DNA from: a virus
DNA length: 58,410 nt
Virus record (IMG/VR): IMGVR_UViG_3300036790_000260
Span: 1-58,410 of that record
Reading direction: 5' to 3' (one strand)
In this document: positions 1 to 58,410 of the stretch, in pieces
Layout: every line of letters starts with the position of its first letter
Numbering within the stretch: position 1 is the stretch's first letter
Notes under the pieces: generated by a model
The model's input: only the letters and a program-made list of their open reading frames with translations
Told to the model about the DNA's origin: nothing
Database searches by the model: none
Program-made: the position numbers and the translations under genes

Positions 1-112
1 GGGGGCGCCTTCATCGAGCCGGAGCCGAAGCTGCGCTCCCTGACCGACACGGACCACATGGTGTCGCTGAAGATCGGCGGCGAGTGGAAGCACTCCATAG
101 CGATCGACTACT
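1..112. repeat. Terminal repeat, left copy (112 bp)
   Basis: These 112 bases are identical to the last 112 bases of the window (58299-58410). The repeat lies wholly inside the coding sequence that begins at 58146, so it is best read as the overlap left when a circular or circularly permuted genome is written linearly. A genuine fixed terminal repeat would more often sit in a non-coding stretch next to the terminase genes. Confidence 0.95.
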
Positions 113-114
113 GA
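1..114 (+). CDS. C-terminal part of a small phage protein (wraps from 58146)
   Basis: This is the last 37 codons of an 88-residue protein whose start is ATG at 58146; the frame is continuous across the joined ends and stops at TGA 112-114. The end of the protein reads ...WKHSIAIDY. No family is recognised. It is the last gene of the leftward-adjacent small-gene region and is followed directly by a strong terminator hairpin, so it ends a transcription unit before the head genes. Confidence 0.8.
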   Translation, partial: GGAFIEPEPKLRSLTDTDHMVSLKIGGEWKHSIAIDY

Positions 115-131
115 GCGGAAGGTCAGGACGC

Positions 132-160
132 GCCCCCCGGGATCTCCCGGGGGCTTTCTT
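132..160 (+). terminator. Rho-independent terminator
   Basis: A GC-only inverted repeat (CCCCCGGGA / TCCCGGGGG) is followed by a T-rich run (CTTTCTT). It lies 18 bases after the stop of the wrap-around gene and separates it from the structural operon. Confidence 0.85.
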
Positions 161-242
161 CACGCCCCCACATGCATCGGTAGCAAAGCTAACTATATGC
201 GGACGAATCCCCACCACCCCACACCACGCGCCCCCGCATCGC

Positions 243-296
243 TTCCGTAAAACCGTCAACGCCCGTACCATGCGATCAACCGTCCGTTTAACGGAC
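243..296 (+). promoter_or_regulatory. Possible promoter and operator ahead of the head genes
   Basis: TTCCGT (243-248) and TACCAT (266-271) are 17 bases apart and could be -35 and -10 boxes. Just downstream is a near-perfect palindrome, GTCCGTT-T-AACGGAC (282-296), placed where a repressor would block initiation. The rest of 115-327 shows no gene. The promoter reading is inference from spacing; the palindrome is plain in the sequence. Confidence 0.35.
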
Positions 297-327
297 ATGC
301 GCGCCCGGTGCGTGGAACAAACGGGAG

Positions 328-603
328 GTGGACGTCATCGCAGCGACAACCACCACCCCAACCCGCACCCAACCCGCCAACCCCCCCTGGCGACGGGCGC
401 GCAAAGCCTTCGGGACAGCGGTGACCCGAAGCACGACGATGGCCAGCGCGGCGAGGCACCGACTACGGCGCCCCGCACTGGTCATCGGCGGCCTCGGCTG
501 CACCGACGCCTCCGCGTGGCACACCTTCGGCCTCGGCGCCGGACTCCTCGCACTCGGCATCAGCCTCTGGATCTTCGAACTCATCGCCGAAGACGACCAG
601 TGA
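328..603 (+). CDS. Small membrane protein upstream of portal
   Basis: This 91-residue protein starts at GTG 328 after the ribosome-binding sequence ACGGGAG. It has a Thr/Pro- and Arg-rich N-terminus and one hydrophobic segment near residues 65-85 (HTFGLGAGLLALGISLWIF), followed by an acidic tail, so it is probably a single-span inner-membrane protein. Its stop overlaps the portal GTG start by four bases (GTGA), so the two are translationally coupled. The function is unknown; a small membrane protein before the portal could act in head assembly at the membrane, but nothing in the sequence shows this. Confidence 0.65.
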   Translation: MDVIAATTTTPTRTQPANPPWRRARKAFGTAVTRSTTMASAARHRLRRPALVIGGLGCTDASAWHTFGLGAGLLALGISLWIFELIAEDDQ

Positions 604-2876
604 AGTCGCCCCTCGGCACGCTCCTACGCCTACGCAACCAGACGAAACCCCCCATCCCCCTCGACAACGGCCGCGCCTTCGGCCGCGGACTCGCCTTCAA
701 CCTCGGCAACGGACGCCAAGACGCCGAAACCTTCATGCGGCAATACGGCATCTCAGGCACCGTATTCGGCATCGTCTCCCTACTCGCCGAATCCACCGCG
801 ACACCCCCCTGGCACCTGTACAAGAAACAGCCGGTCGACGGACGACGCCGCTACACCACCGGCGACCAAGGCTCCGACCAGCGCATCGAAGTCGTTCAAC
901 ACGCCGCGATCCAACTCGTCAACTCACCCAACAGCTTTCACAGCGCCTTCGAGTTCCGGGAAGGCAGCCAGCAGCACGAAGAACTCACCGGGGAAACCTT
1001 CTGGGTCCTCGACATGGAAGCCGGATTCCCCACCTCCATGTGGTACGTCCGCCCCGACCGCATGGAACCCATCCCCGACCCGGAACTGTTCCTCACCGGC
1101 TGGATCTACACCGGCCCCACCGGCGAGCAGGTCCCCCTGCGCGCCGACGAAGTGATCCTCGAGAAGCGCCCCGACCCCCTCGACCCGTACCGCGGCGCGG
1201 GCCCGGTCGCGTCGATCCTGCCGAACATCCAGCAGCAGCGGTACGCCACCGAATACCAGCGGAACCTGTTCCTCAACGGCGCCGACCCGGGCGGCGTCAT
1301 CACCGTCCCGAACCGGCTCGACGACGCCGCGTTCGACGAACTCATCGACCGGTGGCGCCAGTCGCACCGCGGTATCGCCCGCGCCGGCCACGTCGGGGTC
1401 CTCGAGGGCGGCGCGCAGTGGGAAGCGAACGCGCACACCAACAAAGACATGGAGTACGGGCAGCTCAGGCTCGCCAACCGCGACGAGCTGCGCGAGGCGT
1501 GGCGCATCCACAAGTCCATGATGGGCACGGCCGACGACGTGAACCGCGCGAACGCGCAGACCGCGCAGGAAGTGTTCACGGCTTGGCAGATCCTGCCGCG
1601 CCTCAACCGCAGGCGCGACACCCTGAACACGAAGCTCCTGCCGCTGTTCAACCGCGCCGACCGCACCCTCGAGTTCGACTACGAGGACCCGTCCCCGATC
1701 AACGCGGAGACCGCGGCGCAGGAACTCCTCGGCAAAGCCCAAGCCGCACAGGCCCTGGTCGCCGCCGGATACGACCAGGGCGATGTCCTGGAGACGGTCG
1801 GGCTGCCGGACATGGCCGTCGCGGAGAAGCCCACCCAGGCCCCGGCGCTCCCGCCGGGATGGGTCCCGGGCACACCGCCCGGCGCACCGCCGGCCGCGAG
1901 TCCGGCTCCGGGCCCGCAGGAGGGCGACGCGCAGCCGGGGCAGCCCGGCAACCGGGTGCGCCCCGTCACCACCATCCGCTTCGCCGCGCCGGCGCAGCCG
2001 GACCAGGACCTCGCGCAAGTCGACCAGCAGTGGAAGACCGCCGTCACCGCCCTCACCGCCGCATACCTCGCACACATCATCCCCGCACAACGCCAGGAAC
2101 TCCTCGGCCAGATCCGGCGCCTGCTCGACACTGGGAACACCGCCGGGCTCGCCGCGCTCACCGTGAACTCCGCAGCCGGCGCCGCCCTCATCCTCGACGC
2201 GATGACCTCCATGGCGCAGACCGCCGCGAAGACCGCCGCGGCGCAAGCCGCCAGGCAGGGCGCGACCGGCGTCAACCCGCGCCAGCCCGACCCCGCCACC
2301 GTGAACCGCATCGCCGCCACCACCGCGGCCCTGCAAGCCGCGCAACTCGCCCTGTCCGCCGGCAGCGAGGCATCACGCGTCGCCGCCCCCGGCGCCACCG
2401 GGCAGCAGGTCGCCGAGAAAGTCCAGGCGTTCCTCGAGACGCTGACCGACCCGTCGCTGACCGGCCGGCTCCCGGGCGCGCTGTCGGCCGCGCAGAACAC
2501 CGCGCGCATCGCCACGTTCACCGCGGGGCCGCGCTGCGAGCTCGCGGCCAGCGAACTGCACGACACCAACTCGTGCGACCCCTGCGACGAGATCGACGGG
2601 CATGTCTTCGGGTACTCCGACGACCCCGGCGCCGTCGCCGCCGCCCAGGCCGCGTACCCGGCCGGCGGGTACATCGCGTGCGACGGCGGCGACCGGTGCC
2701 GCGGCACCGTCATGGCCGACTACGCCCCCGCAGCGACCACCGTGCCGGCCGCGGCGTGGAGCTCGCCGCTGGTGGACGCGCGGCCGTTGCCGACGCTCCC
2801 GGAGCGCGACTTCAAGCCGGTCGCCCAGTTCCTGCTCCACTCGCTCAACGGCCACTCCCGAGGAGCCAGCGTATGA
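600..2876 (+). CDS. Portal protein fused to a MuF-like domain
   Basis: This 758-residue protein starts at GTG 600. The first ~430 residues look like an HK97-type portal (SPP1/HK97 superfamily): an early GTVFGIVSLLAEST segment, a LTGETFWVLD stretch, and the IHKSMMGTADDVNRANAQTA region typical of portal stems. After a Pro/Gly/Ala linker (about residues 415-450) comes a long Ala-rich helical part and a Cys-containing end with CDPC, IDGHVFGY, YPAGGYIACDGG and RCRG motifs, as in MuF/SPP1 gp7-type minor head proteins. Portal and minor head protein thus seem to be one chain. It would form the packaging ring at one capsid vertex, with the extra domain facing the interior. It overlaps the protease start. 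Confidence 0.85.
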   Translation: MKSPLGTLLRLRNQTKPPIPLDNGRAFGRGLAFNLGNGRQDAETFMRQYGISGTVFGIVSLLAESTATPPWHLYKKQPVDGRRRYTTGDQGSDQRIEVVQHAAIQLVNSPNSFHSAFEFREGSQQHEELTGETFWVLDMEAGFPTSMWYVRPDRMEPIPDPELFLTGWIYTGPTGEQVPLRADEVILEKRPDPLDPYRGAGPVASILPNIQQQRYATEYQRNLFLNGADPGGVITVPNRLDDAAFDELIDRWRQSHRGIARAGHVGVLEGGAQWEANAHTNKDMEYGQLRLANRDELREAWRIHKSMMGTADDVNRANAQTAQEVFTAWQILPRLNRRRDTLNTKLLPLFNRADRTLEFDYEDPSPINAETAAQELLGKAQAAQALVAAGYDQGDVLETVGLPDMAVAEKPTQAPALPPGWVPGTPPGAPPAASPAPGPQEGDAQPGQPGNRVRPVTTIRFAAPAQPDQDLAQVDQQWKTAVTALTAAYLAHIIPAQRQELLGQIRRLLDTGNTAGLAALTVNSAAGAALILDAMTSMAQTAAKTAAAQAARQGATGVNPRQPDPATVNRIAATTAALQAAQLALSAGSEASRVAAPGATGQQVAEKVQAFLETLTDPSLTGRLPGALSAAQNTARIATFTAGPRCELAASELHDTNSCDPCDEIDGHVFGYSDDPGAVAAAQAAYPAGGYIACDGGDRCRGTVMADYAPAATTVPAAAWSSPLVDARPLPTLPERDFKPVAQFLLHSLNGHSRGASV

Positions 2877-4150
2877 ATCCCAATGAGCTGCGGGCGCGCT
2901 TCCGGAACCTGGTGTCCGCGAAACCGCGCCCGTGGTACCGCGTGGCCAACCAGGCCGCCGGCCCGACGCAGATCCACATCTACAACGACATCGGGCTCGG
3001 CGGCATGACCGCCGAGGACCTCGTAGACGACCTCTCGAAGATCAACGGGCCGGTGGAGCTGCGCCTGAACTCCGGCGGAGGCGAGATCTTCGAGGGCATC
3101 GCGATCTACAACGCCCTGTGCGCACGGGACGTCGCCGTCTATATCGACGGTCTCGCCGGGTCGGCCGCGTCGTTCATCGCGATGGCCGCCAGTCCCGGGA
3201 AGCTGTTCATGGCGAAGACCGCCACGATGATGATCCACGACGGTCAGGCCATCGCGATGGGCAACGCCTCCGAACTCACCTCCATGGTGAACGTCCTGGA
3301 GCGCGAATCGCAGAAGATCGCCGCGATCTACGCCGACCGGTCCGGCAAGGACGCCGCCTATTTCCGGGGCAAGATGCAGGCCGAGACCTGGTACAACGCG
3401 GAGGAAGCCCTCGCTGAGGGCCTGATCGATGTGATCTTCGATCCGCGCACGGGCCAAGACGCCGCAACCCCGGCGCGCGCTGCGGCCGCCGCGGCGCCCG
3501 GCGTCCTGGTCAACGCCGCCACCAAGGCCACCCCCGCGCCCCCCGAAGGCGACACCCCCATCGGCGACGGCTGGGTCACCGGCGCCGACGGCAACGACCG
3601 GTACGACCCCGACGGCAACGGCGACGACGACTCCACCGCCGCAGGCGACACCGACAACTCCCACCACGACGCCGACGGCAAACAGACCAAGGTCATCCCG
3701 CCCAAGCCGAAGAAGAAGACCGCGGAACCGGCCGACGGCACTCCGGTGGTCGTGCAAGACACCCCCGTCACCCCGGTCCTGAACGCGGCGTCCGTCGACA
3801 CCTCCGACTGGGACGCCGCCAAGGCCTGGCACAACGGCTCCGAAGCCGACGACCCCGCAGCGTTCTACGGCGGAATCTGCGCCGGAAAGAAGTCCGGCGA
3901 CCCGTCCACGCAGGCCGCGTGGGCACTGCCGTACAAATACACCCCCTCCTCGCCGCCCAACGCGGCCGGGGTGCGCAACGCGCTCGCACGCCTGTCCCAA
4001 ACCCAGGGCCTCATCAACAAGACCGAGGCCGGCGACACGCTCGAAGCCGCGATGAGGAAGGTCAACCCGGACTACAAGCCCGGCGACCAGGTAGAGCCCG
4101 GCCTGCTGTCCGCAGTGCTGACCGAACTTGTGAGAGGTGGCAGCAGATGA
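2873..4150 (+). CDS. Prohead protease, ClpP-like (S14), with long C-terminal extension
   Basis: This 425-residue protein begins at ATG 2873, overlapping the portal stop. Residues ~30-190 form a ClpP-fold serine protease: LRLNSGGGEIFEGIAIYN, then GLAGSAASFIAMA with the likely nucleophile Ser, then MMIHDG with the likely catalytic His. The family cleaves scaffold and capsid proteins during HK97-type head maturation. After ~200 comes a disordered Ala/Pro/Asp-rich linker and a separate domain near residues 300-425 (WDAAKAWHNGSEADDPAAFY), which could serve as a built-in scaffold; no separate scaffold gene is seen before the capsid gene. Function of the extension is inference. Confidence 0.88.
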   Translation: MNPNELRARFRNLVSAKPRPWYRVANQAAGPTQIHIYNDIGLGGMTAEDLVDDLSKINGPVELRLNSGGGEIFEGIAIYNALCARDVAVYIDGLAGSAASFIAMAASPGKLFMAKTATMMIHDGQAIAMGNASELTSMVNVLERESQKIAAIYADRSGKDAAYFRGKMQAETWYNAEEALAEGLIDVIFDPRTGQDAATPARAAAAAAPGVLVNAATKATPAPPEGDTPIGDGWVTGADGNDRYDPDGNGDDDSTAAGDTDNSHHDADGKQTKVIPPKPKKKTAEPADGTPVVVQDTPVTPVLNAASVDTSDWDAAKAWHNGSEADDPAAFYGGICAGKKSGDPSTQAAWALPYKYTPSSPPNAAGVRNALARLSQTQGLINKTEAGDTLEAAMRKVNPDYKPGDQVEPGLLSAVLTELVRGGSR

Positions 4151-5580
4151 GCCCGACGATGAAAGTCCCGACCGACTCAGCCGGGATCATGGAACTGCTC
4201 AACGACGAGAAGGCGCTCCAGGCGCGGTTCACCGAGCAGGCGGTGAAGAACGGCGACACCAAGGAATTCCTCGACGCCTACGCCAAGATGTACGTCAAGA
4301 ACAACGCCGGCGCCGTCGACGAAGTCCGCGACCAGGTCCAGTCCGTGATCTTCGATCTCGTGCGCGACAACGGCGCCAAGCGCGGCCCCAAGCTCGGCGT
4401 CAGCATGGGCAACGGCGGCCCCGAACTCACCGTCGACGGACAGGCCCGCGTCTCCAAGGGCCGCGGCGCCGTCTACAACAAGGCCTCGGCCGGCGCGCAG
4501 CTCGAACGGGCGTACAAGCCCGTCGACCGGTTCAACTCGGTCGGCGAATACTGCAAGGCGATCTTCGAGCTGCGGTCGCCGTCCACGCGCTCGGACCGCG
4601 AGGAGATCATCCGGAAGCTCGACAACGTCCGGACGTTCCAGAACTCGTTCTCCTCCGAAGAGCCCGGCGCCGGCGGCTTCCTCATCCCGGAGATCATGCG
4701 GTCCGAGCTGTTCCAGCTCGCCCTCGAGGAGTCGATCGTCCGCAACCGGGCGACCGTCATCCCCATGTCCACGCTGCGCGTCCCGATCCCCACCGTCGAC
4801 GACACCTCCCACGCCACCAGCGTGTTCGGCGGCATCGTCTTCTACTGGACCGAAGAAGCAGCCGCGATGACCGAGTCGCAGGCCACGTTCGGCCGCGTCA
4901 CCCTCGATGCCAAGAAGTTGACAGGGTTCTTTAAAGTCCCGGCCGAGCTCCTCGACGACGCACCCGCGTTCGGCGCCTGGTTCGACGAGCGCGTCCCCGC
5001 CGGCCTCGCATGGTTCGAAGACATCTCGTTCATGACCGAGACCGGCGCGGGAACCCCGCAGGGGTTCATCAACTGCCCCGCGTCCATCGCCGTCACGAAG
5101 CAGTCCGGGCAGACCACCGGCACCATCGTGTGGGAGAACATCGTCGGCATGTACTCCCGCATGCTCCCCACGTCGCTCAAGAACGCCGTGTGGATCTGCT
5201 CCATCGACACCTTCCCTCAGTTGGCCACGATGGCGCTGTCGGTGGGTACCGGCGGCGGACCGGTCTGGATCGGCGGCTGGTCGCAGCCCGGCTCCGAGAT
5301 GCCCCCGATGACGATCCTCGGGCGCCCGGTGATCTTCACCGAGAAGTGCCCGGCCCTCAGCACGACCGGAGACATCAACTTCGTCGACCTCTCCTACTAC
5401 CTCATCGGCGACCGCCAGCAGGTGCGAGTCGACTCCAGTGAGCACTTCCTCTTCCAGAATAACCAAGTTGCTTATCGTTTGATCAGTCGCGTCGACGGCC
5501 GTCCGTGGCTGAACAGCGCTCTGACCCCGCACAACAACGGACCCTCTTTGAGTCCGTTCGTTCAATTGCAGACTCGGTAA
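4147..5580 (+). CDS. Major capsid protein, HK97 fold
   Basis: This 477-residue protein starts at ATG 4147, four bases into the protease stop. The first ~150 residues are charged and helical, as expected of a delta domain removed by the prohead protease. From ~165 it has the features of HK97-type capsid proteins: GAGGFLIPEIMRSELFQLAL, the RVPIPTVDD strand, VTLDAKKLTGFFKVPAELL, GAGTPQGFIN, and the late loop WSQPGSEMPPMTILGRPVIF. It would build the icosahedral shell. Its place after portal and protease supports the call. Confidence 0.93.
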   Translation: MSPTMKVPTDSAGIMELLNDEKALQARFTEQAVKNGDTKEFLDAYAKMYVKNNAGAVDEVRDQVQSVIFDLVRDNGAKRGPKLGVSMGNGGPELTVDGQARVSKGRGAVYNKASAGAQLERAYKPVDRFNSVGEYCKAIFELRSPSTRSDREEIIRKLDNVRTFQNSFSSEEPGAGGFLIPEIMRSELFQLALEESIVRNRATVIPMSTLRVPIPTVDDTSHATSVFGGIVFYWTEEAAAMTESQATFGRVTLDAKKLTGFFKVPAELLDDAPAFGAWFDERVPAGLAWFEDISFMTETGAGTPQGFINCPASIAVTKQSGQTTGTIVWENIVGMYSRMLPTSLKNAVWICSIDTFPQLATMALSVGTGGGPVWIGGWSQPGSEMPPMTILGRPVIFTEKCPALSTTGDINFVDLSYYLIGDRQQVRVDSSEHFLFQNNQVAYRLISRVDGRPWLNSALTPHNNGPSLSPFVQLQTR

Positions 5581-5631
5581 GCCGCTTTCGCGCTCCGAAA
5601 CCCGCGCGGAATCTTCTAGAAGGAGTAGAGC

Positions 5632-5919
5632 GTGAAGCAGCGGCAGATCCAGATGGCCGAGATCACCCCGAAGCTGGTGCGGGAGGCCTTGAAGAAGGGC
5701 GAGCGCATCATCGTGTTCGAGGGTGGTGAGCCGGTGGCGCTGGTGAGCGGGGCGTCGGCGGAGCTCGCGCGGCACCGGGATTTCTTCGTGCACTACCCGC
5801 ATGACGCGTCGGAGTGCTTCGGCACCTGTTGGCGGCACGACGGTGCGGCGGAGAAGGACGGTGCGGCGTCTCCCGACGCCGTGGCCGAGGAGCTCGTGCC
5901 GGAGGGTGCGGGCGTCTGA
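5632..5919 (+). CDS. Small protein after capsid gene, weak Phd/YefM resemblance
   Basis: This 95-residue protein starts at GTG 5632 behind a strong AGAAGGAG site. The middle reads KKGERIIVFEGGEPVALVSG, which recalls the central strand pair of Phd/YefM antitoxins, and is followed by a Cys/His-containing stretch (FGTCWRHD) and an acidic Ala-rich tail. In this position in other actinophages there is often an unassigned small head protein. I do not know its function; the antitoxin similarity is only a pattern impression. Confidence 0.6.
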   Translation: MKQRQIQMAEITPKLVREALKKGERIIVFEGGEPVALVSGASAELARHRDFFVHYPHDASECFGTCWRHDGAAEKDGAASPDAVAEELVPEGAGV

Positions 5920-6037
5920 TCCAGCTAGGGGCGCGCCCCGGCCGTAATCCTGCGGTTGGGCCACACGCCCCGAGTGAGCAACCCGGCAGTGACGCCCCGG
6001 GCCAAGACCAGAGTCGAGTTCCAGGAGGTGGCCAGCC

Positions 6038-6463
6038 ATGGCTGGTATGAGGGGTCTAGGGCGCGCCTACGACGTCGCGCCGATCGCGAGCGGGCAGTAC
6101 ATCAGCATGCGCCAGTGCTCGGCGGTGGCTTTCATCTGCACCGGCGCCGACACGTTCACTGTCCGGGAGGCGAAGACCAGTTCCGGCGGCAGCGTGCAGA
6201 ACCTGGGAAACGTGATCTCGCAGTACTACCAGAACACGGCCACGAACGGCACTGCCGGGTGGACGACGGTGACGCAGGCTGCCGGATTCGCGGTGACGCA
6301 GGCGGGCGCGTACACGACGGTCATCGAGGTGCTGGCGCCGATGCTGGACGACGGCTTCGACTACGTCTACTGCCATGCCGCGTCGGCGGGCCTGGTGATC
6401 GCGCTGCCGCATGATCTGACGGTGCAGCGCAAGCCGGACAACCTCACGATCCTGGTGGCGTGA
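6038..6463 (+). CDS. Probable head-associated protein, beta-rich
   Basis: This 141-residue protein starts at ATG 6038, seven bases after an excellent AGGAGGTGG site. It is rich in Thr, Ala and Val with alternating hydrophobic residues and no charged coiled coil, as in capsid decoration or other virion surface proteins. The preceding 118 bases (5920-6037) hold no gene but contain a perfect palindrome, GGGGCGCGCCCC (5928-5939). Location between capsid and neck genes supports a virion role; the exact role is unknown. Confidence 0.7.
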   Translation: MAGMRGLGRAYDVAPIASGQYISMRQCSAVAFICTGADTFTVREAKTSSGGSVQNLGNVISQYYQNTATNGTAGWTTVTQAAGFAVTQAGAYTTVIEVLAPMLDDGFDYVYCHAASAGLVIALPHDLTVQRKPDNLTILVA

Positions 6464-6464
6464 A

Positions 6465-6944
6465 ATGCCCGACTTCATTCAGGGTTCGCAGCTGCGCAGG
6501 CTGGCGCTCGGCAGTCAGGTCATCAACGGGCCGTTCACGCCGCCGGCTTCCGGGTCGTCTTCGACGCTGTTCACCGTGGCGGGAGGGGCGGTGCTCGTCA
6601 CCTCTCTCCTGGGCAGGGTGACGACGGCGCTTTCGGGCACGACGGGTGCGATCTCGCTCGGGTCGCATCCCACCGTGGGTACCGATGAGCCTGCGGGTAT
6701 CGCGACCGCCGGGGTGGTCGGGGGCGCGGAGATCGGCACGTGGGTCGGTCCGGTCGCCGCGTCCACCGGGTTGGCGGGCGCGCTGACGGCGAACATCGTG
6801 GCGGGCAACACGGTGTATGCCACTGCTCCGTTCGTGGTGAATGCGGGCACGATCGAGGTGAAGACCACAGTGGCGACCATGACGGGCGCTATCACGTGGT
6901 ATCTGACGTATGTTCCGTTGGATACGGGGGCATCTGTCTCGTGA
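6465..6944 (+). CDS. Beta-rich structural protein, paralogue 1
   Basis: This 159-residue protein starts at ATG 6465, two bases after the previous stop. It is a Gly/Thr/Val-rich beta protein without charge clusters. Its segments STLFTVAGGAVLVTSLLG and ITWYLTYVPLDTGA recur in the next gene as ETLFTVSGGNVLLKALIA and VRWTLVYVALDPGA, so the two are paralogues. A capsid decoration or fibre-base role is likely from position and composition, but no family name is certain. Confidence 0.7.
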   Translation: MPDFIQGSQLRRLALGSQVINGPFTPPASGSSSTLFTVAGGAVLVTSLLGRVTTALSGTTGAISLGSHPTVGTDEPAGIATAGVVGGAEIGTWVGPVAASTGLAGALTANIVAGNTVYATAPFVVNAGTIEVKTTVATMTGAITWYLTYVPLDTGASVS

Positions 6945-7285
6945 CCTGCGAATGCGTGGTACAGCGCGCTGCGGCGGATCTTCCGCAGTCCACCACCGAG
7001 ACGCTATTCACCGTCTCGGGGGGCAATGTGCTCCTGAAGGCTTTGATCGCCACGGTGACGGCCGATGTCGAGTCTTCTGACGGCGATGAGTCCACCGTGT
7101 CGCCGAGCCTTGGCGGTTCATTCTCTTTCGAGAGCGATGTGGCTGGCACGATCCGCGTGGGGATGACCCACGCTGTGACTGCATCGGATGTCACGTGGGA
7201 TTACAGTCCGTCCCTGACGGGTCAGGTGCGGTGGACGCTGGTGTACGTCGCGTTGGATCCTGGCGCATTCGTGGCTGCGGCCTGA
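6941..7285 (+). CDS. Beta-rich structural protein, paralogue 2
   Basis: This 114-residue protein starts at GTG 6941 within a GTGA overlap with its upstream paralogue. It keeps the N-terminal TLFTVSGGNVLLKALIA strand pair and the C-terminal RWTLVYVALDPGAF strand but lacks about 45 residues from the middle of the longer copy. The pair probably arose by tandem duplication and loop loss or gain. The protein is expected on the virion; the partner is unknown. Confidence 0.7.
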   Translation: MTCECVVQRAAADLPQSTTETLFTVSGGNVLLKALIATVTADVESSDGDESTVSPSLGGSFSFESDVAGTIRVGMTHAVTASDVTWDYSPSLTGQVRWTLVYVALDPGAFVAAA

Positions 7286-7302
7286 GAGAGGGGTTGGCGG
7301 CG

Positions 7303-7707
7303 GTGTGGGATTGCGTCAAGTGCGGCTGCAAGTGCATCGCCGCTGGTCTCGATGTGTGTCCGATGTGTTTTAGGGAGCGTGGAATGCCGAAGTCGACAGT
7401 GGGTGGAGCGTCGAACGCGTGGGAGCAGCCGGACCCTGAGCCGGAGGCGCCGCCGGTCGTGGCGGCCGCTCCGGAGCCGGATGTGGAACCGCAGGCCAGC
7501 GCGCCGGAGAGCGCGCCGGAGTCCGACGCGGCCCCGGACGCGCAGCCCGAGCCGGAAGCCGAGCCCGAGCCCGAGGCGGACGCGGCACCCGCGTCCGCAC
7601 CGAAGGCCGCGTCCAGGCGCGCGGCCAAGAAGACCACCGCAGCCGCGAGCGCCCCGGAGCTCGACGCCCCGGCGACGCCCGCGGTACAGGAAGGCGAGAC
7701 ACCGTGA
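7303..7707 (+). CDS. Zinc-ribbon protein with Pro/Glu/Ala-rich tail
   Basis: This 134-residue protein is read from GTG 7303, nine bases after GAGAGGGG; TTG 7294 is an alternative. The N-terminus has paired cysteines (CVKCGCKC ... CPMC) that could bind one zinc ion. From about residue 40 the chain is a low-complexity run of Pro, Glu and Ala, ending in a Lys/Arg patch (SRRAAKK). It sits between the beta-rich head proteins and the fibre gene. The role is unknown; a flexible zinc-anchored virion protein is one possibility. Confidence 0.6.
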   Translation: MWDCVKCGCKCIAAGLDVCPMCFRERGMPKSTVGGASNAWEQPDPEPEAPPVVAAAPEPDVEPQASAPESAPESDAAPDAQPEPEAEPEPEADAAPASAPKAASRRAAKKTTAAASAPELDAPATPAVQEGETP

Positions 7708-7946
7708 CCGAGACAACCCCCGAGACCACCGCCGCGCCGGTTCCGGCGTCCTCCGTCAGCCCGACGCCGCGCCCGACCGTCACCCCCGGCGACTGGTCGG
7801 AAGACGTGATCGGGTTCGTCGCGCGCGAGTACAACGCGATGGTCGGCGAGATCGAGAAGCTGTCCGCGCACATCCTGCACCTCGGCGGCGACCCGAAGGA
7901 CGCGGTCGCGCCGGCCGAGGCCGAGGCTCCCGCCAAGCAGGAGTAG
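7704..7946 (+). CDS. Small hypothetical protein in head module
   Basis: This 80-residue protein starts at GTG 7704 in a GTGA overlap. A Thr/Pro-rich N-terminus is followed by a short amphipathic helix (VIGFVAREYNAMVGEIEKLS) and an acidic Ala tail. It is not recognised. The tight coupling with its neighbours suggests a virion or assembly role. Confidence 0.6.
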   Translation: MTETTPETTAAPVPASSVSPTPRPTVTPGDWSEDVIGFVAREYNAMVGEIEKLSAHILHLGGDPKDAVAPAEAEAPAKQE

Positions 7947-7949
7947 TCC

Positions 7950-8168
7950 ATGGCCGGGGGTGGGGTGACCGGCTGGGACCTCTACAGCACGCTGGTGCAG
8001 CAGTCGGAGTACATCACCTACTACAAGTCGCAGCCGCCCACGAACTGCCCTTTCGACGGGGAACCGTTGCGGATCGGTCCGGCGACGACGCCGGGGATCT
8101 TGTACTGCCCGTGGGGTAACTTCCAGTACCCGCGTGATTGGGATCCTGAGACGATGTCAGGCATGTGA
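7950..8168 (+). CDS. Small Cys-containing hypothetical protein
   Basis: This 72-residue protein starts at ATG 7950, three bases after the previous stop. It carries two separated cysteines (NCPFDGEPL and ILYCPWGN) and many aromatic residues, including a YFQYPRDWDPE-like end. A similar short Cys/Trp protein is common near head genes of actinophages. Function unknown. Confidence 0.6.
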   Translation: MAGGGVTGWDLYSTLVQQSEYITYYKSQPPTNCPFDGEPLRIGPATTPGILYCPWGNFQYPRDWDPETMSGM

Positions 8169-8187
8169 TCATGGAGGAGGATCGAGG

Positions 8188-8469
8188 ATGACTGTCACCC
8201 GGCCGACGACGGCCGTCGACGCGAACGTGGCGTCGAGCGGTACGAACACGACGTTGTTCGCCGCGGCGTCCGGCGCGAACGGTCGTACGATCTTCAACGA
8301 CTCCACCGCGGTCCTGTACGTCAAGTTCGGGGCGACCGCCTCCACCACCTCCTACACCGTGCAGATGGCCGCGGGCGCCTACTACGAGTTCCCGCAGCCG
8401 ACCTTCGCGGGTCAGGTCGACGGGATCTGGGCGTCGGCCAACGGGTCCGCGCGAACGACGGCGTGGTGA
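8188..8469 (+). CDS. Small beta-sandwich-like structural protein
   Basis: This 93-residue protein starts at ATG 8188 behind GGAGG. It is Thr/Ala/Gly-rich, with motifs such as GRTIFNDSTAVLYVKFG and AGAYYEFPQPTFAGQVDGIW that resemble short beta-sandwich virion proteins which clip onto other structural proteins. It lies directly upstream of the beta-helix fibre gene, so it may be the fibre's attachment or a capsid protein. This is inference. Confidence 0.65.
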   Translation: MTVTRPTTAVDANVASSGTNTTLFAAASGANGRTIFNDSTAVLYVKFGATASTTSYTVQMAAGAYYEFPQPTFAGQVDGIWASANGSARTTAW

Positions 8470-8473
8470 TCTG

Positions 8474-10165
8474 ATGCCCCTCTACCCGCCAGGCGGCTCG
8501 AGCGGCGGTTCGACGTCCGCAGCGCAGTTCTCCGTGGTCGCGAAGGGCGCGAAGGGCGACGGGAAACTGTCGAACACCGGTGCGACGAACGGCACCGCGA
8601 CGGTCACGATCGGCGAGTCGGTCCTGACGTCCGCGGACGTCGGCAAGATCGTCATGGTGAAAAACGCGCTGAACACCCAGTCGACCTCCGGGCAGACCAC
8701 GTCCGTCGGCACGATCACCACGGTCAACAGCGGCACCTCGTTCACCGCGACCTGGAACACCACCCCCAGCCGCACCACCACCGGACTGCAGGTCCTGTGG
8801 GCGAGCGACGACACCGTCGCGATCCAGGCCGCGATCGCCGCCGCGTTCACCTACGGGCAGGCGCACGGGCTCGCCGAGGTGTTCCTGCCGTCCCCGGCCG
8901 GCCTGTTCTACGGTGTCGGCGGCGCGCTGCTGACGACTGACGGCACGAACGCGGTGTACAACTCGCAGCTGACGATCCCGGTCAACGCGGAGGCGAACAC
9001 CGGGGTCACGCTGGTGTTCCGCGGGGTGGGCGACGGCGGCCAGACCCGGTATTGGAACACGAGCTCGCCGGCGTTCGCCGGTTCCCCGATCGTGTCGTTC
9101 GGGGTGTTCACCGGGAGCAGCCCGCAGACCACGAGCATCAACAACGCGGGCAACCCGTCGGTGATCGGCGGTCCGACGGGCAAAAACGGGTACGGGGTGG
9201 GGACTCCGACACCCCTGTACTCGAATGTGTGTGTCGTGTTCGAGGACATGTCGATCCTGACGACGCATTCGAACTCCGGCTGGACGTACAGCGCGGCGAA
9301 CATGTTCGGCGTCGCCCGGTTCCACGCCCGCGACTTCACCTACGGCACCGTCGGCGTCGTCGAGCTGTACAACAGCAACAGTGGTGACTTCCAGGACGTC
9401 GACCTGCTGTCCGGGGGGCTGTCGCTCGGGCTGCTGATGCCGTCGAACGGCAACAACGCCTCCTCCTACCTGAACAACGTGGTGTGCAACGGCGGCTACA
9501 CGTACGCGCTGCTCGCCACCGAGCACGTCGTCGGCAACCAGGTGACGATCCTGTACTGCTGGTCCGGGATCTGCCCCTGCGGCTCCTACACAGACTCCGG
9601 GTCGAACCCGGTCTCCGCGCTCCACGCGATGTGGTTCGACCAGCTGTGCATCGAAGCGTGCTCCTACCACGTCAACATCTTCGGCGCGGGCGCGTCGGGC
9701 ATCGGGCCGATCGTGCACTTCGTGATCGACAGCGAGGGCGCGATCGAGATGCGGGACAACCCGAACGACGGCACCGGCCTCGGCGCCGCGACCGGCGAGA
9801 TCCGGCTGACCGGGTCCACCTCGGCGCCGTCGCTGACGTTCCCGACCGGGATCCGGATCATCCGCGAGCAGGTCGCCCCCGGCGTGGCGGGGTCGCCTCC
9901 GGCGCTCGTGGCGAACACCGCGGTGTACAACGTGCTGCACCGGCCGGCGACGCTGTATCTGACCGGCGGCACGTTCCTCACGACGATCCAGGTGAGCGGC
10001 CTGGCGGGTGGGGCGTCGAACCCGAGTGTGGCGACGGTCGCGGACTTCACCGGCGCCGGGACGATCGCGACGCCGTTCCCGGTGCGGCTCGGCCCGGGCG
10101 CGTGGATCAAGGTCAACACGTCCAGCGGCACCGCCGTGCCGACCGCCGTATGGGTCCTGGACTGA
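8474..10165 (+). CDS. Beta-helix fibre or spike protein
   Basis: This 563-residue protein starts at ATG 8474. The opening after a Gly/Ser leader (FSVVAKGAKGDG ... DDTVAIQAAIAAA) is the classic N-terminal cap of pectate-lyase-like right-handed beta-helix proteins used as phage spikes and depolymerases. The rest is Gly/Asn/Thr/Ser-rich with short repeated strands, and the last ~120 residues form a different beta domain. Such proteins bind or cut surface glycans. No active site can be named from sequence alone. Its position between capsid and neck genes, not behind the tail genes, suggests a head fibre or an unusually placed tail spike. Confidence 0.75.
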   Translation: MPLYPPGGSSGGSTSAAQFSVVAKGAKGDGKLSNTGATNGTATVTIGESVLTSADVGKIVMVKNALNTQSTSGQTTSVGTITTVNSGTSFTATWNTTPSRTTTGLQVLWASDDTVAIQAAIAAAFTYGQAHGLAEVFLPSPAGLFYGVGGALLTTDGTNAVYNSQLTIPVNAEANTGVTLVFRGVGDGGQTRYWNTSSPAFAGSPIVSFGVFTGSSPQTTSINNAGNPSVIGGPTGKNGYGVGTPTPLYSNVCVVFEDMSILTTHSNSGWTYSAANMFGVARFHARDFTYGTVGVVELYNSNSGDFQDVDLLSGGLSLGLLMPSNGNNASSYLNNVVCNGGYTYALLATEHVVGNQVTILYCWSGICPCGSYTDSGSNPVSALHAMWFDQLCIEACSYHVNIFGAGASGIGPIVHFVIDSEGAIEMRDNPNDGTGLGAATGEIRLTGSTSAPSLTFPTGIRIIREQVAPGVAGSPPALVANTAVYNVLHRPATLYLTGGTFLTTIQVSGLAGGASNPSVATVADFTGAGTIATPFPVRLGPGAWIKVNTSSGTAVPTAVWVLD

Positions 10166-10175
10166 GGGGGCCATC

Positions 10176-11249
10176 ATGGTGATCTACCGGCCGTGCTACT
10201 GCACCCGCGAGTCCGTCAAGCGCGCCCTGGACATGAAGCTCACGGCGCGCAACGACTGGCAGGTCGACGACGCCATCCAGGCCGGCTCGGAGTTCGTGGA
10301 CAAGTTCCTGCACCGGGTGTTCTATCCGATGATCGATACCAGGTGGGTGGACTGGCCGAACTTCCAGGCCGCGTACCCGTGGACCGTCTACCTGGACGCG
10401 GCGGAGCTCGCGGACGTGACGGTGAACGTCCCGGTGGTCACTTCGGGCGGGAACGTCATCGCGAACAGCGACATCTTCTGGGGCAACCCCCGCTACACGC
10501 CGCCGTACACCTACTTCGAGCTGAACCGGGCTTCCTCGGCGTCGTTCGGGCAGGGGCCCACGCCGCAACGCGACATCGCGATCACCGGGACGTACGGGTA
10601 CTGGATCGAGACCGCGCCGGGCGGCACCCTCGCCGCGGCGGTGTCCACGACGGGCGCGACCGCGATCACGGTGACCGGGGCGTGCACCGCGACCGTCGGG
10701 GTGGGCGACAACGTCCTGATCGGCGCCGAGCGCATGCTGATTATCGACAAGGCGATGGCCGACACCGGCCAAGCCCAGGTGTCCGGGCTGAGCACGGCGG
10801 CCACGAACGACGTGCTGCTCGGCGTCACCAACGGGACGGCCTATGCGAACGGGGAGATCCTGCAGCTCGACGCCGAGCAGCTCCTGGTCACCTCGATCGC
10901 CGGGAACACGCTGACGGTGATCCGGTCGTGGAACGGCACCGTCCTTGCCGCGCATGCGGGCGCGGAGGTTTACGGGCTGCGCACCCTGACCGTGCAGCGC
11001 GCGGCCCTCGGGACGACGGCGGCCACGTATGCGAACGGGACCGCGCTCGCGCTGCACGTCAATCCGCGCCTGGTGGCGCAGCTCACCCGCGCCTATGCGA
11101 TCGACGAGGTGATGCAGGAGCTCGGCGCCTACTCCCGCACCCAGGGCTCGGGGCCGGCGAAGCAGGGCGAGATCGGCCTGGGCATCCCGGGCCTGGCGCA
11201 GCGCTGCTACGACTCGTACGCGCGCAGCGCCCGCTCGAGGGTGGTGTGA
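10176..11249 (+). CDS. Probable head-tail connector (adaptor)
   Basis: This 357-residue protein starts at ATG 10176 after GAGGGGGCC. The N-terminal ~60 residues (CTRESVKRALDMKLTARNDWQVDDAIQAG start region, with helices around FVDKFLHRVFYP) and the C-terminal helix (LTRAYAIDEVMQELGAYSR) match the helical pattern of adaptor proteins that dock under the portal. Between them is a long beta-rich insert, including a region near residues 150-300 about ligand-free 'IGAERMLIID'-type loops. It is larger than HK97 gp6-type adaptors (about 100 residues). Its place before the tail terminator-like gene supports the call. Confidence 0.65.
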   Translation: MVIYRPCYCTRESVKRALDMKLTARNDWQVDDAIQAGSEFVDKFLHRVFYPMIDTRWVDWPNFQAAYPWTVYLDAAELADVTVNVPVVTSGGNVIANSDIFWGNPRYTPPYTYFELNRASSASFGQGPTPQRDIAITGTYGYWIETAPGGTLAAAVSTTGATAITVTGACTATVGVGDNVLIGAERMLIIDKAMADTGQAQVSGLSTAATNDVLLGVTNGTAYANGEILQLDAEQLLVTSIAGNTLTVIRSWNGTVLAAHAGAEVYGLRTLTVQRAALGTTAATYANGTALALHVNPRLVAQLTRAYAIDEVMQELGAYSRTQGSGPAKQGEIGLGIPGLAQRCYDSYARSARSRVV

Positions 11250-11704
11250 TGGACTTCACCGAGTTGCTGGACGCGCTGGTCTCGCATGCGCAGGCCGTCG
11301 GCGGGTTCGCGTCCGTGAACGGGCATCAGCCGCCGTCGGTCACCGTGGCCGGGGTGACGTGCGGGATATGGGTGCAGCGGATGTTCCCGATCCCGACGCT
11401 CTCCGGGCTGAGTGTCACGAGCATGGAGGCGCTGTTCAACGTGCGGTTGTACACCTCCGCGCTGCAGCAGCCGTACGACGCGATCGACCCGGAGATGATG
11501 AACGCCACCTCCACGCTGCTCGCGGCCTACTCGAAGGATTTCCAGCTCGGCGGCGACGTCATGGAGGTGGATCTCCTCGGCCAGTACGGGCCTTCGATGG
11601 CGGCGGCGGCCGGGTATATGGACAACGACGGGACGACGCTGCGGACGATGACGATCCAGCTCCCGCTGATCGTCGCGGACCTGTGGACGCAGGGGGGATC
11701 ATGA
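11249..11704 (+). CDS. Probable tail terminator or neck protein
   Basis: This 151-residue protein starts at ATG 11249, sharing one base with the previous stop. It has an N-terminal helix (ELLDALVSHAQAVGGF) followed by alternating strands and helices and ends in a strand (RTMTIQLPLIVADLWTQ), consistent with the alpha/beta fold of tail terminators that cap the tail tube at the neck. Gene order (adaptor, this gene, gp10-like gene, tail tube) supports it, but no motif is diagnostic. Confidence 0.5.
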   Translation: MDFTELLDALVSHAQAVGGFASVNGHQPPSVTVAGVTCGIWVQRMFPIPTLSGLSVTSMEALFNVRLYTSALQQPYDAIDPEMMNATSTLLAAYSKDFQLGGDVMEVDLLGQYGPSMAAAAGYMDNDGTTLRTMTIQLPLIVADLWTQGGS

Positions 11705-12093
11705 GCGTCTCCTACTCGGGTCCGGTGTTCGACGGGTCGGCGGAACCGATGATCGAACGCATGATCGAAGAGGTGCGGTCGACGGTCGCGGATCAGGCGA
11801 TGGTGGAGTGGGAGTCGAACATGGAGTCCCGTATCCGCCACTCCGGACCGGTCTACCAGACGTTCGCGCACGTCAAGGAAGACGGCGACGAGACGCTGGT
11901 GAACGACGGGTGGGGGGAGACCAACGAACTGCCGTACGGGCCGTGGCTCGAGGGTGTCGGGTCCCGCAACTCGCCGGTCACGGTCTTCCCCGGCTACCAC
12001 TCGCTGGGCGACGCGTACGAGGCGACACTGGAGCAGGTGGATGAACTGGTCGAACCGGTCGTCGAGGATTGGGTAGGGAAGATCAATGACTGA
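11701..12093 (+). CDS. HK97 gp10-like neck/tail completion protein
   Basis: This 130-residue protein starts at ATG 11701 in an ATGA overlap. The arrangement of an N-terminal helix (MIEEVRSTVADQAMVEWESN), a middle strand pair, a PYGPWLEGVGSRN motif and a C-terminal helix fits the HK97 gp10/tail-completion family, where a Y-x-x-x-[LV]-E-x-G signature is common. It would join the head and tail. Confidence 0.6.
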   Translation: MSVSYSGPVFDGSAEPMIERMIEEVRSTVADQAMVEWESNMESRIRHSGPVYQTFAHVKEDGDETLVNDGWGETNELPYGPWLEGVGSRNSPVTVFPGYHSLGDAYEATLEQVDELVEPVVEDWVGKIND

Positions 12094-12298
12094 GCCTGAA
12101 GGCGAGATGCTCCCGGCCGTGCCGGACGTCGCGATCCTGCGGCTGCGCCCGGGCGACTTCCTCGTCGTCACGATGCACGACCCCCTCTCGGAACACGCAT
12201 ACAGCGAGATCGCCCGGGGTCTGAAGGAACGGTTCCCGGACAATCCCGCGCTCCTGCTCGAGGGCGCCACCCTGTCCGTTCTGCGAAAGGAGGGCTGA
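12086..12298 (+). CDS. Small hypothetical protein before tail tube gene
   Basis: This 70-residue protein starts at ATG 12086, overlapping the end of the previous gene by eight bases. The sequence (VAILRLRPGDFLVVTMHDPLSE ... LKERFPDNPALLLEG) has one alpha/beta unit. Families with the wording 'R-x-G-D-x-L-V' and 'F-P-x-N-x-x-L-L' occur as small host or phage proteins of unknown role. No assignment is made. Confidence 0.6.
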   Translation: MTEPEGEMLPAVPDVAILRLRPGDFLVVTMHDPLSEHAYSEIARGLKERFPDNPALLLEGATLSVLRKEG

Positions 12299-12301
12299 CC
12301 T

Positions 12302-13261
12302 GTGGCCAAATCGAGTGGTCTCGGCGATTTCCTGTGGCTCTCCGGCGTCGACCTGTCCTCCGACACCATGTCCGGGAAGGTCTCCGGCAGCGTGGCGCTG
12401 CTGGACTTCACCGGCATCAACAACCTCGCGTTCGTACGCCAGGGCGGCCAGCGCTCGGCCAGCATCGACTGGGTGTCCTACTTCGATAGCGCCGTCTCCC
12501 ACCCGGTCCTGTCCGCGCTGCCCACCAGCGACGTCCTGGGCACGTACGTGACGAACCTCGGCTCGGCCACCCCGGCGATCGGGAACCCGGCGTTCTGCAT
12601 GCAGGGCCTGCAGTTGAACTACGACCCCACCAGAACGACGGCCGGCGCGCTGACGTTCGCGGTCACGGCCGACTCCGACAACTACGGCGGCGAGTGGGGC
12701 GCGCTGCTCACGCCGGGGGCGCGCACGGACAGCGCGGCCACGAACGGCGCGAGCTTCGACGGCGCGGGCGGCTTCACCACTCCTGCGGTGCCGTTGACGA
12801 CGGTGCCGGTGCAGAACACCTCCGCGCTGCCCTACACGGTGGTGGTCAGCGCGGGCACGGTGACGCTGGTGACGGTCAACGGGGTGACGGTCGGCGCCGG
12901 CGACGGCACCTACACGGTTCCGGCGGGCGCGTCGATCGCGATCACTTTCTCGGTGGCTCCGACGTGGACGTGGACGGCCGCGCCCGGCGCGTTCGGGGTG
13001 CAGGCGTATCTGCACGTGCTCGGTTTCACCGGGACGGATGCGACGGTCACGGTGCAGCACTCGGCGGACAACTCGACGTGGGCGACGCTGGTCGCGTTCG
13101 CGCAGACCACCTCCGGGCCCGGCTACCAGCGGGTGGCTACCGGCAACACGGCGACGGTCAACCGGTATACGCGCGCCATCACGACGACGTCGGGCGGCTT
13201 CAGCAGCCTCAAGTTCGGCGTGGCGCTGGTCAGGAATCCGATCGCGGCCCAGGTGTTCTAG
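12302..13261 (+). CDS. Major tail (tube) protein with extra beta domains
   Basis: This 319-residue protein starts at GTG 12302 after AAAGGAGG. The first ~140 residues (SGVDLSSDTMSGKVSGSVALLDFTGINNLAF) have the beta-strand pattern of tube proteins from phiC31-like and other actinophages. Residues ~165-220 form a Val/Thr-rich inserted strand unit, and the C-terminal ~100 residues (HVLGFTGTDATVTVQHSAD, then RVATGNTATVNRYTRAI) look like an Ig-like or carbohydrate-binding sandwich. Such decorations sit on the outside of the tail tube. Position before the chaperone and tape-measure genes supports the call. Confidence 0.75.
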   Translation: MAKSSGLGDFLWLSGVDLSSDTMSGKVSGSVALLDFTGINNLAFVRQGGQRSASIDWVSYFDSAVSHPVLSALPTSDVLGTYVTNLGSATPAIGNPAFCMQGLQLNYDPTRTTAGALTFAVTADSDNYGGEWGALLTPGARTDSAATNGASFDGAGGFTTPAVPLTTVPVQNTSALPYTVVVSAGTVTLVTVNGVTVGAGDGTYTVPAGASIAITFSVAPTWTWTAAPGAFGVQAYLHVLGFTGTDATVTVQHSADNSTWATLVAFAQTTSGPGYQRVATGNTATVNRYTRAITTTSGGFSSLKFGVALVRNPIAAQVF

Positions 13262-13278
13262 GGAGAGGTGGTGGCGTG

Positions 13279-13734
13279 ATGCAGGAGCTTCCGATGGTGC
13301 AGAGCGTCGACGGCGGCCGCCTGGTGCCGCGGGGGCGCCCGTCGCAGTGGCAGACGTTCTCCGTGCACCGGCCGCTCGCGACGCACTGGCGGCCGGCTAC
13401 GTGCGAGGAGGTGGCGTGCCCGGATTTCCTGCGCGGCTGGCGGCTGCGGGTGGAGGGCCTGGATCCGAGGGACGTGCATCTCGCGACGCACTGCGGGCGC
13501 TCCTTTCAGCGTGTCGAGGGCGGCCCCGGTGAGACGTGGCTGATCTTCAAGGCGGGTCAGGCGTGCTTCCAGGCGGCGCGGCACGTGAAGCAGCTGGAGC
13601 GCCCGGAGCTGTACGTGCTCCGCGGTGGGGATTGGCGGCAGTTGGGGGAGCCGCAGAAGCTCTCGCCGGAGTCGTGGCTCGACTCGTTCGGGGAGAACCA
13701 GGAAAAACTCCACGACGCTAAAGAAAGAGGCTGA
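13279..13734 (+). CDS. Conserved hypothetical tail-region protein
   Basis: This 151-residue protein is read from ATG 13279; GTG 13276 immediately before is also possible behind GGGAGAGG. It is rich in Trp, Arg and His (WQTFSVHRPLATHWRPATC, FLRGWRLRVEGLDP) with five cysteines, and ends in a charged helix (SWLDSFGENQEKLHDAKERG). Proteins with this W/H/C pattern are seen in actinophage tail regions but have no assigned role. Confidence 0.65.
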   Translation: MQELPMVQSVDGGRLVPRGRPSQWQTFSVHRPLATHWRPATCEEVACPDFLRGWRLRVEGLDPRDVHLATHCGRSFQRVEGGPGETWLIFKAGQACFQAARHVKQLERPELYVLRGGDWRQLGEPQKLSPESWLDSFGENQEKLHDAKERG

Positions 13735-13739
13735 CACCA

Positions 13740-14147
13740 ATGGCAAAAGCCAGCGGAATTTCATGGACCACGTTCAGCGTGGACGATGCCACGAACACGC
13801 AGCAGGCGATCGTGGACGACATCACCGACGTGAAGATCGCCACACCGCGCGCGGTCCAGGACATCACGGGCATGGACAAGGCCGCGATCCAGCGGCTGCT
13901 CCTGCTCGCGGACCTCACCCTGACGATGAACGGCGTGTTCAACGGCTCCGCGAACATGAGCCACGCGGTCTTCAGCACGATCTCATCCACCTCGGTCAGC
14001 CGGCTGGTGACGATGGTCGTCAACGCCAAGACCCTCGCGCCGACCGTCGTGCTCACCGACTACCCGCTGACCCGCGCGACGGGTGGCGCGCTGACGTGGT
14101 CGGTGCCCGGGTCGCTCAGCTCGGGCACCGCGCCCCTGTGGTCGTAA
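13740..14147 (+). CDS. Second tail tube-like or tail-associated protein
   Basis: This 135-residue protein starts at ATG 13740, shortly after AAAGAGG. Strand-rich sequence with an N-terminal SWTTFSVDDATN motif, a middle helix (MDKAAIQRLLLLADLTLTMNG) and a C-terminal SRLVTMVVNAKTLAPTVVLTDY region resembles the tube-fold proteins that some actinophages encode in addition to the main tail protein. It lies between the tail tube and chaperone genes. The role is inferred. Confidence 0.55.
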   Translation: MAKASGISWTTFSVDDATNTQQAIVDDITDVKIATPRAVQDITGMDKAAIQRLLLLADLTLTMNGVFNGSANMSHAVFSTISSTSVSRLVTMVVNAKTLAPTVVLTDYPLTRATGGALTWSVPGSLSSGTAPLWS

Positions 14148-14157
14148 GGAGTCTCGT

Positions 14158-14565
14158 ATGGGCGGTTTCCGGCTGGAGCCGAAGCAGTACAACCTGACCT
14201 TCGAGGACCCGGCGCTCGACCGCCTCGAGGTGAAGCTCACCGGGATGAGCATGGACGAGGCGCTCGACTACGACCTCGCGCGCCTGGCCGCGTGGGACGG
14301 CGTCGAGCGCAACGCGGAGCGCACCCGCGCGGTCGCGGAGACCATCGCCGCGCACCTGGTGAGCTGGAGCCTGGTCGAGGAGGACGGCTCGCCGACGCCG
14401 CTCACGGCGAAGGGCCTGCTCTCGCACGACCCGGAGGTCCAGCACGCCATCGCTCTCGCGTACGCGCTCGCCGTACGGGGGGTACCGGTCCCTTTGGGCA
14501 GCGGATCGACGAATGGCGCGGGGGTGGACTCACTGCCGACGGAGACGTTGCCCGCGAGCCCGTAG
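14158..14565 (+). CDS. Tail assembly chaperone, short form (gpG-like)
   Basis: This 135-residue acidic protein starts at ATG 14158 after AAGGAGTC. It is helical with conserved-looking stretches (LTGMSMDEALDYDLARLAAW and AERTRAVAETIAAHLVSWSL). Length and position directly before the tape-measure gene fit the upstream product of the lambda G/GT-type chaperone pair, which coats the tape measure during tail assembly. A slippery heptamer at 14490-14496 lets a fraction of ribosomes move into the -1 frame and make the longer form. Confidence 0.75.
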   Translation: MGGFRLEPKQYNLTFEDPALDRLEVKLTGMSMDEALDYDLARLAAWDGVERNAERTRAVAETIAAHLVSWSLVEEDGSPTPLTAKGLLSHDPEVQHAIALAYALAVRGVPVPLGSGSTNGAGVDSLPTETLPASP

Positions 14566-14708
14566 AGCACCGCAACGCGGCGCTGATGCTGGCGCTGTGC
14601 GACCGGTTCCACAAGCTGCCCAGCGAGATCCTGGCCGAGGACGCGTCGCTGTTCCAGATGCTCGCTATCGTCGAGAGGGGGAAACCTCAGCATGGCGAAT
14701 ATTATTGA
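14158..14708 (+). CDS. Tail assembly chaperone, frameshifted long form (gpGT-like)
   Basis: This is the predicted 183-residue fusion: 113 residues in the first frame, a -1 shift at C CCT TTG (14490-14496), then 70 residues in the overlapping frame starting GQRIDEWRGG and ending GKPQHGEYY at 14706-14708. The downstream part (ALMLALCDRFHKLPSEILAE) is the usual T-domain look: short helices with an LP-x-E/xIL motif. The second frame has no good start of its own, and its stop lies 17 bases inside the tape-measure gene, both expected of a programmed frameshift. Confidence 0.75.
14490..14496 (+). promoter_or_regulatory. Programmed -1 frameshift site CCCTTTG
   Basis: The heptamer reads GT-C CCT TTG in the upstream frame, a perfect X-XXY-YYZ pattern. 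Slipping back one base moves the ribosome into exactly the frame that stays open to 14708. GC-rich sequence follows and could fold as a stimulator. Confidence 0.75.
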
Positions 14709-17556
14709 GATCCGGGTCAAAACGGTCAACGATACCGCCGAGGGGCTCGACGCCGCCCGGGCGGACGCGGCTGCGGCGGCGGAGGAGATCGCGGCGAGTT
14801 TCCAGGCGGCGGGCGCGGACGGCGGGGCGCGGTACGCGACTGGGCTGCGGGATGCGACCGCGGATCTCGGGACGGTGGTGGCGGCGCAGATCGCGCCGGA
14901 GATCGAGGACACGATCGGGGATTCCGGGCGCGCCTCCGGGGCCGCGTTCACTTCGGCGTTCTCCGGGGAGCTCGCCTCCGGGCTGAGCAGCACGGGGGTG
15001 TTCGGCGGGTCGGTCGGCGACATGATCGGGAAGGAGGGGGATCCGGCGGGCAGGGAGTTCAGCGCCGCGTTCAGCCAGTCCGCGAAGGACGGCCTGCTCA
15101 GCTCGACGCTCGCCGCGGCGCTCGCGCCTGAGGGCGACGTCGGCGACCAGATGGTGCAGGACGCGGAGAAGACCGGGAAGAAAGCCGGCGAGGACGCGGG
15201 CAACGCGGCCGGAGACGGGATGGCGCCGTTGATGCTGGCGGCGATCGGGGGCGTCGCGGCGCTCGGCGCGCCCCTGCTGCTGACCGGGCTCGGAGGGGCG
15301 TTCGTCGGGGTCGCGGCGATGGCGTTGAAGTCGAACGCGGTGATCGCGGCGGACTACACGCAGCTCGGGAAGAACGCCGAGGCGGCCATCAAGCAGGCCG
15401 CCGCGCCGCTGGCGGGGGACCTGAACGTGGGGCTCGACACGCTCGACGGCACCGTGAAGGCGTTGCAGCCGCAGCTCGACAGCCTGTTCGCGAACGTGGG
15501 GCCGGATATCACGCAGGTCGCGGACGGGGTGTCCGCGTTCGCCACCGGGGTGCTGCCGGGGGTGTCGCGCGCTTTGGGTTCGAGCCAGGTGATCGTGCGG
15601 GACTTCTCGGCGTCCCTCGGGCCGCTGGGTTCGAACGTGGGCTCGTTCTTCACCGGGCTGTCCACGGACGCGTACGCGACCGGCGCGGGGATGCAGTCGG
15701 CGTTCGGGGTGATCGGGAACGCCGTCTCGACCGTCGGGAGCGTGCTGGGTTCGGCGTCGACCGCGATCAGCGCGGACCTCCTGGCGATCGACCCGGCGAT
15801 CAACGGGCTGCTCACCGGGGTGCGGGCGATCGCGAGCCCGGCGACGATCGGCGCGATCGGCGGCGCGTTCGCCGCGATGAAGCTCGACCCCGCGGTGGGC
15901 AAAGGCCTGCAGTCGGTGTCGGACGGGTTCCTGAACATCGCCGCGAAAGCCGACGGCGCCGAAGGTGTCCTCGGGAAGGTCGGGGGCGCGGCCGAATCCG
16001 CGTCGGGCAGCTTCAGCACGATGGCGGACGTCATGGGCGGCCCGGCGGGCATCGCGATCGGCGCCGCCATCGGGCTGGCTTCCGGGTTGGCGGGGTCGCT
16101 GTTCAACGCGGCCAAAGCGTCGGACGCGCTCACCTTGAGCCAGCAGGGGCTGACGCAGGCGGTGGCGCAGGACCAGGGCACCGCCGGGGCTTCCACGGCC
16201 GCGTATGTGGCGCAGACGTTCGCGGCGGACGGCCTGTCGAAGAGCGCGGCGGCCGCGGGCGTGTCGACGACGACGTGGACGCAGGCGGTGCTCGGCAGTT
16301 CGAGCGCGCAGCAGAAGGTGCTGGACGCGGTCGACAAGACGAACCAGGCGACGGTGGACCAGACGTATTCCACGAACCAGGCGACGGCGAGCACCGGGAA
16401 GTTCTCCGACGAGCAGAAGGACGCCGCGGGGTTCGTGGACGGCACGGTGATCTCCACGAACCGGTTGACGACGCAGAACCAGCAGCTCGTGAACTCGCTC
16501 AACGCGCAGACCAAGCAGGTGGCGGACGCGATCTCGGCGCAGACCACCTATCAGAAGGCGATGGGCGCGCTGAGCACGACGACGGAGCTGTTCAACGCGT
16601 CGCTGACCGCGGGTGAGCGGGCGCTGGTGGCCAGTGCGCAGGCGTCGGCGTTGACGACGGTCGCGAACCTGAACCTGGGGAGCTCGAACTCGACGGTCAG
16701 CCAGTCGCTCGACAAGACGCTGATCGCGTATCAGGAGACCTCCTCGCAGGCCAGTGCCTACGGCAGTGTGCTGCAGTCGCTGAACGGGACGGCGCTGTCG
16801 GCGGCGCAGGCGCAGAACACGCTGGCGTCGGACATGGTGTCGGCGAAGAAGACGTTCGATGCGAACTCTGATTCGCTGAAGTTGAACACGGCGGCGGGCG
16901 TCTCGGACCGGCAGGCTCTGGTGGCGGCGTCTCAGGCGATCGTCGCGATGGGTGTGGCGCAGTTCCAGTCGAGCGGCAGTATGAACGACGCGAACAAGAC
17001 GATCCAGCAGCAGATCACCGCGTACGTGGCGGCGACGGGCGCGACGGGGAAGGCGAAGCAGGCGATCCTGTCCTACCTGGAGTCGATCACGCAGATCCCG
17101 CCGAACGTGTCGACGACGGTGCACGCGAACACGGCGAACGCCCTGGCGGAGATCAACCAGGTCAACGGGGCGCTGCAGAACCTGATGCAGAGCTCCATCC
17201 CGGGCGCGGCAGGGCTCGCCGGGGTGGAGATCGCGCGCGCGAACCGTGCGTCGGGCGGCCCGGTGGCGGCGGCGTTCGCGGCGCAGGGCGGTTCCCAGTA
17301 CGGCGGCCCCACGATGATCAACGAGCAGGGTCCGGAGCTGGTGAACCTGCCGAACGGGTCGCAGGTCATGCCGGCCGCGAACACCGCGTCGATGCTCGCG
17401 GGGTCCGGGTTCGGCGGCTTCGGGGGCGCCCAGCGGATCGAGTTGGAGTGGGTGGGCGGTGACGGGCCGTTGTTCGACGCGTTGCGGGCCGGGATCCGGG
17501 CCCGGGCCGGCGGCGGCGCCAACTCGGTGCAGCGCGCGCTCGGGCAGGTGTCCTGA
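14692..17556 (+). CDS. Tape measure protein
   Basis: This 954-residue protein starts at ATG 14692. It is Ala/Gly/Ser/Gln-rich and mostly helical, with an N-terminal coiled coil (EGLDAARADAAAAAEEIAAS), a hydrophobic span near residues 178-210 (LMLAAIGGVAALGAPLLLTG) and another near 440-470 (GIAIGAAIGLASGLAGSLF). Tape measures run through the tail tube, set its length and are injected with the DNA; the hydrophobic spans may enter the host membrane. The C-terminus (GGSQYGGPTMINEQGPELVN) carries the common 'GPELV-LP-GS-V' ending. It follows the chaperones and shares one base with the next gene. Confidence 0.92.
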   Translation: MANIIEIRVKTVNDTAEGLDAARADAAAAAEEIAASFQAAGADGGARYATGLRDATADLGTVVAAQIAPEIEDTIGDSGRASGAAFTSAFSGELASGLSSTGVFGGSVGDMIGKEGDPAGREFSAAFSQSAKDGLLSSTLAAALAPEGDVGDQMVQDAEKTGKKAGEDAGNAAGDGMAPLMLAAIGGVAALGAPLLLTGLGGAFVGVAAMALKSNAVIAADYTQLGKNAEAAIKQAAAPLAGDLNVGLDTLDGTVKALQPQLDSLFANVGPDITQVADGVSAFATGVLPGVSRALGSSQVIVRDFSASLGPLGSNVGSFFTGLSTDAYATGAGMQSAFGVIGNAVSTVGSVLGSASTAISADLLAIDPAINGLLTGVRAIASPATIGAIGGAFAAMKLDPAVGKGLQSVSDGFLNIAAKADGAEGVLGKVGGAAESASGSFSTMADVMGGPAGIAIGAAIGLASGLAGSLFNAAKASDALTLSQQGLTQAVAQDQGTAGASTAAYVAQTFAADGLSKSAAAAGVSTTTWTQAVLGSSSAQQKVLDAVDKTNQATVDQTYSTNQATASTGKFSDEQKDAAGFVDGTVISTNRLTTQNQQLVNSLNAQTKQVADAISAQTTYQKAMGALSTTTELFNASLTAGERALVASAQASALTTVANLNLGSSNSTVSQSLDKTLIAYQETSSQASAYGSVLQSLNGTALSAAQAQNTLASDMVSAKKTFDANSDSLKLNTAAGVSDRQALVAASQAIVAMGVAQFQSSGSMNDANKTIQQQITAYVAATGATGKAKQAILSYLESITQIPPNVSTTVHANTANALAEINQVNGALQNLMQSSIPGAAGLAGVEIARANRASGGPVAAAFAAQGGSQYGGPTMINEQGPELVNLPNGSQVMPAANTASMLAGSGFGGFGGAQRIELEWVGGDGPLFDALRAGIRARAGGGANSVQRALGQVS

Positions 17557-20500
17557 TGGCGGTGTTCCCGCAGGCGCCGCTCGGCGTGATGGTCGAACTG
17601 TATTTGGGGTCCTGGACTGACGTTTCGACGTACGTGTACCAGCGCGACCTGATCAGCATCACCACCGGCCGGCCGCCGCAGGCGTCGCAGGCGTCTCCGG
17701 CGCAGGCGACGCTGACGTTGAACCAGCGCGACGGCCGGTTCTCGGTGAACAACCCGCTCGGCCCCTACTACGGGACGCTGGTCCGCAACACGCCGCTGCG
17801 CCTGTCGATACCGAACTCGCTGCTGCCGTCGCCGTCGAACGCGACCTACCTGCGGCTCGAGGACGACACCGTGTCCTATGCGTCGTGCCCGGCGGCGTCC
17901 CGGATCGAGCTGACCGCGTCGTTCGAGGTGCGGATCGACGTCTCGATCCACGGCTACGGGCCGCTCGTGCTCGCCGGGATCTGGCAGGCGTCCGCGTCGG
18001 TGCCGCAGCAGCGGTCCTGGGCGCTCGTACTCACCCCGACCGGCCAGCTGGGCATGTACCTGTCCCCCGACGGCACCGGGCTCGCACAGGAGGCCAGGTC
18101 GGCGTACTCCGACCCCAACGCGCCGCTGCCACTCGGGCGCCTGGTGATCCGCGCCACGGTGAACACCGCCAACGGCGTCGTCGCGTTCTCCTACGCCCCC
18201 GCCGGGCAGATCAACGCCACTGCCTTCACGCCGCTCGGCACGACCGTCGTGTACAGCCTGACCGGGGCGTTCAACCTTTTCGCGTCCACCACCCAGCCGC
18301 TCACCGTCGGCTACGCGGGCGGCCTCGAATACGACGCCGGCGTCAGCGGGGCGCCGTTCGAGAACGCATGGCTCGGCACCCTCGGTTCGATCCACGACTT
18401 CGAGCTGCGGTCCAGCATCGGCGGCACGATCGTCGCGCAGCCCGCGTTCAACACCCAGACCGCCGGCGCCACGACCTGGACGGACTCGCCGGGCAACCCG
18501 TGGTCCCTGAACGGCAGCGCGGCACTGTCGAACCGGTCCTTCCGGTTCCACGGCGAGCTCGCGCAGATGCCGAAAGCCGCAGACCCGTCGCAGACCGATA
18601 TCTACACCCAGGCCATGGCCTCCGGGGTGCTGCGCCGGCTGCAGCAGCAGCAGAGCCCGCTGAACTCGGCGATGTACCGGGCCGTGACGAACCAGGCGTC
18701 CGCCGCGGCGCTCGCCGCACCCGCGCTGGCGTATTGGCCGTGCGAGGACGGCATCGGGGCGACGCAGATCGGGTCGGCGATCTCCGGGGTGGCGGCGATG
18801 ACGATCAGCGGGACGCCGCAACTGTCGAGCAGCACCGTTTTCGCGTGTTCGGACGCGCTGCCCGTGCTCGCGTCGAGCCGCTGGTCCGGGAACGTCACCG
18901 CACCCGGGGTGAGCTGGACGCAGAACCTGCTCGGGCTGCTCCTGATGGTTCCGTCCGCGGGGGAGACGAACGGCGCGCTGATCGGATCGGTGTTCACCAC
19001 CGGGACGTTCGCGAGGATCGATCTGGTATATACCAGCGCGTCCTCCGGGTCGGTGGGCTTCAACTGCTACAACGCGGGCGGCACGCTGGTGGGCAGCAAC
19101 AGCGTGCAGTACGAGCTCGCGGGCGCGGTCACGGTCGGGGTGAACGGGTATCCGGCGCTGATCGAGCTGAACGTCACGACCAGCGGCGCGAACGTGGTGT
19201 GCACGATCACCGCGCGGGTTCCGCTCAGCGGGGAGGTGACGTCCGCGAACGCGTCCGCGACCGGCACCGTCGGCGCCGTCACGCGGGTGATGGTCAACTC
19301 GAACGGCACGCTCGCGAACAGCGTCGTCGGGCATGTGTTCGTCGCGAACGCGGCCGACAACAGCGTCCTGCTCACGGGCCCCGGCTACGGGCCGCTCGGT
19401 GCGTGGCTCGGGGAGCCGGCCGGTTCCAGGGTGCAGCGGCTGTGCATCGAGGAGGGAATCGGGCAGCGGATCTACGGGCACCCCGGGCTCACGGCGCCGA
19501 TGGGCACGCAGACCCTGCAGACACTCGCGCAGCTGCTGCAGGAGTGCGAGACCACCGACCGCGGGATGATGAACGAACCGGTCTCCAGCATCGGGATCGG
19601 CTACCGGACGCTCACGTCCCTGTACAGCCAGGCCGCGACGGCCAGCGCGTCGTTCACGTCTGCCGCGGTGGCCGCGGGGTTCTCCTCGATCGTGGACGAC
19701 CTGCTGACGATCAACGATGTGACCGCGACGAACATCGACGGGTCCTCCGCCCGCCAATACCTGCCTTCCGGGCCGATGTCGGTGCTGGCCCCCCCGGCGG
19801 GGATCGGCCGCGTGGATACGCAGGTGCAGGTGAACGCGGCGTCCGACACGCAGCTGCAGGGCGTGGCGCAGTGGATCCTGCACACCACGACCGATCCGCA
19901 CGACCGGTTCCCGGCGATCCCGTTCGACATGGCCAGGTCGCAGACCCCGGCGGCGATCCCGCTGCTGAAGGTCGGGGACGTCCTGGCGGTCACGTCGCCG
20001 CCGTCGTGGATCCAGTACGACGAGATCGACCAGGTGTGCGCCGGGTTCACCGAGACTCTGGGGCCGTTCGGGGTGTGGCAGATCGGGGTGAACGCCATCC
20101 CCGCGTACCCGTACGCGATCTTCTCGGTCGCGCCGGCCGTGTCGGGTGCGGCGTCGTTCGCTGGCGGGGGTCCGTTCGCGACGCATGTGGACACGGACGG
20201 TACGACGCTGACGTCGAACGTCAACTCCACCGCGGGCGCCTTGTCGTTCACGACGGCGGCGGTGGGGATGCCGGTGTGGACGACGAACCCGGTCGACTTC
20301 CCGTTCGACGTCGGGATCGGCGGTGAGCGGATCACCGTGGTCGGGCCCGGGGCGTGCCTGGGGACGGATCCGTTCCAGGCCGGCGGGATCACGGACTACA
20401 GCGGGCAGTCGGCGGCGGTCTCCGTGTCGGGGACGCACGGCGCGCCGCCGGTCGCGAACGGCTACTCGACCAACGCGATCCTCGTCGCGCCGGCCGGGTC

Positions 20501-20948
20501 GCCGGCGACGTCCGCGTCGGTCGTGGGGGTGGGCAGCGGCGCCGGGACGGTGACCACCTCGACCGGGTACACGGTGTGGGCGTGGGTGTACAACGCGACC
20601 GGGCGCATCTATCAACTGTTCGCGAACTGGCTGCTCGGTTCCGGGTTCGTCTCGTCGTCGTTCGTCGCGGGGACCACGATTCCAGCCGGCGTGTGGACGC
20701 TGGTCACCGGGACGCTGTCGTCGCCGGCCTCGGGGGTCAATGCGGTGCAGCTCGGGATCACGGACAGCGTGTCGCCTGGTGTCGGCAACACGTTCTACGT
20801 GTGGGGTCTCAACGGCTGCGCCACCGCCGGGATCGACGCGGCGTCCCCGCAGGGCTTCACCGCGGTGCGGTCGGTCAACGGGGTCGTGAAGAGCCAGTCC
20901 GCGGGCACCGGGCTGAGCTTGTGGTATCCGCCTGTCATCGGACTCTGA
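17556..20948 (+). CDS. Large minor tail protein (tail tip) with LamG-like domains
   Basis: This 1130-residue protein starts at ATG 17556, sharing one base with the tape-measure stop. The N-terminus (VMVELYLGSWTDVSTYVYQRD) is the usual opening of actinophage tail-tip proteins that follow the tape measure. Around residues 90-280 there is a jelly-roll pattern (RSWALVLTPTGQLGMYLSPDG), and a second begins near 390 (LAYWPCEDGIGATQ), both like concanavalin/LamG modules. The end is Gly/Ser/Thr-rich beta sequence. It likely joins the distal tail and host-binding parts into one chain. Confidence 0.8.
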   Translation: MAVFPQAPLGVMVELYLGSWTDVSTYVYQRDLISITTGRPPQASQASPAQATLTLNQRDGRFSVNNPLGPYYGTLVRNTPLRLSIPNSLLPSPSNATYLRLEDDTVSYASCPAASRIELTASFEVRIDVSIHGYGPLVLAGIWQASASVPQQRSWALVLTPTGQLGMYLSPDGTGLAQEARSAYSDPNAPLPLGRLVIRATVNTANGVVAFSYAPAGQINATAFTPLGTTVVYSLTGAFNLFASTTQPLTVGYAGGLEYDAGVSGAPFENAWLGTLGSIHDFELRSSIGGTIVAQPAFNTQTAGATTWTDSPGNPWSLNGSAALSNRSFRFHGELAQMPKAADPSQTDIYTQAMASGVLRRLQQQQSPLNSAMYRAVTNQASAAALAAPALAYWPCEDGIGATQIGSAISGVAAMTISGTPQLSSSTVFACSDALPVLASSRWSGNVTAPGVSWTQNLLGLLLMVPSAGETNGALIGSVFTTGTFARIDLVYTSASSGSVGFNCYNAGGTLVGSNSVQYELAGAVTVGVNGYPALIELNVTTSGANVVCTITARVPLSGEVTSANASATGTVGAVTRVMVNSNGTLANSVVGHVFVANAADNSVLLTGPGYGPLGAWLGEPAGSRVQRLCIEEGIGQRIYGHPGLTAPMGTQTLQTLAQLLQECETTDRGMMNEPVSSIGIGYRTLTSLYSQAATASASFTSAAVAAGFSSIVDDLLTINDVTATNIDGSSARQYLPSGPMSVLAPPAGIGRVDTQVQVNAASDTQLQGVAQWILHTTTDPHDRFPAIPFDMARSQTPAAIPLLKVGDVLAVTSPPSWIQYDEIDQVCAGFTETLGPFGVWQIGVNAIPAYPYAIFSVAPAVSGAASFAGGGPFATHVDTDGTTLTSNVNSTAGALSFTTAAVGMPVWTTNPVDFPFDVGIGGERITVVGPGACLGTDPFQAGGITDYSGQSAAVSVSGTHGAPPVANGYSTNAILVAPAGSPATSASVVGVGSGAGTVTTSTGYTVWAWVYNATGRIYQLFANWLLGSGFVSSSFVAGTTIPAGVWTLVTGTLSSPASGVNAVQLGITDSVSPGVGNTFYVWGLNGCATAGIDAASPQGFTAVRSVNGVVKSQSAGTGLSLWYPPVIGL

Positions 20949-20961
20949 GAGGGAGGCTGGC

Positions 20962-21438
20962 ATGCCGCTTGCCGGAGAGAACGGCACCGCTTCGGTGCTC
21001 ACGGTCGGGCTGCCGTACGGGCTGACGCCGGTGCTGGCGACGTCCAACGGCACCGCGACGTCCGGGACGACCGAGACGTTCGACGCGGTCTTGGGGTATC
21101 TGCAGGCGACGCTCGTTTTGGGGCACTGGTATCGGGCGGTGCTCGACGACGCGATCGGGAACGGGTCGGTCGCGGCCGACGTGTTCACGGTGCAGATCCG
21201 TAATTCGCAGTCGGCGTCGAATCCGACCGCGAGTTCGTCGCTGGTGGCGCAGACCGAGTTCTACGCTTCGGCGATCGGGACGGCGGGGCGCACGGGGCTG
21301 GTGCTGGGGGCGCCGTTCCAGTGCACGGTGGCGGGGTCGAACACGTTCGGGGTGTCGGCGACGCGCCAGAGCGGCAGCGGGGTTTTCACTCCGGTGGGGT
21401 CGCGTTGGCTTTACGTCACCGACCTGGGTGGAAACTGA
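20962..21438 (+). CDS. Minor tail protein, beta-rich
   Basis: This 158-residue protein starts at ATG 20962, after GAGAGGGAGG. It is Ala/Thr/Ser/Gly-rich with few charges and repeated short strands (LGYLQATLVLGHWYRAVLDD). Its stop overlaps the next start by one base. Likely a tail-tip component from context; no family assigned. Confidence 0.65.
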   Translation: MPLAGENGTASVLTVGLPYGLTPVLATSNGTATSGTTETFDAVLGYLQATLVLGHWYRAVLDDAIGNGSVAADVFTVQIRNSQSASNPTASSSLVAQTEFYASAIGTAGRTGLVLGAPFQCTVAGSNTFGVSATRQSGSGVFTPVGSRWLYVTDLGGN

Positions 21439-21956
21439 TGGCCGTAGATGCGGCGCCGTCGCCGGGCGATATCGGGCTCGTGCGCATCAGTGGCAGCGTG
21501 GGCGCCGGGATCCGGTTCGGGCAGTGGCTCGACGGGGACGGTTTCGAGGACTTCGAGCACGCCTTCGGGGTGGTGGGCGACGGGCAGATCGTCGAGGCCG
21601 AGGTCGGCGGTGCGCGGCTGGCCGGCCTCGAGGAGTATGCGGGGCTGCCGGTGGTGTGGCTGCGCTGCCCCGTCCCGCTGCAGGGGCCGGTGGCGGCGGC
21701 GTACCGGGAGTTGCTCGGGCGCCCGTACTCGTTCGCGGACTATGCGGCGCTCGCGGCGCACCGGCTGCGGGTTCCGGTGCCGGGGCTGCGGGGTTACATT
21801 CAGGACACGGGCCACGTGATCTGCAGTCAATTGGTGGACGAAGGGGCACGGCGCGGCGGCTGGACGCTTTTCGACGACGGACGCTGGCCGGGCTACGTCA
21901 CACCAGGGTCGTTGTATAAGCTGGCTGAGGAATCGAAGGAGGTGGGATCCCCGTGA
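21438..21956 (+). CDS. NlpC/P60-like (YiiX-type) cysteine hydrolase
   Basis: This 172-residue protein starts at ATG 21438. It matches the permuted papain-like layout: [20 protein letters not shown], then a His in [11 protein letters not shown], a GGQ-like [12 protein letters not shown] strand, and [18 protein letters not shown] containing a likely catalytic Cys. These enzymes cleave amides in peptidoglycan or lipid/ubiquitin-like substrates. As the last tail-linked gene before the lysis module it may cut the cell wall during entry or act at lysis. The order His before Cys is the permuted type. Confidence 0.75.
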
Positions 21957-22486
21957 CGCTGGCAGATCTCGCAGTGCTCGACGCGCACAAGGCCGGCGGC
22001 TTCGCGCCCGGCTATCCGGCTGCGGCCAAGACCTTCTACAGTCCGGTGGACGACGTCCACCAGGCGCTCCTGGACCTGATCAGATCGGCGAGCAAGTCGC
22101 TGGTGCTCGCCATGTACGGATTCGACGACGACGAGCTCGCGGCCGGCCTGCATCAGAAACTCGACGATGAGCGCTGCTTCGTGCAGATGGCGCTCGACTC
22201 CAGCCAGGCCGGTGGCGTGCACGAGCGGGCGCTGCTGGCGAAGGACGCGTTCCCGTCGAATTCGGTCGTGACCGGGCGCAGCGAGCGCGGCGCCATCATG
22301 CACATGAAACTGCTGATCATCGACGGGTTGGACGTCGTCACGGGCTCTACGAACTGGTCCGATTCCGGTGAGCGGCTGCAGGACAACCAGATGACGGTGA
22401 TCCGGGATCCGTTCGTGGCCGCGGAGGCGCGCGCCCGGGTCGACATGATCCACCATTCGATGATGACGAAAGCGGCCCGGAAGTGA
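21953..22486 (+). CDS. Phospholipase D-like protein, one HKD motif
   Basis: This 177-residue protein starts at GTG 21953 behind an unusually perfect AAGGAGGTGGG site. Residues ~45-150 show the PLD-nuclease pattern: a lead strand [14 protein letters not shown], then [20 protein letters not shown] (the HxKx4D motif and following GS-TNWS), then DNQMTVIRD. One motif per chain, as in Nuc-type bacterial endonucleases, implies a dimer. It could cut DNA or phospholipids. No signal peptide is apparent. Position among lysis genes is notable. Confidence 0.8.
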
Positions 22487-22929
22487 GCACGGCCGGCCGT
22501 AAGGCCCTGATCGCGGCGTCGATCTTCGGTTTGTGTGACGGGATGATGTCGATCCTCGGTGTGATCTTCACGTTGCGGTCGCATCCGGCGCTGGTGCCGT
22601 GGTCGGCCGCGATCGGCGGCGTCGGCGCGGGGCTGTCGATGGCGGTCGGGCAGTACGTGTCCGCGGACAACGACGACGGGGTTCCGGCGTGCCTGATGCT
22701 CGGGCTCGCCACGAGCGTCGGGTCGGTGCTGCCCGCGCTGCCTTATCTGGGGCTGCGCGGGGCTCCGGCGATCTGGAGCACGGGCGGGATCTGCTTGGTG
22801 CTGGTGTGCGTCGTGGCCGCGCTGCGCGCCGGCGGCCGGTGGCGGGGTGGGGCGCTGGTGTTCGGGTTGCTGGCCGGGGTGTTCGGTGTGACGCTCGGGT
22901 GCGCTCTGGCCGCTCCGGCGGGTGCGTGA
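22483..22929 (+). CDS. VIT1/CCC1-like small membrane protein
   Basis: This 148-residue protein starts at GTG 22483 in a GTGA overlap. It has four hydrophobic segments. Segments 1-2 carry [14 protein letters not shown] and [15 protein letters not shown], which follow the VIT1/CCC1 family patterns (D-G-x-x-S/T-x-x-G and S-M-A-x-G-[EQ]-Y-V-S), and [15 protein letters not shown] follows its later P-x-L-P-Y motif. The cytoplasmic metal-binding domain of plant and yeast members is missing. Known members move iron or manganese ions; here a holin or membrane-targeting role is just as possible. Confidence 0.7.
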
Positions 22930-23432
22930 TGGTGCGGCACGGCGGGGCGCTGTGGGAGCGGCATCCGCATGTCGCGAATGATCTGTCCTTCGGCGAGCGG
23001 GCGAGCGACAAACTCAAGTTACTGATGGGTACCTGGTCGCTGCTGGGGCTCGTGGCGATGTCCATCGTGTTCTGGCTGCTGCTCGTCTCCGATCCGGGCG
23101 AGCTGCATCTGAACCTGGCCCTGTCGTGCATGGCCGCTGTTCAGGGCATCGTTTTGCAGATCGCGGCGAACCGCGGGGACCGGATCTCCGCGGAGGTGGC
23201 GCTGCATACGCAGGCGAACACCGACGAGCTGATGACGATCAACCGGCAGCAGCTCGCGATCCTGAACGAGGTGCGCCAACTGCGCGCCGAGCTCGCGGAC
23301 GGTTCGGGGGCCGACGTGCCGGTAAGGCCAGGAGCCGGTGGCAACCCGGCGGAAGCGGGTTTCCCAGCAGACGGGCACGCGGTCCCGCCTGGCGCCCCCG
23401 AACCGGCCGTCGGGTCCGGCGGCGCGCCGTGA
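22929..23432 (+). CDS. DUF1003-like two-span membrane protein
   Basis: This 167-residue protein starts at ATG 22929. It has two transmembrane segments (LLGLVAMSIVFWLLLV and NLALSCMAAVQGIVLQIA) linked by a short turn, preceded by SFGERASDKLKLLMGTWS and followed by NRGDRISAEVALHTQANTDE. This is the DUF1003 order: GxW before the first span, LNLxLS at the second, then N-R-x-x-x-R. The C-terminus is Gly/Pro-rich. Between the VIT-like protein and the endolysin it is a good holin-like or anti-holin candidate. Confidence 0.7.
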   Translation: MVRHGGALWERHPHVANDLSFGERASDKLKLLMGTWSLLGLVAMSIVFWLLLVSDPGELHLNLALSCMAAVQGIVLQIAANRGDRISAEVALHTQANTDELMTINRQQLAILNEVRQLRAELADGSGADVPVRPGAGGNPAEAGFPADGHAVPPGAPEPAVGSGGAP

Positions 23433-23605
23433 GTCCACCGGTCATCGCGGCGATCATCTCGGGCTGCTGCTCGATCGCGGCCACGGTCGGCGCGGTGGTG
23501 CTCACCGCGCGGCTGCAGACCCGGCGCATCGACGCACAGAACCGGGCGGCGCTGCAGGAGCAGACTGGGCAGATCAGGCAGCACCTGGACGGAGGAGCCT
23601 CATGA
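23429..23605 (+). CDS. Short single-span protein, possible holin component
   Basis: This 58-residue protein starts at GTG 23429 in a GTGA overlap and ends just before the endolysin start. It has one N-terminal hydrophobic segment (VIAAIISGCCSIAATVGAVVL) and a charged, Gln/Arg-rich amphipathic tail. The design matches small type III or accessory holins. Assignment rests on location and topology only. Confidence 0.6.
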   Translation: MSPPVIAAIISGCCSIAATVGAVVLTARLQTRRIDAQNRAALQEQTGQIRQHLDGGAS

Positions 23606-24444
23606 CGCGAACGATGTACGACGGGATTTCCGACGATGCGGCCGCCATCGCGGCGATCCCTTCGGCGATCGGCCTGGTCGCCGGGTACGACGACGGCGAC
23701 TACGCCTGGGCCGCGGCGGACTGGGACCGGTTCCCGAACTCGGTCCACGTCCACATCGCCGTGCACGCCTCGACGAACTCCGGGTCGGTGCTCGACGTCG
23801 AGAACGGCGACGCCACCCCGGCCGACGCCGTGAGCTGGGTGCTGACGCGCCGCGCCGCGGGCGCGGACCCGTCCGTGTACTGCAACCAGGGCGACCCGGA
23901 CAGCGGCTGGCCTGCGGTGCGCGCGGCGTTCCAGGGGCTCGCGGTCCCGGAGCCGCACTACTGGGTCGCCGCGTACGTCTCGGACCCGTCGCGGGTTCCG
24001 GCGGTCCCGGCCGGCGCGGTGGCGTTGCAGTACTACGACTTCGGCGACTACGACGCATCCGTGGTCGTCGACTACTGGCCCGGAGTCGACGATCCGCAGG
24101 ATGCGCCCCCCATGCCGCCGGTACCGCCGGTGGCGCCTGTTTCTTTCGAGGAGGATCCCATGCAGATCGAACCTGTGACCGTGCACCCGGGCGAGTACGC
24201 GCTGGTCGCCCCGTCCGGACTGGGCACGCTGGCGCTGGTCGCCGACGGCTACGGCAATCCGGCCGCCGGCGTGCGCCTCGCGATCTGGGCGGGGAGCAGC
24301 TGCACGGTCCTGGACGACGTGACCATCGGGGGCGCTTCCGGGGTGCACACGTTCGGGCACACGCTGCCGCCCGGCTGCACGGGGGTGACGGTGCGCCGCC
24401 TGGACGCGCAGGCGTACCCGGTGGGTATCGGCTTCCGCCCGTGA
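23602..24444 (+). CDS. Endolysin: DUF1906/GH25-like domain plus C-terminal domain
   Basis: This 280-residue protein starts at ATG 23602 after GGAGGAG. Residues 1-165 show the DUF1906 glycoside-hydrolase-like TIM-barrel pattern: MYDGISDD, GYDDGDYAW, SVLDVENGDATPADAV with likely catalytic Asp65/Glu67, DPSVYCNQGD and VALQYYDFGDYD. This family resembles GH25 muramidases. A Pro-rich linker (about 170-182) leads to a 94-residue beta domain, probably a cell-wall binding module. The linker encodes a strong internal site: GAGGAGGATCCC then ATG 24160 in frame. No signal peptide is present, so release needs membrane lesions. Confidence 0.8.
   Translation: MTRTMYDGISDDAAAIAAIPSAIGLVAGYDDGDYAWAAADWDRFPNSVHVHIAVHASTNSGSVLDVENGDATPADAVSWVLTRRAAGADPSVYCNQGDPDSGWPAVRAAFQGLAVPEPHYWVAAYVSDPSRVPAVPAGAVALQYYDFGDYDASVVVDYWPGVDDPQDAPPMPPVPPVAPVSFEEDPMQIEPVTVHPGEYALVAPSGLGTLALVADGYGNPAAGVRLAIWAGSSCTVLDDVTIGGASGVHTFGHTLPPGCTGVTVRRLDAQAYPVGIGFRP
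24160..24444 (+). CDS. Internal in-frame product: endolysin binding domain alone
   Basis: ATG 24160 is codon 187 of the endolysin and lies seven bases after GAGGAGG, a better ribosome-binding site than the gene's own. The predicted product is the 94-residue beta-rich C-terminal domain (MQIEPVTVHPGEYALV...). In other phages, separate translation of binding domains makes multimeric endolysins. This is a prediction from the site and the domain boundary. Confidence 0.55.
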   Translation: MQIEPVTVHPGEYALVAPSGLGTLALVADGYGNPAAGVRLAIWAGSSCTVLDDVTIGGASGVHTFGHTLPPGCTGVTVRRLDAQAYPVGIGFRP

Positions 24445-24482
24445 CCCGGGCCCGGGCCGTGTAGAGAGGCGGGTGAGGGACG

Positions 24483-24917
24483 GTGGGCGGAATGCTGCGC
24501 AGGGTGGTGGCCGTGCTGCGGCAGCAGCCGTACGAGGCGGCGATCGGCACGGCGTCGCTGTCGGGTGTCGTGGAGACGGCGACCGGCCGCGGGTCGAACG
24601 CGCTGTCGGTCGTGATCCCGCACTGGGCTTTGCACGTGCTGGGCGCGATGGCCGTGGCGGGGGGCGCCTTGACGTTGGCCGGCCTGGTGGCGGCGGGGTT
24701 GGCGTCGGATGATGCGGCTCGGGTGGGGCCGCGGCGGCTGGAGCAGACGGGGCAGATCATGCTCTCCGGTGTGCTGGTGGCGCTCGGTGTGGGGGCCACG
24801 ACGTACGGGATCAGCAGTCTCATTCCGGGTGCGATGCAGTTGGCGGTGGGGGCCGCGGCGGCGGTCCGGGCGGCCGCGATCGCGCGGATCCTGCGCACGG
24901 GTGTGCGGCAGCCGTGA
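24483..24917 (+). CDS. Holin-like membrane protein
   Basis: This 144-residue protein starts at GTG 24483. It has about three hydrophobic stretches: ALHVLGAMAVAGGALTLAGL, IMLSGVLVALGVGATTYGI and AMQLAVGAAAAVRAAAI. Pro-Glu-free charged loops separate them. It follows the endolysin and precedes a TM/coiled-coil protein, so the endolysin is surrounded by membrane genes. The holin role is inferred from topology and position. Confidence 0.6.
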   Translation: MGGMLRRVVAVLRQQPYEAAIGTASLSGVVETATGRGSNALSVVIPHWALHVLGAMAVAGGALTLAGLVAAGLASDDAARVGPRRLEQTGQIMLSGVLVALGVGATTYGISSLIPGAMQLAVGAAAAVRAAAIARILRTGVRQP

Positions 24918-25351
24918 GCGCCGGGAACCTGTTCGCGGACGCGGCGGCGCTGGCGGCGTTGGCGAGTGCGGCGTTCACGTGGTTCCGGGGGTGGCGTCGG
25001 CGTGACCGGGATCGGGCGGTGGCGGCGGCGACGGCGCCGTTCACGTCGGGGCGTGAGGTGGCGGATGAGGCGGAGCGGCTGCTGGCGTTGCGGGCGGCGC
25101 GGCTGGAGGAGTCGGAGCGGCGTGAGGCTCGGGCGCAGGATCGTAATGCGGAGTTGCGGGCGCAGAACAAGGCGCAGGAGTCGCAGATCAGCGAGCTGTA
25201 CACGAATGTCGGGAAGTTGGCGGCGGAGAATTCGGAGTTGCGGGAGAAGTTGTCTCAGGCGCAGTCGCGTGAGCAGGCGGATCGGGCGCGGATCGGCGAG
25301 CTCGCGACGAAAGTGGAGGAGCTGTCGAAGCACATCGGGCTCGGCCAGTAG
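24914..25351 (+). CDS. Membrane-anchored coiled-coil protein, possible spanin-like
   Basis: This 145-residue protein starts at GTG 24914 in a GTGA overlap. A short hydrophobic N-terminus (ADAAALAALASAAFTWF) is followed by a basic patch (RGWRRRDRDR) and then about 90 residues of coiled coil (EERLLALRAARLEESERREA-type heptads to LATKVEELSKHIG). One-span coiled-coil proteins next to endolysins often take part in the last lysis step or regulate the holin. It is the last gene before two terminator hairpins. Confidence 0.6.
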   Translation: MSAGNLFADAAALAALASAAFTWFRGWRRRDRDRAVAAATAPFTSGREVADEAERLLALRAARLEESERREARAQDRNAELRAQNKAQESQISELYTNVGKLAAENSELREKLSQAQSREQADRARIGELATKVEELSKHIGLGQ

Positions 25352-25366
25352 CCGGCCCTGGGTGCG

Positions 25367-25399
25367 CCGACGCCCCGCGCGGTGGGCGCGGGGCGTCGG
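25367..25399. terminator. Perfect 14-bp hairpin after lysis genes
   Basis: CCGACGCCCCGCGC (25367-25380) and its exact complement (25386-25399) enclose a five-base loop. There is no U run, as is usual for many actinobacterial terminators, and the symmetry lets it work from either side. Confidence 0.7.
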
Positions 25400-25482
25400 T
25401 ATGGGGGGCTTCCAGGGTAGCGCGGCCGGCCGACGGTCGTCGCCTGGTAGCCTGGTTGGGCGTTTGTAGGGACGCGTTGGGG

Positions 25483-25523
25483 CGCCCCCGTCGAGCATAG
25501 CTCCGGGGGCGTCCTGGTTTTTT
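25483..25523 (+). terminator. Rho-independent terminator between convergent operons
   Basis: CGCCCCCG (25483-25490) pairs with CGGGGGCG (25504-25511) and is followed by a T6 run (25518-25523). It ends the late operon seven bases before the stop codon of the convergent minus-strand gene. Confidence 0.8.
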
Positions 25524-25529
25524 GGCGGT

Positions 25530-25745
25530 CTACAGGTATTTGCGTACTTCTTCGATGCGCACGCGGTAGGTGGCTCCGAACTTCACTGCGCCCAGCTCAC
25601 GTTGCTTGATCATGCGGTAGACGGTCATCTTCGACACGCGCATGATCGTTGCGACTTCCTGCACCGTGAGCAGCTGCACGTCGCTCAGGTCGGCGCGCGG
25701 GGCCGTGATGGCGGCGTCTCTGCGTGCGGTCGTGTGTTCCGTCAT
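25530..25745 (-). CDS. Small HTH protein, excisionase/BldC type
   Basis: This 71-residue protein (start at 25745) is almost all one MerR-like/HTH_17 domain: LLTVQEVATIMRVSKMTVYRM, recognition turn, then GAVKFGATYRVRIEEVRKYL as the wing. It is similar in layout to excisionases and to small conserved actinobacterial regulators such as BldC relatives. With no integrase in the window, a regulatory role (in the minus-strand accessory operon or in host genes) is more likely than excision. It lies 50 bases downstream of the GH26 gene. Confidence 0.75.
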   Translation of the reverse strand: MTEHTTARRDAAITAPRADLSDVQLLTVQEVATIMRVSKMTVYRMIKQRELGAVKFGATYRVRIEEVRKYL

Positions 25746-25795
25746 GGGCCTAGCGTATCGGAGAGCGCCCGGGAGTGCCAGGTGTGACGATTGCG

Positions 25796-26806
25796 TCAGG
25801 ACGGCTGCGCGGTGTGCAGCTTTGCGGCGCCGGCCCGGTATGCGGCGAGCGCCGCCGGGTCGTCTTGGAGGGTCCAGTCGGCGCGTTTGCCCTGCGCGGT
25901 GCCGTAGTCGAAATACACCATCCCGATCACCCGCGGGTCGGCGCCGAGCCCGGCGAGCATCGCGGTGACCCACCCGGCTTTCTGCGGACCCTGCTCGGCG
26001 CCGGTCTCCGTGATCACCACCGGGTCCGCGGTCAGCGCGGCCACCTTCTCCTCGGTCGGCCCGAACAGGCTCGACCAGTCGTCCGCCCCCAGCGTGGAAC
26101 CGGTCCAGTACCCGCTGATCCCGACCCAGTCCACATACCCTGCGCCGGGCCACCAGTCGGCCAGGTCCACCGCCGGGACCGGGTTGACCACGTTGGGGGC
26201 CCACACCCAGATCACCTCGTGCGCGCCGGCGGCGGCGAACAGGTCGTGGATGTGGCGCCACGCGGCGACGAACTGCGCGCCGGTCGCGTTCTGGGCGCCT
26301 CCGGCGCCCCAGGACATCCACGGGCCGTTGAACTCGTGGCCGAAGTCGAGCGCGACCGGGATCCCGGTGGCGGCGATCTGCTTGGCGAACGCGCGGATGT
26401 ACAGGTCGTCGCGGCCCTGGGCGATCGCGGTGAGCGTGGTGTCGACGGGCTGCCAGGAGTCGAGGAGCAGCGCGTGCGCCCGCCACGCCGCGGCCGCGTC
26501 GGCGGTGTCGAAGGGGGTCCCGAAGTTCTGGAACACCTCGAGGATGTCCGGGGTGGTGCCGGTGGCGGCCGCGTAGGCGCCAAGGCCTGGGGCCGCGGCC
26601 GGGAGGGACACGCCGAGGTATTTGCCCGCGGGGTGCTCGTAGGCGCCGAGCGGGATCGGCGTGGCGGCCGCGGTAGGCGCCGTGGGGCCGAGCGGCGTGG
26701 TGGCTGCGCCTTGGGCTTTGTGCACGAGGGGCGGTGCGGGGGGTCTGGCGTGGCAGCCGGTGCACAGCACCAGCGCGGCGAGCAAGACCATGATCAGGCG
26801 TTTCAC
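25796..26806 (-). CDS. GH26-family glycoside hydrolase lipoprotein (beta-mannanase-like)
   Basis: This 336-residue protein starts at GTG 26806 after AGGAG. A lipoprotein signal (MKRLIMVLLAALVLCTGC, likely modified Cys18) is followed by an Ala/Pro/Thr linker to ~50 and a TIM-barrel domain. GH26 hallmarks are clear: DFGHEFNGPWMSW with acid/base Glu158, VIWVWAPN, and VVITETGA with nucleophile Glu267. GH26 enzymes cut beta-mannans or mixed beta-glucans. Its GTGA overlap with the upstream GT2 synthase suggests it trims or releases the polymer made by that enzyme. Outer-face membrane location is expected. Confidence 0.85.
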   Translation of the reverse strand: MKRLIMVLLAALVLCTGCHARPPAPPLVHKAQGAATTPLGPTAPTAAATPIPLGAYEHPAGKYLGVSLPAAAPGLGAYAAATGTTPDILEVFQNFGTPFDTADAAAAWRAHALLLDSWQPVDTTLTAIAQGRDDLYIRAFAKQIAATGIPVALDFGHEFNGPWMSWGAGGAQNATGAQFVAAWRHIHDLFAAAGAHEVIWVWAPNVVNPVPAVDLADWWPGAGYVDWVGISGYWTGSTLGADDWSSLFGPTEEKVAALTADPVVITETGAEQGPQKAGWVTAMLAGLGADPRVIGMVYFDYGTAQGKRADWTLQDDPAALAAYRAGAAKLHTAQPS

Positions 26807-28191
26807 CGGTGTTCTCCTGCTTCGATCGCTTCGGCGTGTGCGGGGGGCAGCGGGGTGGGCCGGTCGAAGATCTCGATGCGTTCGCGGGTGCCCCATCCGG
26901 TGTTGCGGCAGGTCGCGATGCCGTACCAGCGCATCGCGCGCAGCACCGTGTAGGACCAGGCGACCGCGAGCGGCGCGAGGAGCCACGTCAGGATGCGGGA
27001 TGCGGCGGGCTCGTCGGTGCGGGTGACGGCGAGGTACCGGGCGGTGAAGCCGTAGCCGATGCCGGACGCGATGATCCCCGAGGCGATCCACGGGACCGGG
27101 TGGCCTTCGGCCGGTGCGAGGGCGAACAGGTCGAGCAGCACGGCCATGGACGCGGTGAGCTGGACCCAGTTCAGGAAGTTCGACCAGTACGCGTACCCGG
27201 ACAGCCGCAGGTACCGGAACCGCCACAGGGACCGGATCGTGGAGCCGCGCATCCACCGGCAGAACTGGCGCACGTGGTGCGACAGGTTGTTCGGCATCGC
27301 GACCAGCACGATGGCGTGCGGGTTCTGCACGGTCCGGCCGCGCATCAGGGCGTAGAGGGTGAGCATCGAGTCGTCGCTGAAGTGCACGGGCCGGCCGAGG
27401 AACGTCTCGCTGAGGTAGCCGTCGATGTTGTCGCGCACCACGGCGAACCGGTAGGCGGCCAGCGGCCCGGAGTTCACGGTGACGGCTCCGAGCCGGGATT
27501 GGGAGGCGCGGCCGACGAGCTGGATGGATACGAACCAGAGGTCGAGGATGCGGGCGAGGAGGTTGTCGCGGTCGTTCTCGGCCATCACGAGGCCCGCGAC
27601 GGACTGGACGCGGGGTGAGGCGAACGGCAGGAGCAGCTGCTCGACCGCATGGGGGTCCAGGACGCCGTCGGAGTCGACGGTGAGGTAGATGTCGGCGTGA
27701 TGGGCGCGGGCGACGTGGCCGTGGACCAGGCGCTTGCCCTTCCATGCGACGGTTTCCCAGATGCCGCGGACACCGGCGCGGTCGCAGGCGTGCAGGAACC
27801 ATTCGGCGACGTCGGTGTAGTCGGCGAGGGGGTCGTCGGAGTCGTTGTCGACGACGTGGATGATGTCGGGGCGCCTGGTCTGGTTGATGAGGGATGCGAG
27901 GGCGCGCTGGAGGATCGCGGGGTCTTCGTTGCGGACGGGGACGGGGATCAGGATGGTGAGGGTGTCGAGGTAGCGGCGTTGCCGGGCGGTGGGGTTGTAG
28001 CGGGGTTGGCCGGCGAGTAGCGCGGTCTGCCAGACGAGGAGGAGGTAGGCGGCGAGGTAGTCGATTTCGCGGGGGTTGGTGAGGAGGTTGGTGTGGGCGA
28101 TGGTCTGGGTGTGGAGGTAGCCCCAGCCGGTGAGGGCGATCAGGGCGGTGATGGTGATGATGGTGTCGGCGCGGCGCGAGTAGGTGGTCAC
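26803..28191 (-). CDS. Processive family-2 glycosyltransferase, hyaluronan-synthase-like
   Basis: This 462-residue protein starts at GTG 28191 (GTGA overlap with a tiny membrane peptide). N-terminal membrane segments at ~10-28 and ~43-60 precede a GT-A domain: VRNED, HVVDNDSDD (Asp115/117), TVDSDG (Asp173/175), VNSGPLAAYR, FSDDS (Asp273/274) and QFCRW (Gln309, Arg312, Trp313). DxD plus QxxRW marks processive beta-glycan synthases such as HasA, NodC and cellulose synthases. Several C-terminal spans (about 335-420) follow. It should polymerise a sugar nucleotide on the inner face and pass the chain through the membrane. The product sugar cannot be read from sequence. Confidence 0.85.
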   Translation of the reverse strand: MTTYSRRADTIITITALIALTGWGYLHTQTIAHTNLLTNPREIDYLAAYLLLVWQTALLAGQPRYNPTARQRRYLDTLTILIPVPVRNEDPAILQRALASLINQTRRPDIIHVVDNDSDDPLADYTDVAEWFLHACDRAGVRGIWETVAWKGKRLVHGHVARAHHADIYLTVDSDGVLDPHAVEQLLLPFASPRVQSVAGLVMAENDRDNLLARILDLWFVSIQLVGRASQSRLGAVTVNSGPLAAYRFAVVRDNIDGYLSETFLGRPVHFSDDSMLTLYALMRGRTVQNPHAIVLVAMPNNLSHHVRQFCRWMRGSTIRSLWRFRYLRLSGYAYWSNFLNWVQLTASMAVLLDLFALAPAEGHPVPWIASGIIASGIGYGFTARYLAVTRTDEPAASRILTWLLAPLAVAWSYTVLRAMRWYGIATCRNTGWGTRERIEIFDRPTPLPPAHAEAIEAGEHR

Positions 28192-28286
28192 GACGGGTCT
28201 CCGACGGGACGGTTGCGGCGGTAGGAGAGGCGGATGCCGAGCGCGGTCAGAGCGATCAGCGTCCAGGATGCGCACAGGATGAGCAC
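28188..28286 (-). CDS. Tiny membrane peptide upstream of glycan synthase
   Basis: A 32-residue reading frame starts at GTG 28286 after AGGGGGACCC and stops at 28188, overlapping the synthase start by four bases. It is one hydrophobic helix (LILCASWTLIALTALGIRL) followed by a basic, Pro-containing tail. Small partner peptides are known for some glycan synthases. The reading frame is real in the sequence; expression is inferred from overlap and ribosome-binding site. Confidence 0.5.
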   Translation of the reverse strand: MLILCASWTLIALTALGIRLSYRRNRPVGDPS

Positions 28287-28349
28287 GGGTCCCCCTGGTT
28301 GATGGTCGGCGGTGATGGTCGGTGGTCGGCGGTCATCGCGTCGGCCCGG

Positions 28350-28931
28350 TCAGCACTTCTCCCAGCCGCCGGTGAAGTCGGAGCACATTTCGGCGGACGC
28401 GATGTTGTAGCCGCCGCTGGCCGAGCCCGACTGGGTGACCGGCTGGCCGTCCCAGTCCACGACGGTCGTGCACGACACGTGGCCTGATCCGGATAGCTGG
28501 GCGGTGACGTTGTAGTACTGGGCGTCGGGGTCGAGCGGCATCGTCTTGGTGAAGGGGAGGCTGTCGGCGGAGTCGTCGGTGCCTTCGGGGCCGTAGGTGA
28601 TGTCGATGCCGTCGGGTGCGTTGCCGGTGCACGCGAAGGTGACTTGGGCGACTGCGGCCGGGGTGGTCGCGGGGGGCGCCGCGGGGGCCGGGGCGGCGGG
28701 GGTCGGTGCGGTGTAGGTGGCCGAGGCGGGGGCGCTGGGGGTGGGGATGGTCGCGGTGGCCGTCGGCGGGGCGCTGGTCGTGCTGGGGGTGTTGCCGCCG
28801 GATGCCACGGCCGACACCACGATGATCGCGAACGTGCCGCAGACGAGGCCGAGGATGATTTTGCGTGCGGTGTGCTTCTTCGGTGCCTGCGGGGGCTGGT
28901 ACGGGGCGCGGGTGTAGTCGGGGGTGTTCAT
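28350..28931 (-). CDS. MmpS-like membrane-anchored secreted protein
   Basis: This 193-residue protein starts at ATG 28931. A cytosolic tail rich in Pro/Gln is followed by one membrane span (KIILGLVCGTFAIIVVSAV), a Ser/Thr/Pro/Ala linker (about 50-105) and a C-terminal beta domain with four cysteines (VTFACTG, GIDITYGPEG, SLPFTKTMPLDP, HVSCTTVVDWDGQPV, ending ...WEKC). This strand order is that of MmpS-like actinobacterial proteins, which work at the outer face of the membrane, in mycobacteria with lipid exporters. It heads the run of minus-strand envelope genes and may belong with them. Confidence 0.7.
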   Translation of the reverse strand: MNTPDYTRAPYQPPQAPKKHTARKIILGLVCGTFAIIVVSAVASGGNTPSTTSAPPTATATIPTPSAPASATYTAPTPAAPAPAAPPATTPAAVAQVTFACTGNAPDGIDITYGPEGTDDSADSLPFTKTMPLDPDAQYYNVTAQLSGSGHVSCTTVVDWDGQPVTQSGSASGGYNIASAEMCSDFTGGWEKC

Positions 28932-28996
28932 GGTCGTCTCCAGGGTGGTCGGTGCGGACGGGTGTCGGGCGTTGCTGTAGGGGTGTTCGGGGCGCC

Positions 28997-29413
28997 TTAC
29001 GGCGCGGGGGTGGTGAGTTCGGCCCAGTAGACGCCGCGGTCGCCGGTGACGGTGGCTCCGTGGCGGCTGGCGGTCTTGTGGATGATGGCGTAGCCGAGTC
29101 CGCCGTTCTCGCCGCGGGCCCGGCGGATGCGGGGCGCGGGCCCGGCGTCGATGACGGTGAGGCGCAGGGTCTGTCCGTAGTCGGCGAGCTCGATGATGAT
29201 CTCGACGGAGCCGCGGCCGCGGGAGCAGGAGTGGAGCACGGAGTTGGTGACGAGTTCGGAGAGGATGAGGACGGCGTTGTCGGTGCGGGGGTCGCCGTGG
29301 AGGTAGCGGGCCGTGATGTGGCGGGTGAGGGCGGGGGCGTTGGTGTCGGCGGGGACGGCGAAGGTGGTGCGGTGGGTGGTGGTGGTGATGGGGGGTGTGT
29401 CGGTGACGGTCAC
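28997..29413 (-). CDS. RsbW-like ATP-binding protein (HATPase)
   Basis: This 138-residue protein is read from GTG 29413, seven bases after GGAAGG. It has the GHKL kinase-like order: VLILSELVTNSVLHS (N box with the Asn), LRLTVIDAGPAP (G1), ENGGLGYAIIHKTASR (G2) and a final strand YWAELTTP. Stand-alone single-domain proteins of this type are abundant in Streptomyces, where they act as anti-sigma factors/kinases or pair with XRE and DUF397 proteins. In the phage it could sequester a host sigma factor. It is divergent from a GntR-type gene. Confidence 0.8.
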   Translation of the reverse strand: MTVTDTPPITTTTHRTTFAVPADTNAPALTRHITARYLHGDPRTDNAVLILSELVTNSVLHSCSRGRGSVEIIIELADYGQTLRLTVIDAGPAPRIRRARGENGGLGYAIIHKTASRHGATVTGDRGVYWAELTTPAP

Positions 29414-29420
29414 GGCGACC

Positions 29421-29450
29421 TTCCGTTCGGCGTGTGCCAGGTGGCATACT
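29421..29450 (+). promoter_or_regulatory. Promoter with internal palindrome for the GntR-type gene
   Basis: TTCCGT (29421-29426) and CATACT (29445-29450) are 18 bases apart. Between and overlapping them is TGCCA-GG-TGGCA (29435-29446), a good operator candidate. Autoregulation by the GntR-type protein encoded just downstream is inferred. Confidence 0.45.
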
Positions 29451-29502
29451 CCAGGTGTAGTCCACACTCCACCGACACCGCAATCCCCCGCCGGAGGAAT
29501 CC

Positions 29503-29706
29503 ATGCGCCGAGACCAACTCGTGACCATTCTCACCCACCTGATCACCAGCGGTCACTATTTGCCGGGCGAGCTGCTGCCCGGCCAGCGCGAGCTCGCGGT
29601 GCAGTACGGCTGCTCGCGGATGACGGTGATGCGCGCCATGGGCGATCTCCAGAAAGCGGGCCTGATCACGCTGGGCCGCCGCGGGAGTGTCGTAGCCAAG
29701 CGGTAG
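29503..29706 (+). CDS. GntR-type winged HTH regulator, DNA-binding domain only
   Basis: This 67-residue protein starts at ATG 29503 after CGGAGGA. It is a bare GntR N-terminal domain: ILTHLITSGHYLPGELLPGQ, ELAVQYGCSRMTVMRAMGDL and the wing GLITLGRRGSVVAK. GntR proteins usually add a ligand-binding domain, which is absent, as in many actinophage and integrative element regulators. It is divergent from the RsbW-like gene and is followed by a strong terminator, so it forms its own unit. Confidence 0.8.
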   Translation: MRRDQLVTILTHLITSGHYLPGELLPGQRELAVQYGCSRMTVMRAMGDLQKAGLITLGRRGSVVAKR

Positions 29707-29762
29707 GCTCCCGTCGGTGCGCCTCGTACGCTGCACACGTGCCTTCGGCCGGACGCACAGAG

Positions 29763-29792
29763 AACGCCCCCGCGGCCTGCGGGGGCGTTTTT
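29763..29792 (+). terminator. Rho-independent terminator after the GntR-type gene
   Basis: AACGCCCCCGC (29763-29773) pairs perfectly with GCGGGGGCGTT (29779-29789), followed by T5. An 11-bp stem with a U run is a strong terminator. The 190 bases from here to the next start hold no gene and lead into a promoter. Confidence 0.9.
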
Positions 29793-29945
29793 CGTGTGTG
29801 GTCGGCGCTGTGGGTGGGGGCGGGTATCGTAGGGGGTGGGTGTGCGATTCTGACGACGAGTCATTGCACCAGGGCGGCCTCCATGATCTGGGGGTCGTCT
29901 TGCTTTTCCGGGATGGTTGTTTGGTGTTTTGGCTGGTCAACACCC

Positions 29946-29975
29946 CTTGTGGTACTTGTGGTAACACTGTAGTGT
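29946..29975 (+). promoter_or_regulatory. Promoter and operator of an XRE repressor; leaderless start
   Basis: TTGTGG (29947-29952) and TAGTGT (29970-29975) are 17 bases apart. The predicted transcript begins about at ATG 29983, so the mRNA would be leaderless. A direct repeat of CTTGTGGTA occurs twice in tandem (29946-29954, 29955-29963), the second part of CTTGTG-GTAA-CAC, which matches the palindrome at 58078-58095 in reverse complement. Confidence 0.6.
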
Positions 29976-29982
29976 GGTCCCC

Positions 29983-30216
29983 ATGACACCGACCCAGCGC
30001 CGGCGCCCCGAGTCCATCCCGGTCGACCGCGCCAAACTCACCGAAGCGCGCCGCAAGCTCGGACTGACCCAGGTGGAGCTCGCCGACCTGGCCGGGATCT
30101 CCCAGTCCTACCTCAGCGCCCTGGAGCTCGGTGAACGCCCCCGCGTCCGCCCGGCCCGCTACCGGCGCCTGTGCGACGCGCTCGGCCTGCACCCGGACGC
30201 GCTCGTGCAGCTGTAG
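29983..30216 (+). CDS. XRE-family regulator (probable phage repressor)
   Basis: This 77-residue protein is read from ATG 29983; GTG 29974 would add three residues. It has the five-helix Cro/CI-type fold: RAKLTEARRKLGLTQVELAD, recognition helix region GISQSYLSALELGERPRVRP and the closing helix YRRLCDALGLHPDAL. No oligomerisation or ligand domain follows. The start seems leaderless. The tandem CTTGTGGTA repeats in its own promoter, shared with the promoter at 58.1 kb, make it a candidate repressor of those two units. Confidence 0.8.
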   Translation: MTPTQRRRPESIPVDRAKLTEARRKLGLTQVELADLAGISQSYLSALELGERPRVRPARYRRLCDALGLHPDALVQL

Positions 30217-30264
30217 CGCCGCCAGACAGCGGCGCGCCCAACCGCTTCGACCGGTCGGGCGCGC
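30217..30264 (+). terminator. Two overlapping hairpins after the repressor gene
   Basis: CGCCGC/GCGGCG (30217-30234) and GCGCGCCC/GGGCGCGC (30232-30264) share three bases, so the two stems compete. There is no U run. They may form an attenuator or a terminator with partial read-through into 30306. The 30265-30305 stretch shows a purine-rich ribosome-binding site only. Confidence 0.35.
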
Positions 30265-30305
30265 TGGCCCCCTCAAGACCCTTAACGCAGAGAGAGAAGG
30301 GAACC

Positions 30306-30728
30306 ATGTTCCATCTTAGGTCCCGGAACAAGGCCGCGCACCGCGCACCCCGCACGGTCCGGGCGCCGCGCACCGTGGTGCCGATCGAGCCGGTGACGCC
30401 GCTCGGCGACGGCTTCATGCGCCAGCGCCCCTACACCGCCGTCCTGCTCGAGACGCCCCCGTCGTTGCACGTCGGGGACCGGGTGGCCGTCGCTGGCTAC
30501 CGGAGTTTCCCGGGGCACAACGGGCAGCGCGGTGTGGTCGCGGGGATCAGCGGGGATCACCGGCTGTTCCTCGTCGACCTGCACGACGGCGGGACGATCT
30601 ACTGCGAGCGCGACGAGCTGGAGCTGCTGGACGCGGCCCCGACGGTGGTGTTCCCGGTGTTCGAGGCCGACACGGTGACGATGGATGCGGTGCTCGACGA
30701 GCTGCCGCTGATGGGCGGCGCACGGTGA
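30306..30728 (+). CDS. Hypothetical protein with KOW-like domain
   Basis: This 140-residue protein starts at ATG 30306 after AGAGAGAAGGG. A basic Arg/Ala/Pro N-terminus is followed by a small beta domain (LHVGDRVAVAGYRSFPGHNG, QRGVVAGISGDHRLFLVDLH, TIYCERDELELL). This pattern recurs in the next gene, and the strand-Gly-turn shape recalls SH3/KOW-type domains. Role unknown; DNA or RNA binding is a guess from the basic tail. Confidence 0.65.
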   Translation: MFHLRSRNKAAHRAPRTVRAPRTVVPIEPVTPLGDGFMRQRPYTAVLLETPPSLHVGDRVAVAGYRSFPGHNGQRGVVAGISGDHRLFLVDLHDGGTIYCERDELELLDAAPTVVFPVFEADTVTMDAVLDELPLMGGAR

Positions 30729-31180
30729 CGGCCCCGGCGCTGCACATCGGCGACGCGGTGCACGTGCACACCGGCGCGTCGTTCTTCGACGGCCTCGACG
30801 GCCGCGTCATGGTCCCGGAGCCGGAGGGCGGTTATGTCGTCGCCCTGGACGGTGGCTGCCGCTGCCACTTCGAGCGGTCCGAGTTGGAGTTGCTCGGTGC
30901 GCTGAAGCGCGCCGAGTACCTGATCTGGTCGCATCAGCACGGCAAGTGGTGGGGGCCCGCGTGGCGCGGCTACACGTCTTCCCACCGGGACGCGGGCCGC
31001 TACTCCAAGGAAGAGGCCCAGGAGATCATCGCGAAGTCGCGGTACGGATGGCGCCCGGAACAGCCGGTGCCTCCCGAGGTGGCGATCGAGGTCCCCGAGG
31101 TGTGTGTCGCGCTGACCCTGGAGATGGCGGTGGCCGACGCGACCGAGCGCGTGATGGCCGCGCGGCACGGCGGCGCCTGA
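30725..31180 (+). CDS. Hypothetical protein, KOW-like domain paralogue plus W-rich domain
   Basis: This 151-residue protein starts at GTG 30725 in a GTGA overlap. Residues 1-60 (LHIGDAVHVHTGASFFDGLDG, then CHFERSELELLGA) repeat the domain of the previous gene. A second unit (EYLIWSHQHGKWWGPAWRGY and AGRYSKEEAQEIIAKSRYGW) is a short motif common in phages, often near recombination genes. The function is unknown. Confidence 0.65.
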   Translation: MTAPALHIGDAVHVHTGASFFDGLDGRVMVPEPEGGYVVALDGGCRCHFERSELELLGALKRAEYLIWSHQHGKWWGPAWRGYTSSHRDAGRYSKEEAQEIIAKSRYGWRPEQPVPPEVAIEVPEVCVALTLEMAVADATERVMAARHGGA

Positions 31181-31533
31181 TGGGCTTCGATCTCGCCCCC
31201 GAGTTCCGGGTCACGACCGAGCGGTCGCACCTGATCCGGGCGCGCGGCCACATCACGGCCGAAACCCTCGCGGAGTTCGCGGTCGACGCGATCCTCGCGA
31301 AACTCGCCGAGGCCCTGCGCCCCGGCTCGAAGATGACCAAAGCCCGGATCGCCGAAGCCGTCGAAGCCGGAGCCGCGATCGCGCTGCAGCTCGCCGGGGT
31401 GCGGCTGTGCGCAGAGTGCGCGCATCCGTGGTCGGAGCACGTGGCGATGCGCGGCTGCTTCGACTGCGGCTGCACCGGGCGGCGCCCGCATGCGACCGAG
31501 GCTGTTCCTGTTCCTATCGTGGGGGGTTTCTGA
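31180..31533 (+). CDS. Hypothetical protein with Cys cluster
   Basis: This 117-residue protein starts at ATG 31180 sharing one base with the previous stop. A helical N-terminus (TAETLAEFAVDAILAKLAEAL) is followed by CAECAHPWSEH and CFDCGC motifs, enough for one zinc site. Not recognised. It precedes the recombination genes. Confidence 0.6.
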   Translation: MGFDLAPEFRVTTERSHLIRARGHITAETLAEFAVDAILAKLAEALRPGSKMTKARIAEAVEAGAAIALQLAGVRLCAECAHPWSEHVAMRGCFDCGCTGRRPHATEAVPVPIVGGF

Positions 31534-31835
31534 TGACGGCGGATGTCGGGTCGGGCACGGATGGTGTCGTGCGGCCGGTGGTGGACCTCAAGCGCGGAGA
31601 CCACGTGCGCCTGCGGGACGGGCGGTGGGGGCTGCTGCTCGGGGCGCCGGTCCTGGACGTGCTGCGGAAGGGGTACGTGACGGCGTCGGTGAGTATCGAG
31701 ATGCTCCACACCGAGGGCGTCACGTGGCTGGCCGGCGCGAAGGCGCCCTCGCGGACGCCGGGTGAGCAGTTGCGGCATGTGGAGACGGTGTTCGCGAGCA
31801 TGCGGCCCAAGCGCCGCCGCGGTGGTGCGCGGTGA
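31533..31835 (+). CDS. Small hypothetical protein before recombination genes
   Basis: This 100-residue protein starts at ATG 31533. It has a short beta unit (LKRGDHVRLRDGRWGLLLGAP) and a basic C-terminus (RPKRRRGGAR) that could touch DNA. Not recognised. Its GTGA overlap with the nuclease gene suggests co-expression. Confidence 0.55.
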   Translation: MTADVGSGTDGVVRPVVDLKRGDHVRLRDGRWGLLLGAPVLDVLRKGYVTASVSIEMLHTEGVTWLAGAKAPSRTPGEQLRHVETVFASMRPKRRRGGAR

Positions 31836-32710
31836 CGGATATCGAGGAGGTCGAGGCGCCCGAGGCGCCGCTGGTGGAGATCACCGGGCCCGGGGTATAC
31901 GACATGCCCGCGGACCAGTACCACCGCAGGCCCGAGCTCAGTTCATCCGGGATGCGCGCCCTGCTGCCCCCCGGCTGCCCGGCGAAGTTCCACTGGGACC
32001 AGCTGAACCCGCCGGAGCCGAAGGACGACTTCGATTTCGGGCACGTCGCGCACAAGCTCGTGCTCGGCGAGGGCGAACAGATCGAGGTCCTGGACTTCGA
32101 CAGCTACCGGACGGCCGACGCGCGCGCCGCGAAGCTCCAGGCGTACGCCGCGGGGCTGATCCCGATCCTGGAGCGGGAGTTCCTGAAGGCGAAGGCGATG
32201 GCGCTGGAGGTGCACAAGCACCCCGTGGCCAAGGCTCTGCTGCAGAAGGGCGGCAAGCCCGAGCAGTCCCTGTTCTGGCGCGACGCCGCGACCGGCATCG
32301 AGATGAAGGCGCGCATCGACTGGCTCGATCCTCGCGAGGGGCGGCGCCTGAAGGTGGTGGACTACAAGACCGCGGCGAGGGTGGACGAGGAGTCGATCCG
32401 GCGCGCGATCGCGGAGTACGGCTACCACCAGCAGGGCGCCACGTACGACGAGGCGTGCCAGGCCCTCGGGTTCGGGGACGGCGGCACGGTCGTGAATCTG
32501 ATCTTCCAGGAGAAGGCGCTGCCGTTCCTGGTGCATGTCGTACAGCTCACGCCGTACGATCTCCAGCTCGGCGCGGCCCGCAACCGGGCTGCCATCCGGA
32601 TCTACCGGGAGTGCGTGAAGTCCGGTGAGTGGCCTGCCTACCCGGAGGTCTCGTACGTCGAAATGTCCGCGTGGGCGCAGAATCGAGACCGAGAGTGGTA
32701 CATGTCATGA
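31832..32710 (+). CDS. RecE-like exonuclease (PD-(D/E)xK, DUF3799-type)
   Basis: This 292-residue protein starts at GTG 31832. It opens with the family's usual GVYDMPADQYHRRPELSSSG and FGHVAHKLVLGEG. The nuclease core is seen as FWRDAATGIEMKARIDWLDP with a metal-binding Asp, then LKVVDYKTAARVD, the (D/E)xK strand. RecE-type enzymes degrade one strand from double-strand ends to give single strands for annealing. Overlap with the next gene, a probable annealing protein, completes a two-part recombination system. Confidence 0.8.
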   Translation: MTDIEEVEAPEAPLVEITGPGVYDMPADQYHRRPELSSSGMRALLPPGCPAKFHWDQLNPPEPKDDFDFGHVAHKLVLGEGEQIEVLDFDSYRTADARAAKLQAYAAGLIPILEREFLKAKAMALEVHKHPVAKALLQKGGKPEQSLFWRDAATGIEMKARIDWLDPREGRRLKVVDYKTAARVDEESIRRAIAEYGYHQQGATYDEACQALGFGDGGTVVNLIFQEKALPFLVHVVQLTPYDLQLGAARNRAAIRIYRECVKSGEWPAYPEVSYVEMSAWAQNRDREWYMS

Positions 32711-33669
32711 GCGAGGAGATGGACTTCGCCCCCGCGGTGGGGGCGCCGGACCGTATGGGGCAGGGCACGGCCGTCGAGCAGTCCCGGGCTGTGGCCGGGG
32801 TTCAGGCTCAGGTCGTGGTTGCGTGGCAGCGTCCGCGCGACGTGCCGCAGGCGCGGGCCCGGATGTTGGAGGCGTGTTCGCACGTGGAGTTGGCCGACGA
32901 CGCGTTCTACAGTTACCCGCGCGGTGGCGAGACGGTCATCGGGATGACGGTGGTGGCGGCCGTGGAGATGGCGATCTGCTGGGGGAACATCGACTACGGG
33001 TTGACCGAGATGCGCCGTGACGACAAGTTCGGGCAGTCGGAGATGTTGGCGTTCGCGTGGGACCTGGAGACGAATGTCCGTAATGCGCACACTTTCATCG
33101 TGCAGCATGTGCGGTCCACCAAGTCCGGCACGTACAAGTTGACGGATCCGCGCGACGTGTACGAGTTGAACACGAACGACGGTTCGCGCCGGATGCGCGA
33201 GTCGATCTTCAAGACGTTGCCGCGCTGGTACAAGAGGGAGGCCGAGGAGGCGCTGCGCGCGACGCTGTGGCGCGCCATCGGCGGCCGGTCGGTCGAGGAG
33301 GCGCGGGAGAAGGTGCTGGCGTCCTACCGCGACGAGTTCGGGGTCAAGCGCGACCAGCTCGAGCACAAGCTGCGCAAGAAGGTCGACAAGTGGAAGAGCG
33401 CCGAGCTGATCGAGCTGCGCGTCCTGGGTGGTTCGCTCAGCAGGGGTGAGATCCGTCTTGATCAGGCGTTCCCGGGGGTGCGGGTGACGGCCGAGGAGCT
33501 CGCCGAGGACGCGAAGGCGCCCGTGGTGCCGCCCGCCGCGGCCAGGACGGCGCCTTCGCGCCCGCAGCCGCCCGTCGCGCACGCCGGTCACCCGTTGACC
33601 GGTTGGATGGACGGCTGCCCGGACTGCATCGCGGAGTCGGCTGCGGTGGACCAGGAGGCCGCATCGTGA
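32707..33669 (+). CDS. Probable single-strand annealing protein (RecT-like partner)
   Basis: This 320-residue protein starts at ATG 32707 in an ATGA overlap with the RecE-like gene. Its core (FYSYPRGGETVIGMTVVAAV, ICWGNIDYG, FAWDLETNVRNAHTFIVQHV, KLTDPRDVYELNTNDGSRRM) matches a phage family that pairs with exonucleases and is thought to act as recombinase. The C-terminus has a Pro/Ala linker and a Cys/His end (AHAGHPLTGWMDGCPDC). It would anneal strands during replication or repair. The family assignment is from pattern memory, so moderate. Confidence 0.65.
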   Translation: MSEEMDFAPAVGAPDRMGQGTAVEQSRAVAGVQAQVVVAWQRPRDVPQARARMLEACSHVELADDAFYSYPRGGETVIGMTVVAAVEMAICWGNIDYGLTEMRRDDKFGQSEMLAFAWDLETNVRNAHTFIVQHVRSTKSGTYKLTDPRDVYELNTNDGSRRMRESIFKTLPRWYKREAEEALRATLWRAIGGRSVEEAREKVLASYRDEFGVKRDQLEHKLRKKVDKWKSAELIELRVLGGSLSRGEIRLDQAFPGVRVTAEELAEDAKAPVVPPAAARTAPSRPQPPVAHAGHPLTGWMDGCPDCIAESAAVDQEAAS

Positions 33670-34082
33670 CGCCTGAGGTGGAGTTGGCGGAGCGCGTGCT
33701 CGCGCAGATCGAAGAACACCCGGAACAGTGGCAGCAGGGTGAGTGGGCATTCCGCGCGGATTGCGGGACGGTTTACTGCTTCGCGGGCTGGGCTGTGCGC
33801 CTGGCGCACCCGGAGGCGGAGTTCCTGTTCGGCGTCAGCAGTTTGCGGGATGGCTCGGCGACGTTGGCGCAGCTCGGCGGCAGCCCTCCTCGGGATATCA
33901 AGGATCTGGCAACCGAACTGCTCGGCCTGAGGTGGCGGGGGGCCGACGTGTTGTTCGACGGGCGCAACACGCTCGAGGAGCTGCGGGAGTACGTCCGGCA
34001 GTTGAGCGCTGGCGCATCGTTCCTGACGCCATCGGATCGGTTCCTGGACGACGAGGAAGAAGAGGACGACGGCGATGCCTAA
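33666..34082 (+). CDS. Conserved phage protein, CGT-C-A-G motif, paralogue 1
   Basis: This 138-residue protein starts at GTG 33666. The core WQQGEWAFRADCGTVYCFAG with W..CGT.yC.AGwav is a widespread actinophage motif of unknown role and recurs in the next gene. The end is strongly acidic (DDEEEEDDGDA). Two closely spaced cysteines could bind metal or a [Fe-S] centre, but this is not shown. Confidence 0.7.
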   Translation: MTPEVELAERVLAQIEEHPEQWQQGEWAFRADCGTVYCFAGWAVRLAHPEAEFLFGVSSLRDGSATLAQLGGSPPRDIKDLATELLGLRWRGADVLFDGRNTLEELREYVRQLSAGASFLTPSDRFLDDEEEEDDGDA

Positions 34083-34449
34083 TGTCGGGTTGTTGCGTGC
34101 GGTGCTCGCTGAGATCGAGGCCGACCCCGCCGCGTGGGATCAGAGGTCGTGGGCGCGGCGTACGCAGTGTGGGACGACGTACTGTTTCGCGGGGCACGCG
34201 GTACGACTCGGAATGCCGGACGCGGAGATGGTATGGAGTATGGACTGGGATGCGCCCGACGGCTTCGAGGTTGCCATGCGCGTGCTTCTCGCGGACGGCT
34301 CCAAGCAGAACATCTCGGCGGCGGCTGCGCAGCTGCTCGGTGTCCAGGGGAAGCAGCTGTACGCCCTGTTCTACGGCGAGGAGGCGGACACGTTGGCCGG
34401 TCTGCGTCTGGTCGTCGAGGAGATCTGCGCGGGCGCGGTGGTGTCGTGA
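34075..34449 (+). CDS. Conserved phage protein, CGT-C-A-G motif, paralogue 2
   Basis: This 124-residue protein starts at ATG 34075, overlapping its paralogue by eight bases. It repeats IEADPAAWDQRSWARRTQCGT and YCFAGHAVRLG and then a helix (NISAAAAQLLGVQGKQLYAL). The acidic tail of the first copy is absent. Function unknown; tandem duplication is clear. Confidence 0.7.
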   Translation: MPNVGLLRAVLAEIEADPAAWDQRSWARRTQCGTTYCFAGHAVRLGMPDAEMVWSMDWDAPDGFEVAMRVLLADGSKQNISAAAAQLLGVQGKQLYALFYGEEADTLAGLRLVVEEICAGAVVS

Positions 34450-34748
34450 CGCAGGGACTACGGCCGGGCCGGCGGTTGAAGCCGTGCGGCACCCCGGCCG
34501 CGTACAAGCGGCATCAGCGAAACGGCGAGGAGCCGTGCGAATCGTGCCGGGACGCCGAGAACCTGCGGCGCCGCAAGAAATCCCGTAAGCCGATGCTGAA
34601 GCCGTGCGGGACGGAGGCTGCTTACGGCCGTCACCTGAAGGCCCGCGAGCCTGCGTGCGTGCCGTGCCTGCGGGCGCATGCGCGTCGCGCGCGGGAGACG
34701 AAGGCGGCTGCGCTGGCCCGGCGCAAGGCCGAGGGGGCGGTGTCCTGA
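34446..34748 (+). CDS. Two-repeat Cys protein (KPCGT...C..C)
   Basis: This 100-residue basic protein starts at GTG 34446. It has two copies of one unit: LKPCGTPAAYKRHQRNGEEP-C-x2-C and LKPCGTEAAYGRHLKAREPA-C-x2-C. Each unit has three Cys and one His, as in a zinc finger. Actinophages often carry one to three such units. High Arg/Lys content points to nucleic-acid binding, which is inference. Confidence 0.7.
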   Translation: MTQGLRPGRRLKPCGTPAAYKRHQRNGEEPCESCRDAENLRRRKKSRKPMLKPCGTEAAYGRHLKAREPACVPCLRAHARRARETKAAALARRKAEGAVS

Positions 34749-34879
34749 TGTCGTTGGAGTTGATCCTCGACACGGTCATCGCCGTGCTCACCGTGGCGGC
34801 CTTGGTGTGGATGGAGCGGTGTCGGCGTGCGGAGGTGCGTCGTGATGATGCGTGGGACGGCGAGCACGGGATCCGCTGA
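34748..34879 (+). CDS. 43-residue single-span membrane protein
   Basis: The frame starts at ATG 34748 in a TGATG overlap. A hydrophobic helix (LELILDTVIAVLTVAALVWM) is followed by a charged cytosolic end (ERCRRAEVRRDDAW). No family. It is the last gene before an 82-base gap. Confidence 0.5.
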   Translation: MSLELILDTVIAVLTVAALVWMERCRRAEVRRDDAWDGEHGIR

Positions 34880-34961
34880 CGTTCCTTGAGTTGCCGGTCG
34901 CGTCCGACTCTTCCCCGGGCGCGGCCCGTACCCGACCTCATTCTGATATCAGGAGTTTGCT

Positions 34962-35078
34962 TTGAGCCATGAACACGACGACGACTCTCTCCCCGAGGAG
35001 CGGGAGGCTAGAAGCGCGACCTTGCTGCGCAGGATGCCGTACCCTCGCGCGGCCGCAGGGGGCGAGCTCGGTGACTGA
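34962..35078 (+). CDS. Possible small acidic leader protein
   Basis: A 38-residue frame starts at TTG 34962, six bases after AGGAG (34951-34955), and stops at 35078, eight bases inside the next start (GTG 35071). The N-terminus is acidic (MSHEHDDDSLPEEREARS). The well-placed ribosome-binding site and overlap favour translation; an alternative is that ATG 34969, in another frame, starts a longer TetR-like protein. Confidence 0.4.
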   Translation: MSHEHDDDSLPEEREARSATLLRRMPYPRAAAGGELGD

Positions 35079-35394
35079 CTCCCCGCCGCTCCTGCGCCGC
35101 GCTCCCGGTAAGTCCTCCAGGCTCGGAGCCCGCGCCCTGGCCACCCGAAGTGCGCTGATCAGCGCACTGGAGGAAGAACTGCGATACACGGCCTGGCGCG
35201 AGATCCTGGTCGGCGATCTCGCCCGGAAGGCCGGCTGTTCTTCGGCGACGTTCTACCAGTACTTCCCGGACGTGTGCGCGGTGTTCCGCGCGCTGCTCGG
35301 GCGGCTGGAGGAGGAGGGGCGCAAGCCGAGCGCCCATGTGCAGCTGATCGCGTATCTCGTGGGCTATGAGCGGCGTGTGATGCGCCGTGGCTGA
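35071..35394 (+). CDS. TetR-like HTH protein
   Basis: This 107-residue protein is read from GTG 35071; an upstream ATG at 34969 would add 34 residues. The segment SALISALEEELRYTAWREIL, then VGDLARKAGCSSATFYQYFP, is the TetR N-terminal HTH with its typical FYxYF. Little follows it, so the ligand domain is missing. Possibly a DNA-binding regulator of host or phage genes. It ends a plus-strand unit facing a minus-strand gene. Confidence 0.65.
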   Translation: MTDSPPLLRRAPGKSSRLGARALATRSALISALEEELRYTAWREILVGDLARKAGCSSATFYQYFPDVCAVFRALLGRLEEEGRKPSAHVQLIAYLVGYERRVMRRG

Positions 35395-35508
35395 GGTGCC
35401 TGCGGGCGGCTTGGCGTTCGCCTGTTGAGCTGGTCGCCGTGCCTGTCTCCACCGGGCGCGGCGGCCGAACCACCGTGGCGCCCGCTGCTTGCTCGCGGGC
35501 CGCGTAGG

Positions 35509-35547
35509 AGCCCGGTCGTCGTCCCTGTGCGGGGTGGCGGCCGGGCT
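35509..35547 (+). terminator. Weak hairpin between convergent genes
   Basis: AGCCCGG (35509-35515) can pair with CCGGGCT (35541-35547) with further pairing inside. It lies between a plus-strand gene ending at 35394 and a minus-strand gene ending at 35563. No U run. The remaining bases of 35395-35562 show no gene. Confidence 0.3.
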
Positions 35548-35562
35548 TGCGCGTGTCTCGGG

Positions 35563-35805
35563 TCAGCCGGTGGCGTGGGTGAGGGTGATGGATTCGAGGA
35601 CGGCGTCGGCGTTGGCCTCGACCCATTCGAGGAGCCATGCGGGGGCGATGCCGACGGTGCGTTCGTCGCGGTTGGTGACGTAGACGATGGGGAGTTCGCC
35701 GAGATCCATGCGGGCTTCGCGGGCCGTGCGGTTGATACGGCCGAACTGGTTGACGACGTTGGCGCTGGTCGTGGTGGTCGTGGTGACCTTGGCTTTCTTG
35801 GGCAT
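35563..35805 (-). CDS. Small protein divergent from XRE gene, possibly Phd-like
   Basis: This 80-residue protein starts at ATG 35805. A Lys/Thr-rich N-terminus leads to FGRINRTAREARMDLGELPI, then YVTNRDERTVGIAPAWLLEW and a C-terminal helix. The middle recalls Phd/YefM antitoxin strands only loosely. A -10 like TATGAT lies seven bases before the start, giving a leaderless mRNA. It is divergent from the XRE gene at 36019 and may form a control pair with it. Confidence 0.6.
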   Translation of the reverse strand: MPKKAKVTTTTTTSANVVNQFGRINRTAREARMDLGELPIVYVTNRDERTVGIAPAWLLEWVEANADAVLESITLTHATG

Positions 35806-35812
35806 GGCACTG

Positions 35813-35818
35813 ATCATA
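35813..35818 (-). promoter_or_regulatory. Putative -10 box (TATGAT) for the minus gene
   Basis: TATGAT on the minus strand at 35813-35818 is seven bases from the ATG at 35805, a distance typical of leaderless transcripts. No clear -35 is seen. Confidence 0.4.
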
Positions 35819-35982
35819 CATGGGGTGGGTATCGTACGCATGTTGCGGATGGTATGGAGTGTCCCGGGTGTGGGTTTGGCGGATTCCGTATGTACCAGGG
35901 GGGGCGCGCGGGTGTCTGGAGTGCCCCGGAAAGTAGTCGAATGCGCGCGGCGATGATGATAGATTTGCAACCCCAAGTGCGC

Positions 35983-36011
35983 TTGCCAATGCGACAAACG
36001 CGTGCAACGAT
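35983..36011 (+). promoter_or_regulatory. Putative promoter of the second XRE gene; leaderless
   Basis: TTGCCA (35983-35988) and AACGAT (36006-36011) are 17 bases apart. The GTG start at 36019 is seven bases beyond the -10, again leaving no leader. TTGC-containing short repeats (TTGCAA, TTGCCAA, GTGCAA) around it may be binding sites. Confidence 0.4.
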
Positions 36012-36018
36012 CAGCATC

Positions 36019-36252
36019 GTGAACACCCCATCGGAGGTAGATCGTGTCCTGGAACTCCAGGAATGGATCCGAACCGGCCGCGCCCGCGCTGTGCGCGTCC
36101 ACCTCGGCATCAGCCAGCGCATGGCCGCACGCGAGATCGGCGTCCATCCCTCGGCAGTCGTTCGCTGGGAAGGGGGCAGCAGCCGTCCCCGCGGCCCCAA
36201 GGCACTCGCCTACCACGAGTTCCTCTGCCGCCTCATCAACCACACCCGCTGA
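36019..36252 (+). CDS. Small XRE-family HTH protein
   Basis: This 77-residue protein is read from GTG 36019. The HTH core is VHLGISQRMAAREIGVHPSA followed by VVRWEGGSSRPRGPKALAYH, in the 'SQ-x-x-x-A-x-x-x-G-V-x-x-x-x-V-x-R-W-E' form common in actinobacteria and their phages. It sits between a divergent small gene and the replication initiator, where it could control replication genes. No dimerisation domain is visible. Confidence 0.75.
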   Translation: MNTPSEVDRVLELQEWIRTGRARAVRVHLGISQRMAAREIGVHPSAVVRWEGGSSRPRGPKALAYHEFLCRLINHTR

Positions 36253-36280
36253 CGCGCTCGAAGAGACGGGAGAGGAGTCG

Positions 36281-37318
36281 ATGACGTGGTTCAAGGTCGA
36301 CGACAAGCTGCACAGCCACGAGAAGGTCATGTACCTCGGCGACGAGGACTCCGACGCCATGGCGCTGTGGGTGATCGCCGGGAGCTGGTCGGCGGACCAG
36401 TTGACGGACGGGTGGGTGCCGCAGCCGGTCGCGCGCCGGCTCGATGTTCATTTCGAGCGTCGCGCGAAAGCATTGGTTCGTGTCGGGCTGTGGGATGTGG
36501 ATGTGCGCAACGGGGTGCCGGGGTGGGTGTTTCACGGCTGGAACGAGCCGGGCAGGCAGCCTACGCGGGAGCATATCGAGCAGGAGCGTACGGCTAAGTC
36601 CGCACGTCAGCAGCGGTGGCGTGAGAAGAACAGGGGGGTAGGGGGCCGCTTCGCCGTAGACGGTGATGTAGACGCGTCTACACAGCATCTTGTAGACGGT
36701 GATGTAGACGCGTCTCGAGACGGTGATGTAGACACCGCCCCGTCCCGACCCGGCCCGGCCGGGTTGGGACTTCCTACGGAAGTCCCAAATACATCTATGC
36801 ACGACGCGCAGCCCGGCCTGTTCCCGGTGATCGAAGCGCCCGCGCCGGAACTCGTACCCGACCCCATGGCGCGCTTCGCCGAGTTCTACAAGGCCTATCC
36901 GCGCCACGTCGCCCGAGGGCGCGCCGAGAAGGCGTGGACGGCGGCCGTGAAGCTCGCAAGCCCCGGCGTGATCATCGACGCGGCGCGGATGTTCGCGATG
37001 GAACGCAAGTTCAGCGACAAGAAACTGATCCCCTACCCGGCGACGTGGCTCAACGACCTCCGCTGGGAAGACGAGGCCGACCCCGAATTCGCCCCTCCCC
37101 TGCCCGCGCTGACCGTCGAGGGCGCCTCCACCCTCCCGGCGCTCCCCGCAGCGCCCCAGGCGCCCCACAGGGCGCTCAACGGCTACGCGCAGCGCCCGGC
37201 GACCTACGACCAGCGCGCCGCACAGGCCGACGCCGCACTCGCGAGCCTCAAAGCCCGCCACGGCATCGCGCCGAACACCCCGGCGGCCGACTTCGGCGAC
37301 ACCTTCCGGAGGATCTGA
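36281..37318 (+). CDS. Replication initiator-like protein with internal repeats
   Basis: This 345-residue protein starts at ATG 36281 after GAGAGGAG. The N-terminal ~115 residues (WFKVDDKLHSHEKVMYLGDE, LWVIAGSWSADQLTDGWVPQ) form the winged-helix domain of actinophage replication proteins. A charged linker (100-185) contains VDGD/VDAS repeats encoded by the 12-bp DNA repeat. The domain near 205-270 (FAEFYKAYPRHVARGRAEKA, YPATWLNDLRWEDE) is the usual C-terminal helicase/primase-contact part. As with lambda O, the origin may lie inside the gene. It likely melts the origin and calls the host helicase. Confidence 0.75.
   Translation: MTWFKVDDKLHSHEKVMYLGDEDSDAMALWVIAGSWSADQLTDGWVPQPVARRLDVHFERRAKALVRVGLWDVDVRNGVPGWVFHGWNEPGRQPTREHIEQERTAKSARQQRWREKNRGVGGRFAVDGDVDASTQHLVDGDVDASRDGDVDTAPSRPGPAGLGLPTEVPNTSMHDAQPGLFPVIEAPAPELVPDPMARFAEFYKAYPRHVARGRAEKAWTAAVKLASPGVIIDAARMFAMERKFSDKKLIPYPATWLNDLRWEDEADPEFAPPLPALTVEGASTLPALPAAPQAPHRALNGYAQRPATYDQRAAQADAALASLKARHGIAPNTPAADFGDTFRRI
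36656..36733. repeat. 12-bp repeat array; putative origin iterons
   Basis: Units start every 12 bases at 36656, 36668, 36692, 36704, 36716 and 36728 (36680 is degenerate). The first six bases are GTAGAC, or GAGAC in the unit at 36716. GTAGACGGTGAT occurs twice and AGACGGTGATGTAGAC three times. Perfect palindromes GTAGACGCGTCTAC (36668-36681) and CGTCTCGAGACG (36711-36722) overlap the array. The period of 12 also keeps the reading frame, so protein repetition is the alternative explanation. Confidence 0.6.
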
Positions 37319-37320
37319 CG

Positions 37321-37893
37321 ATGATCACATTCGACCAGGTCGGGGAGCTCCTGAAAATCGCCGCCCGCTACGACAAGCGCACCATCGCCGAAGGAGACAT
37401 CGAGGCCTGGTTCGGCTCCCTGAACATGCGCCGCCTCGAATTCGAGCCGTGCGCCGAGGCGATCGTGCGCCACTACGCGTACGAGGACGCGTTCATCACC
37501 GTGGCCCGGATCGGCGACCTGGTGCGGCGCCCGGGAGCCAAGTCGGCCGCGCAGGCGCTCGCCGAGAACGACGCCGTCCTCGAGGCTCCGCTGCGCGCCC
37601 TGGAAGCGCCCCGGGAGCGGTACGAGGAGGCGCGGGAGGTCGTCAACGCCATCGCCCGGCCGCCGCGCGCCCCGGACGCGCCGTTCCGGCATGAGCGCGG
37701 GCATCCCGCAATGGCGGTGCGCTGCTCCTGGTGCCAGGCACGGCCCGGCAACTGGTGCTCCCAGATCGTGCGCCGGACGCCGACCGCGATCGTCGGGTTT
37801 CTGCATCCGTCGCGGGTCGAGGCGGTCGGGTTGAAGTTCACCCCGCAGCTGCCGCCGCGCGACGACCAGGACGCGGACCGGGGCGCGCGATGA
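37321..37893 (+). CDS. Possible helicase loader-like protein with Cys-rich end
   Basis: This 190-residue protein starts at ATG 37321. The N-terminus (VGELLKIAARYDKRTIAEGD, WFGSLNMRRLEFEPCAEAIV) resembles the helical domain of phage replisome organisers or G39P-like loaders, where it follows the initiator gene. The C-terminus has CSWCQARPGNWC and later a HPSR motif, a zinc-binding type seen in many actinophage replication proteins. Gene order supports a helicase-loading role; sequence proof is lacking. Confidence 0.55.
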   Translation: MITFDQVGELLKIAARYDKRTIAEGDIEAWFGSLNMRRLEFEPCAEAIVRHYAYEDAFITVARIGDLVRRPGAKSAAQALAENDAVLEAPLRALEAPRERYEEAREVVNAIARPPRAPDAPFRHERGHPAMAVRCSWCQARPGNWCSQIVRRTPTAIVGFLHPSRVEAVGLKFTPQLPPRDDQDADRGAR

Positions 37894-38897
37894 CCGGCGC
37901 ATACCGGACCGGCGCCCCCGTCCCTACGCGAACCGGCACCCACCAACGACAGGACCAGACCATGAAAAACAGCTTCGCCATTGAGAACGAGCGGCTCAGA
38001 GCCAAAATCAACGAGCTCACCGACCGTGTGATCGCGGAGTCGACCAACCGTGTCGACGCGGGCGACCTGAAGCGCGAGAACGCGGATCTGCGCAAGCGCC
38101 TCGCCGAAGCCCCGACGGGTGAGGCCGCGGTCGCGAAGCTCCGCGAGTGGAACGCCAGCGCAGGTTTCGGCAAGGAATGGATCACCGGGGATGCGTTCGT
38201 CGCGATGTCGACCGCGATGGCCAGCAAGATCATCGACGAGATCGGCGCACTCGAATCCAGCCGCGACCAAGCCGCAACCCGCGAACACGACCTGCTCGCC
38301 GAACGCGACGAAGCCCGCGAGACCGCCGCCACCCTGCTGCTCGGCATCGAGCTGCACGTCGGGTTCGCCGCGATCAAGACCCTGCGCGTCGGGGACCTGC
38401 CCGCCTGGGCGACCCCGTGGCTCAACGTGGCCGATGACGCCCGACAACTGCGCGCCATCGCCGGGCGCCCCCGCCAGGCCGACCTCGCGCCGGACACCGA
38501 GACCCCCGCTCCGAAGCGCGGCGTGACCCCGACGCCCCTGGTCCTGCTCGCCGAAATCCCCCGCGTGCTGGACGCGCCCGAGGCCTTCCGTGCCATCCCC
38601 GCCGGGACGGTCGTCTACCGCTACGACGGCCACACCTACGGCACGATCCGCGAACCCCACATCGCCGTCACCCTGGAACCGGGCGGCATGCCGCCCCGGG
38701 CCGTGCGCCGCGACGACGTCGCCGAGCTCACCCACCGCCAAGAGTTCGACGAGAACGGCCACGGGACCGGCCATGCCCTGTGCGACACCGGCGAGGGCCT
38801 CGCACCCCACCCCGGCGGCAAGCTCTCGGAACAGGCCGCGAACTGCCCGGCATGCCTCGGCTGGCCCGGCGACCAGCCCCGGACGGTGGCCTCGTGA
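37890..38897 (+). CDS. Hypothetical coiled-coil protein
   Basis: This 335-residue protein is read from ATG 37890 (ATGA overlap); ATG 37962 (MKNSF) is an alternative. It has an N-terminal coiled coil (ENERLRAKINELTDRVIAES and DLKRENADLRKRLAE), a helical middle and a C-terminal region with HALCDTGEG and CPACLG motifs. No known family. It begins a long run of overlapping small genes. Confidence 0.65.
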   Translation: MTGAYRTGAPVPTRTGTHQRQDQTMKNSFAIENERLRAKINELTDRVIAESTNRVDAGDLKRENADLRKRLAEAPTGEAAVAKLREWNASAGFGKEWITGDAFVAMSTAMASKIIDEIGALESSRDQAATREHDLLAERDEARETAATLLLGIELHVGFAAIKTLRVGDLPAWATPWLNVADDARQLRAIAGRPRQADLAPDTETPAPKRGVTPTPLVLLAEIPRVLDAPEAFRAIPAGTVVYRYDGHTYGTIREPHIAVTLEPGGMPPRAVRRDDVAELTHRQEFDENGHGTGHALCDTGEGLAPHPGGKLSEQAANCPACLGWPGDQPRTVAS

Positions 38898-39145
38898 GCA
38901 CCCACTACCCCCCCGGCATGGACGGCTCGACCGTCATGCGCAACACCGCGGCCGCGCTCCAGGCGACCATCAACGACCTCGCCGCGGCCGACTGCACCGC
39001 CCGCGCCCTGGACGACGACATGCTCGAACTGCGGATCTCCGGGATGCACGCCCGCGTACTCCTGCGGCTCATGGCCGACTACGGGATCATCACCTTCCCC
39101 CGCATCCGGTCGACCCCCGACGAGCACGGAACGGCGCCCTCATGA
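38894..39145 (+). CDS. Small hypothetical protein
   Basis: This 83-residue protein starts at GTG 38894 in a GTGA overlap and is largely helical (NTAAALQATINDLAAADCTA) with a C-terminal LRLMADYGIITFPRI segment. Not recognised. Confidence 0.55.
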   Translation: MSTHYPPGMDGSTVMRNTAAALQATINDLAAADCTARALDDDMLELRISGMHARVLLRLMADYGIITFPRIRSTPDEHGTAPS

Positions 39146-39588
39146 CCGACTGGCGCGAAGAACTCCCCGACGGCCTCTCCGACGACCACCGACGCAACAT
39201 CACCGCCTGCGTCGACCTCGTCGGGCGCACCGGAGCACGCCGCTTCGAAATCGGCTACCTCAACGACGACCCACCCCAAGCCTGGTACGCCCACGCCCAG
39301 TTCCGCGGCGCCCGCATCCAAGTCGAGAACCACGACAGCTGCCCCGCCGCCGCCACAGCCCTCGCCGAGAAAATCCTCACCGGCGCGAAATGCCGCTGCG
39401 GCCGCCTCGTCGCCCTCCGCTCCGGCACCGCGTTCGCGTTCCCCGAGACACCGCTGGCCGACGGCACCACGTGGACCGCGGAACAGGCCGCGGCCGCCGG
39501 CCAATGCCGGTGGCGGCTGGTCGGCGAGCGGTGGGAGCCGTCGTGCCCGGAACCGGCCGACGCGGACCGCCCGAAGGTGCGCCGCTGA
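39142..39588 (+). CDS. Conserved hypothetical actinophage protein
   Basis: This 148-residue protein starts at ATG 39142. It reads as an alpha/beta unit (RRNITACVDLVGRTGARRFE, AWYAHAQFRGARIQVENHDS) with a CRCGR knuckle and later Cys, a pattern seen in many Streptomyces and mycobacterial phage proteins of unknown role. Four-base overlap upstream and one-base overlap downstream place it in the large early operon. Confidence 0.65.
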   Translation: MTDWREELPDGLSDDHRRNITACVDLVGRTGARRFEIGYLNDDPPQAWYAHAQFRGARIQVENHDSCPAAATALAEKILTGAKCRCGRLVALRSGTAFAFPETPLADGTTWTAEQAAAAGQCRWRLVGERWEPSCPEPADADRPKVRR

Positions 39589-39866
39589 TGACCGCCGAAG
39601 ACGCCCCTCTCGCGCCCTGCGGCGCCCCGGGCGTCACCGGCGCCCCCGAAACGCCGCCCACGCCGCCACAGCCCCCCGTGCGCCCCGCGACGGCCCCTGC
39701 GAACCCCGGTAGGTCGCGGCGCGGCGCACCGACCGACACCGAACGCGCCCTCGCCGACCGCATCGCCCGACACGCCACCGCCCTACGCGACGGCGCCGAC
39801 GACCAAGGACTCTCCATCACCGAGGCCGTCGCCCTGGCCGCCATCCAGATCGGAGACCCGTCATGA
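39588..39866 (+). CDS. Small Pro/Ala-rich hypothetical protein
   Basis: This 92-residue protein starts at ATG 39588. The first half is low-complexity Pro/Ala (ETPPTPPQPPVRPATAP), the second a helix (ERALADRIARHATALRDGAD). Not recognised. Confidence 0.5.
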   Translation: MTAEDAPLAPCGAPGVTGAPETPPTPPQPPVRPATAPANPGRSRRGAPTDTERALADRIARHATALRDGADDQGLSITEAVALAAIQIGDPS

Positions 39867-40879
39867 CCGACACGACCATCGCGCCCCCCGCACGCCGCGC
39901 CCTGACCGACGAACAACTCGCGACCGAAGCGATAGCCCGCTTCGGCGAAGACCCCCGCAACTGGGCGTTCCGCTGCCCGACCTGCGGCGACACCGCCACC
40001 AGCCTCGACTTCCCCCCACGCCACCGCTCCCGTGTCAGCGCGGAGTGCGTCGGCCGGTACGTCGAGAACCGCGGCTGCCGGCGCGAGGCCGCAGCCGGGC
40101 TCGTGCCGGGGCCGTGGCTCGTGGAGCTCGGCGACGGCACCATCGCCCCGTCCTTCCCCCTCGCCGACGCGCCCTTGTGGACACCACAGGACGCCCCGCA
40201 GCCCTCCGACGGCACGGGGGGACCGGAAACCGCCGAAAACCCGCCAGCGGCCCTCTCCGCGCCACCACGCACCCTCACGGTCGAACGCGGAAGCGCGCCC
40301 GAGGCCATCAGCCAACCCGACGGCGATTTCTCATTCGACCCCCAGCACTGGACCTACCGCGTCGCCCTCGACCCCGACCACTCGATCCTCGGCTACCTCG
40401 ACGCCGCCGACCAGCGCCTCTGCACCATCTTCGCCAACCTGACCATCCTGCGGTTCGGCGCGTTCCTGCCGCTGCCCGAAAAACTCCCCACCGTCCTCGA
40501 CCACATCGCCGAGCACGGGATGCTCATCACTCCCGAAGACCTCGCCGAAGCGATGCTCCTCATCGAGAACGCCGCCCACCTCGACGCCCCCGGATACCCC
40601 GGCTTCTGGAACGCGCTGCCGATCCCCACGATCCCCATCCCGTCGGCCGAATACCTCACCGGACCCCAAGGCGAGTACTGGACCGCCAAAGACGGCTGGG
40701 CCAACAACCACGTCTACGGCTGCAGCTGCCACCTTTCCGCACCATGCAGCCGATGCGAATCCCTCGACGTCTGCGAGCACTGCACACCCGAAGTCTCCGT
40801 CCCGGCCAACCACATGCCCGAGCACCTGGCCGAGATCCACCCCAACGCAACCGACGACACCCAGGACGCAGACGCATGA
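39863..40879 (+). CDS. Hypothetical protein with N- and C-terminal Cys clusters
   Basis: This 338-residue protein starts at ATG 39863. The N-terminus (WAFRCPTCGDTATSLDFP, CVGRYVENRGC) follows a conserved actinophage domain of the VVDDC-like type with four cysteines. The C-terminus has a second cluster (YGCSCHLSAPCSRCESLDVC and EHC) and AEHLAEIHP. A Pro/Ala linker divides them. Zinc binding is likely; function unknown. Confidence 0.6.
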   Translation: MTDTTIAPPARRALTDEQLATEAIARFGEDPRNWAFRCPTCGDTATSLDFPPRHRSRVSAECVGRYVENRGCRREAAAGLVPGPWLVELGDGTIAPSFPLADAPLWTPQDAPQPSDGTGGPETAENPPAALSAPPRTLTVERGSAPEAISQPDGDFSFDPQHWTYRVALDPDHSILGYLDAADQRLCTIFANLTILRFGAFLPLPEKLPTVLDHIAEHGMLITPEDLAEAMLLIENAAHLDAPGYPGFWNALPIPTIPIPSAEYLTGPQGEYWTAKDGWANNHVYGCSCHLSAPCSRCESLDVCEHCTPEVSVPANHMPEHLAEIHPNATDDTQDADA

Positions 40880-41253
40880 ACACCCCCATCCTCAACCCCT
40901 ACGAAGCCGTATCCGCCGCCCCCAACACCCCCGTCGCGCGCAACACCCCCGCCGAGAAGACCCGCGCCATGCTCGTCACCTGCGACCGCATAGGCGCCGC
41001 GAACCCGCTCCTGGACCCCACACGCGCCGCGGCCATAGCCCTCGTGCCGCTCGCGGCCCTCGGCTTCATCGACCCCTACCAGCCCCTCCCCGCCATCCCG
41101 AACGCAGGCGGCTCCGTCGTACGCCACCCCGGCGCGGCCACCCACGGCTCCCGCGCCGGCGCCGCATGGCACCGCGAGCAGCGCACGCCGCTGTGCGGGC
41201 CGTGCAGGACGTGGCTCGGCACCCACGACGCCACCGTCAAGGAAGGGGCCTGA
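40876..41253 (+). CDS. Hypothetical protein
   Basis: This 125-residue protein starts at ATG 40876 in an ATGA overlap. It has Pro-rich N-terminus, a helix (TRAAAIALVPLAALGFIDP) and a CGPCRTWLGTH end. The C-terminal 'GSRAGAAWHREQRTPLC-x-x-C' is a small actinobacterial zinc motif. Not recognised further. Confidence 0.55.
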   Translation: MNTPILNPYEAVSAAPNTPVARNTPAEKTRAMLVTCDRIGAANPLLDPTRAAAIALVPLAALGFIDPYQPLPAIPNAGGSVVRHPGAATHGSRAGAAWHREQRTPLCGPCRTWLGTHDATVKEGA

Positions 41254-41254
41254 C

Positions 41255-41902
41255 ATGCCCGGCGAGATCCCCATCCCGACGCGGATGCGGCACCTGCCGC
41301 AGGACAAGCACGGCCGCGTCGTCCCGTGGTTCGTCGCCTGGATCGACCGGACGCCCGACTTCCGCGTGGTCCGCGAAGACGGCATCGAGGACGCGCTCAG
41401 CTTCCAGAGCTGCTGGCTGTGCGGCCACCGCCTCGGCAAGTTCGTGTCCTTCGTCATCGGGCCCATGTGCGCGCTCAACCGCGTCAGCGCGGAGCCCGGC
41501 TCCCACGCGGAATGCGCCACCTACGCCGCCCGCGCCTGCCCGTTCCTCGCCAACCCCGACATGAAGCGGCGCGAGCGCAACAAGCCCGAGCACGTCGAGC
41601 CCGGCGGCGTCATGATCCTGCGCAATCCCGGCGTCGCCCTCGTGTGGACCTCCCGCACCTGGAAGCCGTTCCGCGTCCCCGGCGGCATTCTCATCGACGT
41701 CGGCCAGCCCGTCTCGGTCGCCTGGTACGCCCACGGCCGCGACGCGACGCGCGCCGAAGTGCTCGCCTCCATAGAGAGCGGCTTGCCCCTCCTGCGGCAG
41801 GAAGCCGCCAAGGACCCCCGGGCCCAGGAAGCACTGGCCGAACTCGACGAGCAGCACGCGCGCGCGCTCGAACTCGTGCCCGCAGCCGCGACGGAGGCGT
41901 GA
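41255..41902 (+). CDS. Conserved phage protein with CxxC...C...C zinc-like motif
   Basis: This 215-residue protein starts at ATG 41255 after GGAAGGGG. The centre (CWLCGHRLGKFVSFVIGPMC, SHAECATYAARACPFL) is a widespread phage/host family pattern with five cysteines and a His. A beta part follows and then helical C-terminus. Not functionally known; it is one of the most recognisable proteins of the operon. Confidence 0.65.
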   Translation: MPGEIPIPTRMRHLPQDKHGRVVPWFVAWIDRTPDFRVVREDGIEDALSFQSCWLCGHRLGKFVSFVIGPMCALNRVSAEPGSHAECATYAARACPFLANPDMKRRERNKPEHVEPGGVMILRNPGVALVWTSRTWKPFRVPGGILIDVGQPVSVAWYAHGRDATRAEVLASIESGLPLLRQEAAKDPRAQEALAELDEQHARALELVPAAATEA

Positions 41903-41904
41903 CC

Positions 41905-42195
41905 GTGGCCCACCTCACCGAACAAGACCGCGCCACCCTCGCCGAACGGTTCATCGACGTCCCCTGGTGCGTCTACGCCCAAGGCCTAGACCAGGTCTTC
42001 TACTGCGAACACGACGACACCTTCATCCGGCATTCACAAACATGCGCGGACCCCTTCGACGCCGACCGCGCCCTCGCGTTCGCCACGCAGCTCGCCGCCG
42101 ACGTCGCGGCCGCGCGCACCATCCACGGCGTCACCACCATCCCCGACATCACCGCATACGTCCTCTGGCACGGCATCATCTGGACACGACGATGA
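41905..42195 (+). CDS. Small hypothetical protein
   Basis: This 96-residue protein is read from GTG 41905, seven bases after GGAGG; GTG 41899 overlaps the ribosome-binding site and is less likely. It has a Cys/His set (WCVYAQGLDQVFYCEHDD, HSQTC). Not recognised. Confidence 0.55.
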   Translation: MAHLTEQDRATLAERFIDVPWCVYAQGLDQVFYCEHDDTFIRHSQTCADPFDADRALAFATQLAADVAAARTIHGVTTIPDITAYVLWHGIIWTRR

Positions 42196-42446
42196 GCAGC
42201 CCCGCGCCCGATCCGCGTCACCGCGCCGTCGAGACCATCGAACGCGGCCTCATGGCCATGGCAGGCGAACCCCCCGCCTACCTCGCACGCGCCCTCGTCA
42301 CGCGCCTGGAAGCCGCCGGCCTCACCATCCGCGACGCCACCCCCCAACGCCCCTGGGGCCGCTGCGACTTCCACCAGCAACCCGAACCCTGCGACGGCTG
42401 CGCCGCCGACGCCAAAGCCGCACCCGACCCCGAGGAGGCGACATGA
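42192..42446 (+). CDS. Small hypothetical protein
   Basis: This 84-residue protein starts at ATG 42192. Helical N-terminus (AVETIERGLMAMAGEPPAYL), C-terminal CDFHQQPEPCDGC motif that could hold zinc. Overlaps the methyltransferase gene by four bases. Confidence 0.5.
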   Translation: MSSPAPDPRHRAVETIERGLMAMAGEPPAYLARALVTRLEAAGLTIRDATPQRPWGRCDFHQQPEPCDGCAADAKAAPDPEEAT

Positions 42447-43669
42447 GCGAACAGCAACTAGCACCCGGCGAATATCAAACACCTGCCCAATACGGCCTTA
42501 TCCGGAGCTCCCCCACCTGCGGACTCTATGACCACAACCTGACATCGCCGCGCCTCCTCGCACTCTGCTCCGGCTACGGCGGCCTCGAGATAGCCGCCGA
42601 GAACCTCCTCGGCACCGAAGTCGTCGCCCACGCCGAGAACAACCCCCACGCAGCCCAGGTCTTCGAAGCCCACCACCCGGGCGTCCCGAACCTCGGCGAC
42701 ATCACCAAAGCCGACTGGCGCAAAGTCCGGGACCACTTCGAGCCCGAGATCCTCACCGCCGGCTTCCCCTGCACCGACATCAGCAACGCCGGACTGAGGA
42801 TCGGAATCCATGGCAAGCGCTCCGGGATCTGGAAGAACGTCGCTGAAGCTATTTGCTTCACTCGACCGCGCCTCGTCCTGCTGGAGAACGTGGCGGCGAT
42901 CCGCTCCCGCGGGCTGGACGTCGTCGCCGCGGACCTGGCCGAGATCGGGTATGACGCAAGGTGGACATGCGTACGGGCTGGTGACCCCGAAGTCGGCGCG
43001 CCGCACAAGCGCGACCGCTGGCTCTGCGTCGCCCACCCCGCTCCTACCGACCCCGACGACCGCGGAGGGTACGGGTGGGCCCGGGACCTCGCCGAAGCGT
43101 GCCGGGGGAATGAACCTGCGCACGCTGGTGACGCTCCTACCGACGCCCAAGGCGTAGAACTCCTGCCGACGCCCGTGGTCGCCGACGCCCGTGGCACCCG
43201 GAACTTCACGTCGAACCGCCGCGAGGGTGCCGAGTTCAACTCCGGCAAGACGCTGACGGACGTCGCATGGCTGCTTTCGACGCCCAAGGCGTCTGACGTG
43301 CCGCACGGCGGTCCGAACCAGCGCGACGCGAACGGAAACTACTACCTGCCCGGTCAGGCCGTACGCCTCGACCAGGACTGGGTGGCGACGGACGGCGCCG
43401 ACTACGGTCCGGCGATCCGCCGCTGGGAGGCCGTCACCGGCCGCGCGGCACCGCTGCCCACGGAGGCCGGTACACGTGGGAACCGGCGCGTCGCGCCGGC
43501 ATTCGCCGAGTGGATGATGGGCCTCCCTTCGGGCCACGTCACGGGCCGCGGCATCGAGCGCCGGTTCGAGCTCCAGATGATCGGCAACGGCGTTGTCCCG
43601 CAGCAGGCCGAGTACGCGTACCGGGTGCTGCTCAACCCCGAACCGCCCGACCCTGACAGGGAGGACTAG
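42443..43669 (+). CDS. C5-cytosine DNA methyltransferase
   Basis: This 408-residue protein starts at ATG 42443. Classic order: motif I LLALCSGYGGLEIAAENLLG, motif IV AGFPCTDISNAG with catalytic Cys110, motif VI LVLLENVAAI, motif VIII HKRDRW, then a target-recognition part and motifs IX-X (LPSGHVTG ... MIGNGVVPQQ). It transfers a methyl group to cytosine C5 in a specific DNA site. No restriction enzyme is adjacent, so it is probably an orphan enzyme that protects phage DNA or marks packaging/replication. The site cannot be read from sequence. Confidence 0.9.
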   Translation: MSEQQLAPGEYQTPAQYGLIRSSPTCGLYDHNLTSPRLLALCSGYGGLEIAAENLLGTEVVAHAENNPHAAQVFEAHHPGVPNLGDITKADWRKVRDHFEPEILTAGFPCTDISNAGLRIGIHGKRSGIWKNVAEAICFTRPRLVLLENVAAIRSRGLDVVAADLAEIGYDARWTCVRAGDPEVGAPHKRDRWLCVAHPAPTDPDDRGGYGWARDLAEACRGNEPAHAGDAPTDAQGVELLPTPVVADARGTRNFTSNRREGAEFNSGKTLTDVAWLLSTPKASDVPHGGPNQRDANGNYYLPGQAVRLDQDWVATDGADYGPAIRRWEAVTGRAAPLPTEAGTRGNRRVAPAFAEWMMGLPSGHVTGRGIERRFELQMIGNGVVPQQAEYAYRVLLNPEPPDPDRED

Positions 43670-43672
43670 ACC

Positions 43673-43975
43673 ATGACCCCCGAACGCCTCGCCGAGATCC
43701 GCGCGGCTGGCGACGGCAGCTTCCGCTACCCGGAACCCTCGACCGCCGACAACTGGCGCCGCGAACTCCTGGCCGAGATCGACCGGCTCAAAGCCGAACG
43801 CGAGCGCTACACCGACAGCCACACCGAGTGGGCAGTTCGCCTGTCCGCCGGCACACACGTGGACTGCCGCAGCGAGGACGAAGCCCGCGAAAAGGCCCGC
43901 ACCTGGCGTGTCACGCTCCGCTGCCGCGACGCCCTGTCCACCGACTGGCGCGACGTCGAGCCCACCGCGCCATGA
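43673..43975 (+). CDS. Hypothetical protein with short coiled coil
   Basis: This 100-residue protein starts at ATG 43673 behind AGGGAGG. N-terminal LAEIRAAGDGSFRYPEP, a helix (WRRELLAEIDRLKAERERYT) and a short beta end. It matches a small family common to actinophages and host genomes as judged by pattern; role unknown. Confidence 0.55.
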   Translation: MTPERLAEIRAAGDGSFRYPEPSTADNWRRELLAEIDRLKAERERYTDSHTEWAVRLSAGTHVDCRSEDEAREKARTWRVTLRCRDALSTDWRDVEPTAP

Positions 43976-44226
43976 CCGCGCCCTGGTTCCCCGACGCCGC
44001 CTGCGCGCCCGGCCGCATCCCCCCCGACGACGTCGAACTGTTCTTCCCCGACCGCGGCGGCGACACCCGACCCGCGAAACTCGTCTGCCACCGCTGCCCC
44101 GTCGCCACGCAATGCCTCACAGACGCCCTAGACCATGGCGCCGACCTCATCGGCGTCTACGGCGGCACCTCCCAACGCGAACGCCAAACCATCCTGCGCA
44201 ACCGACGAAACGGAACCACCCCATGA
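43972..44226 (+). CDS. WhiB-like iron-sulfur regulator
   Basis: This 84-residue protein starts at ATG 43972 in an ATGA overlap. It has the four-Cys pattern C11, then VCHRCPVATQC (C-x2-C-x5-C), and the loop GVYGGTSQRER followed by basic residues, as in WhiB-like proteins, although the usual G-V-W-G is G-V-Y-G. Members hold a [4Fe-4S] cluster and bind the housekeeping sigma factor. Phage WhiB proteins can block host WhiB2 and cell division or stop superinfection, as known for mycobacteriophage TM4. Directly next to a DUF397 gene. Confidence 0.88.
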   Translation: MTAPWFPDAACAPGRIPPDDVELFFPDRGGDTRPAKLVCHRCPVATQCLTDALDHGADLIGVYGGTSQRERQTILRNRRNGTTP

Positions 44227-44474
44227 CCGCATGGACACGCTCCAGCCACTGTCCCAACAACGCCACCTGCGTCGAAGTACGCCACACCACCGCCTGCACC
44301 GACCTCGGCGAACTCCACCCCGACTGCGAGAACCAGTCCCACGCCAAGACCGACGTCGTGGCCGTGCGCGACAGCAAAGACCCAGGGCGGCAGCCCCTCG
44401 TGTTCACCCTTGAGGAGTGGGCCGCGTTCACTGCGGGCGTCAAGGCCGGCGAGTTCGACGAGGCCACCTCATGA
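44223..44474 (+). CDS. DUF397 protein
   Basis: This 83-residue protein starts at ATG 44223, overlapping WhiB by four bases. It opens WTRSSHCPNNATCVEVRH and ends VVAVRDSKDPGRQPLVFTLEEW ... FTAGVKAGEF, the DUF397 signature (W-x-S-S, C-V-E-V, V-R-D-S-K, W-x-x-F-x-x-G-V-K). In Streptomyces such proteins come with XRE partners (WhiJ-type) and RsbW-like ATPases in developmental control. A middle insert with extra Cys/His (ACTDLGELHPDCENQSH) is unusual. Likely interferes with a host regulator of that kind. Confidence 0.85.
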   Translation: MTAWTRSSHCPNNATCVEVRHTTACTDLGELHPDCENQSHAKTDVVAVRDSKDPGRQPLVFTLEEWAAFTAGVKAGEFDEATS

Positions 44475-45085
44475 CCGAACCCTTCGGCATCCGGATCGGC
44501 CCCGACGGCACGATCGTCACCGGGCAGCCGCACGACGGCGGGGCAGCAGGACGCGTACGGGCGTACCTCGATGCCTGCGGCGGTATCGCCGACCCCACCC
44601 CCAACCTGCCGTGCCACCGCGCCGTTCATTTCGACGTTGACGAGACGACCATCTACGAACTGACCCGGGCCGACCTGCGCGAAGTCTTGCGGCAACTCGA
44701 CGACGCCCGCGCCGAGGCCGCGCGGCTCCACGCCCAGGTCGCCGAGCTGGAAGACGCAGTACCGGCACGGATCGCGGCCGAAATGGAACGCGACGAACTG
44801 AAGACGAAGCTCGAGAGCGCCCTGACCACTATCACGGCGCTCACCCAGACCATCCGCGCCTACCCCGACGCCGTCGCCCAGGACGCCGCGAACATCGCGC
44901 ACGCCCGAGCACAACGCGACGCGCACTACGCCGAAGTCGCCCGGCTCCGCGCCCAGCTCGAAGCCGTCCGAGACGCGGGCGCCGAATGGAACACGCTCGT
45001 GGCCGCAGGCGACGAGAAGCAACTCCCCGCAGCCCACGCCCTTCACCTTCTGCTACGCGCCATCGGCAGCGAGAGTGCCGCATGA
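44471..45085 (+). CDS. Coiled-coil hypothetical protein
   Basis: This 204-residue protein starts at ATG 44471. After a short beta start (FGIRIGPDGTIVTGQP) and CGGIADPTPNLPCH, it is mostly heptad helix (LRQLDDARAEAARLHAQVAE, LKTKLESALTTITALTQTIR). Could bridge proteins. Not recognised. Confidence 0.6.
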   Translation: MTEPFGIRIGPDGTIVTGQPHDGGAAGRVRAYLDACGGIADPTPNLPCHRAVHFDVDETTIYELTRADLREVLRQLDDARAEAARLHAQVAELEDAVPARIAAEMERDELKTKLESALTTITALTQTIRAYPDAVAQDAANIAHARAQRDAHYAEVARLRAQLEAVRDAGAEWNTLVAAGDEKQLPAAHALHLLLRAIGSESAA

Positions 45086-45303
45086 GCGGCTACAAAATAT
45101 CCAAAACCGACATGAAAACCATCACCGAATGGGCCCGTCAACAAGGCTGCGACGTCGAACTCAGCCGAGGCCACTGGCGCGTCACCTACCAAGGGCGCCT
45201 CGTCGGCGCCATCGCATCCTCACCCGGCGACCCGCGCGCGATGCTGAACGCGAAATCGTTCCTACGCCGCAACCTCAACCGCCTGAAGGAGCAAGGACTC
45301 TGA
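45082..45303 (+). CDS. Small protein, HicA-like fold possible
   Basis: This 73-residue basic protein starts at ATG 45082. The order helix, strand, strand, helix (MKTITEWARQQGCDVELSRG, HWRVTYQGRLVGAI, SSPGDPRAMLNAKSFLRRNL) with a conserved-looking G-H-W motif recalls HicA-type double-stranded-RNA-binding folds found on many phages. The usual HicB partner is not seen next to it. Function therefore open. Confidence 0.55.
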   Translation: MSGYKISKTDMKTITEWARQQGCDVELSRGHWRVTYQGRLVGAIASSPGDPRAMLNAKSFLRRNLNRLKEQGL

Positions 45304-45304
45304 C

Positions 45305-45577
45305 ATGACCGTCACCCCGTACGCCATGCCAGGCGCCAAACCACCCAAACCACCACCCCCACCCACGCCATCCCTCACGCCGATCACCCTGCACCCCGAC
45401 CCCCTCCCCGGACCACCCGCACCCACCCGCCACCTCCCCCTCTACGGCGTCCAATACCTACGCCGCGAAGCCCTCCGACTCGCCATCCAGCGCCACCACG
45501 ACACCGGCGCCACCAACCAGGAAATCCTCGGCACCGCGCTACTCTTCGCCGAATACATCCGCAACGGCACCACGTAA
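45305..45577 (+). CDS. Small Pro-rich hypothetical protein
   Basis: This 90-residue protein starts at ATG 45305, one base after the previous stop. The first half is nearly all Pro, Thr, Leu (KPPKPPPPPTPSLTP), the second a helix (LRREALRLAIQRHHDTGATN, ILGTALLFAEYIRN). Not recognised. Confidence 0.5.
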   Translation: MTVTPYAMPGAKPPKPPPPPTPSLTPITLHPDPLPGPPAPTRHLPLYGVQYLRREALRLAIQRHHDTGATNQEILGTALLFAEYIRNGTT

Positions 45578-45587
45578 GGAACCTGAC

Positions 45588-46259
45588 ATGACCGAGAAGA
45601 AGACCCCCGCAGCCTGGTGCGACCAATACGGCCTAGACGTCCTCGACCCCGACGGCTGGCGCCGCGACCACGCCCCATGGGCCGAACCCGTCACGCTCCC
45701 CGAGTTCTGGCGCCGCTTCACCGCATCCACCGTGCGCCAGTTGAGCTACACGGAATACGACCGGGTGCTCGCCGACATCCAAGCAGCCGAGTCCGAGGCA
45801 GGCCGCGCGACCACCGACACCACCGGGCGCCGCGTCCGCATCGAAACCACCCTCGGGCGCCACGGCCGACCCCACCCCCAGCACACCTCCGTCCACATCG
45901 ACGACGAAGAAATCACCGACTCCGTCGCCTCCATCCAACTCGACCTCAACGCCAACGCCGCGCACGAAGCCCAACTCCTCATCAACCGCACCGACGAGCC
46001 CCCCATCGGCAACGGCGCCCCATTCCGGCACGCGAACATCCAACCCCTCTTCGCCGCCGAACTCGCCGCGGCCGCCGAGCCACTCCAATGCCTCGCCTGC
46101 CTGATCGACCGGCACAACGGCATCCGCGAAGACGTGCGCCCCGCCATGGTCATCCTCAACGGCGCCTCCGTATGCGCCGGCCACTTCAAGATCCAAGACG
46201 GGCCCGCGCCACTGCCGGACCGCACGCCCAACGGCATTATCCTCGGACAAGGACACTGA
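45588..46259 (+). CDS. Hypothetical protein, 223 residues
   Basis: Starts at ATG 45588 after AAGGA. N-terminus has aromatic acids (WCDQYGLDVLDPDGWRRDHA, LPEFWRRFTAST), a beta middle with HTSVHIDDEEITDSVASI and a Cys/His pair (LQCLACLIDRHNGI ... CAGHF). The N-terminal 'WCxQYGLDVLDPDGWRR' phrase is frequent in actinophage proteins. Function unknown. Confidence 0.6.
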   Translation: MTEKKTPAAWCDQYGLDVLDPDGWRRDHAPWAEPVTLPEFWRRFTASTVRQLSYTEYDRVLADIQAAESEAGRATTDTTGRRVRIETTLGRHGRPHPQHTSVHIDDEEITDSVASIQLDLNANAAHEAQLLINRTDEPPIGNGAPFRHANIQPLFAAELAAAAEPLQCLACLIDRHNGIREDVRPAMVILNGASVCAGHFKIQDGPAPLPDRTPNGIILGQGH

Positions 46260-46260
46260 C

Positions 46261-46581
46261 ATGGGGCGCGGAGCCATCCAGCTCGGGGCAACTCATGAAG
46301 CCTTCGCGCGCAACCTCTTCCGCCTGCGGAGTGCCCAGGACATCAGCCTACGAGAACTCGGCAAGCGCATCACCGCCGCCGAAAGATTTATCAACCACGA
46401 CGCAATCAGCAGGATCGAGAACATGCAACGCCGCGTGGACATCGACGACCTCACGGCCTTCGGACACGCGCTCGGCGTCCCCCCCGAACTGCTCCTCGCA
46501 CCGTTCGAATGTCCCCACTGCCATAGGCAGCCCCCACCCGGCTACACGTGCTCAACCTGCGGAGCCACAAGCCAACCATGA
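46261..46581 (+). CDS. XRE-family HTH with C-terminal zinc ribbon
   Basis: This 106-residue protein starts at ATG 46261. The XRE domain covers residues 12-80 (NLFRLRSAQDISLRELGKRI, HDAISRIENMQRRVDIDDLT, ALGVPPELLLAPF), followed by CPHCHRQPPPGYTCSTC, a four-Cys ribbon. This domain pair is a small control type seen in actinobacterial mobile DNA. It precedes several hypothetical genes and the terminase. Confidence 0.8.
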   Translation: MGRGAIQLGATHEAFARNLFRLRSAQDISLRELGKRITAAERFINHDAISRIENMQRRVDIDDLTAFGHALGVPPELLLAPFECPHCHRQPPPGYTCSTCGATSQP

Positions 46582-46928
46582 CAAACCGCGACCCCATCAC
46601 CCCGGAACGACTCGCCGAAATCACCGACCAATACGAGGACTTCCCAGACACCCTCGAACTCCTACTCGAACTACTCGCCGTCGGCATGTCCGGCTGGCAG
46701 ATCAACCCCCACGCCCGCGACAGCTGGATCAAACAGCTCACCCTCTACCAAGCCGACCACGTCGCACTCCTCGCCGAAGTCCACCGGCTCACCACCACCA
46801 TCGATCAGATCGCCGCCCTCGAGGTCCACGGAGGCGAATTCATCGACGCCGTCCAGCTCTACGCCATCCTCGACAAGCCCATCCCCGCAACCATCGACCA
46901 CGCCGCCAACCTCAGGGAACAAGCATGA
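46578..46928 (+). CDS. Hypothetical acidic protein
   Basis: This 116-residue protein starts at ATG 46578. It is helical and acidic (LELLLELLAVGMSGWQI, LLAEVHRLTTTIDQIAALEV). Begins with the phrase ITPERLAEITDQYEDFP, which parallels TPERLAEIRAAGDG in the gene at 43673. Function unknown. Confidence 0.55.
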   Translation: MTNRDPITPERLAEITDQYEDFPDTLELLLELLAVGMSGWQINPHARDSWIKQLTLYQADHVALLAEVHRLTTTIDQIAALEVHGGEFIDAVQLYAILDKPIPATIDHAANLREQA

Positions 46929-47152
46929 CAAAACAGGACGACACGGTCAAGACCGCAGATCTCCCCCACCCCTACGCGTGGGCCACCCTCAGCCGCCGCG
47001 TCCTCTGCCCCAACCTCACACCATGCACAGACTGCCTCGCAGCCGACCCCAATGCCATGAGCTCATGGACCTGGACGGAAGCAGACGACCTCCCACCCGT
47101 CCTCGACCACATCCTGCACGCCGCCAACCTCCGCACACAGGAACCGGCATGA
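46925..47152 (+). CDS. Small hypothetical protein
   Basis: This 75-residue protein starts at ATG 46925. It has CPNLTPCTDC in the middle, a short zinc-like cluster, and a helical end. Not recognised. Confidence 0.5.
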   Translation: MTKQDDTVKTADLPHPYAWATLSRRVLCPNLTPCTDCLAADPNAMSSWTWTEADDLPPVLDHILHAANLRTQEPA

Positions 47153-47529
47153 ACGCATACTTCGGACAACCCTGGAACGCACCCATCACCGACGGCCAGC
47201 GCCGCGAGCCCACACCCATCGGCAACCCATGCGCCTGGTGCCAGGTCCCAATCGCCACCGGCGACCAAGGCATCCTCATGGGCGCCATCACCGGAACCCC
47301 CGACAAACCCATGGCCACACGCGTGCCCTACCACCGCGAATGCCTCATGCGCTCCACCATCGGCTCACCCGCACACCTCGACGGCAACTGCACCTGCCGG
47401 GATGGTCACCCGGCGCCCGAGCAGACCCCCCAGGAGATGCGCGCCGAAGCACTCGAAGTCTGGCGCCGCGTCACATCAGGCCAAATCGGGCACTTCAGCA
47501 AACCAGCAGGAGACCCTACCCCCGAGTAA
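47149..47529 (+). CDS. Cys/His-rich hypothetical protein
   Basis: This 126-residue protein starts at ATG 47149. It has CAWCQVPIATGDQG, YHRECLMRSTIG, AHLDGNCTCRDG in order: five Cys and three His in a spacing common to small actinophage zinc proteins. Last gene before the terminase unit. The following 117 bases (47530-47646) hold a possible promoter and no gene. Confidence 0.6.
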   Translation: MNAYFGQPWNAPITDGQRREPTPIGNPCAWCQVPIATGDQGILMGAITGTPDKPMATRVPYHRECLMRSTIGSPAHLDGNCTCRDGHPAPEQTPQEMRAEALEVWRRVTSGQIGHFSKPAGDPTPE

Positions 47530-47546
47530 CCCGCCACACGCGGCAG

Positions 47547-47575
47547 CTGACCCCAACCACCACCACGCCTACACT
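47547..47575 (+). promoter_or_regulatory. Possible promoter of terminase operon
   Basis: CTGACC (47547-47552) and TACACT (47570-47575) are 17 bases apart, in the gap upstream of the small terminase gene. The match is moderate. Confidence 0.35.
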
Positions 47576-47646
47576 GACCGGGAGGGAAACGAAACAGCAT
47601 TCACGCTGACCAGCGACCCCACGAAATGGAAGGGGAGGACAACACC

Positions 47647-48108
47647 ATGACACCCACCCCCACAGACAGCGACGCATCATGCGCCCAATACGACCTCGAC
47701 GTCTGGACCCTCAAACGCCAAGGCCTCTCCTTCCAAGCCGTCGCCGACCGCCTCGGCATGAGCAAAGCCGCAGCGTTCCGCGCATTCGAACGAGCCCAAC
47801 ACAACCTCCCACCCCAAGGCGTCGACGGCTACCGCGCCGAAATGTACGCCCGCATCAACGCCGCCCGCGAGGCCGTGATGGACGTCCTCAACGCACGGCA
47901 CATCACGATCAACAACGGCGTCATCATCCGGGAAGACGGCACACCCGTCCTCGACGACGCGCCCGTCCTCGCCGCGGTAGACCGGCTGGTCAAGTTGGAC
48001 GACCAGGAGGCGAAGCTCCGCGGCGCCTACCCGAAGACCGAGGTCAACCTGAGCGGCGCGCTCAGGTACGAAGTCGTCATCCAGGACACGGCGAACGAGC
48101 AGCCGTGA
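47647..48108 (+). CDS. Terminase small subunit
   Basis: This 153-residue protein starts at ATG 47647, eight bases after GGGGAGG. The N-terminal HTH (WTLKRQGLSFQAVADRLG, MSKAAAFRAFERAQHNL) is followed by a central helix pair (YARINAAREAVMDVLNARHI) and an acidic/beta end. This build is that of DNA-recognising small terminases which choose the packaging site. The large subunit begins 328 bases downstream after two small genes. Confidence 0.75.
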   Translation: MTPTPTDSDASCAQYDLDVWTLKRQGLSFQAVADRLGMSKAAAFRAFERAQHNLPPQGVDGYRAEMYARINAAREAVMDVLNARHITINNGVIIREDGTPVLDDAPVLAAVDRLVKLDDQEAKLRGAYPKTEVNLSGALRYEVVIQDTANEQP

Positions 48109-48179
48109 GCGACGAGGAGCTCGCCGGCACGTGGATCCACCGGTCGCCGCACGACTGCCCGACCTGGGTGCGCGGATGA
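48105..48179 (+). CDS. 24-residue peptide in terminase operon
   Basis: A short frame starts at GTG 48105 (GTGA overlap) and ends at 48179, overlapping the next ATG by four bases. The peptide is MSDEELAGTWIHRSPHDC..., polar with one Cys. Tight overlaps on both sides favour translation. Confidence 0.4.
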   Translation: MSDEELAGTWIHRSPHDCPTWVRG

Positions 48180-48439
48180 GCCTCCGTCGGTGGCCGCCCG
48201 CGCCGCCGCCGCGCGGGCACCGGCAGGCGTGCTCCCACGAACACCGGGTGCCTGTGGAGCTCATACGGTCCGGCGACGTCGTCGCGCAGCTATGCCTGAA
48301 CTGCGATGCCCAGTTGGCGCCTGACTGGATTCCGCGCATGTCCTGGTGCCCATATGGGGAACTCCCAACGTTTCCGCCGGTTCACCCGCTGCCGCCGTAC
48401 GTGCCCGAGCCGGGCCTGACGCGCAGGATCCAAGAATGA
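48176..48439 (+). CDS. Small zinc-finger-like protein
   Basis: This 87-residue protein starts at ATG 48176. It has CSHEHRVPVELI and VVAQLCLNCDAQL; the second motif is repeated in the gene at 54893 as LVAQLCLACDTQL, so the two are related. Between small and large terminase subunits, it may assist packaging, but there is no direct evidence. Confidence 0.6.
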   Translation: MSLRRWPPAPPPRGHRQACSHEHRVPVELIRSGDVVAQLCLNCDAQLAPDWIPRMSWCPYGELPTFPPVHPLPPYVPEPGLTRRIQE

Positions 48440-49755
48440 CCGCGGGCGCGCCGACGATCGTGCAGTTCGAAGCGCGCGGCGCCGTCGCCAAGGCCTTCAG
48501 ATCGCAGGACGGCGAAGTCCTACTGTCGGGCGCCGCCGGAACAGGCAAGAGCGTCGGCGCCCTCATGAAGGTGCACCTCGCGATGCTCGACCACCCCGGC
48601 GCCCGCGCACTCGTCCTGCGCAAGACACACGCGTCGCTGACCGCCTCCACGCTGGTCACCTACCGGCAGCACGTCGCGGCCGAAGCCCTCGCATCCGGGA
48701 TCGTGAAGTACTACGGCGGATCCGGCGAAGAGCCCGCCGCATACCGGTTCTCGAACAAGTCCGCCGTCGTGGTCGGCGGCCTGGACCGCGCCAGCCGGCT
48801 GCTGTCGACCGAGTACGACATCGTGTTCGTCGACGAGGCCACGGAGACGACCGCGGAAGACCTCGACACGATCGTGACCCGGCTGCGGCACGGCGTGATG
48901 CCCTACCAGCAGCTCCTCATGAGCACCAACCCCGGAAGCCCCACCCACCACCTGAAGATGCGCGCGGACGCGGGCCGCTGCAAGCTCTTCTACTCGCGGC
49001 ACGAAGACAACCCGCGCATGTACCAGAACGGCGCGTGGACGCCGTACGGGCTGACCTACCTCGCCCGGCTCGAAACCCTCACCGGGGCCCGCTACCAGCG
49101 GATGCGGTGGGGCAAGTGGGTGAGCGCCGAGGGCCTGATCTACGAGGACTTCGACCCGTCGGTGCACATCGTCGACCGGTTCCCGCTCCCGGAGGGCGCG
49201 ACCACCTGGGTGACGGTGGACTTCGGCTTCAACCATCCCTTCGTGGCGCAGGTGTGGTTCGAGGACGGGGACGGCCGGCTGTTCCTGGTGCGGGAGATCT
49301 TCGCGACCGGCGGCCTGGTCGAGGACCATGCGCGGCGGTTGAAGGCGCTGCTGGCCGAGATGGGGATCCGGCCGCGTGCGGTGATCTGCGACCACGACGC
49401 CGAAGACCGGGCCACCCTGGAACGCCACCTGGGGATGGGGACTTCGGCGGCGCACAAGTCGGTGAGCGACGGCATTCAGGCGGTGCAGTCCCGGCTGCGG
49501 GTGCAGGGGGACGGCCGGGCGCGGCTGTTCTTGATGCGGGACGCGGTGGTGAAGCGGGATCCGGTGTTGGTGGAGGCGTCGCGGCCGGCGTGTACGGAGG
49601 AGGAGTTTCCGTCGTATGTGTGGGCGATCAAGCCGGGGGGGGATTTGAAGGAGGAGCCGGTGAAGGAGATGGATGACGGGATGGACGCGCTGCGGTACAT
49701 GGTGGCTGAGCGTGATCTGGGTGCGCAGCCCCGCTACCGGTCGTTCCGGTACTAG
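48436..49755 (+). CDS. Terminase large subunit
   Basis: This 439-residue protein starts at ATG 48436. ATPase domain: Walker A LSGAAGTGKSV (31-39), Walker B YDIVFVDEA (Asp133/Glu134) and coupling motif LLMSTNP (163-166). Nuclease domain: VTVDFGF (Asp262), VICDHD (Asp319) and a late MDDGMDALRY acid. This is the motor and nuclease that packs DNA into the head. Its position 9 kb before the portal on the circular map, with a divergent block between, is uncommon. Its TAG stop overlaps a convergent CTA stop by three bases. Confidence 0.92.
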   Translation: MTAGAPTIVQFEARGAVAKAFRSQDGEVLLSGAAGTGKSVGALMKVHLAMLDHPGARALVLRKTHASLTASTLVTYRQHVAAEALASGIVKYYGGSGEEPAAYRFSNKSAVVVGGLDRASRLLSTEYDIVFVDEATETTAEDLDTIVTRLRHGVMPYQQLLMSTNPGSPTHHLKMRADAGRCKLFYSRHEDNPRMYQNGAWTPYGLTYLARLETLTGARYQRMRWGKWVSAEGLIYEDFDPSVHIVDRFPLPEGATTWVTVDFGFNHPFVAQVWFEDGDGRLFLVREIFATGGLVEDHARRLKALLAEMGIRPRAVICDHDAEDRATLERHLGMGTSAAHKSVSDGIQAVQSRLRVQGDGRARLFLMRDAVVKRDPVLVEASRPACTEEEFPSYVWAIKPGGDLKEEPVKEMDDGMDALRYMVAERDLGAQPRYRSFRY

Positions 49756-49979
49756 CCCGCACGGAAATTCCCGATCACATGCCCCGAAGGACCGTCCGAC
49801 GCGACCTCCTCGCACTTCAGGTTGCCGCCGTCCGCCTGGAAGCCGTTGTAGTCGCCGAACGGCGGCGTGCCCGTCGTAGCGATCGTCATCGCCTCTTCGG
49901 CGTCTGCGGCGCGCAGGAGCACGGCCTTGAACTCGTCGTAGCCGCATTCGTCGGTCCGGGTGATCAGGAACAGGGGCAT
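49752..49979 (-). CDS. Small hypothetical protein convergent with terminase
   Basis: This 75-residue protein starts at ATG 49979. It reads as alpha/beta (MPLFLITRTDECGYDEFKAV, LLRAADAEEAMTIATTG, GGNLKCEEVASDG). The pattern 'LIT-R-x-x-x-x-x-x-Y-D-x-F-x-A-x-V-x-A-x-D-x-E-A' resembles a small actinobacterial/phage family without known role. It is downstream of the HTH gene on the same strand. Confidence 0.6.
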   Translation of the reverse strand: MPLFLITRTDECGYDEFKAVLLRAADAEEAMTIATTGTPPFGDYNGFQADGGNLKCEEVASDGPSGHVIGNFRAG

Positions 49980-49990
49980 CGTAGATCTCC

Positions 49991-50554
49991 TTAGGCTGCG
50001 AGCAGGTGTGCGGTGCGCTTGTATGCGCGTGCGCCGGCCTCGAGGTCGGTCACGTCCGTGTACTTCATGGTGTGCCAGATCCGTCCGCGGAGGATGACGC
50101 GTCCGCCGTGTTCGGGCTCGGTGTGGTGGGTGGCGCGGTACTGCTTGGCGACGGCGCGGCCGAACGCGGACTCGTACTTGGCGATGAATTCGTCGTCGAG
50201 GCCGAGGGAGACGAGGTAGTCGCGGGCGAGGGTGCGTCCGGAGTTGGCGCAGGCGATGCGGGCGCGCTGGTGGTGGTCTATGACGCGGGCGGCGTGCTCG
50301 ATGGCGGTGCGGCGTGCCTGGGTGCGGGCTGCGGTGCGGCGTGCGGCGCGGCTGGTGCGGGGTGCGCGGTGCTTGCCGGGGTGGGGGCGGTCGGTGGTGG
50401 GGCGGATGAGTCGGGCGATGGTGGAGGTGCGGATCGTCCAGCGGCGGCCGGTCTTGACGGCGGTGAGTAGGCCGGTGCGGCACCAGGTGGCGATGGTGTG
50501 TGCGGTGGTGTGGAGGAGGGTGGCGGCTTCGTGGGTGGTTCGGGTCTGCGTCAT
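49991..50554 (-). CDS. HTH protein (excisionase-like N-terminus), divergent switch
   Basis: This 187-residue protein starts at ATG 50554. N-terminal HTH_17-like domain (HEAATLLHTTAHTIATWCRT, GLLTAVKTGRRWTI) is followed by an Arg/Ala/Thr basic linker and a C-terminal part with Cys and helix (ANSGRTLARDYLVSLGLDDE, SAFGRAVAKQYRATH, KYTDVTDLEAGARAYKRTAH). Start appears leaderless: TACGAT is six bases upstream. Divergent from an RHH-like gene, it may be half of a regulatory switch. Confidence 0.7.
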   Translation of the reverse strand: MTQTRTTHEAATLLHTTAHTIATWCRTGLLTAVKTGRRWTIRTSTIARLIRPTTDRPHPGKHRAPRTSRAARRTAARTQARRTAIEHAARVIDHHQRARIACANSGRTLARDYLVSLGLDDEFIAKYESAFGRAVAKQYRATHHTEPEHGGRVILRGRIWHTMKYTDVTDLEAGARAYKRTAHLLAA

Positions 50555-50560
50555 GACTCC

Positions 50561-50620
50561 ATCGTAGGGCAAGTCATGCAACTGCACAAGGTTGTGTCCA
50601 TGCGGAATAAGGACTACCTT
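50561..50620. promoter_or_regulatory. Divergent promoter pair with central palindrome
   Basis: Minus promoter: TTGTGC (50584-50589) with TACGAT (50561-50566), spacing 17. Plus promoter: TTGTGT (50592-50597) with TACCTT (50615-50620), spacing 17. The two -35 boxes lie back to back and form CACAA-GG-TTGTG (50585-50596). Both transcripts would start at or next to the start codons. Confidence 0.65.
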
Positions 50621-50627
50621 CATGACC

Positions 50628-50849
50628 ATGGCAACCACGCCCCGCTACATCTCCGCCAACCTCACCCCCCACGCCGCCACCGCACTCCGCGACCTAAGCG
50701 CCGCAATGACCATCCAGAAAGGACACCGCGTCACCACCTCCCAACTCATCACCGCACTCGTCGGCCTCGGCCAGAAAGACCACACCGCACTCCTCACCGA
50801 ACTCAGCCGCCGCACCGTCGTGCTCGACGACGAAGAGGACGCCTCATGA
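50628..50849 (+). CDS. Ribbon-helix-helix-like small protein
   Basis: This 73-residue protein is read from ATG 50628, seven bases after the -10; ATG 50622 is possible. RYISANLTPHAATALRDLSA and HRVTTSQLITALVGLG follow the strand-helix-helix pattern of CopG/ParD-type DNA-binding proteins. The acidic end (VLDDEEDAS) overlaps the next gene. Likely a regulator acting at the divergent palindrome just upstream. Confidence 0.65.
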   Translation: MATTPRYISANLTPHAATALRDLSAAMTIQKGHRVTTSQLITALVGLGQKDHTALLTELSRRTVVLDDEEDAS

Positions 50850-51250
50850 AGACCACCTACGAGCTGCTCTCCCGCTCCAACCCCAACCGCGGGTTCACCG
50901 ACCGGCACGGCACCTTCGACACCAGGCTCGAAGCCGCCCGCGCCGTCACCAACCCCCAGGACTGGAAGATCAGCCCGAACCCCGGCTACTGGTACACCGG
51001 GCCGCGCCCCGACGGCGAATGGCTGATCGCCGAGCGCGCTGTTCCCGAGAACATCGAGGAGCGCGTCGAGCTGGCGCTCGAACTGTGCGCCTCCTTCGGG
51101 CAGACCGATGGCGACCACCACAAGATGTGGGTGATCGATCAGACGGTGCGGCTGCTGACCGGCGACGCCTATGAGGAGTGGCTGGTGGACTTCCGGGCTG
51201 GCGAGGATGGCCCGGACACGTACACGTGGGATGAAGGGATCGCACCGTGA
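50846..51250 (+). CDS. Hypothetical protein
   Basis: This 134-residue protein starts at ATG 50846. It has a beta/aromatic N-terminus (FTDRHGTFDTRLEAARAVTN, YWYTGPRPDGEWLIAERAVP) and a long helix (ERVELALELCASFGQTDGDH, HKMWVIDQTVRLLTGDAYEE). Same design occurs as small actinophage proteins. Unknown role. Confidence 0.6.
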   Translation: MKTTYELLSRSNPNRGFTDRHGTFDTRLEAARAVTNPQDWKISPNPGYWYTGPRPDGEWLIAERAVPENIEERVELALELCASFGQTDGDHHKMWVIDQTVRLLTGDAYEEWLVDFRAGEDGPDTYTWDEGIAP

Positions 51251-51471
51251 CGATCATGCGCGTCGCCGTCCGTAACGGCTACGTCCTGACCTACGACACC
51301 GACGACGTCGAGGACCTCACCTTCGCGGTCCCGATAGACGTCATCGACCTGACCCAGCCCGAGGATCTGTACTTCACCCGCGGGCCGGGCCGGGTTCACC
51401 TCGACTTGCACATCGACTTCAAGGACGGCAAGCGCCCCATCTGGATCACCGACGAGGAGCACCCGGAATGA
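51247..51471 (+). CDS. Small hypothetical protein
   Basis: This 74-residue protein starts at GTG 51247. Beta-rich with VAVRNGYVLTYDTDDVEDLT and VHLDLHIDFKDGKRPIWITD. Not recognised. Confidence 0.5.
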   Translation: MTIMRVAVRNGYVLTYDTDDVEDLTFAVPIDVIDLTQPEDLYFTRGPGRVHLDLHIDFKDGKRPIWITDEEHPE

Positions 51472-51629
51472 GGGTCGGTCTCGGGTTCGGTGTCGGGCCG
51501 CTCCGGTTCTGGGTGCCCCTCGCATCCACCCGACGCCGGTCGCACCGCGAGTACTGGACCCACAACGGCTGCGGTATCCATCACACGCGGCAGGACACCG
51601 CCGACCGATGCCGCAACGGGAGAACCTGA
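51468..51629 (+). CDS. 53-residue basic protein
   Basis: The frame starts at ATG 51468 (ATGA overlap) and ends at 51629, where it shares one base with the next start. It is basic, with a Gly-rich strand (MRVGLGFGVGPLRFWVPL) of a kind seen in very small actinophage proteins, and one possible Cys/His set. Not recognised. Confidence 0.5.
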   Translation: MRVGLGFGVGPLRFWVPLASTRRRSHREYWTHNGCGIHHTRQDTADRCRNGRT

Positions 51630-51841
51630 TGCGGGTGATCACGGATTGGCTCACCGCCCAAGGCCGTACCCGCTTCATCGCGGGCGACATGCTGCCCACC
51701 GGCGTCCGCGCGGCCCTGGGGGAGCTTCTGTACGAACACTGGCGTGCCATCGGGTTCCAACAACCCTTCCACGCGGACGAGCTGATCACCGCAGTTCAGG
51801 CCAACGCCGCACTCGACTGGAAGGAAACAGCCGATGCCTAA
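51629..51841 (+). CDS. Small hypothetical protein
   Basis: This 70-residue protein is read from ATG 51629, with CGGGAG as ribosome-binding site; ATG 51608 is possible. Helical (LTAQGRTRFIAGDMLPTGVR, ADELITAVQANAALDW). Not recognised. Confidence 0.5.
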   Translation: MRVITDWLTAQGRTRFIAGDMLPTGVRAALGELLYEHWRAIGFQQPFHADELITAVQANAALDWKETADA

Positions 51842-52031
51842 AATCCTATCCGTGGCATGGCGATATGCCATCTGCCTCCTCGGGGGCGGCGCGGCCGGCG
51901 TTCTAACTGCAGCGAACTGGCCCAACCCGGACAGCGTTGCCGCAGGCGCACTTCTCGGCGTAGGCGGCATCGTCATCGGCCATGTTCTCGGCATGTGGTG
52001 GGCATCCTCATGGGCCGAAGGAAACAGCTGA
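51834..52031 (+). CDS. Small two-span membrane protein
   Basis: This 65-residue protein starts at ATG 51834. Two hydrophobic helices (YAICLLGGGAAGVLTAANW and ALLGVGGIVIGHVLGMWWA) are separated by NPDS. Could be a membrane-acting early protein. Not recognised. Confidence 0.55.
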   Translation: MPKILSVAWRYAICLLGGGAAGVLTAANWPNPDSVAAGALLGVGGIVIGHVLGMWWASSWAEGNS

Positions 52032-52258
52032 TGCCTGAGACGAGCAAGTACATGCCGTTCCAGCGCTGCGGCTATACCGTCTGCTACGTCCATCCGGCCT
52101 TCAAGGAAGACTTCCCACGCGTGCGCGTCGCGAAGGGCCTATGGGCCATCTACCTCGATGCGGCGCACTACGACGAGGACCTGGCCGACGATGAGGTGTT
52201 CGGGCCGTTCATGGACGCGTGCTTTGCCGACGCCAAGCGCGAACAGGCCGCACCGTGA
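52031..52258 (+). CDS. Small hypothetical protein
   Basis: This 75-residue protein starts at ATG 52031. Aromatic/acidic sequence (YAIYLDAAHYDEDL-type end after VAKGLWAIY). Not recognised. Confidence 0.5.
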   Translation: MPETSKYMPFQRCGYTVCYVHPAFKEDFPRVRVAKGLWAIYLDAAHYDEDLADDEVFGPFMDACFADAKREQAAP

Positions 52259-52304
52259 CCCCCACCTCCCGCACAACCATCCCGCCCTCACCAGGAGCAA
52301 GCCG

Positions 52305-52544
52305 ATGACGCCGCGCACCGCTGAGGAATGCCGCGAGCAGCTCCTCGCCTCCATCCACGAGGTAGGCGGCGAATGGACCGGCTCGAAAGTCGCACGCTGG
52401 TGGAACCTGCGCTACGGCACCGAGATCACGCGTTGGCGCGGCGAACGCCACCTGTGGATCCTCGCCGCGGACCGCCACATCGTGCAGACCCGGCCGCCGC
52501 GCGGCCGCACCTTCATCACCAACCCCGACCAGGAGCCATCGTGA
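52305..52544 (+). CDS. Small hypothetical, possibly DNA-binding
   Basis: This 79-residue protein starts at ATG 52305 after AGGAGC. CREQLLASIHEVGGEWTGSK and VARWWNLRYGTEITRWRGER may form a helix-turn-helix-like unit with many Arg/Trp. Not recognised with certainty. Confidence 0.5.
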   Translation: MTPRTAEECREQLLASIHEVGGEWTGSKVARWWNLRYGTEITRWRGERHLWILAADRHIVQTRPPRGRTFITNPDQEPS

Positions 52545-53053
52545 CCGAGCCCGGCGTTTTCGAACGCATCGCCACCGCCCTCGAAACCATCGCCACCACC
52601 CTCACCGGCGAAACCCCCAGCGCCCGCACACCGCGGGCGCCCGACGCCGCCGACGCCCGGTTCGAATGGGAGCCAGCCACCGAACACGCCCCGCTGCCCA
52701 CGCTGCCGGAGCCCACCCCGCCGGAAGAGCGCTGCGGGTTCCTCATCGAGCAGTACACGCATCCGCTGGACCGTTCCACGATCATCACCCAGATCTCGAA
52801 AGCCGGGGCGAGCGTGCTGCTCGACCGCGAGGAAGCCGCGCGGCTGGCCGCCCTGGGCGACGAGGAGTTCACCACGACCATGGCCACGCGCCTGGCGGAA
52901 GTGCTCGCGGAACGCCACCGTGAGGCGCGTGCGGCCGCGCCCGACCCGGCCGTGGCGTCCTTGGCGTCCGACGTCTCGGATGAGGAGCGCGAGCGTGAGT
53001 GGGCGCGCACAGCGACCGGTGCCCGAACAGACGGGGACAATGGCCGTGGCTGA
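52541..53053 (+). CDS. Hypothetical protein, Pro-linker type
   Basis: This 170-residue protein starts at GTG 52541. A short N-terminal helix (FERIATALETIATTLTGE), a Pro/Ala/Glu linker, and an alpha/beta end (CGFLIEQYTHPLDRSTIITQ, VLLDREEAARLAALGDEEFT). Not recognised. Confidence 0.5.
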   Translation: MTEPGVFERIATALETIATTLTGETPSARTPRAPDAADARFEWEPATEHAPLPTLPEPTPPEERCGFLIEQYTHPLDRSTIITQISKAGASVLLDREEAARLAALGDEEFTTTMATRLAEVLAERHREARAAAPDPAVASLASDVSDEEREREWARTATGARTDGDNGRG

Positions 53054-53321
53054 CTACCTGTACGTCCTCGCCAAAACCGTGGCCTCCTTCGCGGCCTGGT
53101 GTCGCGACCACGGCTTTTCTCCCAACGACCCGCGGCTACTACGGCTCATTCCGCCCGACTGCAACAGGCTCCTCGGGACGTCCGGTATCAGATATGTGTA
53201 TGCGGATGCCGATCCGGAGTGCAGGAACGCGTTCGACGTGATGCTTGAGGTGCGCGGGGCAGTCGAGTTGACCGGGGAAGAAGCTGTTGCGTGGCTGGAC
53301 GACGGTGGCACTCGTGTCTGA
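53040..53321 (+). CDS. Small hypothetical protein
   Basis: This 93-residue protein starts at ATG 53040, overlapping the previous gene by 14 bases. LYVLAKTVASFAAWCRDHGF and IRYVYADADPECRNAFDVML suggest a compact alpha/beta fold. Not recognised. Confidence 0.5.
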   Translation: MAVADYLYVLAKTVASFAAWCRDHGFSPNDPRLLRLIPPDCNRLLGTSGIRYVYADADPECRNAFDVMLEVRGAVELTGEEAVAWLDDGGTRV

Positions 53322-53697
53322 CCTGGTGGCGTTCCTCACCGCACGCTACGACGAGCGCCAGTACGCGGCCGAAGCGGCCGAGCGCACGGGCCGCTGGGAA
53401 GACCTGGCATGGCCCGGCTCGTACGGCATCATCGAGGTGGTGGCGACCGAGCACATCCTCGCGTGGTCGCCCAAGTTCGTGCTCGCCGACATCGCATCCA
53501 AGCGGGCCCTGATTCAGCTCGCCTTCCGATATGCCGCCGATTTCGACCGGCGATCGGGATGCGGCCACACGGTCGAGCAGATCGCTACCGGAGCGTGCCC
53601 CTTCGTTGGCGAAATGGAATCGATGGATCTCCTGCGCATGCTCGCTGCGCCGTACGCGGAGCATCCGGACTATCAGCGGGAATGGGCGGTCGCGTGA
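53314..53697 (+). CDS. DUF6221-like protein, copy 1
   Basis: This 127-residue protein is read from GTG 53314 (GTG 53305 possible). It starts SDLVAFLTARYDERQYAAEA, has KFVLADIASKRALIQLAFRY and ends LLRMLAAPYAEHPDYQREW, the DUF6221 layout (DL-x-x-F-L-x-A-R-x-D-E ... A-x-P-Y-x-x-H-P-D-Y). The family is widespread in Streptomyces and their phages with no known function. The next gene is a second copy. Confidence 0.7.
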   Translation: MSDLVAFLTARYDERQYAAEAAERTGRWEDLAWPGSYGIIEVVATEHILAWSPKFVLADIASKRALIQLAFRYAADFDRRSGCGHTVEQIATGACPFVGEMESMDLLRMLAAPYAEHPDYQREWAVA

Positions 53698-54113
53698 TGG
53701 ACCTGACCGAGTTCTTGACCGCACGCTACGACGAAGAGGCGGTCGCGCTCAAGCGGATCGAGGATCACAGCGAGCCGTGGCGCGGCGAGTGGGTCATCAA
53801 GGCGTCCACGCTATACACGTACAACGGCTGGTGCCTGGCAGTGACGGCCCGTGGCTACCCGATGGATCCGCAGGTGCTCGCTCACATCGTCCGCTACGAC
53901 CCGTCCCGCGTCGCGGCTGAGCTCAACGCCAAGCGGGAGATCCTCACGCTGCACGCGCCCTTCCCCAACGACCGCGATGGCTTCATCTGCGACCGGTGTG
54001 GCAGCGGCGAGCCGTACGAATACCCGGTCGACTGGCCGTGCACCACGGTCAAGCTGCTGGCTTCCGTCTACAGCGGGCACCCGGACTTCGACCCGGCATG
54101 GAGGACCGAATGA
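53697..54113 (+). CDS. DUF6221-like protein, copy 2
   Basis: This 138-residue protein starts at ATG 53697. It repeats MDLTEFLTARYDEEAVALKR, then HIVRYDPSRVAAELNAKREI, a Cys cluster CDRCGSGEPYEYPVDWPCTT and LLASVYSGHPDFDPAW. The extra CxxC...C is the full family form, so copy 1 may be the reduced one. Function unknown. Confidence 0.75.
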   Translation: MDLTEFLTARYDEEAVALKRIEDHSEPWRGEWVIKASTLYTYNGWCLAVTARGYPMDPQVLAHIVRYDPSRVAAELNAKREILTLHAPFPNDRDGFICDRCGSGEPYEYPVDWPCTTVKLLASVYSGHPDFDPAWRTE

Positions 54114-54307
54114 GCGCCCCGTTGAACCTCACCCCCGAGCAGCTCCACCAGCTCGCTACCGCGCTGGAACGCCTGACCGAGATCACCAAGGACACCGACG
54201 TGAGTTTCACCTCGCACGGCGAGCTTTCCGCGGAGATCGGCGACAGCAACCTGCAGGTCTGGCACAACGGTGAGCAGTACGTGGTGAAGGACTGTAATGG
54301 CCGCTGA
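54110..54307 (+). CDS. Small hypothetical protein
   Basis: This 65-residue protein starts at ATG 54110. Helix (LTPEQLHQLATALERLTEIT) and short beta end (SNLQVWHNGEQYVVKDC). Not recognised. Confidence 0.5.
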   Translation: MSAPLNLTPEQLHQLATALERLTEITKDTDVSFTSHGELSAEIGDSNLQVWHNGEQYVVKDCNGR

Positions 54308-54509
54308 GAACCTCGACTGGTTGTGGTGGTTCCTAGGCGTGCTTGCCGTCCTGGGGGCGGTGAGCTTCGTGCGCGGGTATTGGTCCGGTGTGAAGCCGCA
54401 CTGGCCAGAGATCCGGACGGAACTCCGGCTGCTCCGTGTGGAGCTCCGTGAGCGGCGTGCGGATCGGCGTGTGGTGAAGCGGATCGAGAGGATAAAACGC
54501 CATGGCTGA
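54297..54509 (+). CDS. Small membrane protein with basic tail
   Basis: This 70-residue protein starts at ATG 54297, overlapping the previous gene by 11 bases. One hydrophobic helix (LDWLWWFLGVLAVLGAVSFV) and a basic amphipathic tail (RVELRERRADRRVVKRIERI). May be membrane-anchored and bind acid partners. Not recognised. Confidence 0.55.
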   Translation: MAAENLDWLWWFLGVLAVLGAVSFVRGYWSGVKPHWPEIRTELRLLRVELRERRADRRVVKRIERIKRHG

Positions 54510-54771
54510 TCTCGACGCACAGATCCGTGCGCGGCTCGCGTGGCTTGAGAATGCCCAGTGCTTTGACGATCAGGGCTGCGATTTCCAAGAGCATGACAGC
54601 ACCATCTTTGGGATGCGCGCCGCGCTCCTCGCCGTGCTCGAAATGCTCCGGCGCGCGGCCGAGGACTGGACGAACGTGAGCGAGACCGCCTACGACGCCG
54701 GTCGGCGGTGGGCGCTTGAGCAGGCGGTCAGTGAGATCGCTGAGAAACTCGGAATCGAGGCACCATCATGA
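54502..54771 (+). CDS. Small hypothetical helical protein
   Basis: This 89-residue protein starts at ATG 54502. Mostly helical (GMRAALLAVLEMLRRAAEDW, WALEQAVSEIAEKLG) with CFDDQGCDFQEHD near the start. Not recognised. Confidence 0.5.
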   Translation: MADLDAQIRARLAWLENAQCFDDQGCDFQEHDSTIFGMRAALLAVLEMLRRAAEDWTNVSETAYDAGRRWALEQAVSEIAEKLGIEAPS

Positions 54772-54893
54772 CCACCCAGGTCAACCGCCGCGCCACCACA
54801 TGGCTGTGGCATGTCGCGGCCGTCGTGCTCGTCCTCAGCATGCTGACACTGTTCGGGGTCGTGGCGTGGGACATCACCCGAGGAGCGCTCTGA
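54768..54893 (+). CDS. 41-residue membrane peptide
   Basis: The frame starts at ATG 54768 (ATGA overlap) and ends at 54893, sharing one base with the next start. Basic N-terminus (TTQVNRRATTWLW) then one helix (HVAAVVLVLSMLTLFGVVAW). No family. Confidence 0.5.
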   Translation: MTTQVNRRATTWLWHVAAVVLVLSMLTLFGVVAWDITRGAL

Positions 54894-55234
54894 TGGCCCA
54901 CAAAGCGCCCCGCTCGCTACCCCCATCCCCACCACCGCGCAGCAAGCCCCCATGCATCCATCTGGATACCGTCGAAGTCCGCACCACCGACGGCGAACTC
55001 GTCGCACAGCTATGCCTAGCCTGCGACACGCAGCTCGACGCCGGGGGACTCGACGAACACGCCCGGGCCGCGCATGCGCTCCTCGCCGCCGGATTCAGTG
55101 CGAAGAACGTTTTCGAGATGACCTGCGGGCAGCCGGCCGAACGATGCGGTGCCAGGCTGGATGTAACGGGGATGTCCGACGCGACACCGCAGTATCTGCA
55201 TGGCTGCTATGGCGCCGAGGGGAGCGGTTCCTGA
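54893..55234 (+). CDS. Zinc-finger-like protein related to the 48176 gene
   Basis: This 113-residue protein starts at ATG 54893. It shares LVAQLCLACDTQL with the gene in the terminase operon, then a helix (LDEHARAAHALLAAGFSAKN) and CGQPAERCGARL. Cys spacing suits one zinc site. Function unknown. Confidence 0.6.
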   Translation: MAHKAPRSLPPSPPPRSKPPCIHLDTVEVRTTDGELVAQLCLACDTQLDAGGLDEHARAAHALLAAGFSAKNVFEMTCGQPAERCGARLDVTGMSDATPQYLHGCYGAEGSGS

Positions 55235-55539
55235 TGGCGAACGGTGTGCCCACCCGTGGGCAGTTGCTCGCGTTGAAGCGCGGCGGCACGATCGTGTACG
55301 ACGGCATGCGCGCCCGACTGCCCTGCTACGACGCGCTCAACCCGCTGGCCAACCGCGCGGTGTACTTCTACTTCAGCAAGCACTTCCTTGAGGGGAAACT
55401 GACCTATTGCGCCACCCGCGAGTTCGTCGAGGACAGCTTCGTCGACCCGTGGGAGCTGGTCTCGGGTGAGCTCGATCTGTTGGCGGCGCGGCAGGATGCG
55501 CACCATCTTGACGGGAGCCCGGTGACGACCGATGACTGA
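55234..55539 (+). CDS. Small hypothetical protein
   Basis: This 101-residue protein starts at ATG 55234. Alpha/beta (LLALKRGGTIVYDGMRARLP, FYFSKHFLEGKLTYCATREF). Not recognised. Confidence 0.5.
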   Translation: MANGVPTRGQLLALKRGGTIVYDGMRARLPCYDALNPLANRAVYFYFSKHFLEGKLTYCATREFVEDSFVDPWELVSGELDLLAARQDAHHLDGSPVTTDD

Positions 55540-56122
55540 GCCGTCGCCGTTCGAGCGCGTCCAGTTCCCACCCATCCCCGACAGCGGCATCATCCCCGGC
55601 GCAACCGCCGAGGAAGTCATCGGGCTCGCCCTGACGCCGCCGCTGCTCGCCATGCTGGAAACGGCCGAGACACGCCTACAGGCACGCCTCGCGGAGCAAC
55701 ACGTGTGGCTGCACGGTACGGGCGCCATCGATGTGAGCGACTTCGACGTCCCCGCTTTCGTACGCAGCGCGTCGCCCCTGCAGCTGGGGCAGCACATGAT
55801 CGCCTACATGGGCGTCCCGAACGAGCTGCTCGACGACACGGTGACGGTCGATTTCCGGCCGACGAGCGAGATGTGGAAGGCGTCCGCAGAGCGACGCCAA
55901 GCCGCACTGCAGGCTGAGCGCGACGCCAAATTTACGTCCGCCGCAGACGAATGGGAAACACTCCGCGCCCACCACGCCGACTCGCCGGCCATCGCGGCGG
56001 TCCTCGACCTGCACCAGCCGACCGACAGGCTCGAATGCACGCACGAAGTGTTCGGGTACGAGGCGGACGCGGAGGACTGGCCGTGTTCGACGTACCTCGC
56101 GATCCGGGACGCGGAGCGGTGA
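55532..56122 (+). CDS. Hypothetical protein with WPC-type C-terminus
   Basis: This 196-residue protein starts at ATG 55532. N-terminus follows the phrase FERVQFPPIPDSGIIPGATA; the middle is helical and the C-terminus (CTHEVFGYEADAEDWPCSTY) carries the C...WPC motif also seen in the DUF6221 copy and in the next gene. It likely shares a small zinc-binding end. Function unknown. Confidence 0.55.
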   Translation: MTEPSPFERVQFPPIPDSGIIPGATAEEVIGLALTPPLLAMLETAETRLQARLAEQHVWLHGTGAIDVSDFDVPAFVRSASPLQLGQHMIAYMGVPNELLDDTVTVDFRPTSEMWKASAERRQAALQAERDAKFTSAADEWETLRAHHADSPAIAAVLDLHQPTDRLECTHEVFGYEADAEDWPCSTYLAIRDAER

Positions 56123-56367
56123 GCGCGCCTCCCACGCTGGCGACCGCAGTGAGCGTCAAGCTCATCGAGCTGGTGCGTCACGACAAGCCAGTGCGCGGAC
56201 ACTACGTCCTGGCCGACGTGGTCGGCGTCGTCATGGCGCTCCACACGCCGAAGACCGGAGAGCTCGGTCCCCGGTGCGGTCACTGCGAAGGCGCTGCCGC
56301 GTGGCCGTGCGACACGGTGAAGGTCGTCGCGGCCGCGCTCGGGCTGAAGCACGGAGACTGGCGATGA
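56119..56367 (+). CDS. Small protein with CxxC...WPC motif
   Basis: This 82-residue protein starts at GTG 56119. It has VSVKLIELVRHDKPVRG, a helix and CGHCEGAAAWPCDTVKVVAA, the same end as DUF6221 copy 2. It may be a derived DUF6221-family member. Function unknown. It is convergent with the minus gene at 56387. Confidence 0.55.
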   Translation: MSAPPTLATAVSVKLIELVRHDKPVRGHYVLADVVGVVMALHTPKTGELGPRCGHCEGAAAWPCDTVKVVAAALGLKHGDWR

Positions 56368-56386
56368 CCCATGCCTACCGCCTCGG

Positions 56387-56620
56387 TCAGGGGTTCATGG
56401 CGCGGGCCATCTCGGCCTGGGCCACGAGTTGCCGGGCGAGCTGCTCGGCGTCCTCGGGCGAGAGCCGGGCGACGATGGTCCGGCCGTCGTCGGTGCGCAG
56501 CGGGAGATCGACCATGTTGGGGCACCGGCACTCAGTGGCGCACTGGCAGCCGCCGAAGTCGACGCCCCACGTGGGGCCCTGCACGGTGCCGGCCCAGACG
56601 CGGGCGCGAGTGGCGGTCAT
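56387..56620 (-). CDS. Small protein on minus strand, Cys-containing
   Basis: This 77-residue protein starts at ATG 56620 after AAGGAG. It has CQCATECRCPNMV in the middle and a C-terminal helix (LSPEDAEQLARQLVAQAEMA). Its promoter is plain: TTGCGG (56682-56687), 17 bases, TAGTGT (56659-56664). Four Cys might bind metal. Divergent from an HTH gene, it may be a switch component. Confidence 0.6.
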   Translation of the reverse strand: MTATRARVWAGTVQGPTWGVDFGGCQCATECRCPNMVDLPLRTDDGRTIVARLSPEDAEQLARQLVAQAEMARAMNP

Positions 56621-56658
56621 CTTCGGCTCCTTCGTTGCGGCTTCTGCCTACAACTCAC

Positions 56659-56726
56659 ACACTAGCTTCCGAAAGGCACTTCCGCAAGTGGTACCGGAAA
56701 CGAATTCCGGAAGCCAGTGCTACAAT
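56659..56726. promoter_or_regulatory. Divergent promoters with TTCCG half-sites
   Basis: Minus: TTGCGG/TAGTGT. Plus: extended -10 TGC-TACAAT (56718-56726) six bases before ATG 56732, giving a leaderless transcript. Between them are TTCCG at 56667 and 56680, CGGAA at 56695 and palindrome TTCCGGAA (56705-56712), likely binding sites of a regulator. Confidence 0.55.
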
Positions 56727-56731
56727 GAGCC

Positions 56732-57094
56732 ATGGCCACAGACCCCCTCATCCTCGAACTACGGCGAATCAAACACCTACGCCACGCCGCCACCGCAGCA
56801 CAGGCAGCCGCCACCAAAGCCACCGAACCAGCCATCGTCGCCGCGCTCCAGGCCGGAATCAGCCCCAGCCAGATCGCAGCCGAGTCAGGCGTCTCCGACA
56901 GCCACGTCCGCGCCGTCCGGCGACAACACGGCATCCCAGCCAACCCCAGCTACGCCCACCTGCGCCCGGCAGCCGTGCACGCGGCACTGGACGCGACCGA
57001 AACGCAGGTCGAGACCGACCTCGAGGGGCCGATGGTGGTTAGCGTGCCCGTGCTCGACGACCCCGACTGCCTCAATCCGGAAGCAGGAAACTGA
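56732..57094 (+). CDS. HTH protein, resolvase-type motif
   Basis: This 120-residue protein starts at ATG 56732. A helical N-terminus rich in Ala leads to ALQAGISPSQIAAESGVSDS-HVRAVRR, a clear HTH, then an acidic C-terminal tail. The TTCCG half-sites in its own promoter suggest autoregulation. No catalytic residues of resolvases are seen. Confidence 0.65.
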   Translation: MATDPLILELRRIKHLRHAATAAQAAATKATEPAIVAALQAGISPSQIAAESGVSDSHVRAVRRQHGIPANPSYAHLRPAAVHAALDATETQVETDLEGPMVVSVPVLDDPDCLNPEAGN

Positions 57095-57095
57095 T

Positions 57096-57449
57096 ATGGC
57101 GAACATTCGTGATTTCCAGCCCGGCGTCAGCGAGCAGCGCGGTGCGATCACCGTGCAGCGGTTCGCGGATCCCATGCTCCAGTTCAGCTACGATCATGAC
57201 GAGTTCTGGCGGTTCGGGATCGACCTGGCGGCCACCGACGCGAGCAAGCCGGCCGAGGAGGTGTGGCTCCGGCTGCACCGCAACGCCATCGAGTTCTACG
57301 GCGACGACGCGACGATCCTGTCGGCCGCCGCGATCGAGCTGCAGAGGATGGCGATCGCGATCGAGCCGGCCGCGACGCTGCCCGACGGCCGTGTGCTGGC
57401 CGGGCTGAAGCCGGAAGACCTGTACGCCCCCCCGGCTCCCGATGCCTGA
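57096..57449 (+). CDS. Hypothetical protein
   Basis: This 117-residue protein starts at ATG 57096. Beta-rich first half (ITVQRFADPMLQFSYDHDEF) and helical second (DATILSAAAIELQRMAIAIE). Unrecognised. Confidence 0.5.
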   Translation: MANIRDFQPGVSEQRGAITVQRFADPMLQFSYDHDEFWRFGIDLAATDASKPAEEVWLRLHRNAIEFYGDDATILSAAAIELQRMAIAIEPAATLPDGRVLAGLKPEDLYAPPAPDA

Positions 57450-57936
57450 GCCGCTCAGCGACGAAGAGATCGAACGCCGCAAACGCCTGGTGACCGAGAC
57501 GCTCGACGACGTGGCGCAGCAACTCGACCGCGTCATCTCGCTGCTCAACTTCGATCCCCGCGACGGGCTTGAGCATGCTCGGACCGAGGCCGCGCGCCAC
57601 GCCTACCAGACTGCGGTGCAGATCGTGCGCGCGGCCCGGCCGCGCCCCGAAGCCACCGCAGACATCTCGGTGCTTCCCGGGCCGCGCTTCACCGCAGTCG
57701 CCTTCACCCGCATCCTCGAGGGCCGCTTCCAGGAATTGCGGACTGCCGGCCGCACCCCTGTGGCGATCCACATCTCGGAGACCGAAGCGGGTCGGTGTGG
57801 GATCCGCGCTGCGACGCATGTGCTCGGCCTTCCGGTGATCCTGAGTGGTCGTGTGCCGTTGGGTGTCGTGCAGATCTCGGTGCTGGAGGATCCGCGCGTG
57901 CGCGACGTGCATCTGCCGGTTTACTTCACGGATTGA
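57442..57936 (+). CDS. Hypothetical protein, 164 residues
   Basis: Starts at ATG 57442, overlapping the previous gene by eight bases. Helical N-terminus (EIERRKRLVTETLDDVAQQL) and a C-terminal beta part (VILSGRVPLGVVQISVLEDP). Unrecognised. A 209-base gap with a promoter follows. Confidence 0.55.
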   Translation: MPEPLSDEEIERRKRLVTETLDDVAQQLDRVISLLNFDPRDGLEHARTEAARHAYQTAVQIVRAARPRPEATADISVLPGPRFTAVAFTRILEGRFQELRTAGRTPVAIHISETEAGRCGIRAATHVLGLPVILSGRVPLGVVQISVLEDPRVRDVHLPVYFTD

Positions 57937-58077
57937 CCTGTTGCGCACTGGGCCCTCGTCGCCTGTTGGTGGCGGGGGTTTCGTGGTGTGGTGGGGTGCT
58001 CGCCCTGGTGTTTAGCTCGGGTACAGATGTAATTGGTAGAGAATCATGGTGTTGGTGTCAAGATTCTTCCCCACCAC

Positions 58078-58107
58078 TCTTGTGTTACCACAAGAACGGA
58101 GTATTGT
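58078..58107 (+). promoter_or_regulatory. Promoter with palindromic operator for the junction gene
   Basis: TTGTGT (58080-58085) and TATTGT (58102-58107) are 16 bases apart. The -35 is part of the palindrome TCTTGTG-TTAC-CACAAGA (58078-58095), the reverse complement of the motif at the XRE promoter (29955-29967). A regulator binding it would cover the -35 box. Confidence 0.6.
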
Positions 58108-58145
58108 AGTCCATAGAGACAGAAACCACCACGAAGGAGCCCCAA

Positions 58146-58410
58146 ATGACCACCACCGCAGACGCCCAGCAGATCACCGAGACCTACAAGATGCTCACCC
58201 CCGCGCCCGGCCGCTCGATGCACCTCCTGCCGATCTACCAGATGTTCGACTGGTCGCTCGACCGGTTCCACGCCGCAATCCGGCACCTCAACGCCACCGG
58301 GGGCGCCTTCATCGAGCCGGAGCCGAAGCTGCGCTCCCTGACCGACACGGACCACATGGTGTCGCTGAAGATCGGCGGCGAGTGGAAGCACTCCATAGCG
58401 ATCGACTACT
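58146..58410 (+). CDS. 88-residue phage protein, N-terminal part (continues at 1)
   Basis: ATG 58146 follows AAGGAG (58134-58139). 88 codons are in this end and the TGA is completed at 112-114 after joining the termini. The protein reads LLPIYQMFDWSLDRFHAAIR in its first half and has a polar beta end. Not recognised. It is the only gene between the palindromic promoter and the terminator at 132-160, so it is a monocistronic unit, perhaps under the XRE repressor. Confidence 0.75.
   Translation, partial: MTTTADAQQITETYKMLTPAPGRSMHLLPIYQMFDWSLDRFHAAIRHLNATGGAFIEPEPKLRSLTDTDHMVSLKIGGEWKHSIAIDY
58299..58410. repeat. Terminal repeat, right copy (112 bp)
   Basis: Identical to 1-112; see the left copy. 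Confidence 0.95.

Follow-up and report, generated by a model that had tools for sequence, protein, structure and literature searches.

Gene organization of the locus

The window, that is, the whole stretch of 58,410 nucleotides that was analysed, is an IMG/VR virus record containing portal, major head protein and terminase genes. The genome, that of an actinobacterial phage, looks complete, because its ends share an exact direct terminal repeat of 112 bp (1–112 = 58299–58410), and no integrase of the tyrosine or serine type (PF00589, PF00239) was detected in it. The first-pass annotation placed three overlapping minus-strand genes at 25796–28286, transcribed against the late genes, and this arrangement was borne out: all three open reading frames are intact, the late genes are on the plus strand, and both junctions of the trio (mini-ORF/GT and GT/GH26) are 4-bp GTGA overlaps (Table 1). 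The terminators thought to close the block did not hold up, since the scan gave three sites against 1.7 ± 1.3 in shuffled sequences, which is not above chance, and the terminator predicted at the end of the block sits on the plus strand. The HATPase_c_2 gene may be a member of the operon, as judged from the short gaps only. A search for additional viral relatives of wLIP gave none. Elsewhere in the window, ARAGORN called a 102-base tRNA-Pro (22824–22925) that lies within an open reading frame and is probably false, and a second short DNA match (42072–42115) was discarded as what looks like a chance GC-rich match.

Table 1. Cassette genes and their same-strand neighbours in the window
Feature	Position	Strand	Evidence and remarks
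HATPase_c_2 protein, anti-sigma-like ATP-binding; opens the same-strand run	28997..29467	-	PF13581, E=9e-9
wLIP, single-TM exported protein, 193 aa, directly upstream of the cassette	28350..28931	-	Counterpart at the equal place in phage G001 (L003), 67% identical
Mini-ORF, 32 aa single-pass membrane peptide (VLILCASWTLIALTALGIRLSYRRNRPVGDPS)	28188..28286	-	GTG start, AGGGGG upstream, one hydrophobic helix, no LxTG
GT2 polysaccharide synthase (GT), HAS/NodC-like, 462 aa, ~5 membrane helices	26803..28191	-	Families, sequence and fold matches
GH26 beta-glycanase, CtLic26A-like, predicted exported, probable lipoprotein, 336 aa	25796..26806	-	Pfam, sequence and fold matches, catalytic Glu
Excisionase-type HTH protein, 71 aa, downstream of the cassette, membership uncertain	25530..25745	-	TIGR01764, PF12728

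The GT2 synthase

The GT carries the motifs DSD (173–175), SDDS (272–275) and QFCRW (309–313) and scores above the Pfam cut-offs for the GT2 families PF00535, PF13641 and PF13632 (E=1e-12 to 5e-11). DSD, DD and RW are invariant across 33 aligned GT sequences, and only the R-W part of QxxRW is family-wide, because the Q is replaced by M in many relatives. The structure model (pLDDT 89.3, pTM 0.88) and hydropathy agree on long hydrophobic helices, two N-terminal and three C-terminal. The protein thus shows the domain, the DxD, DD and QxxRW motifs and the membrane helices of a processive GT2 polysaccharide synthase, with a Q that is not conserved in the family, and its original description as a HAS-like GT2 with DxD and QxxRW is confirmed. 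The closest solved proteins, by sequence as well as by Foldseek, are the Chlorella-virus and Xenopus hyaluronan synthases (E=2e-16 by sequence to the former; best Foldseek match 7sp7, E=4e-19). The alignments for the structure models were built without rows from the annotated phage collection.

Narrower assignments were rejected. The best NCBIfam profile is NodC (E=2e-34), and the equivalog cut-off of this chitooligosaccharide synthase (TIGR04242) was missed, with 119 against 550 bits; that of PgaC/IcaA (TIGR03937) was missed too, with 37 against 422 bits. A Class I-NR hyaluronan synthase proper requires 2+4 helices where the GT has 2+3, and the GT has SDDS in place of GDDR. As far as sequence and model go, the GT would work like a HAS-type synthase, yet it fails the tests for HAS proper, NodC and PgaC. 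A single-sequence scan of viral contigs with the GT found no relative, as did an initial scan of genome contigs; the relatives in viral contigs were found by alignment-based searches. In three of the phage loci (L013, L014, L015) the GT is extended at its C-terminus by an additional hydrophobic segment and a long tail rich in Ser, Thr and Pro.

The mini-peptide

Most loci with a HAS-like GT contain a short open reading frame, encoding one hydrophobic helix and a basic, R-rich tail, whose stop lies at or close to the start of the GT, and in the relatives the two usually share a 4-base overlap. Such an open reading frame is absent ahead of all four CslA-like GTs checked (L003, L016, L017, L018); therefore, the mini-peptide goes with the HAS-like GT. 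By sequence, it is a real family accompanying this type of synthase, of which the window has a short form. The tiny membrane partner of the first-pass annotation is accordingly a membrane peptide conserved with the GT, and a partner role is supported as a reading of this conservation. One idea is that the peptide supplies the sixth helix of HAS, which the helix count fits.

The commonest form, L(A/P)xTG-TM-RxxFRRGR, resembles a sortase substrate. Most mini-peptides of GT-only relatives have the LxxTG motif, the TM segment and the basic tail, while those of GH26-paired HAS-like loci are short or without LxTG. The window peptide was rejected as an LPxTG/LAxTG sortase substrate, having the TM and basic tail and no LxTG. 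LxTG occurs in 0 of 13 GH26-paired loci against 60 of 76 GH26-free ones by regular expression, with three more recognised by eye (Fisher p=5e-8); after correction for kinship, 3–4 independent pairs are left and the exclusion is not significant (sign test, p about 0.5). It is a pattern only, because the GH26 loci fall in few clades. At two loci, one in a Pseudonocardia plasmid and one in Actinomycetospora, a class E sortase gene adjoins an LxTG mini-peptide and a HAS-like GT (L163:3705-4854, L053:4748-5383).

The GH26 hydrolase

The third gene product belongs to GH26 (PF02156; score 44.8 bits, cut-off 20.2). Its best match by sequence is CtLic26A (E=2e-30), which is also the best Foldseek match of its model (pLDDT 85.8; TM 0.86–0.88 to the target), and the predicted fold is a TIM barrel with both the acid/base and the nucleophile Glu. 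These residues, E158 (HEFNG) and E267 (ITETG), are invariant in 19 GH26 sequences and align with those of CtLic26A. In the GH26 of two other loci a different residue takes the place of the His that precedes the acid/base Glu (AEANG in L116, SEFNT in L041). The protein has an export signal and a lipobox, LCTGC, that is non-canonical at −3, whereas several relatives have a canonical one. Of the secreted lipoprotein with both catalytic Glu residues that had been proposed, the family, the two residues and the export signal therefore stand, and the lipobox is imperfect.

Recurrence in viruses, chromosomes and plasmids

Of the cassette sought in other phages, the GT–GH26 pair was found, which is present in about a dozen other virus records. 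A HAS-like GT lies directly upstream of GH26 in the window and in L013, L014, L015, L019, L020, L115/L116 and L121, and a CslA/BcsA-like GT takes this place in L003, L016, L017 and L018. Phage GX15bay (L005, MK557849), from mangrove, has a GT2 directly upstream of GH26, of which it carries two genes; further glycosyltransferase and methyltransferase genes form a second run, at 12843–17966 of the same locus. Portal and terminase matches back the phage identity of G000, G002, G003, G004 and G006; these families gave no such support for G001, G005, G007, G008, G009 and G018–G020. In G005 (L016), which may be host DNA, the pair is flanked by a further dehydrogenase and a PMT_2 gene. Integrases are found in several cassette-carrying phages. 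HAS-like GTs stand without GH26 in 76 of 89 loci, so GT function does not, as a rule, require the hydrolase. Our literature search found no publication on phage HAS-like synthases.

In chromosomes, a GH26 of the cassette kind occurs in 119 of 299 Streptomycetaceae genomes (E<=1e-30). Nearly all of the best 30 chromosomal loci have an adjoining CslA-like GT2, and most also a PMT_2 (GT-C) gene; this trio of GT2, GH26 and PMT_2 is found in Streptomycetaceae genomes at L134–L161. The search of host chromosomes for the window trio thus returned a common GT2–GH26 locus, in which the GT is CslA-like and the third gene is PMT_2. No published description of it was found in the literature searched, and the exopolysaccharide locus, present in many Streptomyces genomes, is apparently uncharacterised. 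Because such trios are common in Streptomycetaceae, the cassettes of phages appear to be mobile versions of an exopolysaccharide locus of the host. The HAS-like GT–GH26 pair itself is also present in three genome contigs (L041, L090, L095), the first of which, from Streptomyces, holds the nearest relative of the window GT (62%), with GH26 and a dehydrogenase beside it. A UDP-sugar dehydrogenase, of the Ugd and WecC/Cap5O kinds, lies near the GT in 16 loci and is frequent at chromosomal and plasmid GT-only loci, including Streptomyces plasmids. Plasmid matches to GH26 are distant only. Unlike the Streptomyces loci, HAS-like GTs of Actinomyces (L078, L081, L084–L087, L096) adjoin a polysaccharide deacetylase gene (PF01522).

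Exchange of synthases and selection

Genes common to the window and phage G001 (L003) are wLIP (67%), GH26 (57–60%) and few others, and their GT2s belong to different subfamilies. Judged from these sequences, the synthase was exchanged while GH26 was kept. The GH26 tree has at least four switches of partner GT type, with several branches long and weak. A replacement of another kind is seen in G006 and G007, whose flanks are 99.7% identical over 4.8 kb and 98.7% over 6.8 kb, whereas the stretch comprising the PMT2 C-terminus, GT and GH26 is only ~50–67% identical and has fairly sharp boundaries (L017 ~3000–6600 versus L018). This single phage pair indicates that a divergent allele replaced the cassette in near-identical phages, like a serotype switch. 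Kromp and L008 have in common a ~2-kb peptide and GT unit at 90%, and little else nearby.

The dN/dS ratios of viral GT pairs range from 0.085 to 0.28, as for a gene under purifying selection. The first-pass annotation had allowed that the genes might be a recent host fragment with broken frames in relatives; these ratios, and the open frames of most copies, speak against it. A decaying passenger from the host chromosome, functionless in the phage, is for the same reasons highly improbable. Such an origin would agree with the Streptomyces contig that holds the nearest GT relative and with a window mini-ORF shorter than the common form, but the frames, the 4-bp overlaps and the catalytic residues are all preserved, and the window GH26 groups with other phage GH26s on the tree.

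Proposed function of the cassette

We consider the block to be, on balance, a phage-borne exopolysaccharide cassette that produces a beta-glycan on the surface of the infected host and trims it. The glycan synthase operon carried as cargo in the first-pass annotation is supported to the same extent, as an interpretation, by the recurrent pair, the conserved mini-peptide and the expected predicted folds. The GT2 would assemble host UDP-sugars into a beta-linked polymer at the cytosolic face of the membrane and pass it across through its own channel, with the mini-peptide, translationally coupled just ahead of the GT, as its putative small membrane subunit. GH26, anchored outside, would cut the emerging chain and thereby set its length or clear jammed synthases, a part that BcsZ plays for cellulose. 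We infer the enzyme activities, the polymer, its export and its trimming. The polymer would coat the infected cell, and our best guess at the benefit is the masking of receptors against other phages; this exclusion of rivals is a guess from the replacement pattern and the analogy with viral HAS.

Neither a UDP-sugar dehydrogenase nor a PMT_2 gene lies beside the window cassette, which would therefore depend on host precursors. With respect to the product, the sequence evidence conflicts: a (1,3;1,4)-beta-glucan is indicated by kinship with CtLic26A and by the BcsA-type GT that can take the place of the synthase, whereas a uronic-acid polymer is indicated by kinship with HAS and by the UDP-sugar dehydrogenases near relatives, these neighbours, being those of relatives only, no more than suggestive of an HA-type product.

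The polymer could also be cargo for host fitness, altering hyphal aggregation, attachment or stress survival, with phage blocking secondary. The chromosomal trio is common in Streptomycetaceae, so that the polymer would be of use to a host, and integrases occur in several of the carrier phages. Pellets and aerial growth are shaped by other glycans of Streptomyces (CslA/GlxA, MatAB), according to two reports (PMC11022532, PMC5972031). We nevertheless regard this as rather unlikely, since the window is a complete phage in which no integrase was detected, for which a benefit during infection fits better than long carriage, and since the divergent allele exchange between G006 and G007 fits conflict better than housekeeping. 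Less probable still is that GH26 is an auxiliary metabolic gene digesting plant mannan or mixed glucan for the carbon supply of a soil host, with the GT2 incidental. Soil-virus papers interpret such GH26 genes as carbon degradation, GX15bay with its GT2 and two GH26 genes comes from such a soil-virus-type study (PMC6460857), and GH26 enzymes are mannanases for the most part. However, of the viral cases that match well, most have a processive GT2 next to GH26, as do nearly all of the chromosomal cases sampled. The enzyme appears membrane-anchored rather than freely secreted, and its surroundings showed neither transporters nor other degradative genes. An auxiliary carbon-degradation gene would be a hydrolase uncoupled from a synthase, which the window GH26 is not. 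The carbon-degradation reading of soil-virus GH26 (PMC6460857) fits the GT–GH26 pairing poorly, which suggests that genes so reported may instead belong to polymer-making cassettes. A precedent for such a role is found in Actinoplanes missouriensis, where the GH26 gene of an exopolysaccharide cluster, of the Wzx/Wzy kind, is required for normal sporangia (PMC13390465).

The exopolysaccharide cassette can be taken further, in a speculation that we think has a small chance of being right as a whole. Actinobacterial phages would trade surface-polysaccharide alleles as cassettes, in which the GT2 and its coupled mini-peptide are replaceable and the hydrolase is kept, the serotype-like coats would exclude other phages, and the LxTG peptide of GH26-free cassettes would tie synthase or polymer to the wall via class E sortase. 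If true, peptide and sortase would constitute a previously unknown way to anchor a polysaccharide. The peptide–GT unit is present in Kromp (S. lividans), an isolated phage, which makes the question testable in a laboratory strain.

Comparison with known systems

A synthase with a co-encoded hydrolase in the same host group is known from the CslA–GlxA cellulose system of Streptomyces. Its hydrolase, CslZ, belongs to family GH6. The hydrolase family here is GH26, no GlxA-like oxidase was noticed in the loci examined, and CslA–GlxA is not phage-borne. A gene for a tiny membrane partner next to that of a GT2 synthase recalls PgaC–PgaD and IcaA–IcaD. In these PNAG synthases a small membrane protein has the partner role. 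The window partner differs in having one TM helix and a gene that precedes and overlaps that of the GT, and the GT is far from PgaC/IcaA by profile score, as given above; a tiny conserved membrane peptide family travels with HAS-like synthases.

CtLic26A, the GH26 lichenase of Clostridium thermocellum, matches the window GH26 best by sequence and fold, both Glu included. The window enzyme is 28% identical to it, is encoded beside a synthase and may have a similar substrate. Romboutsia ilealis RiGT2 and S. meliloti BgsA are (1,3;1,4)-beta-glucan synthases, whose product is a lichenase substrate; as QxxRW GT2 synthases they are comparable to the CslA-like GTs of GH26 cassettes, the window GT being HAS-like and not BcsA-like, and the available part of the report mentions no GH26 with them (PMC10374906).

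The closest counterpart is the Class I-NR synthase of Chlorella virus (PBCV-type), CvHAS, a virus-encoded single-domain GT2 synthase that is the best sequence and fold match of the GT. Animal and viral HAS have two N-terminal and four C-terminal helices, and encapsulation of virally infected hosts is listed for HA (PMC10939387). The window GT is 16–19% identical to CvHAS in fold alignments, has SDDS for GDDR and about three C-terminal helices against four, is accompanied by a coupled mini-peptide and GH26, and would act in a bacterial host. A polysaccharide coat made by a virus has its model in the HAS of chloroviruses, and the window cassette is a candidate counterpart from a bacterial virus, recurrent in phages and equipped with its own hydrolase.
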